The notes under the pieces were generated by a model. It searched no databases, was not told the origin of the DNA, and saw only the letters and a program-made list of their open reading frames with translations. From NCBI GenBank assembly GCA_028749115.1, contig JAQURD010000002.1, positions 1 to 53,428 of the forward strand: 53,428 nt of DNA. The letters are read 5' to 3'. The stretch is from Acidobacteriota bacterium (GTDB lineage Bacteria; Acidobacteriota; Aminicenantia; Aminicenantales; Saccharicenantaceae). The position numbers and the translations under genes are program-made. Below, piece by piece: positions 1 through 53,428 of this stretch; position 1 is the first letter of the stretch, and each line of letters begins with the position of its first letter.

Positions 1-1299
1 TACCCTGCCCATAAAAAGAATATTGCCGGTAGCATTGTCCTGAATAATAAAAATGAATGGATGATTAGCCTCAAAGATTATTTTCTGCAGAGCCATTTTT
101 ATCCCCACAACGACGGCAGTGGCGGCAGCTGCTTCCGTCCCCTTTTCATTAACCTCAACAAAAGCCTGATGAACAACTTCAGTTACACAAAGGTCTGGGC
201 GCCCATCCATGCCTGACAGATCTGCTCTGGTTTCTGAAAAGGCAGTTGGCATGCCCATCTTACCCAGAAGTCCTTTTTCACCACCCATAAGATATTTGGT
301 TTCAAACTTGAATCTGGGCAGATAAACATCAACTTTTTCTTCTCTCATGTTGCCTCTAAGTTCTTTAAGCTTCTCTGCATTGAGGTAGGGCTCAATTGAA
401 CTCAAGTCACGGGTCGGCAACAGCACCAGCATGGACATCTCTTTCTCCTGATAAGGCAGCTCAATCATCTGCAGATCTTGATTATCTGTATAATTAAATT
501 TGCCATCCATGATGAACATCATGGGCACCTGGACTTTTTTGCTGGCACTGACATTGAATTCTCTTTCCTGTGTATTTCGCTCCGGGAAAAAATGCTCCCA
601 GTTGCCCTTAAAATAGATGGCATTAGTTAAAACCAGGCGGGTTAACTGGTTAATCACTCCTTGAGGAATTAAATCCTTAATTTTATCATTTGTTTGCTCT
701 TCCACCCATCGGTTTATAGTCAAGCGTGACTTCTCTGTTTCCCGGATAAAATCCAGATTGGTAACTTTTCCACCATAGTATTTTTCAACCGTGCCGAAAT
801 ATTCTGGCAAGAATGGATAATCCTTTTGAGCCCAGAGAGCATTGGCTGTCCGCAGCTCGTATTTTTTATCCTTTTTATTAATATGATTGATAACTTCCGC
901 GTAACCCTGCCTTAAAACATTGATCTCATCGGGGTAATGAAAAACTTTCTTTATCTCTTCAGCTGTTTGTCCTCGGGCTCCCTCATAGGTCATGGCCATG
1001 GCTGCTGACAGGCTAAAAGGTGAAAAAAAGATGTTGCCTTCTGTGTCCTTCAGCCTGGAATAAAGATCAAAGGCAAATTGATTGCTGGCCTCAACCACAC
1101 TTTCCACCATAGTCTTACCGGTCTGACCTACAGAAGCATTCGTTTTCTCTTCCGAAGAAAAGCCAACAGGATGGCCTGGCGTGTTTTCTTTAGACTCGCT
1201 ATTTATTTTATTACTGTTAGAACATCTGGCGCTGACCAGGAGGATAAGGGATAGAATGGAAAAGAGGACAATTAATACCAGGCTAATATTGTGTTTCAT
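1..1299 (-). CDS. Serpin family serine protease inhibitor (C-terminus cut by window edge)
   Basis: The frame is open from an ATG at 1299 to base 1, giving 433 residues; only a few C-terminal residues should be missing because the final strand (NILFMGRV) is reached. A hydrophobic N-terminal segment indicates export. A Cys follows it, but the preceding Arg makes a standard lipobox unlikely. Body motifs are typical of serpins (NIFFSPFSLSAAMAMTYEGA near residue 90; LTNAIYFKGNW). The reactive-loop hinge reads VNEKGTEAAAATAV, with the small residues expected of an inhibitory serpin that can insert its loop. Aligned to alpha-1-antitrypsin, P1 falls on Lys401 (codon 97-99), suggesting a trypsin-like target; the exact P1 is an inference, good to about one residue. 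AGGAGG lies 7 bases before the ATG. Likely role: protecting the periplasm or cell surface from proteases. Confidence 0.93.
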   Translation of the reverse strand, partial: MKHNISLVLIVLFSILSLILLVSARCSNSNKINSESKENTPGHPVGFSSEEKTNASVGQTGKTMVESVVEASNQFAFDLYSRLKDTEGNIFFSPFSLSAAMAMTYEGARGQTAEEIKKVFHYPDEINVLRQGYAEVINHINKKDKKYELRTANALWAQKDYPFLPEYFGTVEKYYGGKVTNLDFIRETEKSRLTINRWVEEQTNDKIKDLIPQGVINQLTRLVLTNAIYFKGNWEHFFPERNTQEREFNVSASKKVQVPMMFIMDGKFNYTDNQDLQMIELPYQEKEMSMLVLLPTRDLSSIEPYLNAEKLKELRGNMREEKVDVYLPRFKFETKYLMGGEKGLLGKMGMPTAFSETRADLSGMDGRPDLCVTEVVHQAFVEVNEKGTEAAAATAVVVGIKMALQKIIFEANHPFIFIIQDNATGNILFMGRV

Positions 1300-1326
1300 G
1301 ATATGCCTCCTTTTTACTTCTGGATT

Positions 1327-1335
1327 ATTATAACA
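1327..1335 (-). promoter_or_regulatory. Extended -10 promoter for the serpin gene
   Basis: Minus strand reads TGT then TATAAT (TATAAT at 1332-1327), an extended -10 element about 28 bases before the serpin ATG. No good -35 is visible at 17 bases. The predicted transcript would carry only a short leader holding the AGGAGG ribosome site. Confidence 0.4.
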
Positions 1336-1452
1336 TTTTTAATTAGACTGAGAAATCAATTGTATCTGCTTTAACCCATAAAAGCACCCTTCTAGAAACT
1401 TTTTTTGCCTTTATCTTACTCTGTTTAACTGGCAGCTGCCTACCTTCTTTTT

Positions 1453-4400
1453 TTAGATCTCGATGCCGTTTTTACCTGAGGTTTTAGCCCGATAGAGAGC
1501 CTGGTCAGCCCGGGCGATTAGATCGTCAGCTTCACCGCCTTCTTCCGGCTTCATGGTCGCCAGGCCGAGAGACATGGAAATTCCACGATGCAGGACTTTC
1601 CGTTCTTTTCCTGACTGACTATCACTTATCTCTTTAAAGCCTAACTCTGCCAGATCCAGGCTATCAATCGCTTTCCTTATTCTATCAGCTATAATATAGG
1701 CACCTGCTGTATCTGTCTCCGGCAGGACAATGGCAAATTCATCTCCGCCATAACGGCAGGCCAGGTCAGAGGATCTCTGGCAGCCGTGGGCCATTTCCAT
1801 CGCTACCCTTTTCAGACATTCATCGCCTGCTTGATGGCCATAAGTATCATTGAAAAACTTGAAGTCATCCAGGTCGCAGATAATAAGCGAGATCGATCCG
1901 TGCGTTCGTCTTGCCCGCCGCCATTCATATTCAAGATAATCACGGAATTTCCGGTAGTTAGCCAGTCTTGTCATCTCGTCGGTGGTGGCCAGAAGCTGAA
2001 GCTTTTCATTAGCCAGTTTCAATTCTTCAGTTCGCCGGGCTATCAGATTTTCGAGTTCTTTCTGGTGCTGCCGGATCTGCTTCGTTCTCCACAGAAAGCC
2101 GGTATAGATCAGCCCACCCAGCATGATGATTTCCAGGACATGAAACCACCAGGTCCGCCAGAGAGGCGGAATAATTTTCAGCCTGAGTAAAGTGCCAGTC
2201 TCGTTCCACACGCCATCACAGTTGCAGGCTTTCACCCGCAAAGTGTAGCGCCCGGGCGGAAGGTTGCTGTAGGAAGCAAAGCGTCTTGTCCCGACATAGT
2301 TCCAGTCTTTATCAAAGCCCTCAAGAATATAAGCATACTGGTTTTTCTGCGGACAGGCGTAATTAAGCCCGGCAAATTCAAAACCAATCACCCTGTGCAT
2401 CCACCTCAGTTCTAGATACCTGGTCTCATTGATGGAACGCCTCAGGACTACCTGGCCATTTACCATCTGCCCCGGTTTTACTGGCTGGTTAGAAATCAAG
2501 AAATTGGTGATGACCACAGGAGTAAGATAATTACTTGCCTTTATTTCTTTAGGATTAAAGACATTAAAGCCATTTATCCCGCCAAAATAAAGGTGGCCAT
2601 TCTTACTTTTCATATAAGCATTTCCATTAAATTCATAGCTCTGCAGGCCGTCCGAGGTGTCAAAATTTTTAGTTTGATTTGTCCGGGGATCAAACCGCGA
2701 CAGCCCCCGGTTAGAGCTTATCCACAGATAACCATCATCGTCTTCCAGGACAGCATAGATGACAGAGGTGGGTAGCCCGTGGGATTCATTATAGCGGGTA
2801 AAGGCTAAAGTTGACGGATCAAGACGGTTGAGACCTCCCCCGTTGGTGCCAGCCCAGATATAACCATTACTGTCAATAAAAACATTGATAATTGAATTGT
2901 TGCTTAACGATCTGGGATCATTTTGATCTCGCGTAAAATGGAGGATATCACCTGATTCTGGATGGTAACGAACCAGCCCCTCTCCAAAACAGCCAATCCA
3001 TAGGTAGCCAGCCTTGTCTTGAGTCATATGAAAGATACGTCCGGAGAGAAGCGGATTAGGCAAGGCTGACTGATCTTCTGCTGTAGATTGTCCAGGAGCT
3101 TTACCCAGGTGAGTAATCTTTGAAATTTTCGGCCTAAAAAACCTGCCGCTCGCCCGGTCATAGCTGACCAGGCCACTGCCGACAGTTCCAATCCAGAACC
3201 TGTTTTTATTATCTATCAAAAGGCATCGTACTTGATCATCAACGAGAGAGTTGGCATCATGAGGATTATGACGATAACGCCTGAAAGTTAAAGTGCGAGG
3301 ATCAAACCGGTTGAGACCGCCATCAAAGGTGCCAATCCAGAAAGTGCCATCATTATCCCTCAGTATGGAGGAAACACTGTTACTGCTGAGCGAATTAGGG
3401 TTTTCTGGCTCGTGGCGGAAATGTAACGTACGAAGGTTTTTGCGATCAAAAATATCCAGCCCTCCGCCATCAGTCCCAACCAGGAGCCTGTCTGAATTGT
3501 CCTCACAAAAAGCACGGACAGCGGGATGAGACAAACTGGTCGGATCCGCTGGATTGGCCACAAATCTTATAAAATTCTGATAATCAAGATTCACCTGACT
3601 GATGCCGCGGTAAGTCCCAACCCACAGGATATGCTCAGGAGCAAAGCAAAGGCACAGGACACGGTTATCAGCCAGCGAAAGCTGGTCATGAGATTGATGT
3701 TTGAAAGAAACAAACTTTTCCTGTTCAGGATCAAAATGGCACAGGCCGCCAGCATTAGTCCCTACCCAGAGTGTTCCGTCAACGTCATCCATAATGCATC
3801 TTATAAAATTATCACTGAGTGAATCTAATATTCCCGGGCCTGGCCTGAATGTTTTGAATTCTTTAGTTGACAGACTGTAACGGACTAGACCCGAGGAAAC
3901 TGTACCAATCCAGAGTGATTCCGAACCTTTAACTTTAGTGGCGAGAAGTGACAAAATATAGTTATCAGGAAGGGAGTTATCTGGATGAGCCGTATCCTGA
4001 CGGAGATGAGTGAAACGGCCGCTGACCGGATCGAGCCGGTTCAAGCCTCCCCCACCCGTCCCAACCCAGATAAAGCCCTGTCTGTCCTCGGTTATAGCCA
4101 GCACCAGGTCATGACTCAGGCTTGAGGGATTTGCCGGGTCATGCTGGTAGCGGATAAACCGGTTTTGCGCACGATCAAAAAGATTAAGCCCAGCCTCGGT
4201 TCCCACCCATAAACGGCCCTTCCGGTCTTCCAACAGGCAAAAGATGCGAGAACTGGATAACGAATCAGGATCATCCGGATTATGAAAGTAACGAACAAAA
4301 TGGTCAGTCGAATTAATATACTTGTTAAGGCCATTTTCAGTCCCAACCCACAAATTACCTTTGCGATCAGTCAGCAGAACATTAATCCAAGGATTGCTCA

Positions 4401-4704
4401 GGGAAGTAGCCTCGTTTTCTACCGGAACGTAAACTGTGAATTGATAGCCATCATATTTATTAAGACCGGACTCTGTGCCGAACCACATGAAACCGAGCCT
4501 GTCCCGGGCAACTGATAAGACAGAATTTTGAGAAAGCCCCTTCTCTATGGATATCGTTTGAAAAAGTAGATGCGGCCTGAGCTGGGCCAAGAGCTGATCT
4601 GGCCACAAAAAAAAGAGTGCGAACAGACACAAAAAGACTAATAAGAAAATGCCTGCCCATTTAATCTTAGCCCGGGGCCTTAAACGGGGCTTAAAAAAAG
4701 ACAT
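1453..4704 (-). CDS. Membrane sensor: two-component-regulator propeller repeats, Y_Y_Y domain and GGDEF diguanylate cyclase
   Basis: A 1083-residue protein that should make cyclic di-GMP in response to an external ligand. Order: a transmembrane anchor at about residues 16-34; a long region of repeats of the LWVGTxxGLxxxD type, about 14 copies forming a double beta-propeller; a Y_Y_Y domain; a second transmembrane helix near 852-874; a short coiled coil; then GGDEF from about 905. The active-site GGDEF is intact near residue 986 and is preceded five residues earlier by RSSD, the RxxD inhibitory I-site, so product feedback is expected. The same sensor architecture is usually joined to a histidine kinase; here a cyclase replaces it. 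An upstream TTG at 4812 keeps the frame open, but the ATG at 4704 has GGGAG about 10 bases before it and directly precedes the membrane anchor, so it is preferred. Confidence 0.93.
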   Translation of the reverse strand: MSFFKPRLRPRAKIKWAGIFLLVFLCLFALFFLWPDQLLAQLRPHLLFQTISIEKGLSQNSVLSVARDRLGFMWFGTESGLNKYDGYQFTVYVPVENEATSLSNPWINVLLTDRKGNLWVGTENGLNKYINSTDHFVRYFHNPDDPDSLSSSRIFCLLEDRKGRLWVGTEAGLNLFDRAQNRFIRYQHDPANPSSLSHDLVLAITEDRQGFIWVGTGGGGLNRLDPVSGRFTHLRQDTAHPDNSLPDNYILSLLATKVKGSESLWIGTVSSGLVRYSLSTKEFKTFRPGPGILDSLSDNFIRCIMDDVDGTLWVGTNAGGLCHFDPEQEKFVSFKHQSHDQLSLADNRVLCLCFAPEHILWVGTYRGISQVNLDYQNFIRFVANPADPTSLSHPAVRAFCEDNSDRLLVGTDGGGLDIFDRKNLRTLHFRHEPENPNSLSSNSVSSILRDNDGTFWIGTFDGGLNRFDPRTLTFRRYRHNPHDANSLVDDQVRCLLIDNKNRFWIGTVGSGLVSYDRASGRFFRPKISKITHLGKAPGQSTAEDQSALPNPLLSGRIFHMTQDKAGYLWIGCFGEGLVRYHPESGDILHFTRDQNDPRSLSNNSIINVFIDSNGYIWAGTNGGGLNRLDPSTLAFTRYNESHGLPTSVIYAVLEDDDGYLWISSNRGLSRFDPRTNQTKNFDTSDGLQSYEFNGNAYMKSKNGHLYFGGINGFNVFNPKEIKASNYLTPVVITNFLISNQPVKPGQMVNGQVVLRRSINETRYLELRWMHRVIGFEFAGLNYACPQKNQYAYILEGFDKDWNYVGTRRFASYSNLPPGRYTLRVKACNCDGVWNETGTLLRLKIIPPLWRTWWFHVLEIIMLGGLIYTGFLWRTKQIRQHQKELENLIARRTEELKLANEKLQLLATTDEMTRLANYRKFRDYLEYEWRRARRTHGSISLIICDLDDFKFFNDTYGHQAGDECLKRVAMEMAHGCQRSSDLACRYGGDEFAIVLPETDTAGAYIIADRIRKAIDSLDLAELGFKEISDSQSGKERKVLHRGISMSLGLATMKPEEGGEADDLIARADQALYRAKTSGKNGIEI

Positions 4705-4898
4705 CTTTGCTTCGCTCCCTGAAGCAAGTAATCGCTTGCTTTCCAAAACCTTGGCCTGCCTTATTTCAGGAAAACTAATGTTTCTTATAGCAAACTTGCA
4801 ATTCTGAGTCAAGAAAAAACTTCGTTTAATTCAGGCAGGGAAAGCTGCTGATAGAAATAATCTTGCTGTTCTGATAATATAATTTTTTAGAGGGAGTG

Positions 4899-5423
4899 AT
4901 GAAGAATAAGTTTTTATCCTTTTTGCCTTTGGTGACCCTGGCTGGTCTTATGATCCCGGCCATTATCATGGCCGAAATGATGGAAAGCCAGTTTGAAGGG
5001 AAAAATGACAGCCAGCCTTTGGTCACCGTTAAGCCGCTGCCCATCAAAAAACCTGTTTCTCGGGGAGAAACCTTTGAGCTGACCCTTGAGCTGGTTATTT
5101 CTCCTGGCTACCATATTAACTCATCAAAGCCTGAAGATGAGCTTCTGGTGCCCGTCTCCATTAACATAAAGAAAAATTCTATTTTCAGTGTCAAAAATAT
5201 AATCTTTCCTGAACCTGTGAAGAAAAAATTTAAATTTTCAGATAAACCTCTTTCTGCTTACGAAGGCTTGATACAGGTGTCTGTTAAGATAGAAGTGGAA
5301 AAGGATGCTGTCTGCCATCATCTGGAACTGGAAGGATCTGTCCATTATCAGGCCTGCAATGAAGAAGCTTGCCTCAGACCGGCCACAGTCCCTTTTAAGG
5401 CATCAATCAAGATAAAATCTTGA
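4899..5423 (+). CDS. Secreted DsbD N-terminal (alpha) domain-like protein
   Basis: A 174-residue exported protein. After a signal peptide (to about residue 25) comes an immunoglobulin-like domain matching the periplasmic N-terminal domain of the thiol:disulfide interchange protein DsbD (known in Pfam as disulfide bond corrector, DsbC). The diagnostic pair lies in YQACNEEACLRP near the C-terminus, where in DsbD two cysteines pass electrons to periplasmic partners. The membrane and thioredoxin domains of DsbD are absent, so it is a free-standing domain needing another electron donor. The TlpA-like lipoprotein just downstream is a plausible partner (inference). GTG at 4896 is an alternative start one codon earlier; AGAGGGAG sits immediately upstream. 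Confidence 0.82.
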   Translation: MKNKFLSFLPLVTLAGLMIPAIIMAEMMESQFEGKNDSQPLVTVKPLPIKKPVSRGETFELTLELVISPGYHINSSKPEDELLVPVSINIKKNSIFSVKNIIFPEPVKKKFKFSDKPLSAYEGLIQVSVKIEVEKDAVCHHLELEGSVHYQACNEEACLRPATVPFKASIKIKS

Positions 5424-5509
5424 AGATATTAGCCCAGAATCCTGGTGAAGGCTGAGGATGGCCATGCCCCAAATTTAATCAAAGAATGAATTATCTATCT
5501 ATTGTCTAT

Positions 5510-5538
5510 TTGTAAAAATTTATTAGTTTTGAGATAAT
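5510..5538 (+). promoter_or_regulatory. Sigma70-type promoter for the thioredoxin lipoprotein
   Basis: TTGTAA (5510-5515), a 17-base spacer, then GATAAT (5533-5538). The start of transcription would fall about 25 bases before the ATG at 5569. Confidence 0.4.
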
Positions 5539-5568
5539 AAGAAATCATTTTAGCTGAAAGGATATTAA

Positions 5569-7470
5569 ATGAAAAAAAGACTAACATTGGTTTCTGCTCT
5601 CCTAATTATTAGTTTTTTGCTTATAACCTGTGCGGGAAAAAGTTCATCTTCGGAGTTAACCATCTCACCAGAAAAACCTAAAGCTGGAGAAAGTGTTACC
5701 TTCTCTTATATTCCAGTTGACAAAGAATTTCACTCCCGTGACAAGTTTACTCTTTATGTCTATTCTTTTTCGAAGGAGTTGCCAGCAGTTACACCGGTCA
5801 ATCTGGTTAAATCAGGCAAGAAATGGGCCGGTTCTTATTCTATCGATAAAGCTGCTTTTGGCTTAGCAGCTAAAGTCAAGCTGGATGAAAAGAACGAAGA
5901 TACAAATAAAGGACAGGGTTATTTTTTCCCTCTCTATAATACTTCCGGGCAGATTATTCCCGGCTATAAAGCCGGCCTGGCCTTAGCCTATACTTCCTGG
6001 GGACAACTAATTGGAATCGGACAGGATCTAAAAAAGGCTCTGGCTCTGACAGAAGAAGATTTTCAGGCTAATCCCGACATTAAAAAAGACTTTATCAACA
6101 GCTATCTTCGCCTCCTCCAATCACTCAAGCCCGAAGGCTGGGAGAAAACATCACAGGCTTTTCTGGATGAAGTTTCCAGCCTGCCAGAACTTGATGATTC
6201 GGCTCTGACCACTCTCTATGGCTATTATGCTCAGCTTGGAAATCAGGAAAAAGCTACGGCCATTTATCAGCAGGCACAGAAAAATCCAAAAAGTGACTTT
6301 TTTCAGGTTCAGGCGTTGATGCAATTTCAAGCTATTCAGGATCCAAAATTAAGACTGGATTTTCTGGCTAAGTTTAAAGAAGAATTTCCGGATTCAAAAT
6401 ACACCGACTCCCTTGTTGCCATGATAACTCAATCTCTTCTTCAGGAAAATAAACTGGAAGAGGCCGAAACTTTCCTGGAGAACAACCGGGACAAAACTGA
6501 GCCCTATTACTTTTATGTGATAGCTTCCCAGGCAGCTCAGACTGAGGCCCAGACTGATCTGGCACTAAAAGCTCTAGATTATGGCTACTCCCTGGCCCAG
6601 GAACAGCTCAAACAGCCAGATAAATTTAAGCCAGCCTATTACACTGAGGAAGAATGGAAAGAGCAATCCGAGGGAAATCTCCTGCCCATGTTTTCCGGCC
6701 TCAAGGGCCAATTATTGATGAAAAAAGGCCAGACAGGTGAAGCTCTGCCGCTTTTAAAACAGGCTTATGAGTTAAATCAGGGGAAAGATACCGTCGTCAC
6801 AGCCAATTATGCCCGGGCTCTTCTCGCCAATCAAGACTTTGCTCAGGCAAGCAGTTTGCTGGAAAAGGCCGGCCAGGAGGGATTCATTAATTCAGACCTG
6901 ATGAGTCTTCTTAAACAGGCTTATACAGGAGTCCATAAATCAGAAGAAGGCTGGGGCAAGTATCAAAGTGAACTTCAAGCTTCAGCTCTAAAAGTGATGA
7001 AAACCGACCTGACTAAAAAGATGATCAATGAGGCGGCTGCACCTTTTGAATTAAAAGATCTTGAGGGTAAAGATGTCAAGTTGAGTGATTATTCAGGCAA
7101 GGTGGTTATCCTTGACTTCTGGGCAACCTGGTGCAGTCCGTGTCTTAGTTCATTCCCGGGAATGAAGAAATTAGTGGAAGAATACCAGAAGACGCCGGAT
7201 GTGGCCTTCGTTTTTGTCAATTGCTGGCAGGATGAGGACAACAAAGAGCAGGTAGTCAAAGATTTTCTTGAGAAAAATCAATATCCCTTTTATGTCCTGA
7301 TGGATACAACTAATACGGTTACCTCTGCCTACGGAGTGTCTGGCATTCCAACTAAGTTTGTTATTGATCCTAAAGGCAAGATTAAATTCAAAGTTGTTGG
7401 ATTTGAGAATGATACAGAGAAGATGATCCAGGAAGTCAAGATTATGATTGATCTGGCTAAAGGCAACTAG
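5569..7470 (+). CDS. Probable lipoprotein with TPR-like repeats and a C-terminal TlpA/ResA thioredoxin domain
   Basis: 633 residues. The N-terminus is a lipoprotein-type signal with Cys21 (LLITC; Thr at -1 is tolerated but uncommon). Residues 30-140 look like a beta-rich domain. Residues 140-480 are helical repeats resembling TPRs (for example GQTGEALPLLKQAYELNQ). The C-terminal 150 residues form a thioredoxin fold of the TlpA/AhpC-TSA type, with active site WCSPC (Cys522, Cys525) and the cis-proline loop SGIPT (Pro594). Expected role: thiol-disulfide exchange at the cell envelope, reducing or repairing cysteines of exported proteins. It follows the DsbD-alpha-like gene on the same strand with about 145 bases between, which supports a shared redox task. 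The natural substrate cannot be read from the sequence. Confidence 0.85.
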   Translation: MKKRLTLVSALLIISFLLITCAGKSSSSELTISPEKPKAGESVTFSYIPVDKEFHSRDKFTLYVYSFSKELPAVTPVNLVKSGKKWAGSYSIDKAAFGLAAKVKLDEKNEDTNKGQGYFFPLYNTSGQIIPGYKAGLALAYTSWGQLIGIGQDLKKALALTEEDFQANPDIKKDFINSYLRLLQSLKPEGWEKTSQAFLDEVSSLPELDDSALTTLYGYYAQLGNQEKATAIYQQAQKNPKSDFFQVQALMQFQAIQDPKLRLDFLAKFKEEFPDSKYTDSLVAMITQSLLQENKLEEAETFLENNRDKTEPYYFYVIASQAAQTEAQTDLALKALDYGYSLAQEQLKQPDKFKPAYYTEEEWKEQSEGNLLPMFSGLKGQLLMKKGQTGEALPLLKQAYELNQGKDTVVTANYARALLANQDFAQASSLLEKAGQEGFINSDLMSLLKQAYTGVHKSEEGWGKYQSELQASALKVMKTDLTKKMINEAAAPFELKDLEGKDVKLSDYSGKVVILDFWATWCSPCLSSFPGMKKLVEEYQKTPDVAFVFVNCWQDEDNKEQVVKDFLEKNQYPFYVLMDTTNTVTSAYGVSGIPTKFVIDPKGKIKFKVVGFENDTEKMIQEVKIMIDLAKGN

Positions 7471-7608
7471 TCAAAGTAAAGAAAAGGTGTGAACCCGATC
7501 AAAGTTTGCCGGTGAATTAAATATCTGGCTGAATTAGAAAAAAGTGCTTCACAAAGGGAGTTGCTGCCCTGGCCATATTTTCAGGCCTGGGCTGAAAGGT
7601 GAAAAAAC

Positions 7609-8796
7609 ATGGAGGATAAAAGCAAAGAAAATTTAGAGACTCAAGTCATTCATGCTGGCTACGAGCCAGATGAAGCTACCCGCAGTGTCTCTCCGCCCAT
7701 TTACCAAACTTCAACTTTCGCCTTTGAGAGCGCCGAGCAGGGGGCAGCTTTATTTGCCGGTAAAGAAAAAGGATTTATTTATACCCGCCTTGGTAACCCC
7801 ACTATTGAGGCCCTCGAAAAGGCGGTGGCCAGCCTGGAAAAAGGCATTCGAGCCCTGGCCACATCCACCGGTATGGCTGCTGTCTCGACTGTTTATATGG
7901 CACTCCTTGAAAAAGACACGCACATGATTGGAACCGCTGCCCTCTATGGAGCTTCGAGAGTGATTCTCGAAACTGAGTTTGCCCGTTATGGAGTCACCTC
8001 AGATTTTGTTGATACTTCTAATCTGGAGGAAATAAAGAAAAAAATCAAAAAAAATACCAGGCTTCTTTACATTGAAAGCCCGGCCAATCCCACTATGGCC
8101 ATGACAGATATCCAGGGCTGCGCTCAAATAGCCCGGGAACACGGGATAATTCTAGTTGTTGATAATACTTTTGCTTCGCCCATTCTGCAGAACCCGCTGG
8201 AACTGGGAGCTGATGTCGTCGTCCATAGTGTGACCAAATTTATCAATGGCCATTCTGATGTCGTTGGCGGTATTATTGTCAGCCAAAGAGAGGAACTGCA
8301 TGAGCGCCTGGCCAAGGTTCTTCACCTGCTGGGTGGAACAATGGATCCTCATCAGGCCTGGCTGGTTCTCCGTGGTCTAAGGACGCTCTATCTACGGGTG
8401 GAAAAAGCCCAGGACAATGCCAGGAAATTAGCGGCCTGGCTCGAATCTCATCCTAAAGTCGCCTGGGTTAACTATCCTGGCCTGCCCAGCCATCCACAGT
8501 TTGAATTGATGAAAAAACAGATGAAAGGCCCAGGGTCAATGATTTCTTTTGGCCTCAGAGGAGGCTATGAGGCCGGCCTGAAATTAATAAACAGTGTCAG
8601 ACTCTGTACCCTGGCCGTTTCCCTGGGAGGGATTGAAACGCTTATTGAGCACCCGGCCAGTATGACACATGCTGTCGTCTCAAAAAAAGAGAAAGAAGAA
8701 GCTGGAATCACTGATGATCTGATCCGGCTGTCCGTCGGCTGTGAGGCTTATGAAGACCTGAGGGCTGACCTCGAGCAAGCTCTTGAGTACGATTGA
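7609..8796 (+). CDS. Cys/Met-metabolism PLP-dependent enzyme, methionine gamma-lyase-like
   Basis: 395 residues, the normal length for the gamma-family of fold-type I PLP enzymes (cystathionine gamma-synthase/lyase, methionine gamma-lyase). Seen: YTRLGNPT (58-65), which binds the phosphate of the neighbouring subunit; STGMAA (86-91); the Schiff-base lysine in SVTKFINGHSDVVGG (Lys210); and the closing SVGCE motif. Overall sequence resembles methionine gamma-lyases, which release methanethiol, ammonia and 2-oxobutyrate. However, the Cys that follows Tyr-Gly in characterised lyases (Cys116 of Pseudomonas) is Ala115 here (ALYGAS), so activity may lean toward cystathionine or O-acyl-homoserine. 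No Met or Cys biosynthesis genes are adjacent. AAAGGTG precedes the ATG by about 7 bases. Confidence 0.9.
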   Translation: MEDKSKENLETQVIHAGYEPDEATRSVSPPIYQTSTFAFESAEQGAALFAGKEKGFIYTRLGNPTIEALEKAVASLEKGIRALATSTGMAAVSTVYMALLEKDTHMIGTAALYGASRVILETEFARYGVTSDFVDTSNLEEIKKKIKKNTRLLYIESPANPTMAMTDIQGCAQIAREHGIILVVDNTFASPILQNPLELGADVVVHSVTKFINGHSDVVGGIIVSQREELHERLAKVLHLLGGTMDPHQAWLVLRGLRTLYLRVEKAQDNARKLAAWLESHPKVAWVNYPGLPSHPQFELMKKQMKGPGSMISFGLRGGYEAGLKLINSVRLCTLAVSLGGIETLIEHPASMTHAVVSKKEKEEAGITDDLIRLSVGCEAYEDLRADLEQALEYD

Positions 8797-8848
8797 ACTA
8801 AAAGCCGAGAAGATATGCTAAAACCAGAGGAAAGATTAAACAATCAGG

Positions 8849-9289
8849 CTAGGGCTGGCTTTTTTGAAGCTGTTCGGCCAGTTCACCTTCAGCCCGGAAA
8901 TAGACTCCCTGGCCACTAGCTATTAACCGTTCATCTTCTCCAACCAGCCATCCTTCAGTCAGGAAAGCTTTGCCTTTTCGGGCCGTAACCTGGCCTTCTG
9001 CTCTTAGCTTTTCGCCAATCTTAGCTGGCTGCTTGAATTCAATGGTAAGCTTTATCGTTACCGCCAGAATATTCTCATACATGATGGCCTTAATCATAAC
9101 CTCATCCAGGAGAGAAGAAATTATTCCGCCATGAAGAACATCCCTGTACCCTTCAAACTGCTGCTCTGGCTGAAATTCCGTCCAGGCCAAACGCTTTTCC
9201 TCATCAAAGTAAAAATCTAATTTGAGACCAGCCGGATTATCCTGCCCGCAAACAAAACAGCCAGCATAATTAATTATTTTCTTGCTCAA
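8849..9289 (-). CDS. PaaI/YbgC-like hotdog-fold thioesterase
   Basis: 146 residues. A single hotdog domain with the signature HGGIISSLLDE near residue 53, in which the His-Gly-Gly and the Asp/Glu of the central helix belong to acyl-CoA thioesterases of the PaaI group. The N-terminus carries CFVCGQDNPAGL, a short Cys-containing motif common in this subgroup. It probably hydrolyses an acyl- or aryl-CoA; the substrate cannot be named. It faces the PLP-enzyme gene, the two stop codons being about 50 bases apart, and it starts alone on the minus strand. Confidence 0.8.
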   Translation of the reverse strand: MSKKIINYAGCFVCGQDNPAGLKLDFYFDEEKRLAWTEFQPEQQFEGYRDVLHGGIISSLLDEVMIKAIMYENILAVTIKLTIEFKQPAKIGEKLRAEGQVTARKGKAFLTEGWLVGEDERLIASGQGVYFRAEGELAEQLQKSQP

Positions 9290-9472
9290 TTTTGATCTCC
9301 ATAAATTTAATTGCTATCTGTCTTTCTCGACTCTTATGACCTCTTAGTAGATTATAAAGATAAAAGCGGCCAAATTCACTTATTTTTGCCATATTTTACC
9401 CTGACTAGAAGCTGCACTTGTCAGCCAGCCTGGCAGGTGGTAAATTATTCGTTTCATTAAGGCCTGTTAAAA

Positions 9473-10645
9473 ATGAAAAAGAGGATACTTGTTTCCGCCT
9501 CGCTTTTCCATGCTCTGACCGATGCCGCCTCCATTGTCACTCCGACGGTTTTTCCCATTCTTTACAGTCAGGCTTTCCTCATAAGAAAATATTCACAAAT
9601 AGGTTTGCTCTCCAATCTTGGACTGATTACCACTTTACTCCTTCAATTCTGGGTAGTCAGGCTATCATTCAAATATGAATACAGGCGATTGATGCTGATT
9701 AGCGGGTTGGGTATAGCCCTGGCCAACTTTTTGATTCCCCTGGCTCAATCCTTTGGCCTGCTTCTTCTGCTATATATTTTTCTCAGGACAGTAACCAGTT
9801 TTTATCATCCGGTGGTCATCGCCTGGATCGCCCGCTCAAGATCTGATTCAGGCCAGGAGCTCGATGATGCCATGGGTATTCAGAGCGGCTCAGGCAATTT
9901 AGGCGCCCTGGCCGCTTTTATTACTACTGGCTATCTTGCCCAGCATTTTGACTGGAAGACCCCTCTTTATCTCTGGTCGCTCCTGAGTTTAGCTGTGACT
10001 GCAGCCGGCGTCTCCATCATCAAAAAAGTTCCATCAGCCCAGGAGATAAAACCAGATCTGTCAGCCAGAAGCTGGTTTCTAGTCCTAAAAAGAATAAGCC
10101 ATTTGATTCCCGGCTTTTTCCTGGCCGGCAGCGGCTGGTGGGTGACTATTACCTATGCCCCCTCTTTGCTTCATAATAAATTTAACATACCCATGGGACA
10201 AACTGGCCTTTATTTAGCTCTCTGGATTGGTCTCGGCACAATCACCGGCTATCTTTATGGAGTCTGGAGCCGGAAATTTGGCCGCAAAAAAGTTTTCCTG
10301 GCCAGCCTGACTGGAGCCACTGTCTGCCTGTTCTTCCTTGGCTTTTCTTCTAACCGGGTGTTGTCTGTAATCTCCTTGTTACTTTTTGGGGGCTTTATGC
10401 TGATGACCTACCCTTCTCTTCATACTTTTGTTGGTTCGACTGTCAAGTCCGGGGAGCAAACGCTGGCTTTTAGCTGGGTATCAAATATTCAGCTTATTTC
10501 CGGAGCGGTCATTACTTTAATTGCCGGTTTCCTGTCCGATCTGATAAATATCGGGTTTCCTTTTATCCTGACTGGAATCTTTGCTCTGGCTATTTTCCTT
10601 TTCTATTGGCCCAAGAATGAAAAATATTTCGGGGCAAAAGAATAA
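9473..10645 (+). CDS. MFS transporter, fosmidomycin-resistance (Fsr)-like
   Basis: 390 residues with about 12 hydrophobic segments in two halves, the standard major facilitator layout. The opening HALTDAASIVTPTVFPIL and the segment around RTVTSFYHPVVIAWIAR (near residue 115) resemble the Fsr drug-efflux branch (HP.a...la). A conserved-looking GxxxGRKKVF loop joins helices 8 and 9. Efflux of a small hydrophobic compound is the family's typical role, but the substrate is unknown. The ribosome site is weak (AAGG about 10 bases upstream of the ATG). No regulator adjoins it. Confidence 0.78.
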   Translation: MKKRILVSASLFHALTDAASIVTPTVFPILYSQAFLIRKYSQIGLLSNLGLITTLLLQFWVVRLSFKYEYRRLMLISGLGIALANFLIPLAQSFGLLLLLYIFLRTVTSFYHPVVIAWIARSRSDSGQELDDAMGIQSGSGNLGALAAFITTGYLAQHFDWKTPLYLWSLLSLAVTAAGVSIIKKVPSAQEIKPDLSARSWFLVLKRISHLIPGFFLAGSGWWVTITYAPSLLHNKFNIPMGQTGLYLALWIGLGTITGYLYGVWSRKFGRKKVFLASLTGATVCLFFLGFSSNRVLSVISLLLFGGFMLMTYPSLHTFVGSTVKSGEQTLAFSWVSNIQLISGAVITLIAGFLSDLINIGFPFILTGIFALAIFLFYWPKNEKYFGAKE

Positions 10646-10676
10646 CTGGCTGAAAACACTGGTAAGTTTTTTCAGG

Positions 10677-10706
10677 TTGCAATTTTTTTCTTATTAGAGT
10701 TATATA
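10677..10706 (+). promoter_or_regulatory. Sigma70-type promoter for the HtrA protease
   Basis: TTGCAA (10677-10682) followed by TTATAT at 17 bases or TATATA at 18 (10701-10706). The predicted start is about 25 bases before the ATG at 10740. Confidence 0.45.
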
Positions 10707-10739
10707 AAATTAGATAAATCTATTAAAAGGAAATAACCC

Positions 10740-11804
10740 ATGATAACTAAAAGAGCTAAAGCTGCCCATGCCGTTATAATTATTTTTCTGCTATCAGCCT
10801 GGCTGATTATTTTTACAACTAACGCTCAAGCTCAGTTGACTGAAGACGAGAAAAATACAATTGAAGTCGTCAAACGGACTCAAAATTCTGTTGTCTATGT
10901 AACCAATATTCAGCTTGTTGTAAACTTCTTTTCCTGGACAGAAGAAAAAATTCCCCGGGGCACAGGTTCCGGTTTTATCTGGGATGATCACGGTCATATC
11001 ATTACTAACTACCATGTGATTGAAGACGGAGATATTTTTAATGTTACTCTGCCCAATCAAGATCAGCGACAGGCTAAGCTCGTAGGAAAGGAGCCAGCCA
11101 AAGATATTGCCGTCTTGAGGATTGAAGGCAACCTGAAGGATTTATTCCCGCTCAAAATAGGTTCTTCTGGCGGTCTCCAGGTGGGCCAAAAAGTGATTGC
11201 TATTGGCAATCCCTTTGGCTTTGACCACACAGTAACGGCTGGCATCGTTAGTGCCCTCGGCCGGAGCATGCCCGGAATCGGAGGAGTAACCATCAGAGAC
11301 ATGATCCAGACCGACGCCTCTATTAATCCGGGAAATTCAGGTGGCCCGCTTTTGAATTCGGCTGGCGAACTTATCGGCATGAATACCATGATTATTTCTC
11401 CGAGTGGTGCCTCCTCAGGCATCGGCTTCGCCATACCCGTTGATACGATAAAAAAAATAGTCCCCCAGATCATAAAATACGGGAAAGTCATCCGGCCTGG
11501 ACTTGGCCTGACCTATCTTCCTGACAGCTATACCAGGCAACTGGGCCTTAAGGGTGTAGTTATCTATGAGGTACCAGCTGGCTCCGAAGCCTCTAGAAAA
11601 GGGCTTAAAGGTTTAACCCGGGGCCGGTTTGGCAGGATTCTTATTCAAGACATCATCACCGAAATTGATGGGAAAAAAGTTCTCTCTTATGATGACCTCT
11701 ATAATTTATTAGATAATTACAAAATTGGTGAGACTGTTACTCTAACCATTGAAAGAAATGGCCAGAAAAGAAAGGTCACTTTAACACTCGTTCAATCTGA
11801 CTGA
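10740..11804 (+). CDS. HtrA/DegP-family periplasmic serine protease with PDZ domain
   Basis: 354 residues. A signal peptide ends near NAQAQ (residue 32). The trypsin-like domain carries the full triad: His92 in TNYHVIED, Asp122 in PAKDIAVLRI and Ser200 in NPGNSGGPLLN. A single PDZ domain follows (about 250-354), so it resembles DegS or short HtrA proteins rather than two-PDZ DegP. Expected to degrade or sense damaged exported proteins in the periplasm; the signal peptide looks cleavable, though anchoring is possible. AAGGA lies 8 bases before the ATG. The convergent neighbour ends four bases beyond its stop. Confidence 0.95.
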   Translation: MITKRAKAAHAVIIIFLLSAWLIIFTTNAQAQLTEDEKNTIEVVKRTQNSVVYVTNIQLVVNFFSWTEEKIPRGTGSGFIWDDHGHIITNYHVIEDGDIFNVTLPNQDQRQAKLVGKEPAKDIAVLRIEGNLKDLFPLKIGSSGGLQVGQKVIAIGNPFGFDHTVTAGIVSALGRSMPGIGGVTIRDMIQTDASINPGNSGGPLLNSAGELIGMNTMIISPSGASSGIGFAIPVDTIKKIVPQIIKYGKVIRPGLGLTYLPDSYTRQLGLKGVVIYEVPAGSEASRKGLKGLTRGRFGRILIQDIITEIDGKKVLSYDDLYNLLDNYKIGETVTLTIERNGQKRKVTLTLVQSD

Positions 11805-11807
11805 ACT

Positions 11808-13292
11808 TCAACTGATTTTACTGGCTCTAATTTCATAATCTTCCTGCCAGAGGGCTAGACCGGACACCTGGCCATATTCATCCAGGTTAAATTTGATGCG
11901 GATAAAAGGATCAGCTGAGAAGAAAATAGTCTGAGCCTCGACATAAAATTTGGTTGGTGCCTGGCCCGTCGGGTGAACCACTAAATAATAGTCTTCAAAG
12001 CTTATATCCAGATAGTATGAACCATTAACCTCATAGCGCCCGACATACCGCTGGTAGATAGAAGGATCAAGGCGATAGAGCGGTTTTTCCTCAGGTTTAA
12101 AATCAGGCCAGTTGTAAATAGCAGACAGGCCCCTGAGAATTTCATCAACCAGTAGGCCTCCATTGTCACTATTCGTCATAATCAGAGCTCCCTGTCCGAG
12201 TGCCGGATACATCACCAGGGCTGAACGGAATCCATGGGTTCTGCCGGTCATATAAATCTTAAACTTTTCACCCTGCCCTTCAAGCCGAAAACCAAGTCCT
12301 GGCTGTCCTGGATCAACTGAAAGCATCTGTCTGGCCAGCTCAGGTGACAGCAGGCCATCATTCTTTCCACGGGCACAGTTCACTATTTCAAGGACAAATT
12401 TCAGATAATCCAGAGGGTTGGACCACAAGCCCCGGGCTGCCTGTTCCGGATAGCGAAAACAGGCACCCTCAATCGCTGAACCCTCGCGCGAATGGCCGGT
12501 AGCCAGGTCAGTCAGCTCAGCTGAATCCCAGAAAGCCCTGGTTATATTCAAGGGGGTAAAAATTTCCTCTCTGGCCAGTTCCGGCAGCTTTTTTCCGGTT
12601 TTATCTTCAAGGAACTTTTGCAAGAGAACATAGTTAAAATCTGAATATCTAACGCCGGCTTCCTGGTCAAAACCACGCCAGCTAAAAAAATTAGTGGCCG
12701 GTTCCTCTCCTTTTAGAATCTGAACCAGGTCTGGAATTCTCTCCCCGGCCGGGTAACCAGTTGATGTCCAGGGATAAAAGCCAGCTGAATGGCTTAGAAG
12801 CTGCGATATAGTAAAAGATATTTTATCCTGCGGACTGAATTTTCTGCCTGCCAGGGCCAGATCTCCATAATAGGAACCGGCCTCTTCTTCCAGCTTTAGC
12901 CGGCCCTTTTTCACTTCCGCCAGGATGGCACCCGCCGCTACTGGCTGGCTGAGCTCGCCAGCTTGAAAAACTGTAGCCGGGGTTATCTTTTCATATTTGA
13001 TTATATCCTTATAGCCATAGGTACTAAACCATTCAATTTTATCCTTATCAACTACTGCCAGGCTTATTCCCGGAACCTTAAAAAACTGGAGACGATTAAG
13101 TAGTTTCAGTTTTTCCGGCTTTTGCCCTTTAAAATAGACTGCCCGGTAAAGACCTTTTTCGAGCTGACTGATCCTGCTCTTTTTGATAGATTCCTGAGTC
13201 TGGCAGCCAAAAAAGAAAATAAAGACAGCCAGCAAAGAGAAAATCAGCAAATAAAGCTTATTTAGTTTGGCTGGCTTTCGCCCGGTTTTCAC
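11808..13292 (-). CDS. Beta-lactamase-fold (serine hydrolase family) lipoprotein lacking catalytic residues
   Basis: 494 residues from the GTG at 13292 (GTG at 13331 extends the frame by 13 residues). A lipoprotein signal ends at FFFGC. The body matches the class C beta-lactamase/esterase family (PF00144), including LLSHSAGFYPW and a C-terminal beta-rich domain. The nucleophile motif SxxK, normally in a context like FQAxSISKPVAA, reads FQAGELSQPVAA: Ser is Glu113 and Lys is Gln116. The second motif, usually YxN, is YSD. So the usual acyl-enzyme chemistry looks impossible, and the protein may bind peptides or muropeptides instead. It follows an SDR gene by about 75 bases on the same strand. 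The start is uncertain because the -10 at 13338 would make the longer form nearly leaderless. Confidence 0.85.
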   Translation of the reverse strand: MKTGRKPAKLNKLYLLIFSLLAVFIFFFGCQTQESIKKSRISQLEKGLYRAVYFKGQKPEKLKLLNRLQFFKVPGISLAVVDKDKIEWFSTYGYKDIIKYEKITPATVFQAGELSQPVAAGAILAEVKKGRLKLEEEAGSYYGDLALAGRKFSPQDKISFTISQLLSHSAGFYPWTSTGYPAGERIPDLVQILKGEEPATNFFSWRGFDQEAGVRYSDFNYVLLQKFLEDKTGKKLPELAREEIFTPLNITRAFWDSAELTDLATGHSREGSAIEGACFRYPEQAARGLWSNPLDYLKFVLEIVNCARGKNDGLLSPELARQMLSVDPGQPGLGFRLEGQGEKFKIYMTGRTHGFRSALVMYPALGQGALIMTNSDNGGLLVDEILRGLSAIYNWPDFKPEEKPLYRLDPSIYQRYVGRYEVNGSYYLDISFEDYYLVVHPTGQAPTKFYVEAQTIFFSADPFIRIKFNLDEYGQVSGLALWQEDYEIRASKIS

Positions 13293-13337
13293 TATCCTGG
13301 ACTCTATTATTGATAGTCTTAAAGGAATCACCTGATG

Positions 13338-13346
13338 ATTATACCA
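13338..13346 (-). promoter_or_regulatory. Extended -10 promoter before the beta-lactamase-like gene
   Basis: Minus strand TGG followed by TATAAT (13343-13338), located at the gap beyond the 3' end of the SDR gene. Predicted transcription start near 13331. No matching -35, so this is a tentative internal promoter. Confidence 0.3.
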
Positions 13347-13366
13347 TAAATATTTTTATGCCGTTT

Positions 13367-14086
13367 TTACATTTTCCAGGTGCCAGCTACAATCAAGTTA
13401 ACGCCGGTAAGAGCAGCAGCCCGGTCAGAAGCCAGAAAAGCTACAGCCTCAGCTACATCTTCAACCTTCCCTGTCTGTCCCGGCCTAAGCTTCAAGCCAG
13501 CCGGCAGCTGGCCTCCTTCTATCAGGCCAGGTGAGACCATATTGACAGTTATATTATTGGCCACCTCAGCTACGGCCGCCGTCCTGGTCAGAATCAGCAG
13601 GCCGATCTTGGCCACAGCATAAGGAGTTATCCCCGGAAAGGATCCAAGATGTTCAACCAGATGGAAACCAATATTGACAATCCGCCCCGATTTCCTGGCT
13701 CGCATCACAGGTAGTGCATGTTTCAAACAAAAATAGGAGCTTTCTAGATTCGATCTAATGATGTCTTCCCAGTCACTCTGACTCAACTCATCCCACGATT
13801 TGTTTCTAATCGCTCCTGGCATATTAACCAGTAGATCCAGTTGGCCAAATTCCTTTACTACCTCTCTGACCAGCTTTTCAGCACCAGCTTCACTGGTCAG
13901 GTCAGCTTGAAAAATGCCTGCTTTCTTATCACTTTTCTCTATCTCTGCTTTAAGGCCTCTGGCCAGAGTTTCATTCTGGTAATAATGAATAGCCAGTTGA
14001 TTAAAATCCTGACCCAGCCTCTTTACTACACTCTGCCCGAGGTGTCCCGTTGCCCCGGTTATTAACGCAACTTTTGCCTCCATCAT
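13367..14086 (-). CDS. Short-chain dehydrogenase/reductase (classical SDR, FabG/FolM-like)
   Basis: 239 residues. N-terminal nucleotide motif TGATGHLG (11-18), catalytic YAVAK, and the late SPGLIEGG loop mark a classical NAD(P)-dependent SDR. Two oddities: the NNAG motif is NMPG, and the catalytic Ser normally about 13 residues before the Tyr is not evident (the segment reads NIGFHLVEHLGSFPGITPY, with Phe where Ser is expected and about two extra residues). The Tyr-Lys pair remains, so reductase activity is still possible. Substrate unknown. It lies between hutH and the beta-lactamase-like gene, same strand. AAGGA precedes the tandem ATGs. Confidence 0.82.
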   Translation of the reverse strand: MMEAKVALITGATGHLGQSVVKRLGQDFNQLAIHYYQNETLARGLKAEIEKSDKKAGIFQADLTSEAGAEKLVREVVKEFGQLDLLVNMPGAIRNKSWDELSQSDWEDIIRSNLESSYFCLKHALPVMRARKSGRIVNIGFHLVEHLGSFPGITPYAVAKIGLLILTRTAAVAEVANNITVNMVSPGLIEGGQLPAGLKLRPGQTGKVEDVAEAVAFLASDRAAALTGVNLIVAGTWKM

Positions 14087-14211
14087 TTAATCCTTTCTCT
14101 CTGTCCGGCCAGGCTTCTATCCCTTTCACCTGCCTGTTTTTTTAATCATATCAAAACCAGGCAGGCCGGGAATTTTTTCTTTTATCCTTAATATTTCCTG
14201 GGCACTTACTC

Positions 14212-15732
14212 TTACTTGAGGCGCCCGACGGCTTTTTCTACGGCCTCAAGAATTTCTCCTTTTTGAACTACTTCTTTAAGTTTGTTAATGTCGTTATACA
14301 ATGGCCTGTCCTCATCAAGAAAAGCCACATGTTTTCTAATAACTTGCCTGGCCGCCTCACTGGCCGGGGAAGGCTTTATAGGCTGACGAAAGTCAAGAGC
14401 TTGAGCAGCAGCGATGAATTCAATAGCCAGAATCGCCTGAGCATTATCTAAGATCTGTTTTGTTTTGAGAGCAGTGGTCATGCCCATGCTGACAAAATCC
14501 TCTTGATCGGCCGCGGCTGGAATTGAGCCGGTGGCTGCCGGAGTGGACAGAACCCGGTTTTCACAAACCAGGGCGCCAGACGTATATTGAGAAAGCATCA
14601 AACCAGAAAACATACCCGCCCCTTTAGTCAGAAAAGCAGGCAAACCAGCATTCAAATTTGGATTCATCAACCGGTTGACCTGCCGTTCTGACAGGACGCA
14701 GACAATGGTGACTGCCGTCCCCAGGAGTTCGAGTGCTAAAGCCTGAGGCACCCCCTGAAAGTTAGCGCCAGTCAGAACTAAATCTTCATCAGGAAAAAAT
14801 ATCGGATTATCGGCAGCTCCCCCGAGTTCTATTTCTATCATCTGTTTAGCCCAATGCCAGGCATCCCTGGCTGCACCGACTACCTGGGCCACACTTCTCA
14901 GGCTGTAAGCATCCTGAACTTTCTTGCCTGGCTGAGACAGAAGTTCAGAACCAGCCGTGATTTTCCTTATATTTTCAGCCGAGACAATGGCTCCTGGATA
15001 ACCTCGTACCTTATGTACCCGGTCGTCATAGGCTTTCATATTGGCATTCAAGGCTTCAAGGGTCATAGCCGCCACAATTTCCGAGTTCTTGAGCCAGCGC
15101 CCTGCATCATCTACCTCTAAAGCGCCCAGGGCGGTAATCATATTTGACCCATTGATGGTAGCCAGGCCATCACGGGCCTGAAAGACCAGCGGCTTAATCC
15201 CAGCTTTCTTCAGAGCTTCTTTAGCTGGCCACCTTTCTCCCTGGTAAAAAGCCTCCCCCTCACCCATCAGCACCAGAGCAATTTGCGACATGGGGGACAA
15301 ATCGCCACAAGCTCCTACCGAACCCTTTTCGCAGACAACCGGAGTTACTTCTTTGTTTAGTAATTCAACAAGCTTTTCTACTACTTCGAGCCTCAAGCCA
15401 GAATGCCCATGAGCATGACAGCTTATTCTGGAAACCATCGCCCCTCTAACCACCTCCACAGGCATCGGCTGGCCGTAACCAGCAGCGTGACTGTAGATAA
15501 TATATTTTTGAAATTTTTCTACCTGTTCAGGAGTTAAAACAACATTGGCCAGCTCGCCAATGCCTGTATTTACTCCATACATTATTTCATTCTTTTTAAT
15601 CTTGTCTTCAAGCAACGCCCGGCATTTATTAATCCGGCAGGTAGCTTCGGGATGAAGCTCGACTTTCTCTCTTCCTCTGGCCACACTTACCAGTTGTTCA
15701 ATGGTCAAATTGCCGTCTATGATCACACTCAT
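14212..15732 (-). CDS. hutH: Histidine ammonia-lyase with Ala-Cys-Gly MIO triad
   Basis: 506 residues, the usual length. The enzyme deaminates L-histidine to urocanate using a methylidene-imidazolone (MIO) group formed from three residues. Seen: YGVNTGIG (Tyr52), the histidine-specific SHAAG (His82), QDAYSLR and QED. The MIO segment reads GSVGACGDLSP, so the triad is Ala141-Cys142-Gly143 instead of Ala-Ser-Gly (Cys codon TGT at 15309-15307). Work on Pseudomonas HAL showed a Ser-to-Cys change at this site still gives active enzyme, so function is likely kept. QEDF replaces the common QEDH. No hutU, hutI or hutG lies in the window, so the rest of the pathway must be elsewhere. CGGAGGA precedes the ATG. 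Confidence 0.93.
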   Translation of the reverse strand: MSVIIDGNLTIEQLVSVARGREKVELHPEATCRINKCRALLEDKIKKNEIMYGVNTGIGELANVVLTPEQVEKFQKYIIYSHAAGYGQPMPVEVVRGAMVSRISCHAHGHSGLRLEVVEKLVELLNKEVTPVVCEKGSVGACGDLSPMSQIALVLMGEGEAFYQGERWPAKEALKKAGIKPLVFQARDGLATINGSNMITALGALEVDDAGRWLKNSEIVAAMTLEALNANMKAYDDRVHKVRGYPGAIVSAENIRKITAGSELLSQPGKKVQDAYSLRSVAQVVGAARDAWHWAKQMIEIELGGAADNPIFFPDEDLVLTGANFQGVPQALALELLGTAVTIVCVLSERQVNRLMNPNLNAGLPAFLTKGAGMFSGLMLSQYTSGALVCENRVLSTPAATGSIPAAADQEDFVSMGMTTALKTKQILDNAQAILAIEFIAAAQALDFRQPIKPSPASEAARQVIRKHVAFLDEDRPLYNDINKLKEVVQKGEILEAVEKAVGRLK

Positions 15733-15859
15733 TTAATCCTCCGATTAATTTATTTTTGGCTTTTTATTTTATCACTAAAAATAAAATTTATAAAAGATTA
15801 ATAACGAGAAATGAGTTAAAATTTTAACTACGGGCTAAGCCTGAAGAGCCAGGTTGAAG

Positions 15860-15888
15860 TTGACACAGAAGGCAACTAAAGATATAAA
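15860..15888 (+). promoter_or_regulatory. Strong sigma70-type promoter for tdh
   Basis: Consensus TTGACA (15860-15865), 17-base spacer, TATAAA (15883-15888). Predicted start near 15895, about 30 bases before the ATG at 15926. Confidence 0.65.
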
Positions 15889-15925
15889 GTTGTTCTTATC
15901 CAGATTTTAGATCACAGGAGTAAAA

Positions 15926-16909
15926 ATGACATCTGAGACAGCAACTATCCTGGTGACTGGTGCTGCCGGTCAGATTGGCTCTGAGCTGGTTCCGGCTTTA
16001 AGAGAAAATTTTGGCCAGCATAAAGTGATTGCCTCTGACCTGGTTGAACCAAAAGCTGACAGTCTTCGTGAGGGACCATTTGAAAAGCTGGATGTAACAG
16101 ATCGAGTTCAGCTGGAAACAGCTATTAAGAAGCACAAAATTAAGAGGATTTATCATCTGGCGGCTATCCTGTCGGCGACAGGAGAGAAGAATCCGGTCAA
16201 AGCCTGGGAAGTTAATATGCATGGCCTCTTTAATGTGCTGGAGGCCGCCCGGGAACTGGAGGTAAAACAGGTTTTCTGCCCCAGTTCGATTGCTGTTTTT
16301 GGCCCGCTAACACCACGGGTCAATACTCCTCAGGATACTATTTTGAGTCCGACCACCATGTATGGAGTAACCAAGGTTGCCGGGGAGCAGCTCAGTGATT
16401 ATTATGTTAAAAAATTTAATCTTGATGTCCGTGGCTGCCGTTTTCCCGGAATCATAAGTCATGAAGCCCTGCCGGGGGGTGGAACAACTGATTATGCTGT
16501 GGCCATATTTTATGAAGCAGTTATTCATAATAAATATAGCTGTTTTCTGCGGCCAGAAACCAGACTGCCCATGATGTATATGCCTGATTGCTTGAAATCT
16601 ATCATCAAGTTAATGGAAGCCGATTTCAGTCAGCTAAGGCATCATTCTAATTTTAATGTCACCGCTATGTCTTTTTCAGCTGCTCAGCTGGCCGCTGAAA
16701 TTAAAAAACACCGGCCATCTTTTGAAATGAGTTATCAACCAGATTTCAGACAGGCGATTGCTGATTCCTGGCCAGAATCAATAGATGATACAGCCGCTAA
16801 AGAAGAATGGAACTGGGAGCCGGATTATGACCTGGCCAGGATGACAGTTGACATGCTGAATGTTCTGCAGGAGAAAAAGAATCAGGGCAAGCTGGTTTAT
16901 CCCGGTTAA
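15926..16909 (+). CDS. tdh: L-threonine 3-dehydrogenase, SDR (epimerase-like) type
   Basis: 327 residues. An extended-SDR protein with TGAAGQIG (11-18) and YGVTK (Tyr146, Lys150). The C-terminal half carries the signature of the epimerase-like threonine dehydrogenases: PGGGTTDYAV, RLPMMYMPDC, and the strongly conserved YQPDFRQAIADSWPESIDD. It oxidises L-threonine to 2-amino-3-oxobutyrate with NAD+, the first step of threonine breakdown to glycine and acetyl-CoA. No 2-amino-3-ketobutyrate CoA ligase gene lies next to it. AGGAG is placed 7 bases before the ATG. A small secreted-protein gene follows after about 60 bases. Confidence 0.92.
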   Translation: MTSETATILVTGAAGQIGSELVPALRENFGQHKVIASDLVEPKADSLREGPFEKLDVTDRVQLETAIKKHKIKRIYHLAAILSATGEKNPVKAWEVNMHGLFNVLEAARELEVKQVFCPSSIAVFGPLTPRVNTPQDTILSPTTMYGVTKVAGEQLSDYYVKKFNLDVRGCRFPGIISHEALPGGGTTDYAVAIFYEAVIHNKYSCFLRPETRLPMMYMPDCLKSIIKLMEADFSQLRHHSNFNVTAMSFSAAQLAAEIKKHRPSFEMSYQPDFRQAIADSWPESIDDTAAKEEWNWEPDYDLARMTVDMLNVLQEKKNQGKLVYPG

Positions 16910-16971
16910 ACAGGTTTTCACTTCCGGAAGAAAAAGCAGAAAGTCCCGTCTAACCAAAAAGGAGGCAAAAC

Positions 16972-17343
16972 ATGAAGAAACTTCCGGTTTTTATTTTTAT
17001 TCTAGCTTTCAGTGGTCTCCTGACCATGGCGGAGGAGATAAACATCAGTGGCAACTGGACACTCACTATTACCACACAGCGTGGAGAGAGGTCGAATAAT
17101 GTGATCTTTACCCAGCAAGGCGAGAAATTAGAAGTTACGATGAAAACTCAAAGAGGCGAAATCAAAGGAGAAGGCACAGTCAAGAGCAACGAAATTGAAT
17201 GGACAATAACCAGAGAGACTTCCCGCGGACAAATTACCACCACTTATAAAGGCAAAATTGAAGACAAAAATAATATGAGCGGTGAGGTAAAGATGGGTGA
17301 TTTCGGTACGGCTAGCTGGAAAGCTGTTCGCCAGCCTGCCTGA
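16972..17343 (+). CDS. Small secreted beta-rich protein of unknown function
   Basis: 123 residues. A cleavable signal peptide (to about LLTMAEE, residue 22) precedes a domain with repeated short strands of the type GNWTLTITTQRGE...NNVIFTQQGEKLEVTMKTQRG...GEGTV. The alternating pattern and the recurring TQRGE suggest a lipocalin- or streptavidin-like small barrel; this is a shape guess, not a family assignment. AAGGAGG lies 7 bases before the ATG. It probably shares a transcript with tdh and is followed by hairpins and a terminator. Confidence 0.75.
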   Translation: MKKLPVFIFILAFSGLLTMAEEINISGNWTLTITTQRGERSNNVIFTQQGEKLEVTMKTQRGEIKGEGTVKSNEIEWTITRETSRGQITTTYKGKIEDKNNMSGEVKMGDFGTASWKAVRQPA

Positions 17344-17377
17344 AACCACAGCCATTATCAGACTAAAGGAAATTTTT

Positions 17378-17398
17378 AAGAAGGGAGATTCCCTTCTT
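17378..17398 (+). repeat. 9-bp perfect hairpin
   Basis: AAGAAGGGA (17378-17386), loop GAT, TCCCTTCTT (17390-17398), followed by an AT-rich but not pure T stretch. May be a weak terminator after the small secreted gene or the first stem of a structured RNA. Confidence 0.55.
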
Positions 17399-17450
17399 TA
17401 TTATTGCCAGATTATTGCCAGCTCGGTGAAGAGCCAGGGCTCAATTTTAT

Positions 17451-17476
17451 ACAGAGCAGCAAGTGCTCTGTTTTTA
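17451..17476 (+). terminator. Rho-independent terminator after the tdh transcript
   Basis: Perfect 8-bp stem ACAGAGCA (17451-17458) / TGCTCTGT (17464-17471), 5-base loop, then TTTTTAT. Sits about 110 bases past the stop of the small secreted protein. Confidence 0.7.
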
Positions 17477-17568
17477 TAAAGGGTTACGGTTGAGTCTTTC
17501 TCAGGTACTTCTCTGACTGCTTTCGATTAATTTATTAAAACCCTAAACACAAAGACCATAAATTAAGT

Positions 17569-18414
17569 TCAGCGGATAGCCTGTTTGAAAAAAACAGGCT
17601 GGGCAAAAGAGGCCCGGTGAATTTCTTCATTGTAATACTTAAGGCCAGCCGGTATCCTCAACTTCTTTACTTTTAGTGGATCAATTTGATCAGAGAGGAA
17701 ATTATAACACCACGTGCCAACCGGATAAGTCGGAACGGGGGCAGAATAAAAACGGCTGATGCTGAACATTTTCTTTAAAAATTTCGCTTTCTGGCCATGT
17801 TCCTTTAGATGAAGAAGTTGTGAGCCAGACTGGGCGGCTATAATTCCTCCTGGTCTTAATACTTTTTTCAGCTTAAAATAAAAATCCCGGGCATGCAAAA
17901 TAGCTGAAGGTCCAACTGGATCAGAAGAATCAACCAGAATAACATCAAACCTTTCCTTAGTCTTTTGAATAAAATCAAAGCCATCCGCAATAGCCAGTTC
18001 AGCTCTTGGATCAGACAGACTGGCCTCCAGCCAGGGAAAATATTGCTCGCAGGCCCTGATCACCTCCTGATCAATTTCTACCAGCCAGGCTTTCTCAACA
18101 GAGTGTTTCAGAACCTCCCGGAGAGCTCCCCCGTCACCCCCGCCGATAATCAACACTCTTTCTGGCTGCCGGCATGAACACAAAGCAGGCTGGACAAGCA
18201 TCTCATGATAAAAAAATTCATCTTTTTCAGTTGTCTGAACCAGGCCATCAAGAAATAAAACCCGTCCATAAAAATCATTTTGAATAATTTCTATCTTTTG
18301 ATATTTTGATTTCTTTTCATATAAAACGTTTTTAACCTTAAAAAATAATCCGGATGAAGGCGTCTGATATTCTCTGGCCTCCTTTCGATTCGAAGATACC
18401 GCTTTAACTTTCAA
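17569..18414 (-). CDS. speE: Spermidine synthase (polyamine aminopropyltransferase)
   Basis: 281 residues. Transfers an aminopropyl group from decarboxylated S-adenosylmethionine to putrescine. Seen: LFLDGLVQTTEKDEFFYHEML, IIGGGDGGALREVLKH (nucleotide-binding loop), the acidic VEID, and the active-site loop VDSSDPVGPS. The frame is open to a TTG at 18438, but GGGAGG ends 5 bases before another TTG at 18414, which also fits the family's N-terminus better. No speD or speA/speC is adjacent. It lies 80 bases upstream of the preceding minus-strand gene's start region, and could be its own unit. Confidence 0.93.
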   Translation of the reverse strand: MKVKAVSSNRKEAREYQTPSSGLFFKVKNVLYEKKSKYQKIEIIQNDFYGRVLFLDGLVQTTEKDEFFYHEMLVQPALCSCRQPERVLIIGGGDGGALREVLKHSVEKAWLVEIDQEVIRACEQYFPWLEASLSDPRAELAIADGFDFIQKTKERFDVILVDSSDPVGPSAILHARDFYFKLKKVLRPGGIIAAQSGSQLLHLKEHGQKAKFLKKMFSISRFYSAPVPTYPVGTWCYNFLSDQIDPLKVKKLRIPAGLKYYNEEIHRASFAQPVFFKQAIR

Positions 18415-18495
18415 CTTTTCCTCCCTGGGAACAATCAATTAAGCCAGGGTAGTATAAAGAACATAGGTCTTCAAGTCAACTTAACCGGCCGGTTC

Positions 18496-19272
18496 TCAGA
18501 GGCAAATGATCAGAATGAGACCGGCCAGCAACAACCGGTAGATAACAAAAGGCATAAGTGTTCTCGTTTTGAGAAAAGTAAGCAAAAACTTAATAGACAG
18601 AAAACCAACTAAAGCCGAGGTGAGAAAACCAAGAAAAAAAGGTCCTTTGATCTGGCTCAAGGAAATTTTTGGCAATTCCAGTAGAGCTGCCCCGATGATA
18701 ACCGGGGTTGACAGCCAGAAAGAAAAGCGGGCAGAATCATGCCTTCTAAAGCCAAGAAATAGAGCAGCCATGATGGTCATGCCTGAGCGGGAAGCTCCGG
18801 GTAAGATAGCCAGGCTCTGGGCCAGGCCGATAATCATGGCCTGAGCGAGAGTCAGTTTCTCCAGACCTGTCTGGTTTTTAGCTGAGCGGTCGGCCAGAAA
18901 AATTAAGCAGGAAAAGAAAATAAGGCTGACAGCAATTAATTCCGGCTGGCGAAAAACTGTTTCTGCTTTCTCTTCAAGAAGAAAGCCGGCCAGAGCACCG
19001 GGAATAGTCGCCAGAATGATAAACCAGAGATAATGCCCCTCAGGAGCTCTGGGCTGTCTGAAGCCGTCTTTTATTATTTTTATCCAGTCTTTCCAGAAAA
19101 AGCAGACGATAGACAGAAGAGTTCCCAGGTGGAGCATAACATCATACTCAAGCCCCTGATAATTCCAATGGAATAGGAAAGGAACAACCGCCAGATGAGC
19201 TGAACTCGAAATTGGCAGGAATTCTCCCAGACCCTGAAGAATTCCCAGCACCAGGGCTTGCAAGTAGCTCAT
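18496..19272 (-). CDS. uppP: Undecaprenyl-diphosphatase
   Basis: 258 residues, about eight membrane helices. Removes a phosphate from undecaprenyl diphosphate to recycle the lipid carrier for peptidoglycan. The two family signatures are present: QGLGEFLPISSSAHL near the N-terminus and LPGASRSGMTI in the second half, containing the catalytic Glu, Ser and Arg. The ATG at 19272 has AAGGAG 8 bases upstream; a TTG one codon earlier is less likely. The SpoIID-like cell-wall gene lies just upstream on the same strand, which suits a shared envelope role. Confidence 0.95.
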   Translation of the reverse strand: MSYLQALVLGILQGLGEFLPISSSAHLAVVPFLFHWNYQGLEYDVMLHLGTLLSIVCFFWKDWIKIIKDGFRQPRAPEGHYLWFIILATIPGALAGFLLEEKAETVFRQPELIAVSLIFFSCLIFLADRSAKNQTGLEKLTLAQAMIIGLAQSLAILPGASRSGMTIMAALFLGFRRHDSARFSFWLSTPVIIGAALLELPKISLSQIKGPFFLGFLTSALVGFLSIKFLLTFLKTRTLMPFVIYRLLLAGLILIICL

Positions 19273-19360
19273 CAACCAGACTCCTTTGAGGCAAAAATTT
19301 GAAGCCAGGCAAATTACTTTTTTTATTAGTCAAGAATGATGTCATACTTTCTTAGCTGGT

Positions 19361-21589
19361 TCAATGGATTTTTTCAATTTTTATCTGGCGATAATAATGT
19401 CCAAGAATGTCTTTATAGCTGGCTCCTGCTCTCGCCAGTCCATAGGCTCCTACCTGGCAAAGGCCGACCCCGTGCCCCCAGCCGCGGCCGGTAAAAATAA
19501 AATGAGATAACTCATGGTGGCTATCATACTCCCTGTCGATAAAAAATAAAGTATCTTTTAAACCCAAAACCCATTTGATCTTAAGCCCCGACACATTAAC
19601 CTGCTGTCTGTCGCCTGTTATTTGAAGGGAAGCTATCCGGTTTGATTTTCCGCGCCTGACAACTTTAAGATCAAGCAGGTGGCCGAGACCAGGATAATAC
19701 CGGTGAACATTTTTCTCCAGTTCATCCCGGCTAAGCCTGACCGTCCAACGGTTATAGATAGAATTCCGGTCAAGAAGATTGGTCTCCGGCGGACAATCTA
19801 CCTGCAGGAGTTTTAAACAGCCATTTTCCTCCATCCAGCTTATTTTTTCACCGCCCAGAAGATTCAGCTGCCTGGCTGGATAGATACCTTCTTCAATTTT
19901 TCTCAATAAATAGAGTTCAGGTGTCAAAGCCAGCCAGCGTTTTTCCTGGCTCTGGCCGTCCATGACTTCTATCAGGTCATCTTTTTTAGAAATAAACAAG
20001 CCATGATAAAACAGGTCATCCAGCCAGCTGAGACTCTTCTCCAAGATATAAGCCCATTCGGCCCGGGTCACTTCTCTTTTCAAATTGCTCTGCCGGAGAT
20101 AAGAAGGAAAGATACCCGATTGAATAAGATAAGCCAGGCCTTTCCGCTCAGTGCTTTTGAGTTCAGCTAGCTGAGGTGAGGCCTGCAATAAATATTTAGC
20201 CTCGCTCTCCAGGACAAAATTAACGGCTTTCTCCTGCCAGCCAAAATAAGCAATCAGCCACCGGCTCAGATCAATAAAATTCAGGGTGGTTTGCCCCAAT
20301 TGAAAATTTCCAGAGGCTGACTGTTCGTTAATTTTTTTAAAACAGGAGGCAGATTTTAGTGAATTTTCTATTTCCTCAAAAGTCACTGGTTTTCCAAAAT
20401 AATCAGCTTCATCTTCAGGCACAATCAACCCGAGAGCCAGAAGAGGCATAATCTGGCTGGTGATATCCTGATCGCCTATTCTAACCTTCAGAACTGGTTG
20501 CTCTGTCTCAATCAGCCATTCCGGTTGCTTCTCCAGCCGGCAATTTGTGCTCTTTAGATAAGGAACCGGCTGGCTGGAAAAGACATTCTCCACATCTTCT
20601 GTCATTCCTCCGCAAGTGCTGGTATAAAGGGCATCAATCAACTGGCCTTTATAAGTAATAATCTCCCCGGCTGTTTCTTCGACTGCCTGGCTACTCAGAG
20701 GATGCTCAGCAGACAGGCCGCCATAGACCTGAGAACTCTGGGTATCAGTCAGGTCAAAACCAAGGTGGCCGTAACGTCCAAGATTCTTTAAAGCATAAGT
20801 TCTGGCAGCTACTGCCTGGGCCTTTAATGCTTCTAGAGCATTAAAAGTATTGGGAGATAATTCGAGTGGAACAACACCTTTCAAATAATCTTCAAGATTA
20901 ACGACATTCACCAGAGACAATCTGGCCGAAGTGCTCTTAAGAATAAATATCCCGCGATAGCTACGGCCATCCAGGGTCAGAAAACTTTCCTGCTGAGCAG
21001 GAATAAAATAAAGATCAGCCTCCCCGCCAAGTGACAATAAGCGGTGATCAATCTGCAACCAGGCAGTACCTGGCTCGGGCAAATTTATATCTTCTTTTAA
21101 TATCCAGATATCTTGAAGACCAATCTTTTCCAGGCGATGAATCTCTTCCAGAGCCTGACCCCTGGTTAGAAATTCTCCGTATTTTACCACATAGACAGGC
21201 CCGCTCACTCCTGATTTTTCGCTGACTACTACCCCGCCATTCAGTTTTTGATTTAGACTGGAGGCCAGCATTTCCGCTTCCTGGCGGTCTGCTGATTGAG
21301 TAATCTGCAGTGAAAACTTCTCTGACAGTTTTTCCCGGGTCACTCTGATCGACACCTCATCAGTTTCTTCCGCCAGCAACCGGTATTCCCGCCCAACTTC
21401 ATAGACCTTCATACCGGCCGAAGCAGTAATGGTTGCCTGTTTCAAGCCAGTGACCAGGCCAACTTGTATTACTGGCCGAGGGATTATATAGCCATGGAAA
21501 AAATCAACATCACGGCCAAATTCCAGCGGACTGGCAATAAGAAAAAAAGCAGTTATACAAAGACTGCCTAAAATTTTCAAAACCTTCAT
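19361..21589 (-). CDS. Large exported SPOR/SpoIID (LytB-like) peptidoglycan-active protein
   Basis: 742 residues, over twice the length of ordinary SpoIID proteins. An N-terminal signal peptide is followed by a SPOR-like peptidoglycan-binding segment (about 90-165). The SpoIID core begins with LEDYLKGVVPLELSP, which holds the Glu used for glycan-strand cleavage in characterised SpoIID, and AQAVAARTYAL. The conserved STCGGMTEDVE follows near residue 330. The other end of the fold, RGWGHGVGLCQVGAYGLARAG, appears only in the last 50 residues. Between them lie roughly 300 inserted residues, partly helical, partly resembling an S-layer-homology-like tail (TRAEWAYILEKSL). It probably acts on denuded glycan strands in the periplasm. 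UppP follows downstream. Confidence 0.87.
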   Translation of the reverse strand: MKVLKILGSLCITAFFLIASPLEFGRDVDFFHGYIIPRPVIQVGLVTGLKQATITASAGMKVYEVGREYRLLAEETDEVSIRVTREKLSEKFSLQITQSADRQEAEMLASSLNQKLNGGVVVSEKSGVSGPVYVVKYGEFLTRGQALEEIHRLEKIGLQDIWILKEDINLPEPGTAWLQIDHRLLSLGGEADLYFIPAQQESFLTLDGRSYRGIFILKSTSARLSLVNVVNLEDYLKGVVPLELSPNTFNALEALKAQAVAARTYALKNLGRYGHLGFDLTDTQSSQVYGGLSAEHPLSSQAVEETAGEIITYKGQLIDALYTSTCGGMTEDVENVFSSQPVPYLKSTNCRLEKQPEWLIETEQPVLKVRIGDQDITSQIMPLLALGLIVPEDEADYFGKPVTFEEIENSLKSASCFKKINEQSASGNFQLGQTTLNFIDLSRWLIAYFGWQEKAVNFVLESEAKYLLQASPQLAELKSTERKGLAYLIQSGIFPSYLRQSNLKREVTRAEWAYILEKSLSWLDDLFYHGLFISKKDDLIEVMDGQSQEKRWLALTPELYLLRKIEEGIYPARQLNLLGGEKISWMEENGCLKLLQVDCPPETNLLDRNSIYNRWTVRLSRDELEKNVHRYYPGLGHLLDLKVVRRGKSNRIASLQITGDRQQVNVSGLKIKWVLGLKDTLFFIDREYDSHHELSHFIFTGRGWGHGVGLCQVGAYGLARAGASYKDILGHYYRQIKIEKIH

Positions 21590-21733
21590 TTTTCTCTCTT
21601 TATAATCTTTCTTAATTTTTTATAATTTTAAAAAGTTAAAAAGGCAGGCTTAGAGTGGCAGGCCCAAACGAAGCAAACCAGTTGCATCCCCATTTAACCT
21701 CAATATAATCTACCATCTTATTTAGATATACTA

Positions 21734-21762
21734 TATATAATGCTTCCTGATTAGATAGTCAA
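21734..21762 (-). promoter_or_regulatory. Downstream promoter (P2) of the SpoIID-like gene
   Basis: Minus strand TTGACT (21762-21757), 17-base spacer, TATATA (21739-21734). Predicted start near 21727, leaving a leader of about 140 bases. Its -35 overlaps the -10 of P1. Confidence 0.5.
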
Positions 21763-21789
21763 TATACCCGACTGCCGGGTGATTGTCAA
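21761..21789 (-). promoter_or_regulatory. Upstream promoter (P1) of the SpoIID-like gene, with palindromic spacer
   Basis: Minus strand consensus TTGACA (21789-21784), 17-base spacer, TATATT (21766-21761). The spacer contains ACCCGGCAGTCGGGT, a perfect 5-bp inverted repeat with a 5-base centre, well placed to be an operator. Confidence 0.55.
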
Positions 21790-21890
21790 GACAGGCCGCC
21801 TTTTTCCTGAAACCTTGACCGCAGGCTTAATTTTCCCCCAAAAAAGTTAGCCCTGTAGATATTCTGCTGGCAGATGGCTCCTGGCAGGTC

Positions 21891-23888
21891 TTATCTCACC
21901 GGCCTGAACCTGATGACCACTCCCCCGCCTGGAGCCAGGTTTATTTTTAAGCTGCTCCCAGAACTTACCTCCATCTTCAGTTTTTTATAATCCCCGGCAT
22001 AACGATCAGCATTGATTCCATCCTGCCAGATTTCAGCCAGCCAGTTTTTACCCGCCTCAAGAAAATCCAGCTTTACATCGAATGTCCTTGGCGACCAGTC
22101 AGTCATTCCGCCGAGATACCAGCCCTCACCATTTTTTCTGGCCACTACCAGATAATCACCAATTTTAGCTTCAAGAACCCTGGTCTCATCCCAGATGGTT
22201 GGGACAACAGACAAAAAGTCCATAATTTCCGGTTCTTTCAGATAAGCCGAAGGAGAATCACATAGCATTTGCAAGGGTGATTCATAAACAACATACATGG
22301 CCAGTTGATGACAGCGGGTTCCCTGGCTCATTGGCAAATCAAAAACCGGCCTGAACTGCTTTTCCTGAGCATTACGCATAGCACCCGGGGTAAAATCCAT
22401 CGGCCCGGCAACCATTCTAATGAATGGAATCAGGACATCATGCTCCGGTGTAACAGCCGCCGCCCATTTACTGGTCTCCAGCCCCAGAACACCCTCTTTG
22501 GTCAGGATATTTGGCCAGGCCCGCCTTAAACCAACTGGTTTATGTGCTCCGTGAAAATCAACTAGCAGATGGCGTCTGGCAGCCGCTGAGGCACAACGCT
22601 CATAAAAATTGACCATTTTCTGGTCATCGCGGTCCATAAAATCAACTTTTATTCCTTTTACTCCGAGGCGCTGGAAATAATCAAGGGCCTTCTCAAGCTG
22701 CTGATCAAGAGTATGCCAGATACACCACAGGATGACTCCAACTTTCTTCATCTGCCCATATTGAATCACTTCTCCTAGGTTCAATCCTGGCTTAACTTTA
22801 AAAAGATCAGATGGATCAGACCAGCCTTCATCCAGCAGGATATACTCCAGTCCGTATTTTGAGGCAAAATCAATGTAATATTTATAAGTTTCGGTATTTA
22901 TACCCGATTTAAAATCAACATCGTGGATATTAAGGTCATTCCACCAGTCCCAGGCTACCTTGCCAGGCTTAATCCAGGACGTATCCTTGAGCTCATTGGG
23001 CGGTGATAAGCGGTAAACGATATCACTACTAACCAGTTCAGCATCATTTCCAGCCAGTAAAATCAGTCTCCAGGGATATTGCCGGTTACCCCTTGTCTCA
23101 GCCAGATAATTTTCCGCCTGAATTACTTCCAGTTCGCGGTCGCTTCCCTGACGCCATCTTTCCTCTGCCGGATAGGGCGCGAATTTGCCGGCCAGCCGCG
23201 CTAACCCCTGATTATTGCCAGTCAAAAACATTCCCGGGTAATCATTGACATCAACATCAGTTATAGCTACCTTAAATCCATCATTTAATTCAACCACTAC
23301 CGGTGCATAACCAAAACGCTCTGAGCCGATATCCTTCAAAGGTAAATAACTGTAAGTGCTTTCAAAAGAAGTATGAAGACTGTTTAAAAAAGGAAAATAG
23401 ACATGATAATTCTCTGGAAAAGTAAAAGTAGCCTCCTCTTCCCTGATTTTGATCGGAACCCGGTAGCCAGTGTAAAACCTGTAAGCCACACCATCATCAT
23501 ACACTCTAAAGATCAGACCAAAATTGCCACGGAATTTGAGGTTAATTTGTTGACAGCGATCAACCACTGTGGCTCTTTTTTCTCTAATAACTGGAATGAT
23601 TTTATCCTCGATGTTCGTTCTGTTAAGATTTTCAAGAACAGGATGCTTGCCCAGAACAACATTATCATTTATGGTCATGGAAATGGGTGACGGGCTAATT
23701 ATTTCCTTCGAGTTAAAATAAACCGAATAGAAAATTTGGCCTCTCAGTTCAATTTTGAGTTCGACCCTGTTGTCTGGAGATTTAGCAGAGATAAACGAAG
23801 ATGCCCTGGATTGAGCCCGCAAAGAGATAGAGCTAATAATAAAAAAAATAACAGCTAACGGCAGGAAACCAATATCTTTAATTTTCAT
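21891..23888 (-). CDS. Glycoside hydrolase family 97, probable retaining alpha-galactosidase type
   Basis: 665 residues, the full GH97 length: signal peptide to about residue 26 (SLRAQ), N-terminal beta-sandwich, central TIM barrel from about 300, C-terminal beta domain. The barrel carries LLDEGW and GIKVDFMD. Asp416 in KVDFMD lines up with the nucleophile Asp415 of the Bacteroides enzyme BtGH97b, and Glu471 with its acid/base Glu470, so the retaining branch (alpha-galactosidase-like) is favoured over the inverting SusB branch. Acts outside the inner membrane on alpha-linked sugars. Ribosome site AGGAGGTGAG is near ideal. The LolA-like gene is divergent; no sus-type binding genes adjoin it. 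Confidence 0.9.
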   Translation of the reverse strand: MKIKDIGFLPLAVIFFIISSISLRAQSRASSFISAKSPDNRVELKIELRGQIFYSVYFNSKEIISPSPISMTINDNVVLGKHPVLENLNRTNIEDKIIPVIREKRATVVDRCQQINLKFRGNFGLIFRVYDDGVAYRFYTGYRVPIKIREEEATFTFPENYHVYFPFLNSLHTSFESTYSYLPLKDIGSERFGYAPVVVELNDGFKVAITDVDVNDYPGMFLTGNNQGLARLAGKFAPYPAEERWRQGSDRELEVIQAENYLAETRGNRQYPWRLILLAGNDAELVSSDIVYRLSPPNELKDTSWIKPGKVAWDWWNDLNIHDVDFKSGINTETYKYYIDFASKYGLEYILLDEGWSDPSDLFKVKPGLNLGEVIQYGQMKKVGVILWCIWHTLDQQLEKALDYFQRLGVKGIKVDFMDRDDQKMVNFYERCASAAARRHLLVDFHGAHKPVGLRRAWPNILTKEGVLGLETSKWAAAVTPEHDVLIPFIRMVAGPMDFTPGAMRNAQEKQFRPVFDLPMSQGTRCHQLAMYVVYESPLQMLCDSPSAYLKEPEIMDFLSVVPTIWDETRVLEAKIGDYLVVARKNGEGWYLGGMTDWSPRTFDVKLDFLEAGKNWLAEIWQDGINADRYAGDYKKLKMEVSSGSSLKINLAPGGGVVIRFRPVR

Positions 23889-24251
23889 CTCACCTCCTGC
23901 ATTTCTGGTTACCAGACAGGCGAGCAGCCAGGCATCTGCCAGTCAGGTGGCTGGCCCGGGATAGCTTGAGGCCAGGCCTGGCATCCTGTCTATTTTCTTA
24001 TCTTATTTAAAAAACAAACAAACGACAAGAAATTCTTTCAGACAGAATTCAGTTCTATATCCGGCACCTAAGGCTCGCTGGCTGCTGGCCAGCCACCTCA
24101 TTACAGGAAAAACCCATCGATTCTTTTACTGCCACCTTTAAGGGAGCTTTTTACCTGGCCTTACTTCCGTCTCTTTGCTTTTTTCGATCATTTCTGACTA
24201 TCATTATGTGCTATTTTAATTTATAATAGGAAAAAATCTTAGGAGGTTGAT
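23889..24251. other. 363-base divergent intergenic region between GH97 and the LolA-like gene
   Basis: No credible reading frame. It holds a GH97 promoter candidate (24000-24028) and two palindromes, GCCAGGCCTGGC at 23971-23982 (inside the GH97 leader) and a TGGCTG/CAGCCA inverted repeat around 24089-24105. No convincing plus-strand promoter with both boxes was found, although TATAAT occurs close to the LolA-like start. Confidence 0.5.
24000..24028 (-). promoter_or_regulatory. Promoter candidate for the GH97 gene
   Basis: Minus strand TTGTCG (24028-24023), 17-base spacer, TAAGAT (24005-24000). The leader to the GH97 ATG would be about 105 bases. Confidence 0.35.
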
Positions 24252-24986
24252 ATGAATCATCGAAAAATTGAATCAGGCATTATTTTGTGCATGCTTATCC
24301 TGGGCTTAAGCCTTATGCCTCTTGGCGCTCAGCCCGAGAAAGACATCCTGGAGAAAATGATTACGGCTATGGGTGGGCAAGAAGCTCTGGCCGGGATAAA
24401 AGACAGCAAAACCAGCGGGACAATGGAAATCACTCAGTTCGGGCTGACTTCTCCTTTAACTATTTATCAAAAGGAACCTGGTAAATTTCGTCTGGAAATG
24501 GAAGTCATGGGTTATAGTGTAATTCAGGTCTACGATGGCCAGAAAGCTCAGACAACCAATCCCCAAACCGGGGGAATAATAGACATTCCGCCTGATCAAA
24601 CTAAAGCCATAAAAAAACAGGCCCTGGGCAACCAGGCTTTGCTTAACCCGGCTAAACTTGGCATTACCTATACCTATAAAGGGGAAGAAACTGTAGATGG
24701 AAAGAAATGTTATGTTCTAGAACAAAAATTTCAGGATGGAGATGTAACCACTTTCTATCTGGAAGCTAGTACCTATTTGCCTTACATGACGAAAACTAAA
24801 GGTCTTGACCCTTCCGGAACCGAAGTAGATACAGAGACTCGTCTGACTGATTATAGAAAAATCGGCAAGACCATGGTTCCCTTTTTGATCACAGTCAATC
24901 AGGCTGGAAGTGAGTATGCCCGCATGACAATCAGTGAGGTTGTCCATAATACCGGACTGGAAGACTCATTATTTGTCCTTAAATAA
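24252..24986 (+). CDS. Exported LolA/outer-membrane lipoprotein-sorting-like protein
   Basis: 244 residues with a signal peptide ending near PLGAQ (residue 27). The rest resembles the LolA/LppX superfamily as seen in short secreted proteins that bind lipids (PF17131-like): ILEKMITAMGGQEALAGIK, repeated strands such as FRLEMEVMGYSVIQVYDGQKA, then KKCYVLEQKFQDGDVTTFYLEASTYLP split over the middle, and a C-terminal FLITVNQ. The expected fold is an open beta-barrel holding a hydrophobic ligand. True LolA identity is not claimed, even though lolC/lolD homologues lie on the opposite strand nearby. AGGAGG lies 6 bases before the ATG. The transcript ends in a strong terminator. Confidence 0.75.
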   Translation: MNHRKIESGIILCMLILGLSLMPLGAQPEKDILEKMITAMGGQEALAGIKDSKTSGTMEITQFGLTSPLTIYQKEPGKFRLEMEVMGYSVIQVYDGQKAQTTNPQTGGIIDIPPDQTKAIKKQALGNQALLNPAKLGITYTYKGEETVDGKKCYVLEQKFQDGDVTTFYLEASTYLPYMTKTKGLDPSGTEVDTETRLTDYRKIGKTMVPFLITVNQAGSEYARMTISEVVHNTGLEDSLFVLK

Positions 24987-25054
24987 AAAATAATCAAGGC
25001 TGGCTCTCAACAATTAGATTGATAAGCTGATTGAATGGAGCCAATAAAGGAAAA

Positions 25055-25096
25055 GCTGGATGAGAATCAAAGCTTCTCATCCAGCTCATTTTTTTT
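25055..25096. terminator. Bidirectional terminator overlapping the fabZ 3' end
   Basis: Perfect 12-bp stem GCTGGATGAGAA (25055-25066) / TTCTCATCCAGC (25074-25085), 7-base loop. The plus side continues into TCATTTTTTTT; the minus side into CTTTT. The fabZ stop codon is in the loop and its last codons form one arm. Confidence 0.85.
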
Positions 25097-25516
25097 CAAC
25101 AGGCCGGCGACCAGCCTGGCTTCAACCGCTATGTCTTCGCCGACCAGAGCCTTAGACTCAAAAGTGCAAAAACTGGTTCTCTGCTTTAACATTTTAACTG
25201 ATAATCTCAGTTGATCACCTGGAACAACTGTTCTCCTGAACTTGGCTTCTTCGATCTTGCTCAGGACAACAAAAACTGAAGCTGGATCAGGGTGAGAATG
25301 ATATAGTAAAATACCTCCCGCCTGGGCGAGAGCTTCTACAATTAAAACTCCGGGCATAATTTTCCTTTCAGGAAAATGCCCGTTAAAAAAAGGTTCATTA
25401 TAGGTAACATTCTTTAAGGCCAGAATACTGTCCCCGGGCTTTAATTCCAGGACCCGATCAACCAGGAGAAAGGGATACCTGTGTGGTAGCCACGCCTCAA
25501 TTTTTTCTTGCTTCAT
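25067..25516 (-). CDS. fabZ: (3R)-hydroxyacyl-ACP dehydratase
   Basis: 149 residues. Dehydrates 3-hydroxyacyl-ACP in fatty-acid elongation. The family signature is complete: [11 protein letters not shown], then [26 protein letters not shown] with the catalytic His and Glu. Slightly hydrophilic tail (KKNELDEKL). It is the last gene of a long minus-strand run and sits 18 bases after ompH, the same order (bamA-ompH-fabZ region) seen in many Gram-negative genomes. Its final codons double as a terminator arm. The ribosome site is weak, so coupling to ompH translation is likely. Confidence 0.96.
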
Positions 25517-25534
25517 GATTTATCATCAGTAAGA

Positions 25535-26080
25535 TTACTTAGCGGGAGTAGTCCCTTTACTGGCATCATACCTTTTGATAACTTCACTGGTCAGATCTAT
25601 AGTCGGATTGAAATATAGAACACCACTAGCTCTGAGATCCAGAATTAAGTCCAGGCCTTTTTCCTGTCCGAGTTTGCTGATGACCGGCATAACTTCACTC
25701 TGGATTTTGAGAATAAGTCTTTGTTGAAGTTCCTGCATATCCCTGTTGGCATCTTCAGCCAATCTCTGTCTTTCAGTTTTTTTCCGGTCAAGATCGGCAC
25801 TTAAAGATAAAACAGCTTCCTGGGTCATAGTCAGTTGCTGGGTGTTAAGTTTGGTTTCCATCTGTCTGATCTGGTCATCAGCCTTCGAGAGATCCTGCTG
25901 GTATTTCCGGTTTTTCTCTTCTAATTGGGCAATAGCTTTTTTGCCTTCAACTGATTTTTCCAGGATTTCCTGGGAGTTGATAATTCCTACTTTGATAACC
26001 TGCTGGGCTTCAGCTAACAGGCTAAAAGCAACCACCATCATTGACAGAACTAATAAGGATGTCGCCAGTTTTTTGTACAT
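25535..26080 (-). CDS. ompH: OmpH/Skp-family periplasmic chaperone
   Basis: 181 residues. A signal peptide ends near LLAEAQ; the mature part opens with VIKVGIINSQEILEKS, the usual Skp start, then a long charged helical coil (about 45-130), and ends with LILDLRASGVLYFNPTIDLTSEVIKRYD. Skp forms a trimer whose tentacles hold unfolded outer-membrane proteins on the way to BamA, whose gene lies immediately upstream. AGGAGGAG is 7 bases from the ATG. Confidence 0.92.
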   Translation of the reverse strand: MYKKLATSLLVLSMMVVAFSLLAEAQQVIKVGIINSQEILEKSVEGKKAIAQLEEKNRKYQQDLSKADDQIRQMETKLNTQQLTMTQEAVLSLSADLDRKKTERQRLAEDANRDMQELQQRLILKIQSEVMPVISKLGQEKGLDLILDLRASGVLYFNPTIDLTSEVIKRYDASKGTTPAK

Positions 26081-26152
26081 CTAACTCCTCCTAAAAATTA
26101 ATGCTCCTTAATTTTACACTTTTCCATTTAAAAATTAAAGAAACTCTTTATC

Positions 26153-28462
26153 TCAAAAAGTTGTTCCGATGGCAAAACGGAAGGCAAAATTAGAGCTGTC
26201 AGCATAAATCTTCCTGTTGTTATAAGCAAAAATCAGGCGGAAAGGAACACGAAGGGCAGGAACAAATACCCTGACCTCCAGGCCAGCCGAGGTGTAGACA
26301 TCCTTCAAGCTAACCTTCTTGCCTGAAAGCCAGGCGTTGCCCAGATCATAAAAGAAGATCCCGTAAAGAGGTCCGCCAACTGGAATGATGTATTCAAAAT
26401 TAATGATCAGGGACTTCTGGCCTCCTATTAATACATCATTCTCGTCACGCGGACCGATGGTATAAAAATCATAACCGCGTATTGATTGCTCGCCACCCAG
26501 GAAAAATCTTTCCCAGTATGGCACCTCATGCCCTCTGGTGCCTTTAACCACCATATATTCAAGGTGAAAACCAAGAACATGATTGGCAATAAATGGCTGA
26601 TAATGAGCTACATCTAACCGCGGCCGGATGAGATGAACCTGCCCTCCCAGGAAAGATCCAGCATATTTAAAAGAGGCAGAATATGACGTTCCCCGGCTGG
26701 GTGTCAGCGGGCTATCAACCGTTGACCGGTAAAGAGTGGGCTCAATGGCACTGACGTTATAGGTGCCTGGATAAAAATAGGGATTATAATAATAATGATT
26801 ACCGCTTTCATCCTCATAATACGGCACATCTATAGTGGTTCTCTGAAACGAATAATTCAAGTTAAAACGCCAGTATTCATATAACCTCATGCCATAAAAC
26901 AGAGAGACACCTTTGGCCAATTGATTATAAAGGTAGGGAATGTTCACTTTCCGGTCAAAAACATTAAATCCCACGGTCATTGGCTGGTCAAAAATATAGG
27001 GTTCGGTCAGGCCAAAGCTATAGTTTTTGACCCTTTTCCCCTGCTGAAGAGTAAATTCAAGTGTCTCTCCACCACCAAGAAAATTTACTGTTGAATAGCT
27101 AAAGGCAACAAAAGTCCCTTCATAACCACTGTAACCGGCACTTAACTGAATATTGTTTTTTTGCAATTCCTTGACGTTTAAATTGACATCAATTTTGGTT
27201 GGATCTTCTAAGTCTGGTTTAATATCCGGATCCTTTTCTATGTCCACCAGTCCGAGCTGTTTAACTCTGAGAACACTGTCTTTAAACATAGCCAGGCTGA
27301 AGCGGTCTCCCTCCCTGAGCATCATCTCCCGGCGAATAACCTTATCTTTGGTGAAAGTATTGCCAATAAAGTTCAGGCGGCGCAGGAAGGCTACCTCCCC
27401 TTCATTAATACTGAAAGTAACATTAACTACCTTATTTTTAGGATCGAGGTTTTCAACAGGAATAATCTGGGCATAAAGAAAGGCTAAATTCCGGTATGTT
27501 TCACCCATTTTCTCAACTGTCTTTTCCCTCATTTTCAAATTATAAATTTCGCCTGGTTTAAGCTTGACCAGGCTCATTAAATATTTGTTGCTGACAAATT
27601 TATTGCCTTCGACTTTTATTTCCCCGGTTCGGTAAACAAGCCCCGGATCGACCGGAATAATAAGCTTCATCATTTTTTGTTTTTTAAATAAGACCGACTT
27701 TTTAGCTATCTCTTCTATCTTGGGCTCGCCGACTGAAGCTTCCATATAGCCAAATTCCTGCAGCTTTTTCTTAACTTCGGCTATATTTTCTTCCAGTTTA
27801 TTCTTTTTAAAAACATCCTTGCCGGCAATCCAGTTCAGAAGACTATGATTACGGTTGTCTTTCATAGCCTCAACGAGAAAGCTATCAGGAACTTTATTCT
27901 TACCGATAAAAACTACTTCCCCAACCCTCAGCTTCGGCCCTTCATCTATTCTGAAAATCAGATCGACTTCATTTTTGCCCAGGTTAATCAATTCAGTATC
28001 CAGGCGGGCGGCCTGTAAGCCTTTCTCTTCCAGCAATTCCTTAACTGTTCTCTTGGCTTTCTGTACCTTATAGGGACTGTAATAAGAATGGGGAACGATA
28101 TTTTCATCCTTCTCTTTAAGTTTATTGATAATGTCCCCTTGTTTGACCTTTTTACCGGTTTTAAAAATTACATTTTTAACAATCGGGTTTTCTTCGACAT
28201 AGATTTTAATAATTCTGCCCTTCTGCCCGGATTCTTCTTCGATTCTTAAATCAGAAAAAAAACCAGTTGACCATAAGACTCTGAAGTCTTTTTTTAGAAT
28301 GGCTTCATTGTAATAATCACCCTCGCGGCAGGTTAAATAATAGGCAATGGTATCCCTGGATACACGGTTATTACCAACGACTTCAATCTTTTCCACTACT
28401 TCCTGGGCAGACAGAAAACTTGCAAATAAAAAAGCTGCTAGGATTATATTTACTCGTTTCAT
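26153..28462 (-). CDS. bamA: Outer-membrane protein assembly factor BamA
   Basis: 769 residues. Signal peptide, then about five POTRA domains (residues 22-420; e.g. VEKIEVVGNNRVSRDTIAYY and VAFLRRLNFIGNTFTKDKVI), then a 16-strand barrel whose lid loop contains the RGY motif (GGEQSIRGYDF), and a C-terminal Phe (AIGTTF) typical of outer-membrane barrels. It folds and inserts outer-membrane proteins. Its place between the Lol genes and ompH-fabZ gives an envelope-assembly block and shows the organism has an outer membrane. Confidence 0.97.
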   Translation of the reverse strand: MKRVNIILAAFLFASFLSAQEVVEKIEVVGNNRVSRDTIAYYLTCREGDYYNEAILKKDFRVLWSTGFFSDLRIEEESGQKGRIIKIYVEENPIVKNVIFKTGKKVKQGDIINKLKEKDENIVPHSYYSPYKVQKAKRTVKELLEEKGLQAARLDTELINLGKNEVDLIFRIDEGPKLRVGEVVFIGKNKVPDSFLVEAMKDNRNHSLLNWIAGKDVFKKNKLEENIAEVKKKLQEFGYMEASVGEPKIEEIAKKSVLFKKQKMMKLIIPVDPGLVYRTGEIKVEGNKFVSNKYLMSLVKLKPGEIYNLKMREKTVEKMGETYRNLAFLYAQIIPVENLDPKNKVVNVTFSINEGEVAFLRRLNFIGNTFTKDKVIRREMMLREGDRFSLAMFKDSVLRVKQLGLVDIEKDPDIKPDLEDPTKIDVNLNVKELQKNNIQLSAGYSGYEGTFVAFSYSTVNFLGGGETLEFTLQQGKRVKNYSFGLTEPYIFDQPMTVGFNVFDRKVNIPYLYNQLAKGVSLFYGMRLYEYWRFNLNYSFQRTTIDVPYYEDESGNHYYYNPYFYPGTYNVSAIEPTLYRSTVDSPLTPSRGTSYSASFKYAGSFLGGQVHLIRPRLDVAHYQPFIANHVLGFHLEYMVVKGTRGHEVPYWERFFLGGEQSIRGYDFYTIGPRDENDVLIGGQKSLIINFEYIIPVGGPLYGIFFYDLGNAWLSGKKVSLKDVYTSAGLEVRVFVPALRVPFRLIFAYNNRKIYADSSNFAFRFAIGTTF

Positions 28463-28550
28463 GGAAATTATCTTATACCATAACGCCTATTACTTTTCAA
28501 AGAGGCCAGCTCATTTTTCTTCTGGGAGAAGATTACAGGCCACAGTTGTT

Positions 28551-29282
28551 TTAACCTTCCGCTCCTTCAAAAAGTTTCAAATTACCGCCTTCCATCAGAT
28601 AAGATTTATGGCAAAAACGTGCAATTTTCTCATTGTGGGTAACTATGATCGAAGACAGGCCCTTACGCCTGTGTAACTCCACAATAAGCTTAATGATTGT
28701 TTCACCTGTTTTCCAGTCGAGGTTACCAGTTGGCTCATCAGCCAGAAGCACCTTTGGCTCATTGATTAACGCCCGGGCCACGGCAATTCGCTGCTGCTCT
28801 CCACCTGAAAGCTGAGCCGGCCGGGAATCACGCCGGTGACCCATACCTACTTCCTCCAGGGCCTCTCTGGCCTGGTGCAGTGCCTGTTTTTTTCCCCGGC
28901 CGGCAATAATTAAAGGGATAGCCACATTTTCAACAGCTGTAAATTCCGGCAGGAGATAGATAAACTGGAAGATAAAGCCGATTTTCTTGTTTCTTAACTC
29001 TGCCCTGTCATCTTCACTTCTGGCCATCAAATCCTGCCCTTCAAAATAAACCCGCCCTTCAGTCGGACGGTCAAGGCCCCCCAGGATATTTAGAAAAGTA
29101 GTCTTCCCAACTCCAGACACACCCATAATGGCCACCAGTTCGCCCGGTTTGAGTTCGAAATTAATCCCGTCAAGCACCCGCAGCCATTGCTGGTCTGGCA
29201 AAAGATAGGCTTTCGCCAGGTGGTCAGTTTTAATAACTGGTACCGCTTTTCCAGTCAGATTGATATTTTTATTTTCATTCAT
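28551..29282 (-). CDS. lolD: Lipoprotein-release (LolD-type) ABC ATPase
   Basis: 243 residues. Walker A GVSGVGKTT, signature LSGGEQQRIAVARAL, Walker B VLLADEP and the switch His in IIVTHN are all present. The start overlaps the last codons of the permease gene by 8 bases, so the two are translationally coupled. It powers extraction of lipoproteins from the inner membrane; the related MacB/FtsE type is less likely given the permease partner. About 17 residues before the usual start may be an extension. Confidence 0.93.
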   Translation of the reverse strand: MNENKNINLTGKAVPVIKTDHLAKAYLLPDQQWLRVLDGINFELKPGELVAIMGVSGVGKTTFLNILGGLDRPTEGRVYFEGQDLMARSEDDRAELRNKKIGFIFQFIYLLPEFTAVENVAIPLIIAGRGKKQALHQAREALEEVGMGHRRDSRPAQLSGGEQQRIAVARALINEPKVLLADEPTGNLDWKTGETIIKLIVELHRRKGLSSIIVTHNEKIARFCHKSYLMEGGNLKLFEGAEG

Positions 29283-30498
29283 ATTTTAAAGCCATAACCG
29301 GATCTATTTTGGCTGCCCGCCGCGAAGGATAAAGGGTGGAAAGAAAAGTAATGGCCAGAGTCGCCAGGACAATCATAGCCAGATCGAAAAGCCTCGGGCG
29401 AAAAGGCACAAAAGCAATCTGATAGATATCAACTGGCAGCTTGATCAGTTCAAAAGTATTCGCCAGCCAGCACCAGAAAAGGCCGAGGCTCAAGCCGATG
29501 AAGGTGCCAACCAGCCCGATGGTTGCCCCTTGCCAGAAAAACACCTTTTTGATCTGCCTGGCTGTAGCTCCCATGGCGATTAAAATCCCGATATCTCTAG
29601 TTTTTTCCATAACCAGAAGGACAAGACTGGCTATAATATTCAGGGCAGCTACCACCACAATCAAAGCGATCGTGAGAAAAAGCAGGGTTTTTTCAAGTTT
29701 CAGGGCTGAAAACAGAGAGCGGTTGAGCTCCATCCAGGTAGTTATATAAATTCCTGGCCCGGTCATCTGCTGAATCCGGTCAGCTAGCTGGCCAGCCTGA
29801 AATATGTCTTTGATTCTGACCTGCAGGTAACTGACCCTGGACGGCAGGTTAAAGATCTTCTGGGCCAGGCTTAAGGAAACAAGAGCTGTTGATGAGTCAA
29901 ATTCATACAGGCCAGAATCGAAAAGGCCGCAAATCTTAAAAGTTTTCATCTTAGGCCACAGGCCGACAGGGGTCAGGTGAGCCGCCGGAATCAAAACGCT
30001 GACCGTTTCGCCGACAGACACTCCGAGAGTGGCAGCCAGTGCCTTGCCAAGTACCAGAAGAGGAGTCTCGTCCTCGGGCGGTAGATTACCTGCTGGTAAT
30101 TGTTTTAGCCAGTCGGCTACCTGCCTTTCCCGGTTAAAATCCATCCCTTTCAGAAGAGCACCGGCGCTGCGGGCAGGACCCGTGATGAGCACAGTATTAT
30201 AGACTACTGGCGTTACCGCCTGAACCTCAGGTAAAGCCTCAATTCTCGCTGCCAATTCTTCATAGCCCCTTAAGCCTTCACCAGACAGATCAGAAACCAT
30301 CAGATGAGAAGTCGCCCCCAGAATTTTTTCCTGAACATCTTCCTGAAAACCAGTAATTAAGGATAAAGCTATAACCAGAGCCATCACTCCGATAGTCACG
30401 CCCAGAATGGAAACGAAGGTAATAACTGAAATAAAGGCCTGTTTCCTCCGTGCAGTCAGGTATTTTCTGGCAATAAATAACTCAAAACCAGTCTTCAC
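29275..30498 (-). CDS. lolC: Lipoprotein-release (LolC/LolE-type) ABC permease
   Basis: 407 residues. N-terminal ELFIARKYLTARRKQAFISVI and the closing LYPSRRAAKIDPVMALKYE are the family's ends. One transmembrane helix, a periplasmic domain of about 220 residues, then three helices (FtsX fold). A single gene suggests a homodimer serving both LolC and LolE roles. It is 10 bases downstream of lysS. Confidence 0.94.
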   Translation of the reverse strand: MKTGFELFIARKYLTARRKQAFISVITFVSILGVTIGVMALVIALSLITGFQEDVQEKILGATSHLMVSDLSGEGLRGYEELAARIEALPEVQAVTPVVYNTVLITGPARSAGALLKGMDFNRERQVADWLKQLPAGNLPPEDETPLLVLGKALAATLGVSVGETVSVLIPAAHLTPVGLWPKMKTFKICGLFDSGLYEFDSSTALVSLSLAQKIFNLPSRVSYLQVRIKDIFQAGQLADRIQQMTGPGIYITTWMELNRSLFSALKLEKTLLFLTIALIVVVAALNIIASLVLLVMEKTRDIGILIAMGATARQIKKVFFWQGATIGLVGTFIGLSLGLFWCWLANTFELIKLPVDIYQIAFVPFRPRLFDLAMIVLATLAITFLSTLYPSRRAAKIDPVMALKYE

Positions 30499-30508
30499 TT
30501 TTAGTCTC

Positions 30509-32029
30509 TCATCTTGGCTTTAATAAGGGGAAGAGAATCACTTCACGAATAGATTTCTGGTTGGCAAAAATCATGGCTAAGCGATCGATGCCAATGCCTT
30601 CTCCTCCAGTTGGTGGCAACCCATACTCAAGCGCCTCGACATAATCAAGATCAACCGGATGAGATTCTTCATCTCCAGCTTTTCTCATAGCCGCCTGTTC
30701 TTCAAACCTCTGTCTCTGTTCGAACGGATCGGTTAACTCAGAAAAGGCGTTAGCCAGTTCCATCCCGGCCATCATCAGCTCAAAGCGATCAGCCTCTGAC
30801 GGATTCTGGCGATCGGCTTTAGCCAGCGGAGAAATTTCCCGGGGTGGATTGATAATAAAAGTTGGTTGAATAATCTTATCTTTAACCAGCTTATCAAAAA
30901 TGACATCGAGGGCTTTAGCGTAAGTTGCCGGCTTTTTATCCGAAGTCAGCGTCCCGGCCAGTTCCATAATCTCTTTTTCATTATCGAATCTGGCTGGAGC
31001 TAAGCCGCTATATTTAAGAATAGCCTCCTGAAATTTTAGCCTGGCCCAGGGCTTTTTGAAAGAAATGACACTGCCTCCATACTGGATCTCTTCCTTGCCA
31101 TGAATCTCTCTGGTCAGGAACAGGAAAAGGTTTTCGGTCAAGTCCATCAACTGGTTATAGTCAATATAAGCCTGATAAAACTCCAGCATGGTAAATTCAG
31201 GGTTATGCTGCGAATCAACTCCTTCATTACGGAAATTGCGGTTAATTTCATAGACTTTTTCCATCCCGCCAACCATCAGTCTTTTCAGGTAGAGTTCTGG
31301 CGCTATCCTTAAATATAGATTTATACCCAGGGCTTGATGAAAAGTCTTAAAGGGCCGGGCCAGCGCCCCGCCTGGCATGGCCTGCATCATCGGTGTCTCC
31401 ACTTCTATAAAGCCTCGCTCATCAAAGTACTGACGCATCTTTTTGATTAATTCGCTTCTGACTCTAAAAGTCTCGCCAGCTTCTGGATTCATAATTAAAT
31501 CGAGGTAGCGCTGCCGATAGCGAAGTTCGACATCCTGCAATCCATGCCATTTTTCAGGCAGTGGATGAAAAGATTTAGCCAGAAAGGTCATTTTTTCAGC
31601 CAGAATAGTCAGCTCACCAGTTCTTGTCCGGAAGAGCCAGCCCTCAACCAGAATGACATCACCAATATCAAATAGATCAAAAAGCTCGTAGTTTTCTTTG
31701 CCAATCAGGTCCTCCCGCAGATAAACTTGAACCCGGTCACGGAAGTCAGCCAAATGGAAGAAAGTCGCCCGGCCCATTTTCCGTATAGCTATAATCCGGC
31801 CTGGCACTTTGACCTGATAATGCTTTTCTTCCAGCTCTTCCCGGCTTAAGTCGAAAAAATCTCTAACCACTTGAAAAACCGAGTGAGTCTGCTCAGCCCG
31901 GTGAGGAAAAACATCTATTCCTCTCTCTTTTAGTTTTTTCCATTTTTCCAGCCTGACCAGCTCCTGATCAGACAATTCCTCCCGAACAAGTCGCAGTTGC
32001 TGTTCTTTTTTAACTTCCTCTGCGCTCAT
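30509..32029 (-). CDS. lysS: Lysyl-tRNA synthetase, class II
   Basis: 506 residues, normal length. The N-terminal OB-fold anticodon domain (VKVPGRIIAIRKMGRATFFHL) is followed by the class II core: motif 1 FIEVETPMMQ, motif 2 with FRNEGVDSQHNPEFTMLEFYQAY, and motif 3 GIGIDRLAMIFA. The start codon is inside the end of nusB (20-base overlap); GAGG lies about 7 bases upstream. Confidence 0.97.
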   Translation of the reverse strand: MSAEEVKKEQQLRLVREELSDQELVRLEKWKKLKERGIDVFPHRAEQTHSVFQVVRDFFDLSREELEEKHYQVKVPGRIIAIRKMGRATFFHLADFRDRVQVYLREDLIGKENYELFDLFDIGDVILVEGWLFRTRTGELTILAEKMTFLAKSFHPLPEKWHGLQDVELRYRQRYLDLIMNPEAGETFRVRSELIKKMRQYFDERGFIEVETPMMQAMPGGALARPFKTFHQALGINLYLRIAPELYLKRLMVGGMEKVYEINRNFRNEGVDSQHNPEFTMLEFYQAYIDYNQLMDLTENLFLFLTREIHGKEEIQYGGSVISFKKPWARLKFQEAILKYSGLAPARFDNEKEIMELAGTLTSDKKPATYAKALDVIFDKLVKDKIIQPTFIINPPREISPLAKADRQNPSEADRFELMMAGMELANAFSELTDPFEQRQRFEEQAAMRKAGDEESHPVDLDYVEALEYGLPPTGGEGIGIDRLAMIFANQKSIREVILFPLLKPR

Positions 32030-32489
32030 CTTTTTTCCTCTTTTTTTCAGAATTTTTGGCCTGCTTTGTATTTTCTAAGTTATCTTTATTTAGGCTCTTA
32101 TTAACGCCATCCAGAATTCCATTAACAAAAAAAGCCGCCTCCTGGCCCGAAAATTTTCTGGCTATTTCAATGGCTTCGTCAATAATTATAGGTGGAGGCA
32201 AATTTTTTTCAAAAAACAATTCAAAAACGGCAATTCTTAAAATATTCCGGTCAACCATGGCCATTCTGTCGAGCCGCCAGTGGCAAGAGACCTGTTCGAT
32301 TGTCCGGTCAATCTCAGCCAGATGCCCGCTTATTCCGCTCACTAGCCAGGTAGTATATTCTTTAACTTCTGGCTTGACTGCCTGAATCGCCCAGTAACCC
32401 TTAAGTATTTCATCCAGATGATCAGGAGAAAATTCTAATTGAAATAGAATTTGTAAGGCACACTCCCTGGCTTTTCTTCTGCTTCCCAT
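32010..32489 (-). CDS. nusB: Transcription antitermination factor NusB
   Basis: 159 residues. All-helical NusB: GSRRKARECALQILFQLEF at the N-terminus (RNA-binding arginines), and PPIIIDEAIEIARKFSGQEAAFFVNGILD at the C-terminus. Acts with NusE on boxA RNA of rRNA operons. The C-terminus has an extra lysine-rich tail of about 25 residues where the lysS start overlaps. It follows ribH, a very common pairing. Confidence 0.95.
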   Translation of the reverse strand: MGSRRKARECALQILFQLEFSPDHLDEILKGYWAIQAVKPEVKEYTTWLVSGISGHLAEIDRTIEQVSCHWRLDRMAMVDRNILRIAVFELFFEKNLPPPIIIDEAIEIARKFSGQEAAFFVNGILDGVNKSLNKDNLENTKQAKNSEKKRKKDERRGS

Positions 32490-32511
32490 AGTTAAAATTT
32501 CTTGGCGGCAA

Positions 32512-32982
32512 TCAGTCTAATTTGGCTTGTTTTAATAAATTTATAGTTTCGATCAGAGAGAGTGCTGCTTCATAACCCTTGTTGCCAGATTTTGTTCCGG
32601 CCCTCTCTATACCCTGCTCAATCGTCTCAACGGTCAGAATACCAAAGGAAACAGGCAACCCTTCTTCCATGGCTACCTGAGACAGCCCTTTAGTAACTTC
32701 AGCGCTCAAATAATCAAAGTGAGGCGTCTCCCCCCGGATTAAAGCTCCCAGGCAAATAAGGCCATCCACCTGTTTTTTCCTAGCCAGTCTTTTAGCTAAA
32801 AGAGGGACTTCAAATGCCCCCGGAACCTTATAAATTTCAATATTATCTTCTTCTACACCAAGTTTTCCCAGGGCTTCCAGAGCACCAGCCAGCAGGTGAC
32901 CGGAAATGAACTGATTAAAACGGCTGAGGATGATGGCAATTTTATATCCCCGGGCCTGAAGCTTGCCTTCATATATTTTCAT
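32512..32982 (-). CDS. ribH: 6,7-dimethyl-8-ribityllumazine synthase
   Basis: 156 residues. Makes lumazine, the next-to-last intermediate in riboflavin synthesis. Seen: VPGAFEVPLLAKRLA, LICLGALIRGETPHFDYLSAEV with the catalytic His, and SFGILTVETIEQGIERAG with the phosphate-binding segment. The start overlaps the end of the GNAT-like gene by 14 bases. No other rib gene is nearby. Confidence 0.97.
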   Translation of the reverse strand: MKIYEGKLQARGYKIAIILSRFNQFISGHLLAGALEALGKLGVEEDNIEIYKVPGAFEVPLLAKRLARKKQVDGLICLGALIRGETPHFDYLSAEVTKGLSQVAMEEGLPVSFGILTVETIEQGIERAGTKSGNKGYEAALSLIETINLLKQAKLD

Positions 32983-34123
32983 TCTTTTCTCCTTGGTTTA
33001 GCTGAATAAGCTTTTTTTCATAAATCCTGTATTTTTTATATATTCTACCACCAATCGAAGCCGTAAAGCTATTGATAGCTTTATTATCTTCCAGTTGCCA
33101 GGAGGTTTCTGCCCACTGATAGCCCTTTGCCTGGGCCCTGGTTTCCAGTTCATCATAAAGCAAATAGCTCACGCCGGTTCGTTGATAGCGTGGCAGCACT
33201 CCAAAAACCATGGCCCTTAGACCGGTTATCTTTCTTCTGTTTAATAGCAGCTTAAAAATCCCAAATGGGAATAAACGGCCATTGAGGCTTTTGGTAATCT
33301 CATTGTAGTTAGGAAGACCTAAAGCAAAACCAATTTCCTGGCCATCATGCATAGCAAAAATGACCAGATCAGGATCAGCAAAAGCTTTTAAATTCTTCCC
33401 CATGAATTCCATTTCCTTATCAGTCCAGGGAACGAAACCCCAGTTATTAGCCCAGGACTGGTTATAAATATAGGCAATTTTCCTGGCTTCAGATGACATA
33501 TTTTTAAGATTGGCAGTTCTCATCTGGAAAGAAGTCGCCTGCTTGACCTTGGCCACGACCTCCTTAACTTTTTCTCTGGTCTTATGGCTGCGATCCATAA
33601 AAAAAGCTAATAAATCTCTGGCTTTAGTCAATCCGCATTTTTCCATGAGGTCGATATAATAAGGGGGATTATAGGGCATCATAATCGCCGGCGGCTGATC
33701 AAAACCATCCAGCAGAAAGGCACACTCATCATTCATGGAAAGACTTACCGGCCCGCGCAAAATTTCCATGCCTCTCTTTTTCCCCCAGGCCATAACAGTC
33801 TCCAGCAAGAGTCTGGCTACTTCCTCATCATTCAGGCTTTCGTACAGCCCGAAAAAAACCACCTTTTCTTTATGGTATTCATTATGATTGAAATCTATAA
33901 TGGCGGCTATCCTGCCGGCTGGCTCCTTCCCCCGCCTGGCAAGAAAAAGGGCCATTTCGGCATGCTCAAAAAAAGGATTTTTTTGGCGGTTAAGCTTTTC
34001 TTTTATTTCAAGGCGGAGAGGAGGAACCCAGTTAGGATCACCCTGATAAATACGCCAGGGGAAACTAATAAAATCCCTGAGTTCCCTGCCAGCCTCAACC
34101 TGTTTGATGGTCAGGTTATTCAT
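32969..34123 (-). CDS. GNAT-fold N-acetyltransferase-like protein (about 380-residue family)
   Basis: 384 residues. It belongs to a recognisable family of large GNAT-like proteins with LREFISFPWRIYQGDPNWVPPL-type start (here DFISFPWRIYQGDPNWVP) and a central NPFFEHAEMALFLAR. The last 120 residues contain the acetyl-CoA fold (YQRTGVSYLLYDELETRA...WAETSWQLEDNKAINSF). Function and substrate are unknown. First gene of the nine-gene minus-strand run, 14-base overlap with ribH. AAGGG lies 8 bases before the ATG. Confidence 0.8.
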   Translation of the reverse strand: MNNLTIKQVEAGRELRDFISFPWRIYQGDPNWVPPLRLEIKEKLNRQKNPFFEHAEMALFLARRGKEPAGRIAAIIDFNHNEYHKEKVVFFGLYESLNDEEVARLLLETVMAWGKKRGMEILRGPVSLSMNDECAFLLDGFDQPPAIMMPYNPPYYIDLMEKCGLTKARDLLAFFMDRSHKTREKVKEVVAKVKQATSFQMRTANLKNMSSEARKIAYIYNQSWANNWGFVPWTDKEMEFMGKNLKAFADPDLVIFAMHDGQEIGFALGLPNYNEITKSLNGRLFPFGIFKLLLNRRKITGLRAMVFGVLPRYQRTGVSYLLYDELETRAQAKGYQWAETSWQLEDNKAINSFTASIGGRIYKKYRIYEKKLIQLNQGEKNENI

Positions 34124-34202
34124 GTATCTGCCCTTTAAATAATTTTTTGTTTAGCAGATTTTATCAAATTCAGATAATTTTTTCACTCAAATTTTTAATA
34201 TC

Positions 34203-34231
34203 TTTACCTGGTTTTTAATCAAAGGTAAAAT
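34203..34231 (+). promoter_or_regulatory. Promoter of the Lon-like gene with an inverted repeat across both boxes
   Basis: TTTACC (34203-34208), 17-base spacer, TAAAAT (34226-34231). TTTACCT (34203-34209) and AGGTAAA (34223-34229) form a perfect 7-bp inverted repeat spanning the -35 and -10, a possible operator. Predicted start is about 20 bases before the ATG at 34258. Confidence 0.5.
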
Positions 34232-34257
34232 AATAGCAAAATCCTAAAGGAGTTAAA

Positions 34258-36708
34258 ATGGAAACCAGAACTCAATTTTTTGAGCTTAAACCGGAAGAGC
34301 TGGCCTGGCATTGTCCTGAGGAATTAATACCATTTAATTCAACCGATGAATGCGCTGCCTGTGAAGATATAATTGGACAGGAAAAGGCTCTAAGATCACT
34401 GGAAACCGGACTGGAAATTAAAAGCCGCGGCTATAATATTTTCATTACTGGCCTGGTCGGAACTGGCCGGACAACAACTATTAAAAAGTTCCTGGAAAAA
34501 ATCAGGCATGGCCGGGAAGTGCCCGACGACTTGCTCTATGTCAATAATTTCAAAAAGCCAGAAGAGCCTCTTTTCCTCGCCCTGCCTGCTGGCCGGGGAC
34601 GGTTGCTGCGCGACGGTCTGGACAGGCTGATTAGCATGCTGAAAACCAACATTCCCGAGTTACTCAAAAGCCAGTTCTTCCAGGAAAGGAAGCAGAGCAT
34701 CAATGAGAGCCAGCAAAGAAAGCAAAGGGAAATTTTGCAAAACTTCGAGGATCTGGTTTCAGCGGAAGGCTTCGCTGTTATTCAGGTTCAGATGGGGCTT
34801 TTTGCCAGGCCTGATTTGATCCCGGTTATAGACGGCCAGGCAACTCCTTTTAATAAACTCGAATCTCTGGCCAAAGAAGATAAATTTCCAAAAAAGAAAC
34901 TGGATGAACTTAAAAAAAAGTACGGCCAGTTAACTGAACAACTGGAAAAAGTTATTGACCAGCTAAAAGTCATTGACGAAGAAACCCAGGTACTCTTAAA
35001 AAATCAGGAAATTGAAGCTTGCAACCCGATAGTCAAAGGAGGTCTAAGTAATCTCAGGACGGGTTTGCCTTTCCAGCCTGTCCAGACTTATCTGGATGAG
35101 ATCGAAAAAAACCTGATAACTGACCTGGACTTATTTAAAGGCCAGAAACCTGGAGAGGAACATGAGCCAGTTGAGGAATTTGATCCCTTGCTGGCTTACC
35201 GGGTAAACCTTCTGGTGGATAACTCTGACCTCCAGGGTGCTCCAGTTATTATGGAAATCACTCCCAATTACCTCAATCTCTTCGGGACAATTGAATATAG
35301 CTATGGCCGCTTTGGCGTTGGGCAGACAGATTTTACCAAAATCAAGGCCGGCTCATTTATTAAGGCCAATGGCGGTTATCTGGTTCTAAATGCTCTCGAT
35401 GTTTTGATTGAGCCGGGGGTCTGGCCAGCCCTGAAACGCACCCTTCGCTATCAGACATTCGAAATCCAGAATCCTGTTTCTCCATTTCTTATTTCCACCA
35501 GCCGGTTGAAGCCGGAACCAATTAAATGCGATGTCAAAGTCATTATGATAGGCGATGATTATATTTATAATCTTTTATATTTCATGGATGAGGATTTCAA
35601 AAAGATTTTTAAAGTTAAAGCAGAATTTGACACTGACATGGAGAAAACTGCGAAAAGTATTGTTGATTATGTTAGATTCATTAAAAAAATCTGCAATGAA
35701 GATAAATTGCAGCCGATGGGCCGTGACGGTTTGGCCGCCGTCGTCGAGTTTGGGGTCAGGCAGGCTGGCCGCCAGAAAAAATTATCGACCAGATTTCACC
35801 TGATCGCCGATGTGATAAGAGAAGCTGATTACTGGGCAAGAAAAAACGGGCACCAGTTTATTACCCGCCAGGATGTCCAGGTGGCCATCAGAGAAAAAGT
35901 CGAAAGAGTAAACCTGGCGGAGAGGAAAATTAGAGAAATGATTGAAGAAGGAACTATTCTCATTGATACCCAGGGCCAGACCGTCGGTCAGGTTAACGGT
36001 CTGGCTGTTTATGATACTGGAGAACTGGCTTTTGGCCAGCCTACCCGGATCACAGCCAGAACATCAATGGGCCGGGCAGGTGTGGTCAATATTGAAAGGG
36101 AAGCAGACTTGAGCGGTAAGACTCATAACAAAGGAGTTCTGATTCTGGCCGGTTATTTAAGAGGAAAATATGCTCAGGATAAGCCTTTTGCCCTTTCGGC
36201 CAGTATCGCCTTTGAGCAATCTTATTCAGGTGTTGACGGGGACAGTGCCTCTTCGACTGAAGTCTATGCCATCCTGTCCAGCCTGTCAGGCCTGCCACTT
36301 CGTCAGGATCTGGCGGTCACCGGTTCATTAAATCAGAAAGGCGAGATTCAACCGATCGGCGGGGTCAATGAAAAAATTGAAGGTTTCTTTGCTGTCTGCC
36401 AGGCTAAAGGCCTGACTGGAACCCAGGGGGTAATCATCCCCTACCAGAATGTGAATAATCTGATGCTCAATGAAGACGTTGTCCGGGCGGTTGAAAAAGG
36501 TCAATTTCATATTTACCCGGTTAAAACTATTGATGAAGGCCTGGAGATCTTGACGGGAGTAAAAGCTGGTGAAAAGCAGGCAGAAGGGAGATTTGAAGAG
36601 GGAACAGTTAATTATTTAGTAGATAAGGAACTTGAACGCCTGGCCATAGCCTGGCATGAATTCGAAGGCACATCGGAAGAAGGACAGCCAGTTGAACCTG
36701 AACAATAG
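34258..36708 (+). CDS. Lon-family protease of the AAA_32 (LonC/LonB-like) type
   Basis: 816 residues without the N-terminal substrate domain of classical Lon. The ATPase part has a Walker A of GLVGTGRTT (Arg71 where Lys is usual), a coiled insertion (about 140-250), and the ANGGYLVLNALDVL segment. The C-terminal S16 protease domain has the Ser-Lys dyad, Ser663 in GDSASS and Lys706 in GGVNEKIEG, spaced 43 residues as in E. coli Lon. Arg in Walker A is common in this branch, some members of which are ATP-independent, so ATPase activity is doubtful. Expected to remove misfolded cytosolic proteins. AAAGGAG lies before the ATG. Divergent from the GNAT-headed operon. Confidence 0.92.
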   Translation: METRTQFFELKPEELAWHCPEELIPFNSTDECAACEDIIGQEKALRSLETGLEIKSRGYNIFITGLVGTGRTTTIKKFLEKIRHGREVPDDLLYVNNFKKPEEPLFLALPAGRGRLLRDGLDRLISMLKTNIPELLKSQFFQERKQSINESQQRKQREILQNFEDLVSAEGFAVIQVQMGLFARPDLIPVIDGQATPFNKLESLAKEDKFPKKKLDELKKKYGQLTEQLEKVIDQLKVIDEETQVLLKNQEIEACNPIVKGGLSNLRTGLPFQPVQTYLDEIEKNLITDLDLFKGQKPGEEHEPVEEFDPLLAYRVNLLVDNSDLQGAPVIMEITPNYLNLFGTIEYSYGRFGVGQTDFTKIKAGSFIKANGGYLVLNALDVLIEPGVWPALKRTLRYQTFEIQNPVSPFLISTSRLKPEPIKCDVKVIMIGDDYIYNLLYFMDEDFKKIFKVKAEFDTDMEKTAKSIVDYVRFIKKICNEDKLQPMGRDGLAAVVEFGVRQAGRQKKLSTRFHLIADVIREADYWARKNGHQFITRQDVQVAIREKVERVNLAERKIREMIEEGTILIDTQGQTVGQVNGLAVYDTGELAFGQPTRITARTSMGRAGVVNIEREADLSGKTHNKGVLILAGYLRGKYAQDKPFALSASIAFEQSYSGVDGDSASSTEVYAILSSLSGLPLRQDLAVTGSLNQKGEIQPIGGVNEKIEGFFAVCQAKGLTGTQGVIIPYQNVNNLMLNEDVVRAVEKGQFHIYPVKTIDEGLEILTGVKAGEKQAEGRFEEGTVNYLVDKELERLAIAWHEFEGTSEEGQPVEPEQ

Positions 36709-36770
36709 GCCGGATCGGAAGACTTGAAGGTAACCGTTAAAGAGTTAAAGATCCTGCGGCACAGGAGGAC

Positions 36771-37496
36771 TCAATCCAGCAATCCAGCTTGCTTTTTAAG
36801 TCTGAGTATTTCTTCTTTTTTTAAGTAGCGCCATAAGCCGGGTCTGAGGCCTTTGATGGTCAGTCCAGCCACTGCTACTCTTTTCAATTTTTTAACATCT
36901 AGATTAAGGGCATAAAACATCTTTCGTACCTCATGTTTTCGCCCTTCATGAATTTCCAGCCTGAGGCAAGAAAATTGCCTGTTTCTGTAAATCATTGCAA
37001 CTTTATCAGGACTGGTTCTCCGGCCATCAATAAACACTCCACCTTTTAATTTAGCCACTTGCTGATCGGTAACATAGCCTTTCACTTTGACCTCATAAAA
37101 TTTTTTAAAGCCATAGCGGGGATGCAACAGGCGATTAGCCAGCTTGCCATCATTGGTGAATAGCAGGGCTCCTTCGCTTTCGCTATCAAGCCGGCCAACT
37201 GGAAACAGCCGGAAAGGAAGCCGGGGTAAAAGTTCACTGGCTGTTTTTCTTTTCTGAGGATCACTCATGGTCACGATGTAACCAGGCGGCTTATTTAACA
37301 GAATATAAATTTTAGTCGGGGGTAGCCTGACCGGCCGTCCGTCAACTTCCACCCGGTCGGAAGTTTCGTCAATCAAGGTTCCCGGACGCCTGACTACCCG
37401 GTGGTTTACTTGAACCCGACCCCCTTCTACCAGCCGATCAGCTTCTCGTCTGGAAGCCAGCCCGGCCTGAGCCAGAAATTTGTTAATCCTTAAAAT
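36771..37496 (-). CDS. RsuA/RluB-family rRNA pseudouridine synthase, apparent AUU start
   Basis: 241 residues. An N-terminal S4 RNA-binding domain (RINKFLAQAGLASRREADRL) is followed by the catalytic domain with LLNKPPGY and GRLDSESEGALLFTNDG (catalytic Asp). It isomerises uridine in 16S or 23S rRNA; RluB-like by overall length. No ATG, GTG or TTG exists between the in-frame stop at 37514-37512 and the S4 domain. The best start is ATT at 37496-37494, with AAAGGA 7 bases upstream. A TTG at 37376 would delete the whole S4 domain. It follows the pyruvate-kinase-like gene by 85 bases. A weak hairpin with T's lies at its 3' end on the plus strand. Confidence 0.88.
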   Translation of the reverse strand: MLRINKFLAQAGLASRREADRLVEGGRVQVNHRVVRRPGTLIDETSDRVEVDGRPVRLPPTKIYILLNKPPGYIVTMSDPQKRKTASELLPRLPFRLFPVGRLDSESEGALLFTNDGKLANRLLHPRYGFKKFYEVKVKGYVTDQQVAKLKGGVFIDGRRTSPDKVAMIYRNRQFSCLRLEIHEGRKHEVRKMFYALNLDVKKLKRVAVAGLTIKGLRPGLWRYLKKEEILRLKKQAGLLD

Positions 37497-37581
37497 TGGC
37501 CTGTCCTTTCTTTAATATGGCTGTTCGCAGGTTTTAGTTTAACCCAAATAATCGGAGGTAGCTACCCCGGGTTATTCTCGC

Positions 37582-38190
37582 TTACTCCACCAGGCCATAA
37601 AACCTTGGTTTGGCCAGTATTTCCATTATTTTGAGATCGAAAAAGCTCTGAGAGTTAACCGGTTTAAGCAAGACAGCCGTATCTACTCCCTTTTCTGTCC
37701 CACCCAGAGAGAGGCTGGGCTCACCACTCCTAATCAGTCCGGCATCCGCCGCCATCAGGCTTATTTCCACTGCCACCTTTAGACCCTGGCCGAAACAGCG
37801 CAAAGTGTGAGCTATGAGCTCATCAAGCTCGTAGGTGCCAAATTTTTTTCTGACTGCCCGGTTGACTCCGCCAAAAGCATGCTGGGTAGTCAGCACTTTA
37901 GCTCCGGCTTTCTCCAGTTCTAGCCTGACACTATCTGGCATTTCCTGAAAGTCTGGTTTCAAAAAGCCGGCCGAATGAGTCACCACGACTAACTGGCAGT
38001 CAGAAAAAATACCAAGAGCTTCCCTGGCAGTTTCGCCTGAGACTGATGGCAGAACTACCTGCCTGACTTTTAGCTCCTGAACCCTTATAGCCGCTCTTTT
38101 CAGGGTAGCCTCAGTATTGATAGCTCCCGGCTCATCAAAATAGAGGCAAGGCACCGCTTGACCTTTAGCTTCAAAATCTAATTGACACAT
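37582..38190 (-). CDS. Stand-alone pyruvate-kinase C-terminal-domain protein
   Basis: 202 residues. It matches the alpha/beta (PK_C) domain of pyruvate kinase, without the catalytic barrel: FDEPGAINTEATLKRAAIRVQELKVRQVVLPSVSGETAR split by short loops, then VVVTHSAGFLKP and a final KPVNSQSFFDLKIMEILAKPR. Such free-standing copies occur in bacteria and archaea; function is unknown, ligand sensing being a guess. The frame is open to an ATG at 38265, but ATG 38190 has GGGGAG with a 6-base gap and is preferred. Divergent from the permease pair. Confidence 0.82.
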   Translation of the reverse strand: MCQLDFEAKGQAVPCLYFDEPGAINTEATLKRAAIRVQELKVRQVVLPSVSGETAREALGIFSDCQLVVVTHSAGFLKPDFQEMPDSVRLELEKAGAKVLTTQHAFGGVNRAVRKKFGTYELDELIAHTLRCFGQGLKVAVEISLMAADAGLIRSGEPSLSLGGTEKGVDTAVLLKPVNSQSFFDLKIMEILAKPRFYGLVE

Positions 38191-38399
38191 AACTTTCTCC
38201 CCAGGATTAATAGCCTTAAAAATTATCTGGCTAACCATCCTTCGAGTCAAGATAGGCCTGATCATTTCGATTTTAAAATTTATTTTTTAAATTAGAACCA
38301 GGGGACTTATTTCTTCGTATAAAATAAGGTAAACTTATTGGCTGGAAACAATATCAGATAAGAATTAAGCCATAAAGACTTGAAGATGAAAGCTGTAAG

Positions 38400-39641
38400 A
38401 TGAGAAAAGGAAATATTTATTTCCATGAGTCTCTCCGTATGGCTCTGGCCTCCCTCCATTCAAACAAATTACGCACTTTCCTAACGCTCTTAGGTGTAAT
38501 TATTGGTGTCCTGACCATCATTGCTGTTGTCTCCGTCATTCAGGGGCTGAATAATTATGTCTATACAAAAATGTCTTTTTACGGAGCCAATGATTTTGCT
38601 GTCTCCAAATTTTCCCCCGTTATCTCCTCCATTAAAGATTATCAGGAGCAGCTCAAGAGAAAAGACCTGACTCTTGATGATCTGAAAACACTGAGAAGCC
38701 TCTGCCCCTCGTGCGAACTGGCCGGAGCCTCGGTCAATGCCACGCAGACGGTCAAATATGGCTCACGGAGCATCAAAAATGTTGATTTGCGCGGAGTAAC
38801 TTCAGTTGATCATTTAATCGGTTCGGTTCTCGAGCTCGAGCGGGGGCGCTATTTCACACCTGATGACGAAGAGCGCTCCAGGCTTGTCTGTATCATTGGA
38901 GCTGATGTGGCCGAGAACCTATTTCCAGGCCTTGACCCTCTGGGCCGCTGGATCAAGGTTGGTCAGCAAAATTTTGAGGTCATCGGCCTCGGGCAAAAAA
39001 AAGGCAAGATACTTGGTTTCAGTCAGGATAACTATGTCTGGATCCCCATCAGCGCCTTTATGAAAATCTATGGTAGCCGACGAACCATTACTATCAATAT
39101 TCATACTTCCTCCCAGGCAAAAATGAAGGCAGCGATGGAAGAAGTTAGAACTGTCTTGCGTTCCATCAGGAAGAGAACCTTCAACCAGCCTGATGACTTT
39201 GCCTTCCAAACTTCAGAGACTTTTATCCAGCTTTATAAATCGGCCACCTCAGGCATCTATTTCGCTATGATTGCTATTTCCTCCATTGCTCTTCTGGTGG
39301 GCGGAATAGTCATCATGAATATTATGCTGGTGTCAGTCACCGAAAGAACTAAAGAAATCGGGATAAGAATAGCAGTCGGTGCCCGTCGGCGGGATATTCT
39401 AATGCAGTTTTTGATTGAGGCAGCCATTTTGTCGGGTCTGGGTGGCTTGATTGGCATAATTTTTGGCTACATTATGGCCAGAGTGGTCACCCTAACAACT
39501 TCTATTCCTTCGCGGATAGACCCCATCTCAGTTATCGTGGCCATATTAATGTCAACGGTTGTCGGCCTATTCTTTGGCCTGTATCCAGCTAACCGGGCCG
39601 CCAAGCTTAACCCGGTCGAAGCTCTGAGGGCAGAACAATGA
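38400..39641 (+). CDS. MacB-like ABC permease 1 (FtsX fold)
   Basis: 413 residues: one N-terminal membrane helix (LRTFLTLLGVIIGVLTIIAVV), a MacB-type periplasmic core (about 45-270), then three helices, ending NRAAKLNPVEALRAEQ. The 3' end overlaps the next gene by 4 bases (ATGA). Related to permeases that move peptides, antibiotics or lipoproteins by mechanotransmission. No ATPase or membrane-fusion gene lies beside it, so it must recruit one from elsewhere. The ribosome site is poor. Confidence 0.9.
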   Translation: MRKGNIYFHESLRMALASLHSNKLRTFLTLLGVIIGVLTIIAVVSVIQGLNNYVYTKMSFYGANDFAVSKFSPVISSIKDYQEQLKRKDLTLDDLKTLRSLCPSCELAGASVNATQTVKYGSRSIKNVDLRGVTSVDHLIGSVLELERGRYFTPDDEERSRLVCIIGADVAENLFPGLDPLGRWIKVGQQNFEVIGLGQKKGKILGFSQDNYVWIPISAFMKIYGSRRTITINIHTSSQAKMKAAMEEVRTVLRSIRKRTFNQPDDFAFQTSETFIQLYKSATSGIYFAMIAISSIALLVGGIVIMNIMLVSVTERTKEIGIRIAVGARRRDILMQFLIEAAILSGLGGLIGIIFGYIMARVVTLTTSIPSRIDPISVIVAILMSTVVGLFFGLYPANRAAKLNPVEALRAEQ

Positions 39642-40888
39642 AGGTCAGAACTCAGCTCTGGCTGGAAATTTTTTCCATGTCACTGGATTCGATCAAGACG
39701 CACAAAATGCGCTCTTTCCTGACAGCTCTGGGTATTGTCATTGGCATCATGACAGTTATCGGCATGGTCTCGGTTATTCAGGGCCTGAACGCCAGTATTG
39801 CCGGCGAAATTGAGCGTATGGGCAGCAATTTAATCATCGTCCAGAAATTTGAACCGGTCGTTGTTGTAGAAAGGACAGAGGAAGAAAGACAGCGTAAAGA
39901 TTTAAGCCTGGAAGACGCCGAAGCGATTAAAGAAGCCTGCCCTCTGATCAAATCTCTGACTATTCAACTTGCACCTGATTATCTCAAATTGCCTGAGGTC
40001 AAATATCAGAACATCAAAAGCGAAAATGCAATTATCTATGGCTGTGACGATAACTTCACTAATGTCTTTGCTGTTTACCTGCCGAAAGAAGGCCGGAGTT
40101 TCACTCAGGGGGAAATCAGGCATAGCTCCCGCGTCTGTGTCATCGGAACCGAAGTTGCCGATGTGCTTTTCCCCTATATGTCGCCTGTGGGTAAAGAGAT
40201 CAAGGTCGGCCAGGAAAAATTTACTGTCATCGGCGTGATGAGTAAAAGAGGGCAGATGTTTGGTCAGTCTCAGGATAACATCGTCGCTATTCCCTATACA
40301 TCGTTGATGAAATATTTTCCTTACGATCTGTCCTCTCTTTCCATAACCATCGTCCCGAAAGAAGCTAAACAAATCAATGAAACAATTGATCAGGTGACCA
40401 ATATATTAAGAGTGCGGAGGAAAGTCCCGCCTGGCCAGCCAAATGGTTTTGCTGTTTTCACTCAGGAGAGTTTACTCAGCCTGTATAATCAAATCACCGG
40501 GGCGGCCTTTATTGTCATGATCATCATTTCCTCTATCGGCCTGCTGGTTGGGGGAATTGGTGTGATGAATATTATGCTGGTCGCCGTCAAGGAAAGGACA
40601 AGAGAAATCGGCATCCGAAAGGCAATTGGAGCCAGATCGGCAGATATCGTCAAGCAATTTTTGATAGAAGCTGTAGTCCTGACTGGAATAGGCGGAATCA
40701 TCGGCATTCTGGCTGGCCTGGCCATAGCTCTGGTCGTCAAGCTGGCCACTCCTCTGCCAGCTTCTGTTTCCTGGTGGTCGGCAGCAATTGGTTTAGCTGT
40801 TTCCATGGCAGTTGGACTCTTCTTTGGGATTTTCCCCGCTCACAAAGCATCCCGCCTTAACCCGATTGCCTGCCTGAGATACGAATAA
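39638..40888 (+). CDS. MacB-like ABC permease 2 (FtsX fold)
   Basis: 416 residues, a paralogue of the upstream permease with the same layout: helix (MRSFLTALGIVIGIMTVIGMV), periplasmic core, three helices with GVMNIMLVAVKERTREIGIRKAIGA, and a final RLNPIACLRYE. The two likely form a heterodimer. The stop is five bases from the convergent alaX gene, leaving no space for a separate terminator. Confidence 0.92.
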   Translation: MKVRTQLWLEIFSMSLDSIKTHKMRSFLTALGIVIGIMTVIGMVSVIQGLNASIAGEIERMGSNLIIVQKFEPVVVVERTEEERQRKDLSLEDAEAIKEACPLIKSLTIQLAPDYLKLPEVKYQNIKSENAIIYGCDDNFTNVFAVYLPKEGRSFTQGEIRHSSRVCVIGTEVADVLFPYMSPVGKEIKVGQEKFTVIGVMSKRGQMFGQSQDNIVAIPYTSLMKYFPYDLSSLSITIVPKEAKQINETIDQVTNILRVRRKVPPGQPNGFAVFTQESLLSLYNQITGAAFIVMIIISSIGLLVGGIGVMNIMLVAVKERTREIGIRKAIGARSADIVKQFLIEAVVLTGIGGIIGILAGLAIALVVKLATPLPASVSWWSAAIGLAVSMAVGLFFGIFPAHKASRLNPIACLRYE

Positions 40889-40893
40889 CCAGT

Positions 40894-42114
40894 TCAGCTA
40901 AGGCCGCTCTGCTTTTTAAGGATATCAACCGCCAGTTGCAGGGCCTTTTCAGCCTTGTCCTGTTCTCCGCTGATCAACTGAACAAGGCTTGGGCTTCCTC
41001 CGCCTTTCAATTTGATTTCGGCCTGCAAAAATGGAATAACTGTGCGGACATCTATTTTTAAACTATCAGTCGCAGCTATCACCAGGTGAAAAGAATCCTC
41101 AGCTAAACATGCCAGAACAGCTATAACTTCTGACTCATGAACCAGATGGAGAGCCAAAAATTTTATCCCATCAGGAGATTTATCAGGAAAAAAACCAGAA
41201 ATAACTTTCGACTGGCTTTTGGCCAGTATGTCCCTGGCTTCAAAGATAGTCAGGTTTTCTTCAAGCTTTTTTTGTTTTTTCTTAAGATTTCTAAGCTCAC
41301 TTAACGCCCGGTCAGCAGAAGCTGGCACTTCTTTCTCTTCGGAGGAAAACAGGCGGGCTGCGGCTTGAAGCCACTGCCGGCGTTCTTCAAATTCAAGGAG
41401 AGCTCTAAAACCGCATACAAATGAAAAACGGAGATGGCCCCTGATTTTTTCCTGTTTGATGATTTTGATCAGTCCAATCTGACCGCTCCGCTCGCAGTGG
41501 GTCCCGCCGCAGGCGGAATAATCAAGGCCATCAACTTCGACAATTCTGATCTTTCCGGTCTTTTTTGGTGGTTTTCTGAGTGGAATGGTTGATATTTCCT
41601 CTTCTGGCAAAAAATATGTTTTGATCTCCAGGTCTGAAAATACAATTTGATTGGCCAGCCGCTCAACCTGATATGAAGTCTCATCTTTTATCGACGGCAG
41701 GTCAATTTCTACCGTCGATTCTTCCTGCCCGAGATGGAAGGACAGAGTTTCGCCTTTGATAATCTGGTAAAAGGCTTGAGAAAGAATATGCTGGCCTGAA
41801 TGCTGCTGCATATGATCAAATCGCCGTTCCCAATCAATTTGACCATAAACCTCCTCCCCGGCCAGCTCTCCTTCCAGAAAATGAAGAACCACACCATCTT
41901 CTTCTTCAACCCTGACGACTTTAACTCCGTTTAAAGAGCCGAGATCATAGGGCTGACCTCCTGACTCTGGATAAAAAGCTGTCCTGTCGAGAATAATCAG
42001 ACTCTGCCCGTCTCTAATTTCCTGGCCAATCGCTCTTGCCCGAAACTCTTTTAGATAGGAGTTTTCGAAATATAATTTATCAGTCGGGGGATAATTAATT
42101 TTATCTTCTGTCAT
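40894..42114 (-). CDS. Alanyl-tRNA editing protein AlaX, long form
   Basis: 406 residues. Trans-editing homologue of the AlaRS editing domain that hydrolyses Ser- or Gly-tRNA(Ala). FYPESGGQPYDLG, HMQQHSGQHILSQAF and SACGGTHC give the zinc site (two His, Cys, His). The C-terminal third resembles the DHHA1 domain (KGGGSPSLVQ), so it is the long AlaX-L type. The ATG at 42114 has GGAG 6 bases upstream; ATG 42126 and TTG 42132 are alternatives. Convergent with permease 2. Confidence 0.92.
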   Translation of the reverse strand: MTEDKINYPPTDKLYFENSYLKEFRARAIGQEIRDGQSLIILDRTAFYPESGGQPYDLGSLNGVKVVRVEEEDGVVLHFLEGELAGEEVYGQIDWERRFDHMQQHSGQHILSQAFYQIIKGETLSFHLGQEESTVEIDLPSIKDETSYQVERLANQIVFSDLEIKTYFLPEEEISTIPLRKPPKKTGKIRIVEVDGLDYSACGGTHCERSGQIGLIKIIKQEKIRGHLRFSFVCGFRALLEFEERRQWLQAAARLFSSEEKEVPASADRALSELRNLKKKQKKLEENLTIFEARDILAKSQSKVISGFFPDKSPDGIKFLALHLVHESEVIAVLACLAEDSFHLVIAATDSLKIDVRTVIPFLQAEIKLKGGGSPSLVQLISGEQDKAEKALQLAVDILKKQSGLS

Positions 42115-42296
42115 GGCCCTCTCCATTTTCAATAAAATAATATGGCCTGGTCTCCATGAGATTGAGAATAAGGGAAGTCTTTTCCACCACAGGTTAAACC
42201 TTTTTCTGTCTCTCTGTCTTTAGGTTTCTGAGCCAAATCAAACTCCAACCTCAATTAAGCCCTTCCGGCCGCCAGCTTAGCCAGAGAAACTTCATA

Positions 42297-42965
42297 TCAG
42301 GACGGGGCTAACTTTATAATTTTCTCAGTTGTTTTGAAATGATATTTGGCTACCCGCTCCAGTATGTCAGGACCATATTTTTTTACCAGTTGAAAGCCTG
42401 CTTCTTCAACCAGAGGTGAAGCTCCTTTGGGCAGTTCCAATCCAACCTCCAGGGAGAGTTTTTTAAGCCGGTGGAGAAATTCCGCCCGGGCCAGGATAGA
42501 AGCCGCCGCTACCGCCAGGTCAGTTTCGGCCTGGGTCTTTTGAATCAAATTAATTCTTTTGCCTTTTTTAAGTAAGGCCTGGCTGACAAATTTTTCATCA
42601 CCGAATTGGTCAGTTAAGGCCTCCTGGCAATTTACTTTTTCGAGGATATTTTCGATGGCCCTGGCATGTCCCCAGGCTAACAGGCGGTTAAGATTTCCTA
42701 GACGGTCATAAAGGTCATTATAACGCTCCGGCCCGATAGCCACGACAGAAAATATATAGCCCTTTTTCAACTCAGCTGCCAGGTCCAGCACCCGCCGATC
42801 AGACAACTTTTTACAATCTTTTACTCCTAATTCAGTTAAGACTTCGGACTGACCGTCAGGCAAAAAAAAGCCAGCTACCACTAATGGGCCAAAATAATCG
42901 CCCTTGCCGGATTCATCGGTTCCGATATGGCCTTTCTCTGGTGTAAATAGCTCTGTTTGTTCCAT
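42297..42965 (-). CDS. rnhC: Ribonuclease HIII lacking the N-terminal TBP-like domain
   Basis: 222 residues. Cuts RNA in RNA:DNA hybrids. The HIII-specific GTDESGKGDYFGPLVVAG (from residue 16) contains the first acidic residues; ALTDQFGDEKF and AETDLAVAAASILARAEF supply the rest, so the catalytic set looks complete. Typical RNase HIII is near 300 residues with an N-terminal TBP-like substrate-binding domain, absent here. Bases 42133-42296 separate it from alaX. Confidence 0.88.
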   Translation of the reverse strand: MEQTELFTPEKGHIGTDESGKGDYFGPLVVAGFFLPDGQSEVLTELGVKDCKKLSDRRVLDLAAELKKGYIFSVVAIGPERYNDLYDRLGNLNRLLAWGHARAIENILEKVNCQEALTDQFGDEKFVSQALLKKGKRINLIQKTQAETDLAVAAASILARAEFLHRLKKLSLEVGLELPKGASPLVEEAGFQLVKKYGPDILERVAKYHFKTTEKIIKLAPS

Positions 42966-43007
42966 ATTTACGACCTGGAATTTAGTTCTAAGCTATAAAA
43001 TATATTT

Positions 43008-44507
43008 TTAGCATTTTCGGAGCCACTGGTCTATAGCCCGGGCCGCCCGCCGTCCATCGCCCATAGCCAGGATGACGGTTGCTCCGCCTCTGACCGCATC
43101 TCCGCCGGCGTAAATTCCCTCGAGGCTGGTGGCCATCGTTACTGGATCGGCTTCAATATTCCCCCATCGTCCGAGTTTTAACCCTTCTACCTGGCGGATC
43201 AAAAGAGGATTTGGACTCTGGCCAATAGCCACCACCGCCAGTTCAGCCTCAACTTCGAATTCTGATCCAGGCACAGGCACAGGTCTTCGTCGGCCCGAAG
43301 CGTCTGGCTCGCCTAAGGTTAATCTCTGAAGGACCAGACCTTTAAGCCGTCCCTTTTCATCCCCTAAATAACGGCTTGGAACAGTCAAAAAATTGAACTT
43401 GATTCCTTCTTCCTCAGCGTGCTTGACTTCTTCTACCCGGGCAGGCATCTCTACCCGGGAGCGGCGGTAATAGATGGTTGCCTCCTTAGCGCCCAGCCTC
43501 AAAGCAGTCCTGACTGCATCCATAGCCACATTGCCACCGCCAATGACTGCCGCTTTTTTAACCACCGGCACCGGTGTATCATACTCAGGAAATTTAAAAG
43601 CCTTCATCAAATTGACCCGGGTCAAATATTCATTGGCCGAAAAAACCCCGAGAAGATTCTCTCCGGGAATATTCATAAAAGATGGCAGTCCAGCCCCGGT
43701 ACCGACAAAAAAAGCCCGGTAGCCAGCCTGGCTGAGATCAGTCAGAGTAGCTGTTCTTCCGACCAGAAAATTGGTTTTGATCTCCACTCCCAGGCTGCGA
43801 ATGAAATCAATTTCCTGATTGAGAATGGAGCGTGGCAGGCGGAATTCAGGAATTCCATAAGTCAGAACGCCGCCCGGGAGGTGAAGCCCCTCAAAGACCG
43901 TCACCTGATAACCGAGGCGGGCCAGGTCAGCCGCCGCTGTCAAACCGGCTGGCCCCGAACCGACAACTGCTATCTTTTCACCTTTAGCCTGGCCACAGGC
44001 AGATTCATTAACAGTTTGATCATTACACCTGACATAATCAGCGGCAAATCTTTCCAGATGACCAATGGCTACCGGTTCTTTACCGGCTTTGATCAGATTA
44101 CAGTTTTTCTCGCACTGGACTTCCTGGGGGCAAACCCGGCCACAAATTGCTGGTAGCCCATTAGTCTCCCTCAGAGTGGCCAGAGCCAGGGCGATTTCTC
44201 CGCTTTCAATATATTTAATAAAAGTTGGAATATCTATGGCTACCGGGCAACCGGAAACACAACCCGGATCACTACAGTCGAGGCAGCGCTGAGCTTCTTC
44301 CCTGGCCATCTCAAGAGAATAGCCCAGATTTACCTCCAGAAAATTAGCTGCTCTTCGGGCCGGTGGTTGTTCGGGCATTTTATGGCGCTGACTCTCCAGG
44401 CGCTTTCGGACTGAAACATCCCGGCGGAGGGCTTTCCTCCATTCCTGTTCGCGCTGCCGGCTTAATTTTTCCTTTAAGCCCGGTTCGAGAATATCATCTT
44501 TGCTCAT
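43008..44507 (-). CDS. nfnB: NfnB/GltD-like NADPH-binding flavoprotein, two [4Fe-4S]
   Basis: 499 residues. N-terminal ferredoxin-like helices bind two [4Fe-4S] clusters (Cys75, 78, 83, 87 and Cys122, 126, 132, 136). An FAD-binding domain follows (VVGSGPAGLTAA), then an NADPH domain (VIGGGNVAMDAVRTALRLGA, YYRRSR), then a second half of the FAD fold (GIYAGGDAVRGGATVI). This matches the glutamate synthase small chain and NfnB, where one FAD bifurcates electrons from NADPH to ferredoxin and NAD. NfnA just upstream (10-base gap) favours the Nfn reading; no gltB large chain is present. Last gene of the operon. Confidence 0.9.
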   Translation of the reverse strand: MSKDDILEPGLKEKLSRQREQEWRKALRRDVSVRKRLESQRHKMPEQPPARRAANFLEVNLGYSLEMAREEAQRCLDCSDPGCVSGCPVAIDIPTFIKYIESGEIALALATLRETNGLPAICGRVCPQEVQCEKNCNLIKAGKEPVAIGHLERFAADYVRCNDQTVNESACGQAKGEKIAVVGSGPAGLTAAADLARLGYQVTVFEGLHLPGGVLTYGIPEFRLPRSILNQEIDFIRSLGVEIKTNFLVGRTATLTDLSQAGYRAFFVGTGAGLPSFMNIPGENLLGVFSANEYLTRVNLMKAFKFPEYDTPVPVVKKAAVIGGGNVAMDAVRTALRLGAKEATIYYRRSRVEMPARVEEVKHAEEEGIKFNFLTVPSRYLGDEKGRLKGLVLQRLTLGEPDASGRRRPVPVPGSEFEVEAELAVVAIGQSPNPLLIRQVEGLKLGRWGNIEADPVTMATSLEGIYAGGDAVRGGATVILAMGDGRRAARAIDQWLRKC

Positions 44508-44517
44508 TGATTGAACC

Positions 44518-45351
44518 TTAATCTAAGGTTTTATTCAGGTAACTGGATAGGGCCTGTTCTTCCTGACGGAGGAAGGCTTTCCGCCGGTTAAAATATTCTG
44601 CCCAGTCAACTCCATGGCCATCAAACTCAGGCCCGTCCACACAGGCAAAATAGGTCTGGCCATTAACCGTCACCCGGCAAGCACCGCACATGCCGGTACC
44701 GTCAACCATAATTGGATTCAAATTGACCATGGTTTTTAGATTCAGCTCCCGTGTAATTTTCGAAACAATAAACAAGAGATAGCTGCAGCCCATGACCACT
44801 ACTCTGGATAGCTCTGGATTGTTATTCTTTAACTGTCTGATAATTTTCCCGAGCTCATCCCCGGAAGCAAAACAATCAGCTTTAAGAACTTTTAGATAAC
44901 CGTCAACTACTTTTCTTATTTTTTCTTCCCAGAAAATAAAGGCCTCATCCCGGCCCTCAGCCAGAAAGGTCACCTTATTTCCTTTTTGCTTAAGTTCCCT
45001 GGCTAGTGGATAAAACCCAGCCAGGCCATAGCAACCGCCAACTAAGAGAACCTGACCAAAATTACCTATCTCAGCTGGCCGCCCGAGTGGACCGGCCACC
45101 GCCTGAATAGAATCGCCGGCTTTAAACCTGGCTAACTTTCTGGTACTCACTCCTAAATTCAGGAAAATGAGGTCAATAGTTCCCTGGTCCTCGTCCCAGT
45201 CAGCCAGACTAATAGGCACCCTTTCTCCCTTTTCATCTGGAATGACTATCACGAATTGTCCGGGGCGAGCTGACCTGGCAATCTCCGGCGCCTCCACTAC
45301 CAGGCGGAAAATATTAGGCACCAGCCGCTCGGCTAAAATTACCCTATTCAT
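44518..45351 (-). CDS. nfnA: NfnA-like ferredoxin-NADP reductase subunit
   Basis: 277 residues. FAD/NAD-binding subunit of the PyrK/NfnA type: an FAD beta-barrel with RPGQFVIV, a nucleotide domain with VLLVGGCYGLAGFYPLA, and a C-terminal [2Fe-2S] site, DGTGMCGACRVTV...FACVDGPEFDGH, with the Asp and three Cys. In Nfn this subunit exchanges electrons with NAD(H) while NfnB handles NADP(H). Its start overlaps the NuoG-like stop by 8 bases, so co-translation with that subunit is expected. Confidence 0.9.
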   Translation of the reverse strand: MNRVILAERLVPNIFRLVVEAPEIARSARPGQFVIVIPDEKGERVPISLADWDEDQGTIDLIFLNLGVSTRKLARFKAGDSIQAVAGPLGRPAEIGNFGQVLLVGGCYGLAGFYPLARELKQKGNKVTFLAEGRDEAFIFWEEKIRKVVDGYLKVLKADCFASGDELGKIIRQLKNNNPELSRVVVMGCSYLLFIVSKITRELNLKTMVNLNPIMVDGTGMCGACRVTVNGQTYFACVDGPEFDGHGVDWAEYFNRRKAFLRQEEQALSSYLNKTLD

Positions 45352-47866
45352 TTTTCAGCTCCACCCATCCCTTGACTATTCCCTGGTGATAGATATCTGA
45401 CAGAAATCCATCTATCAAAAGCGGCCTGATTACCAGGACTCCTGGTGTAATGCCAGAATCAGGTTTAATCTTGCCTTTCAACGCCTTACTCTCGAGCTTG
45501 ATAACTATCTCCTCACCGGCCTCCAGCCCGAGGTGGCTAATATCGCTGGGATTAATCAAAACAGTACCGGGATTTCTGGCCTGCTGGTATCCAGGAACTC
45601 CCTCCGTTAAATTAAAACCACCATAAAGATCAAGATTTTGCTCAACCACGATGATAAATTCCTCTGTCAGCATTCTTTCCTTTTCTGAAGAAAGAGAGTC
45701 ACCAATCTTTTCCATCATTGTCCCGGAAAGAAAATATCTTTTCATTCCAGGTTTAAGAAGAGAAGTTGCGGCCGCTCCTGGCCGTTCAGAAAGATTTATA
45801 TTCATTTTAGAGGGTGACCATTCAGCTCTTCCCAGTTCGGCTCTAAGTTTATTGAAAATGGTCTGATCAGATACCGGATGTCCCTCCTGCTCCCTGGTCG
45901 AGGGACTTTCTTTAAGCTGCCCCGTATAGTCAACCAGATGCCCGCTTTCTCCAGGCCAGAAGCTGGCTGGAAGAAAAACATGACTTAAGTCAGCCAGCGA
46001 CGAGTTAAAAAATAGATTATGGACGGTCAGAAACTCCGGTTTCTCAGTAAGCGGGATATCTCCATAGACATAAAGATTCCTGACTTTTTTCGCTTTTATT
46101 TTGTTTTCAAGCTCTTTTATCTCATCCAGGATCTTAATCTGCCCCTGACCAGCCAGGCCGGCCAGAAATTTTTCATTTATCTTGGAAGACAGAGGCCATA
46201 TCCCGGCCCCAAGCGCCAGGCTCAGATTCCAGACAGCCAGTAAATTTTCTTTCCAGTTTTTTTGCCTTAAAAAGCGCTGGCCAAAAATAAATGTCCAGGA
46301 CTTACCTGAGGCTAGGAAATCAACTATGGTTTTAACAGAGTCTGAATTCAATCCACTGGCCAGAGCCAGATCTTCTGGCTGATAATGTCTAAGTTTTTCA
46401 GTTAGCTCTTTCCAGCCGGGCCATGATTTCAAGCAATCTGGTCTATCCAGCCAGAGCCTCAATACGGCCAGAAGGGCCAGATCTTCTTTACCAGGTAGAG
46501 GTTTGAGTTTGAGGTCAGCCTGCCCTTCCAGCGCGTTTGACCCGGAGTCAAGGACAACCATTCTTGATCCGGCCTTAAGCTGCTTTTTGATTTCCAGCCA
46601 GAGAGTTACCGCCTCGGATTTAAGATCAGAATCGATTATAAAAAAGCATCCGTTTTCTGGTAGTTTCTCAGGAACTGATGAACAATAGTTTAAACCAACC
46701 TGGTTTTGCTGCTCAAATTCTATCAGCCTGGTCAAGAAATTTTCCGGATAATACCAGAAGATATTTTTTAAGCCGAGTTCCTGACCAAGATGGATAAAAG
46801 ACAGTAAATTCTCAATTGTATTTGATTCAGCAAAAATAAAGGCTGTTTCCTCCGGATTGGTTTCTTTCAGACTGGTCACCACGGCCGATAGAGACTGCTC
46901 CAGTGAAGCCTTTTCCCGGCTGTTTTTGATTCTGACCGTCTGAGACTCAGCTAATTTATGATCAGCCAGCAAGCCTTTTAAACCGAAACGGCCGCGAACA
47001 CAGCCCAAGAAAAAAGCCGGTTTTTCCCCGGCGGCAGGAACAATTCTCCGGCAGACTTTATCTTCTCCAATTTCTGCCTCCAGCTCGCAGCCACAACTGC
47101 AGAGAGGGCAGACAAATTTTTTTGTGCTAATTTTTTCTCCTCTGGCCGGAAACAAGCCTTTTTCAGACATGGCTCCAGTCGGACAAACATCAAGACAGGC
47201 ACCACAAAAACTGCAATTACTGGCCTGAAGAGACCGGTTATAAAACGTGCCAATGGCTGTTGCTTCTCCCCGGTTAACAAAGGTCAGAACATTTTCTCCC
47301 CTGATTTCTCCACAGACACTGACACACCTTCCGCAGAGAATGCAAAGATTCGGATTATGAATAATGAAGGGATCTTTTGACCATTGAGGACGGTTACGAT
47401 CTTTGAACTCAAAGCTGACTTTTTTAATATTTAGATAGGAAGCTACCCGCTGCAAATCGCAATCACCATCTTTAGGACAAAAGATACAGCCCCCAGGATC
47501 GAAAGCCTTGCTCATGGTCACCTTCAACTCATCACAATCAGCTTTTTCCGAACAGAGCAGGCAAAAATACGGATGCTCACTTAAAATCATTTCCAGAGTG
47601 GTCAGCCTCAACTTTTCCAGTTCTTCTGATGAGGTCTCAACCTCCATTCCCTCTTCAGCCAGGGTGGCACAGGCCGGGGCAAATGACGGCCGGCCTTTAA
47701 TCTTAATAAGGCAAAGGCGGCAACTGGCCAGGGGCGGCAATCCTTCCAGCTCGCACAGAGCCGGGATATAAAGGCCAGCCTCCCGGGCAGCCTGGAGGAC
47801 AGAAATTCCTGGCCTGGCCTCAACCGGCCGGTCATTTATTTTTAGGCTTAAAGATTTTTTCTCCAT
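45344..47866 (-). CDS. NuoG/FdhA-like iron-sulfur subunit with an apparently non-catalytic molybdopterin fold
   Basis: 840 residues. N-terminal [2Fe-2S] ferredoxin (Cys38, 49, 52, 66); His-Cys cluster motif (His98, Cys102, 105, 111); a second Cys-x2-Cys-x5-Cys motif (127, 130, 136); two [4Fe-4S] of ferredoxin type (175, 178, 181, 185 and 218, 221, 224, 228); then a molybdopterin-oxidoreductase fold with its own cluster (253, 256, 260, 289). The Cys or Sec that ligates Mo/W in formate dehydrogenase is not seen in the expected place, where the sequence reads IFWYYPEN, so it probably acts like NuoG as an electron conduit. It begins directly after the NuoF stop (no spacer) and overlaps nfnA. Confidence 0.9.
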   Translation of the reverse strand: MEKKSLSLKINDRPVEARPGISVLQAAREAGLYIPALCELEGLPPLASCRLCLIKIKGRPSFAPACATLAEEGMEVETSSEELEKLRLTTLEMILSEHPYFCLLCSEKADCDELKVTMSKAFDPGGCIFCPKDGDCDLQRVASYLNIKKVSFEFKDRNRPQWSKDPFIIHNPNLCILCGRCVSVCGEIRGENVLTFVNRGEATAIGTFYNRSLQASNCSFCGACLDVCPTGAMSEKGLFPARGEKISTKKFVCPLCSCGCELEAEIGEDKVCRRIVPAAGEKPAFFLGCVRGRFGLKGLLADHKLAESQTVRIKNSREKASLEQSLSAVVTSLKETNPEETAFIFAESNTIENLLSFIHLGQELGLKNIFWYYPENFLTRLIEFEQQNQVGLNYCSSVPEKLPENGCFFIIDSDLKSEAVTLWLEIKKQLKAGSRMVVLDSGSNALEGQADLKLKPLPGKEDLALLAVLRLWLDRPDCLKSWPGWKELTEKLRHYQPEDLALASGLNSDSVKTIVDFLASGKSWTFIFGQRFLRQKNWKENLLAVWNLSLALGAGIWPLSSKINEKFLAGLAGQGQIKILDEIKELENKIKAKKVRNLYVYGDIPLTEKPEFLTVHNLFFNSSLADLSHVFLPASFWPGESGHLVDYTGQLKESPSTREQEGHPVSDQTIFNKLRAELGRAEWSPSKMNINLSERPGAAATSLLKPGMKRYFLSGTMMEKIGDSLSSEKERMLTEEFIIVVEQNLDLYGGFNLTEGVPGYQQARNPGTVLINPSDISHLGLEAGEEIVIKLESKALKGKIKPDSGITPGVLVIRPLLIDGFLSDIYHQGIVKGWVELKNE

Positions 47867-49774
47867 TTAATTATTCCCCGTAGTTGCTTGATTGACCTGC
47901 TGATTATTCTGCCCGCTGACCTTTTTAATTGCCTGAAATTCTTCAGGACAGACTGAAGAACAGATACCACAAGCCTGGCAGGCGGATAAATTAATCCGAG
48001 GTAAGCCACCTGGCCCAACCTCAATCGCACCATAAGGACAGGAATTCAGGCAAAGCTGGCAACCTGAGCACTGATTTTCATCAATAATATAGGATATGAG
48101 TCCGGGACAGACCAGCGCCCGACATTTTTTCTCATTTATGTGCTCCTCAAATTCATGGCGGAAATAACGAAGAGCTGTCAGCACAGGATTGGGCGCCGTC
48201 CGCCCCAGCCCGCAAAGTGAAGCCTGTTGCATGGTCAGGCCAATTTTCTCCAGCAGGTCAAGGTCAGCCAGTTCTCCCTGCCCTTTGGTTATTTTTTCGA
48301 GAATTTTAACCATCTGCTGTGTACCAATCCGGCAGGGAACACACTTTCCGCATGATTCTTCACAGGCAAATTTTAGAAAATAAAGAGCCAGATTGACCAT
48401 ACAGGTATCTTCATCCAGAGCTATTAATCCGCCCGAACCCATAATTGCCCCGGCCTGAGGTAAAGATTCATAGTCAACCTTAAGATCAAACAATTCAGCC
48501 GGCAAGCAGCCGCCAGACGGTCCTCCTATCTGGACAGCTTTTATTTTCTTCCCTTTTCTGGCCCCACCACCTATTTTATTGACAATTTCATTCAGGGTTA
48601 TTCCCAGTGGCACCTCGACCAGACCGCTATACTTAACATGACCAACCAGTGAAAAAATTTTGGTCCCTTTACTCTTATCCGTTCCGGTTTTTGAGAACCA
48701 GGCAGCGCCGGAGCGAATGATCAAGGGAACATTGGCCCAGGTCTCAACATTATTGATGACCGTTGGTTTACCCCATAGTCCCTTGACTACTGGAAAAGGA
48801 GGCCTCTGTCTGGGATTAGCTCGCCGCCCTTCAACTGAGGCAATCAGAGCAGTTTCTTCACCTGAAACAAAGGCACCGGCTCCCCTGATAAGCTCCAGAT
48901 TAAAAGAAAAATCTGTGCCTAAAATCTTTTCGCCTAACAATCCAGCCTGATGAAGAGTGTCAATGGCTTCGTCCAATCTCTCTATGGCCAGGGGATATTC
49001 CTGGCGAACATAAATGAAACCGCAGCTAGCACCAACCGCATAACCACCAATCATCATTCCTTCCAGAACACTATAGGGATTGCTCTCTAAAATCCCTCTA
49101 TCCATATAGGCTCCGGGATCTCCCTCATCTCCATTACAGATCAAATACCTGGGTTGAGCCTCAGCCCGTCTGGCCAGTTGCCACTTTAAACCGGTAGAAA
49201 AACCGGCTCCGCCTCTTCCTCTTAACCCGGAAGCAGTTATTTCCTCTATCACTTCTTCCGGTGTCTGCCGGCCTAAAACTAACCCGAGTGCCTGAAAACC
49301 TGCATGCCCCAAATAATCATCAAGGCTCAGTGGATCCAGGTCAAGCTGCCTGTCAATCAGCCAGCGAACCTGACCCTGGTAAAAAGGCAATTCTTCCAGT
49401 CTGGCACAGATTTTCTGGCTGTCTTCATCCTTAAATCCCAGCTCGGGGATAAATTGGCCGTTAATTCCTGTTTCCAGCAGAATATGTTTTACATCTTTGG
49501 CCTTGATATCTGGATAAAAATATTTCTCGGGAAAAATAATGACTTCGGGTTCGAGCTGACAGAAGCCGTGACATCCAGTTAATTTGAGCTCAATTTTACC
49601 GGCCAGACCAAGTTCTTTTATAGCCGCCTCAAAAGCTGACGCCAGGCTTAAGGCTCCCGAAGCCCGTCCACAACTGGCTGCTGACAGGCTGATTATTCTA
49701 AAAGAAGGCTGGCTCCGCTTTTCTTCATGATAATCACTGAGTTCTTTTAGAGAATTAAATTTCACAGGTTTCAT
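47867..49774 (-). CDS. NuoF-like NADH-binding flavoprotein (HydB-like) with extra ferredoxin domain
   Basis: 635 residues. A thioredoxin-like N-terminal domain (Cys35, Cys68, Cys72) precedes the NADH/FMN core: RGRGGAGFSTGLKW (NADH), NGDEGDPGAYMDR (FMN), and the [4Fe-4S] Cys475, 478, 481, 521. Two further [4Fe-4S] follow at 569-579 and 599-609. This is the layout of HydB/NuoF of bifurcating hydrogenases and Stn. The N-terminal [2Fe-2S] normally needs four Cys, but the first (CKGTGC in HydB) is lost: Leu30/Ser31 replaces it, so that cluster may be missing or altered. The start overlaps nuoE by 20 bases. Confidence 0.93.
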   Translation of the reverse strand: MKPVKFNSLKELSDYHEEKRSQPSFRIISLSAASCGRASGALSLASAFEAAIKELGLAGKIELKLTGCHGFCQLEPEVIIFPEKYFYPDIKAKDVKHILLETGINGQFIPELGFKDEDSQKICARLEELPFYQGQVRWLIDRQLDLDPLSLDDYLGHAGFQALGLVLGRQTPEEVIEEITASGLRGRGGAGFSTGLKWQLARRAEAQPRYLICNGDEGDPGAYMDRGILESNPYSVLEGMMIGGYAVGASCGFIYVRQEYPLAIERLDEAIDTLHQAGLLGEKILGTDFSFNLELIRGAGAFVSGEETALIASVEGRRANPRQRPPFPVVKGLWGKPTVINNVETWANVPLIIRSGAAWFSKTGTDKSKGTKIFSLVGHVKYSGLVEVPLGITLNEIVNKIGGGARKGKKIKAVQIGGPSGGCLPAELFDLKVDYESLPQAGAIMGSGGLIALDEDTCMVNLALYFLKFACEESCGKCVPCRIGTQQMVKILEKITKGQGELADLDLLEKIGLTMQQASLCGLGRTAPNPVLTALRYFRHEFEEHINEKKCRALVCPGLISYIIDENQCSGCQLCLNSCPYGAIEVGPGGLPRINLSACQACGICSSVCPEEFQAIKKVSGQNNQQVNQATTGNN

Positions 49775-50270
49775 CAGATTTTTCCCCGGCCGTCAGCCCG
49801 GCTACAATTTTCTCTATTTCTTTTAGATTGACCCGGGCATGATACTGCCCATCAACCACAACTACCGGACCAATAGCACAACAACCAAGACAATTGACCG
49901 TTTCCAGAGAAATACTTTTTTGCCGGTCGTAATCGCCAGCTTCAATACCAAGAAGTCTGGAAAATTCCTTCATAATGGCTTCTGAGCCCCGCACATGACA
50001 GGCAGTTCCCTGACAGACCTTGATATGATGAGCACAGCTCTGGTTTAGTTTGAAAGCTGAATAAAAGGTCAGAATGCCAAATATTTCAGCCGGTGATACT
50101 GAAAAATATTGGGCGGCAAGCAAAACCACTTCTTCAGGGAAATAGCCCAGGTGGTTTTGCACCTGGTGAAGAAAGAAAATCAAATTCTTCCTCTCAGGCG
50201 ATATGCCCTTTAGCAGACTCTCGGCTACTTGCCGGGCATGGTTCTTTTTGATTGTAACTTTTTCTATCAT
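49755..50270 (-). CDS. NuoE-like [2Fe-2S] subunit
   Basis: 171 residues. Helical start, then a thioredoxin-like [2Fe-2S] domain with VCQGTACHVRGS and NCLGCCAIGP, giving four Cys in the NuoE/HydC pattern. It partners NuoF to take electrons from NADH. The ATG at 50270 overlaps the amidohydrolase stop in an ATGA junction, so its translation is probably coupled to that gene. Second gene of the operon. Confidence 0.95.
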   Translation of the reverse strand: MIEKVTIKKNHARQVAESLLKGISPERKNLIFFLHQVQNHLGYFPEEVVLLAAQYFSVSPAEIFGILTFYSAFKLNQSCAHHIKVCQGTACHVRGSEAIMKEFSRLLGIEAGDYDRQKSISLETVNCLGCCAIGPVVVVDGQYHARVNLKEIEKIVAGLTAGEKSDETCEI

Positions 50271-51880
50271 CCTACCATTTCCGTCCGGTCAAAGATTATT
50301 TGTCCATCAACAATGGTCATCAAAACTTTCGCGGACATTATGTCTTCTGGCTTTATTTTCAAAAGATGGCGGTCGAGAACAACTACATCGGCCAGCTTGC
50401 CAGGCTTAATTGAGCCTTTTTCATTTTCAGAAAACTCAGCATAAGCTGCCTTTATAGTATAAGCCTTAATAGCTTCTTCCACTGAAATCTTTTCTGCCGG
50501 AATCCACCCGCCGGGATAGCGGCCATCAAGCGTTCTCCTGGTAGCGGCTGCATAGATACCGGCCAATGGGTCAAGCGGCGCGACTGTCCAGTCAGAGCCA
50601 AAAACCAGAGTAGCTCCTGATTGCAATAGTGAATTAAAAGCATAGGTGCTTTTAATTCTTTCCGGACCAATTCTTTTCTCTGCCCAGCAGCCATCATCAA
50701 TCAGGTGATAAGGTTGAGCTGAAACAATAAGGCCAAACTGCCCGAAACGGGCAATATCCTGTCTTCGCAAGTGCTGCGCATGCTCCACCCGCCAGCGGAG
50801 GTCCCCTGGTTCCAACTGATCAAAAACTTTTTGATAAAGATCAAGAATAATGGCATTAGCCCGGTCACCGATGGCATGAACCGCCACCTGGCAGCCCGCC
50901 CGGCCAGCTTGAAGTAGTCTTTTTTCCATGATTCCTTCGGGGTGCATGTGGCTGGCTAACAAGCCATAAGTTTCGGGCTGATCATTATATGGTTCGAAAA
51001 AATAAGCTGTGCTGGAACCCAGAGAACCATCGACAAAGCCCTTAAGGCCAGCCAGCCTCAGAAAGGAATCATCTATCCTGATTTTTTTCTTAGCCTGAAG
51101 AAAGTTATCAATATCAGATATTTGATCATAAACGTAAAGCCGGGCACTTAGCTTGCCCTTCTGGCGCAGGCTATCATAGACCTCAAAGCTGGAAAGGTCT
51201 GACATATCATGAATCGAAGTGACTCCATGAGCAGCAGCTTCTTTTAAGGCTGCTCTCCCGGCTGCTTGCTTCTCTTCATTGGATGGTGGCGGGATAATTT
51301 GATAAACAAGATCGCAGGCAGCATCTTTTAAGATGCCAGTTGGCTCACCGGTCACTGTATCTTTTTCAACTTCACCGCCGGCTGGCGAAACAGTATTTTT
51401 CCCAATTCCGGCCAGTTTTAAAGCCAGGCTGTTAACCAGAACCATATGCCAATCAAAGCGATTGACACAAACCGGATTATCTGCAGTTGCTTTATCTATC
51501 CATTCTTTCCGGGGATATTCAGGTGGATCAAATTGCTCCTCATCCCAGTCTCCATTAACTATCCAGGCACCGGCTGGAAGCACGCCAGCTTTAGCGGCCA
51601 GCCGGTTAATAAACTCTTCCCGGCTCTGGCAGTCGCGCAGCTGGACAGCCTTCAGAGCAAAGCCGCCATTTAGAAAATGGGAATGAGCATCTATAAAACC
51701 TGGCAGAACAAAAGCGCCCTTTAAATCTATTATTCTGGTTGATGGTCCTATCAATTGTTTAATGTCTGAATCCTGGCCGGCAGTCAATATCCTATTCTTG
51801 TCTATGGCCAGGGCCGAAGCCTCAGGTTTATTTTGATCAACTGTCCAGACCTCACCATTGATCAGGGCCAGATCAGTCAT
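50267..51880 (-). CDS. YtcJ-like amidohydrolase (Amidohydro_3)
   Basis: 537 residues. Metal-dependent hydrolase of the YtcJ type: LPGFIDAHSHFLNGG (HxH metal ligands), DWDEEQFDPPEYPRKEW, VAVHAIGDRANAI and the closing SDWTVAPLDPL, all family hallmarks. Substrate unknown; relatives act on amides and formyl or acyl groups. ATG 51880 has AAGGAGAG 3 bases before it and starts MTDLALINGEVWTVD, the family's usual opening; an in-frame ATG at 51925 is less likely. Four-base ATGA overlap with nuoE makes it the head of the redox operon. Confidence 0.9.
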   Translation of the reverse strand: MTDLALINGEVWTVDQNKPEASALAIDKNRILTAGQDSDIKQLIGPSTRIIDLKGAFVLPGFIDAHSHFLNGGFALKAVQLRDCQSREEFINRLAAKAGVLPAGAWIVNGDWDEEQFDPPEYPRKEWIDKATADNPVCVNRFDWHMVLVNSLALKLAGIGKNTVSPAGGEVEKDTVTGEPTGILKDAACDLVYQIIPPPSNEEKQAAGRAALKEAAAHGVTSIHDMSDLSSFEVYDSLRQKGKLSARLYVYDQISDIDNFLQAKKKIRIDDSFLRLAGLKGFVDGSLGSSTAYFFEPYNDQPETYGLLASHMHPEGIMEKRLLQAGRAGCQVAVHAIGDRANAIILDLYQKVFDQLEPGDLRWRVEHAQHLRRQDIARFGQFGLIVSAQPYHLIDDGCWAEKRIGPERIKSTYAFNSLLQSGATLVFGSDWTVAPLDPLAGIYAAATRRTLDGRYPGGWIPAEKISVEEAIKAYTIKAAYAEFSENEKGSIKPGKLADVVVLDRHLLKIKPEDIMSAKVLMTIVDGQIIFDRTEMVG

Positions 51881-52077
51881 TGTCTCTCCTTCCGGCTGAT
51901 ACCCAAGCAGAAAAATGAGTGACAAAACCTTCAGAACAAATTCTTAAAAAAAAATCTAAATCTGTCTTCAGTTCTAATTTCCTTTCTGGCTGGCTTACTT
52001 TTCAGCTCTAATTTCTTCTTACCTGATTCTTTTTATGATCTCTGATTGAGCCGAGCCGGCTCCTTTCCTCAGGGTAT

Positions 52078-52106
52078 TTTATAAAATATCTTTACCAAGA
52101 AATCAA
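52078..52106 (-). promoter_or_regulatory. Promoter of the amidohydrolase-Nuo-Nfn operon
   Basis: Minus strand TTGATT (52106-52101), 17-base spacer, TATAAA (52083-52078). Predicted start near 52071, giving a leader of roughly 190 bases to the ATG at 51880. Confidence 0.5.
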
Positions 52107-52312
52107 CCCCGAGAAGGACAATCTGCCAACAGCTCTGGCAAAAAAGACATACAAAATGCAACCGGAACTTACTGAAATATAATAGCTTAGAAGAGAAGTT
52201 AACCTGCTTTCGGCACTCATAGTTTTTTCTTTTATTAATAGTTCTCTCTAGATTAAGGAACATAAAAAGATAAACAGTAATAAGCCGCCTGCTAACACTG
52301 ACATCACGGCCG

Positions 52313-52342
52313 AAAAAAGGGGCGCAAAAAGCACCCCTTTTT
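52313..52342 (-). terminator. Terminator of the TonB-dependent receptor gene
   Basis: Hairpin AAAAAGGGG(x)GC / GC(x)CCCCTTTTT with one mismatch, 5-base loop, and a T run in both directions. Lies about 40 bases after the receptor stop on the minus strand. Confidence 0.8.
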
Positions 52343-52379
52343 CTGGACTGGCGGCAATGACAGGACTAACCTGCCATAC

Positions 52380-53428
52380 TTAGAAGGAGAATTTAGCACC
52401 AATCCTAAAAGATCTGGCGTCTAAGATGCCCTGCGTATATTGGAAAGGAATGGAAGGGTGATTCGAAGTTGTTCGCCAGGAGGTGGTGGTATTAGCATTG
52501 GTGAGGTTGAAGACATCACCAAATACACGAAATGACATAGAGTTGCTGAATTTGAATTGCTTTTCCAAACGCAAATCGATTAAGAATAAGCTGGGAAGAC
52601 GGTAGGAGCCATAAGGTTCTGCATTAACGACCCAATTGCCAGCATCATATCCCGCAAGCGGATATGAATCGACCTGGCGCCGCGAGGCGTAGCCGCTAAA
52701 AAATCGGGTGTAGGTGCTAATATTAATACCCCAGGGGCCATTCACCACAGCCGAAAGCTTCAATTGGTGAGGTCGATCCAGGGACATACGACCATAAGCA
52801 TTAGTATGGGCATTTGGGTTGTTGTAGAGAGGTTCATCCAGTTCTGATTCCCAGTATGTATTTTGCACCAGACCTGTGGCCTTACTGTAAACATAAGACA
52901 GGTCAAACGACCAGCCAAGGGAAAATCTCTTCCTGAGCGTGACTTCGAAACCATTATAATCTCTCTTCAAGCCCGGAACGTTGACCATGTAGATATCGGC
53001 GGCTCTATATTCACCGTCGCCATAGAAAGTGATAGTTTTGCCATCGTACGGATCCGTAACTTCGATTGGTACCCAACGCGTCTCGTCCCAGATAAGCTCA
53101 CCATTCTTCATCAGAGCGTCCATGTCCAGAGCACTAGCATCAACGTCTTCAATAAGCTTCCGTTCCCATCTACGGATATAGCGGAGGCCTAAAGACATAT
53201 CTTCAAATAGCTGTTGTTCAACTCCGAAACTGGCTTCATAGGTTCTGGGAGCAACAAGCTTCTTACCGGGATAACCTATGGTTACATTTGAACCTGGTAC
53301 TGATGCATATGTGACCTCACTAACATCTCCGGTAGGATTATCAGGATTGGTATATCCTTCAACCCAGATCCAGCCGACCGGTGTTACATACCAGGTCGTT
53401 GCCGTGTAATTGTCCATAGTATACTGGG
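52380..53428 (-). CDS. TonB-dependent receptor, C-terminal part (Oar-like)
   Basis: At least 349 residues, the frame running off the window end (reading continues upstream of the first Met at 53417 with QYT). The segments are barrel strands of a TonB-dependent outer-membrane receptor: LSLGLRYIRRWERKLIEDVD-type strands, NGFEVTLRKRFSLGWSFDLSY, LDRPHQLKLSAVV, FRVFGDVFNLTN, and a terminal Phe after RSFRIGAKFSF. Long loops and the DxFNLTN motif recall Oar-type receptors, known for peptide or lipid uptake in related phyla. Its bases look less TGGCC-rich than the neighbours. Ends in a strong hairpin. Confidence 0.88.
   Translation of the reverse strand, partial: QYTMDNYTATTWYVTPVGWIWVEGYTNPDNPTGDVSEVTYASVPGSNVTIGYPGKKLVAPRTYEASFGVEQQLFEDMSLGLRYIRRWERKLIEDVDASALDMDALMKNGELIWDETRWVPIEVTDPYDGKTITFYGDGEYRAADIYMVNVPGLKRDYNGFEVTLRKRFSLGWSFDLSYVYSKATGLVQNTYWESELDEPLYNNPNAHTNAYGRMSLDRPHQLKLSAVVNGPWGINISTYTRFFSGYASRRQVDSYPLAGYDAGNWVVNAEPYGSYRLPSLFLIDLRLEKQFKFSNSMSFRVFGDVFNLTNANTTTSWRTTSNHPSIPFQYTQGILDARSFRIGAKFSF

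Follow-up and report, generated by a model that had tools for sequence, protein, structure and literature searches.

A conserved NuoEFG-NfnAB operon as a candidate five-subunit electron-bifurcating transhydrogenase

The window, a whole stretch of 53,428 nucleotides from an Acidobacteriota bacterium taken to be a Candidatus Saccharicenans of the Aminicenantia (contig JAQURD010000002.1), carries at positions 43008 to 50270 five genes in the order nuoE, nuoF, nuoG, nfnA and nfnB, all on the minus strand, as are all coordinates given below. Their junctions are overlaps of 20, 0 and 8 bases (E/F, F/G and G/A) and a 10-base gap (A/B), and the ORF list agrees exactly with the original prediction in both placement and junctions. 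On the same strand, an amidohydrolase gene overlapping nuoE by 4 bases lies upstream, and an RNase HIII gene lies downstream. Pfam and NCBIfam profile searches support all five gene names, and Pfam assigns none of the five proteins to a membrane family. As predicted, no catalytic gene of a hydrogenase or of a formate dehydrogenase is part of the block. Regarding the names, NfnA and NfnB are complete and the third gene is NuoG-like, as was claimed, but NuoE and NuoF are of the HydC/HydB type (Bfu core) and not of the complex I type, and NuoG is better described as an electron-wiring subunit whose formate-dehydrogenase-like half is probably dead.

The NuoE-like subunit (BfuC, of HydC and StnA type; 49755..50270) is a thioredoxin-like [2Fe-2S] protein of 171 amino acids (PF01257, E 3.8e-39), whose Cys86, Cys91, Cys127 and Cys131 are kept in 37 of 37 aligned copies. 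The NuoF-like subunit (BfuB, of HydB and StnB type; 47867..49774, 635 amino acids), predicted to bind FMN, NAD(H) and ferredoxin, has the domains Complex1_51K, NADH_4Fe-4S, SLBB and a C-terminal Fer4, and its architecture, thioredoxin-like at the N-terminus and with two 4Fe-4S clusters at the C-terminus, is that of HydB/BfuB. Among solved structures it matches HydB-type chains and StnB best (7t2r_B, E 1.4e-208; 8oh5_B, E 2.1e-184; 7p5h_B is also related), with complex I NuoF ranking behind. In the alignment, His545 (48140..48142) corresponds to His525 of 7t2r_B and is present in 76/76 loci; as described in PMC9304861, this histidine is a ligand of the unusual B2 [2Fe-2S] cluster in bifurcating Bfu enzymes and is absent from non-bifurcating homologues. 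At B2 position 496, 12 of 76 loci have a residue that is neither Thr, Cys nor Ser. Pfam places the B3/B4 domain, with two [4Fe-4S] clusters, at residues 563-611 (47942..48088), which is the ferredoxin site in known Bfu enzymes. Its eight cysteines are present in 69-70 of 76 loci, the departures being L046, L114, L129, L137, L141, partly L059, and L081, which has a split frame. As the whole domain is missing in five of the 76 NuoF copies and partly in L059, the B3/B4 step of the electron path would be dispensable in those copies. The N-terminal B5 cluster site, one of six core cluster sites of the Bfu family, has three cysteines at most in the window's NuoF, with Cys35 found in 45/76 loci, and StnB likewise lacks ligands at this site according to PMC7483475. 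Of the other features of the Bfu family, the BfuB domain set and the B2 histidine are found, and the operon also encodes a [2Fe-2S] BfuC and a homologue of BfuA.

The NuoG-like subunit (BfuA; 45344..47866, 840 amino acids), the putative electron wire, scores 223 bits against TIGR01973, under the model cut-off, and is nearest to BfuA of the bifurcating NiFe hydrogenase (7t2r_A, E 7.4e-48), from which it differs by one extra cysteine triad. Across 40 of 40 copies, 22 cysteines and His98 are conserved. The duplicated cysteine loop (His98-x3-Cys102-x2-Cys105-x5-Cys111, then Cys127-x2-Cys130-x5-Cys136; 47459..47575) occurs in 76/76 loci, and its strict pattern in 104 of 105 distinct NuoG ORFs; the sole exception, L144, keeps both triads, the first with wider spacing. 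In 12 related genomes, the alignments of other NuoG/FdhA-like genes to the model leave this stretch out, and the duplicated triad provides a sequence mark that sets the family apart from the relatives compared here, formate dehydrogenases and NuoG proteins alike. In the StnC-type chain 9bov_A, an NfnB-like domain lies between the pieces matching NuoG residues 8-111 and 131-446, which indicates that the insertion point of Stn corresponds to the duplicated loop. AlphaFold gives no confidence across much of the cluster region 99-242. The FdhF-like C-terminal part, residues 245-840 (45344..47134), matches formate dehydrogenases and NuoG in fold; beyond residue 289, no cysteine column reaches half of the 40 copies, the fullest having Cys in 25/76 loci and Ile in the window's NuoG. 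This half is probably catalytically dead, because it has no conserved cysteine after residue 289 and because neither the MoaA C-terminal nor the MoeA N-terminal domain is found in the window's genome, which is 91% complete (both were detected in 11 of 14 controls).

The NfnA-like subunit (44518..45351, 277 amino acids), predicted to carry FAD and [2Fe-2S] and to bind NAD(H), scores 319 bits with NF004862 (cut-off 220) and matches 5jca_S (E 4.7e-69). Its Asp217, which we take to be a [2Fe-2S] ligand, and Cys222, Cys225 and Cys237 are present in 76/76 loci. The NfnB-like subunit (43008..44507, 499 amino acids), with a predicted bifurcating-type FAD, two [4Fe-4S] clusters and an NADP(H) site, scores 582 bits with TIGR01316 (cut-off 472) and matches 4ylf_B (E 2.3e-162) and 5jca_L (E 1.6e-161). 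Its Glu152 (44052..44054), read from alignments as a putative cluster-ligand position, and Arg223 are also kept in 76/76 loci, the roles of this Glu as cluster ligand and of the Arg near the FAD being drawn from PMC10482914. In Stn, a strictly conserved Lys of StnC ligates the FAD-proximal cluster (PMC10482914), and 9bov_A has a Lys at the place aligned with Glu152. As read from the sequences, NfnA and NfnB are complete with bifurcation-related residues, and in all 76 distinct loci the residues that mark the two bifurcation sites are unchanged, namely the His of BfuB, the Glu and Arg of NfnB and the Asp of NfnA.

The gene order was followed in 80 named loci, found via the NuoG alignment, and in 39 further regions of the same phylum, the two sets sharing some genomes. 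In this survey, of the kind proposed in the original prediction, the order recurs in many anaerobic bacteria: the complete E-F-G-A-B arrangement on one strand is seen in 53/80 named loci and in 33/39 phylum regions. Among the remaining named loci, 24 are broken by a contig end, seven of them with a departure also visible, and three have full flanks but depart from the arrangement. NfnAB stands behind NuoG in 53 of the 56 uncut loci, the others being L156 (NuoEFG including the triad, no NfnAB in view, and an adjoining FNR-like NAD_binding_1 gene), L140 from Methanotrichaceae (NuoG-NfnA pairing, a divergent NfnB and no NuoEF in view) and L151 from Ammonifex (G-A-B order, no NuoEF in view). In the phylum set, three regions are cut (L044, L050, L057) and three differ: NuoE was not found in L065, NuoEF is placed downstream of NfnB in L069, and L067, which ends after NuoG, has no NuoEF within 5.9 kb upstream, being the same place as L148. 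The record labels point to about eight phyla; the NuoG alignment finds a match in 76 of the 80 genomes that share at least the order with the window's genome and are at least 80% complete, and operon NfnA is the sole NfnA of the window's genome. Four loci outside Aminicenantia (L127, L133, L145, L155) share no further neighbour.

A fused form, which the original prediction proposed to look for, was found in one genome as a single NuoG-NfnA ORF of 1144 amino acids, with the NuoG end and the NfnA start intact and a 24-residue linker; it is limited to this MAG and absent from the single other genome of the family compared. The trees of four genes are congruent (r 0.77-0.89; Mantel 0/999 each), with 30 of 73 splits common to all four, and genome G304 has two operons (L046 and L068) that fall in separate clades in each of them. 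This congruence is partly plain vertical descent.

Compared with known systems, the nearest enzyme is Stn; the original prediction listed the Stn/Bfu family among known relatives but overlooked this closeness, as well as the Bfu nature of the NuoEF part. As described in PMC10482914 and PMC7483475, StnABC shares a NuoE-like and HydB-like bifurcating pair, a NuoG-like wire with a dead FdhF half and an NfnB-like NADP(H) module. However, Stn has the NfnB-like domain fused into NuoG, a Lys ligand and no NfnA, whereas here NuoG and NfnB are separate genes, Glu occupies the ligand position, NfnA is present and a second NuoG cysteine triad stands at the insertion place of Stn; the operon was rejected as Stn proper on the fused StnC, the Lys and the absence of NfnA. 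NfnAB of Thermotoga and Pyrococcus (4ylf, 5jca) likewise consists of complete NfnA and NfnB with bifurcation-related residues, but is a two-subunit enzyme, while here NfnAB is encoded directly behind NuoG, mostly with a Bfu core; a stand-alone two-subunit encoding does not describe loci where NuoG precedes so regularly. Bfu Types 1-4, such as the NiFe-Bfu HydABCSL (7t2r), share the BfuB/BfuC core and BfuA, the presence of additional subunits in the operon resembling Type 3, and in the main text of PMC9304861 no type has NfnA and NfnB in that place. The same source assigns Nfn-Bfu, for example from Thermococcus sibiricus, to Type 1, its NfnB-like domain being fused, and proposes for the Bam-Bfu of class II benzoyl-CoA reductase a complex uniting Bfu and HdrA bifurcating modules, a precedent that differs in its second module, HdrA, and in its substrate. 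In SfrAB of Geobacter, the NuoG-like SfrA and the NfnB-like SfrB are separate subunits, as here, and the description in PMC7483475, on which this comparison is based, names no NfnA.

The sequences show the gene set, its conservation and the cofactor ligands, and from these we infer a joint complex, its electron path and its direction, with possible bifurcation at both flavin sites. It is fairly probable that the operon encodes one soluble five-subunit electron-bifurcating NADPH:NAD+/ferredoxin transhydrogenase, akin to Bfu and Stn enzymes, in which NfnAB is the third-substrate module. This new layout, as originally predicted, is the reading best supported by the sequences, on account of the conserved order, the congruent trees, the NuoG-NfnA fusion, the NuoG-NfnA pairing without NuoEF and the intact bifurcation residues. 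One protomer would have about 2,420 residues, with NuoE and NuoF as the Bfu core (FMN, NAD(H), ferredoxin), NuoG as the wire (BfuA), its dead molybdopterin half serving assembly, and NfnA and NfnB standing in for the hydrogenase or other third-substrate subunits to supply NADP(H). A hydride from NADPH would reach the FAD of NfnB, and electrons would then pass through the two [4Fe-4S] clusters of NfnB to the duplicated cysteine loop of NuoG, and by the NuoG clusters to the FMN in NuoF, where NAD+ would be reduced, as well as ferredoxin via NuoE and the B2-B4 clusters. NfnA would relay the high-potential electron of NfnB to another NAD+. During fermentation the enzyme would probably work in reverse, NADH and reduced ferredoxin yielding NADPH.

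Other partners for NuoEFG were sought in the window's genome, since the original prediction named a hydrogenase or formate dehydrogenase elsewhere as evidence against it. Two NiFe hydrogenase clusters are present, each with its own electron-input subunits, and neither a FeFe hydrogenase nor complex I is found. A reading in which NuoEFG feeds electrons from NADH into a membrane complex of the same cell (complex I or a group-4 hydrogenase), with NfnAB as a mere neighbour, is very unlikely: the genome has one NuoH-like gene in a complex-I-like membrane gene cluster, but this lies on a different contig and looks like a NiFe hydrogenase, with a large subunit matching Complex1_49kDa and NiFeSe_Hases, its own ferredoxin-like subunit, and what we take to be both CxxC metal motifs of the large subunit and a HycI-like maturation protease gene following it. 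Given this and a Bfu-type NuoF, in proteins lacking a Pfam membrane family, the operon was rejected as a complex I N-module. Most improbable of all is a NuoG that is a living Mo/W enzyme for formate or another substrate, making the operon a formate-type Bfu with NfnAB. The weak PF00384 match (31 bits) and the formate dehydrogenase fold (Foldseek, 7vw6_A, E 1.7e-40) favour it, but the window's gene has no internal stop, the TGA in G320 is the gene's own end, the ORF ending 12 bases before the match end, and NuoG is the only Mo-domain gene of this genome; a conserved catalytic Cys/Sec and the MoaA/MoeA domains being missing, the operon was also rejected as formate dehydrogenase.

That the operon encodes two independent enzymes, NfnAB on its own and a diaphorase made of NuoEFG that serves an unlinked partner, brought together only by a shared carrier-balancing role, is unlikely. 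NfnAB works alone in other organisms, as reported in PMC6405883, and NuoEFG beside the FNR-like gene of L156 and NuoEF downstream in L069 would fit, but the fusion, the pairing at L151 and L140, the cysteine loop specific to this NuoG, the four loci sharing no extra neighbour and the precedent of Stn, where NuoG and an NfnB-like domain form one chain, argue otherwise. Observations that speak against the five-subunit enzyme are the lack of NuoEF upstream of NuoG in L069 and L067/L148, the fusion in a single MAG, L156, the share of vertical descent in the tree congruence, the NuoF copies with a missing or partial B3/B4 domain, the few cysteines at B5, the variable B2 position 496, the activity of NfnAB alone elsewhere and possible mere co-transcription. 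A split Stn, in which NfnB is the NADPH port only, NfnA is passive or regulatory and the FMN site alone bifurcates, is tentatively possible and overlaps as a sub-case with the five-subunit enzyme; the parts equal StnABC except for NfnA, and the NfnB-like FAD is non-bifurcating in Stn (PMC10482914), yet the Glu (Lys in Stn) and the Asp-ligated [2Fe-2S] motif of NfnA, kept in every one of the 76 loci, fit an NfnAB under selection as such. It is rather doubtful, for its part, that a double-bifurcation cascade operates, in which the low-potential electron from the NfnB FAD goes through NuoG to NuoF, where the FMN would form a second splitting site, and not to ferredoxin. If true, the oxidation of NADPH would involve two successive splits, with NADH formed at two sites and electrons brought below the ordinary potential of ferredoxin; reversed, a two-step merging would yield very reduced NADPH. 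Such a cascade would be widespread among anaerobic bacteria and, in evolutionary terms, a counterpart to Stn.

For the parts, the biochemistry has been worked out in Stn (PMC10482914) and Nfn-Bfu (PMC9304861). Stn and Nfn are two different solutions to bifurcation (PMC10482914), described in PMC7483475 as almost mutually exclusive alternatives in acetogens. A literature search found no description of a five-subunit NuoEFG and NfnAB enzyme, and the operon appears to join two electron-splitting machines until now known only apart, both whole and encoded next to each other in a single five-gene unit whose carriers are mostly uncultured lineages. The five-subunit enzyme would balance three electron carriers, NADH, NADPH and ferredoxin, and, if it is indeed one enzyme, it would probably be a major hub for supplying NADPH in Aminicenantia and their relatives and would likely form a link in how StnC evolved; it would also offer a system in which to test whether two bifurcation sites can work in series.

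The five reading frames run on the minus strand from 50270 to 43008, where NuoE-, NuoF-, NuoG-, NfnA- and NfnB-like genes follow one another, overlapping by 20, 0 and 8 bases before a final gap of 10 bases. This compact block, as described in the original prediction, was confirmed by ORF, Pfam and NCBIfam analyses. The NuoE-like protein carries PF01257; the NuoF-like protein Complex1_51K, NADH_4Fe-4S, SLBB and two C-terminal Fer4 domains; and the NuoG-like protein Fer2_4, NADH-G_4Fe-4S_3 (in two stretches), Fer4_Nqo3 and a weak Molybdopterin match (Pfam). The NfnA- and NfnB-like proteins matched NF004862 and TIGR01316 (NCBIfam), respectively, both above cut-off. Upstream, an amidohydrolase gene (PF07969; 50267-51925, minus) shares 4 bases with nuoE; downstream, nfnB is followed by an RNase HIII gene (42297-42965, minus). 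Within the genus both genes are conserved, and they also occur in other Aminicenantia, farther from the operon. At 52380-53417 lies what looks by eye like the terminal part of an outer-membrane, TonB-dependent-receptor-like protein. Among the best 80 of 467 relatives in a NuoG-alignment scan, MAGs of Candidatus Aminicenantes and Candidatus Saccharicenans give the closest named sequences, and the window probably comes from a Candidatus Saccharicenans (class Aminicenantia, phylum Acidobacteriota).

Trees and residue conservation were assessed on 92 loci in which NuoF, NuoG, NfnA and NfnB all exceeded score limits, reduced to 76 by dropping repeats with identical NuoF and NfnB. The four-gene requirement leaves out loci without NfnA or NfnB, such as L140, L144 and L156; L081, with split frames, was retained and is the source of some gaps, and contig ends truncate some of the 76.

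For the NuoF-like subunit, the best structural matches are the HydB chains of the bifurcating NiFe hydrogenase (7t2r_B, E 1.4e-208) and of HydABC enzymes, and StnB, with complex I NuoF far behind. All positions of the BfuB B2 cluster are occupied in the window (Cys458, Thr496, His545, Cys551 and Cys556). Judging from these Bfu-type relatives and the filled B2 positions, NuoE and NuoF are a Bfu core and not a complex I module; the NuoE/NuoF-like naming agreed with Pfam and NCBIfam and was sharpened by the structural matches. His545 is present in 76/76 loci, and position 496 is Thr in 56, Val in 6, Ser in 4, Cys in 4, Lys in 3 and Ala in 3; in the text of PMC9304861, the equivalent position is given as Cys or Thr in Bfu enzymes. 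Among the 76 loci, L046, L114, L129, L137 and L141 lack the B3/B4 cysteines and L059 lacks some of them; they are also absent from the split frame of L081. A GltD-like domain is fused to NuoF instead of B3/B4 in L059 (1977-5243) and L141 (4898-7978), a separate NfnB gene also being present in both.

Among solved structures, the NuoG-like subunit is closest to BfuA of NiFe-Bfu (7t2r_A, E 7.4e-48). Its ordinary ligand sets comprise a [2Fe-2S], a His-Cys3, two [4Fe-4S] and an FdhF-type [4Fe-4S] site, and 22 cysteines plus His98 are invariant in 40 aligned copies. In addition, a second triad, Cys-x2-Cys-x5-Cys (127, 130 and 136), lies 16 residues past the first. This duplication was found in 76/76 distinct loci, and its strict pattern in 104 of the 105 distinct NuoG ORFs, the sole exception being L144, where both triads are present with longer spacing in the first. 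Other NuoG/FdhA-like genes in 12 related genomes gave a two-block match to the model, skipping about positions 104-121, and, among the matches listed, 11 start at model position 121 or 122. The AlphaFold model of NuoG has pLDDT <50 over most of the cluster region, where the triad geometry is unreadable, and Foldseek with the predicted structure confirmed the FDH/NuoG fold and nothing further. Extra genes encoding a NuoG N-terminal cluster region with the duplicated triad occur in L154 (10738-12945, between NuoG and NfnA) and L124 (from 7569, after NuoG), both joined to a GltD-like domain and resembling a half-size StnC, and in L141 (from 14293, minus).

The Nfn subunits are equally conserved. 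Glu152 of NfnB, where StnC has Lys, and Arg223, equivalent to Arg201 of Pyrococcus NfnB, are each present in 76/76 loci, the eight cluster cysteines of NfnB in 75-76 of 76, and Asp217 and three cysteines of NfnA in 76/76. Both predicted bifurcation sites, in NfnB/NfnA and in BfuB, are intact in ligand and signature residues.

A genome survey for the same five-gene order, as had been proposed, was performed with the NuoG alignment against named genomes. Taking the best 80 of 467 relatives, the complete order on one strand was found in 53 loci; 24 are cut, a contig end leaving <3.6 kb ahead of NuoG or <4 kb behind it, and three with full flanks differ. A Hox-like hydrogenase locus, L056, was excluded from every operon count. 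As deposited, the record labels of the complete loci among these 80 cover Acidobacteriota/Aminicenantes, Elusimicrobia, Thermodesulfovibrionales and Nitrospirae, Nitrospinae, WOR-3, Planctomycetota, Dehalococcoidia, Desulfobacteraceae and Clostridiales. The record titled Clostridiales bacterium (L105) carries the Aminicenantia operon and synteny, and its title is a mislabel, since this contig position recurs under a genome of the window's own order. Within the phylum, 33/39 regions have the full order, three are cut (L044, L050 and L057) and three differ (L065, L067 and L069). At E 1e-120, the NuoG alignment finds a match in 86/118 genomes of the class that are at least 80% complete; in G470, G477 and G478 the aligned part starts only at position 122, and these fall outside this particular NuoG family, giving 83/118, including G419, matched only from 223. 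In the window's own order, the match is present in 76/80 genomes at least 80% complete, which takes 12 unlisted misses as more distant kin, the listing running by kinship. Both figures describe gene presence rather than full order.

The three departures with full flanks are L140 (archaeon; NuoG and NfnA with a divergent NfnB, no NuoEF), L151 (Ammonifex; NuoG-NfnA-NfnB, no NuoEF) and L156 (Chloroflexi), where NuoEFG with the duplicated triad (5791-11643) has no NfnAB in view. The adjoining NAD_binding_1 (FNR-like) flavoprotein gene of L156 is perhaps another third-substrate module. Seven of the 24 cut loci also depart in their visible part. In the archaeal L138, L139 and L142, no NuoEF was seen; L148, at the same place as L067, has none within 8 kb upstream; L124 has its extra NuoG-GltD gene; and L144 (4852-7941) and L146 (3545-6970) have a GltD/NfnB-like domain fused to NuoF, with the NfnB N-terminal helix shifted to the end. 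The Methanotrichaceae/Methanosarcinales records (L138, L139, L140 and L142) show NuoG of this family followed by NfnA with no NuoEF in view, and in L139, L140 and L142 NfnB lies upstream on the opposite strand, which amounts to NuoG with NfnAB but no Bfu core. Upstream of nuoE, 21/80 loci (L091-L123 and others) carry an alanine dehydrogenase/PNT-family gene, and in 21/80 an acetyl-CoA hydrolase/transferase gene is found downstream, past nfnB, both mostly in Aminicenantia; L127 has pntB upstream of nuoE.

The NuoF, NuoG, NfnA and NfnB trees of the 76 loci agree (r 0.77-0.89, reached by 0/999 permutations), and 30/73 splits are shared across all four; vertical descent accounts for part of this agreement. 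The two operons of one genome (G304; L046 and L068) sit in different clades in each tree. Two divergent operon or NuoG copies were observed in G304, G264 (L065 and L069) and G336 (L053 and L067), NfnB being about 500 aa in one copy and about 475 aa in the other in G304 and G264. The proposed survey for fused forms gave a single case among the loci examined, L071, where NuoG and NfnA share one 1144-aa ORF with a 24-residue linker; since NuoG is intact up to its end and NfnA from its start, the joined frame can be explained without invoking a frameshift. Among the two genomes covered of the L071 family, there was no second such fusion. Long frames at some NuoG genes (1255-1479 aa) resembled fusions and were rejected as frame extensions over nuoF.

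A hydrogenase or formate dehydrogenase partner elsewhere, named beforehand as what would speak against a self-contained complex, was sought in the genome containing the window (91% complete). No FeFe hydrogenase was detected in this genome, PF02906 giving no match. A HoxEF-U-Y-H-like NiFe hydrogenase was rejected as hidden partner because it has dedicated input subunits, a fused NuoE/NuoF-like one and a HoxU-like one (names inferred). By Foldseek, NuoG has the FDH/NuoG fold, and a formate dehydrogenase was considered and rejected: after residue 289 no cysteine column attains half of the 40 aligned copies, the fullest late one reaching 25/76 copies with Ile in the window; the operon NuoG is the only Mo-domain gene; and MoaA C-terminal and MoeA N-terminal domains, both detected in 11/14 control genomes, were absent from this 91% complete genome. 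A complex I N-module is disfavoured, as no complex I was found there; its NuoH-like gene lies in a membrane NiFe-hydrogenase-like cluster (L160; C39:213001-232000) that also encodes antiporter-like subunits and a maturation-protease-like protein and may serve the cell as a ferredoxin-driven hydrogen outlet. The genome has one NfnA; a second match, at 27% identity, is PyrK-like and adjoins PyrD.

As described by Kumar et al. (PMC10482914), StnC is a GltD/NfnB-like domain joined to a NuoG with an inactive FdhF part, the electron path is FAD-C7-C6-C5-C4-C3-B1-FMN, and, in the text of that paper, Stn has no NfnA homologue. Unlike this single fused chain, the window has separate NuoG and NfnB, plus NfnA. 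The 1178-residue 9bov_A has a StnC-like make-up; the window NfnB matches its residues 98-499, and NuoG 8-111 and 131-446 match 6-114 and 569-876. In StnC itself (8oh5_C), NfnB 77-499 corresponds to 99-500 and NuoG 155-297 to 593-733. From this order, the NfnB-like domain is inserted at the site of the duplicated triad, which suggests by analogy that, in the split enzyme, NfnB would dock at this loop. The NfnB N-terminal helix (50-79) was placed after the NfnB-like domain in 9bov_A by an insignificant match (-0.3 bits), and the permuted order also occurs in the NuoF-GltD fusions of L146 (32 bits) and L144 (14 bits).

Schut et al. (PMC9304861) divided Bfu enzymes into Types 1-4, whose third-substrate modules are numerous, and left 17 clades without function; NfnA plus NfnB does not appear as such a module in the main-text parts covered. 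The five-gene set is likewise not described in the passages covered of PMC9304861, PMC5736913, PMC5911951, PMC4287179, PMC7483475, PMC6405883, PMC11406978, PMC9012536 and PMC8528874, and in the open-access literature searched no paper was found joining Aminicenantes and NfnAB. The conserved context of Dehalococcoides nfnBA, which PMC5736913 places in a supplementary figure, may overlap with the five-gene operon. In the text of PMC9012536, the ANME-1 HdrA with an inserted NfnB is presented as possibly combining two bifurcation sites in one protein, an idea analogous to the double bifurcation proposed here.

From tabulated E' values (NADH -280 mV, NADPH -380 mV and ferredoxin -500 mV; PMC9304861), NADPH formation from NADH and reduced ferredoxin lies close to equilibrium, which would let the enzyme run in either direction. 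The predicted complex would carry 13-15 clusters and 3 flavins per protomer and neither Mo nor W. The window operon keeps the part sets of the Stn path and of NfnAB alike. In Stn, electrons pass from the NfnB-like FAD along a cluster chain to FMN, the site of NAD+ and ferredoxin reduction; in NfnAB, it is the FAD that splits the electrons, one going to NfnA and NAD+ and the other through two [4Fe-4S] clusters to ferredoxin. On a plain reading, a Stn-like path would lead from the NfnB FAD through NuoG to FMN, with NfnA as an extra NAD port; a bolder one is a cascade, where the low-potential branch of NfnB would feed the Bfu core. The conserved order, congruent trees, L071 fusion and intact sites support and sharpen the original proposal of a new-layout bifurcating transhydrogenase, with the operon predicted to encode a Bfu enzyme bearing NfnAB as its third-substrate module, or a split Stn with NfnA.
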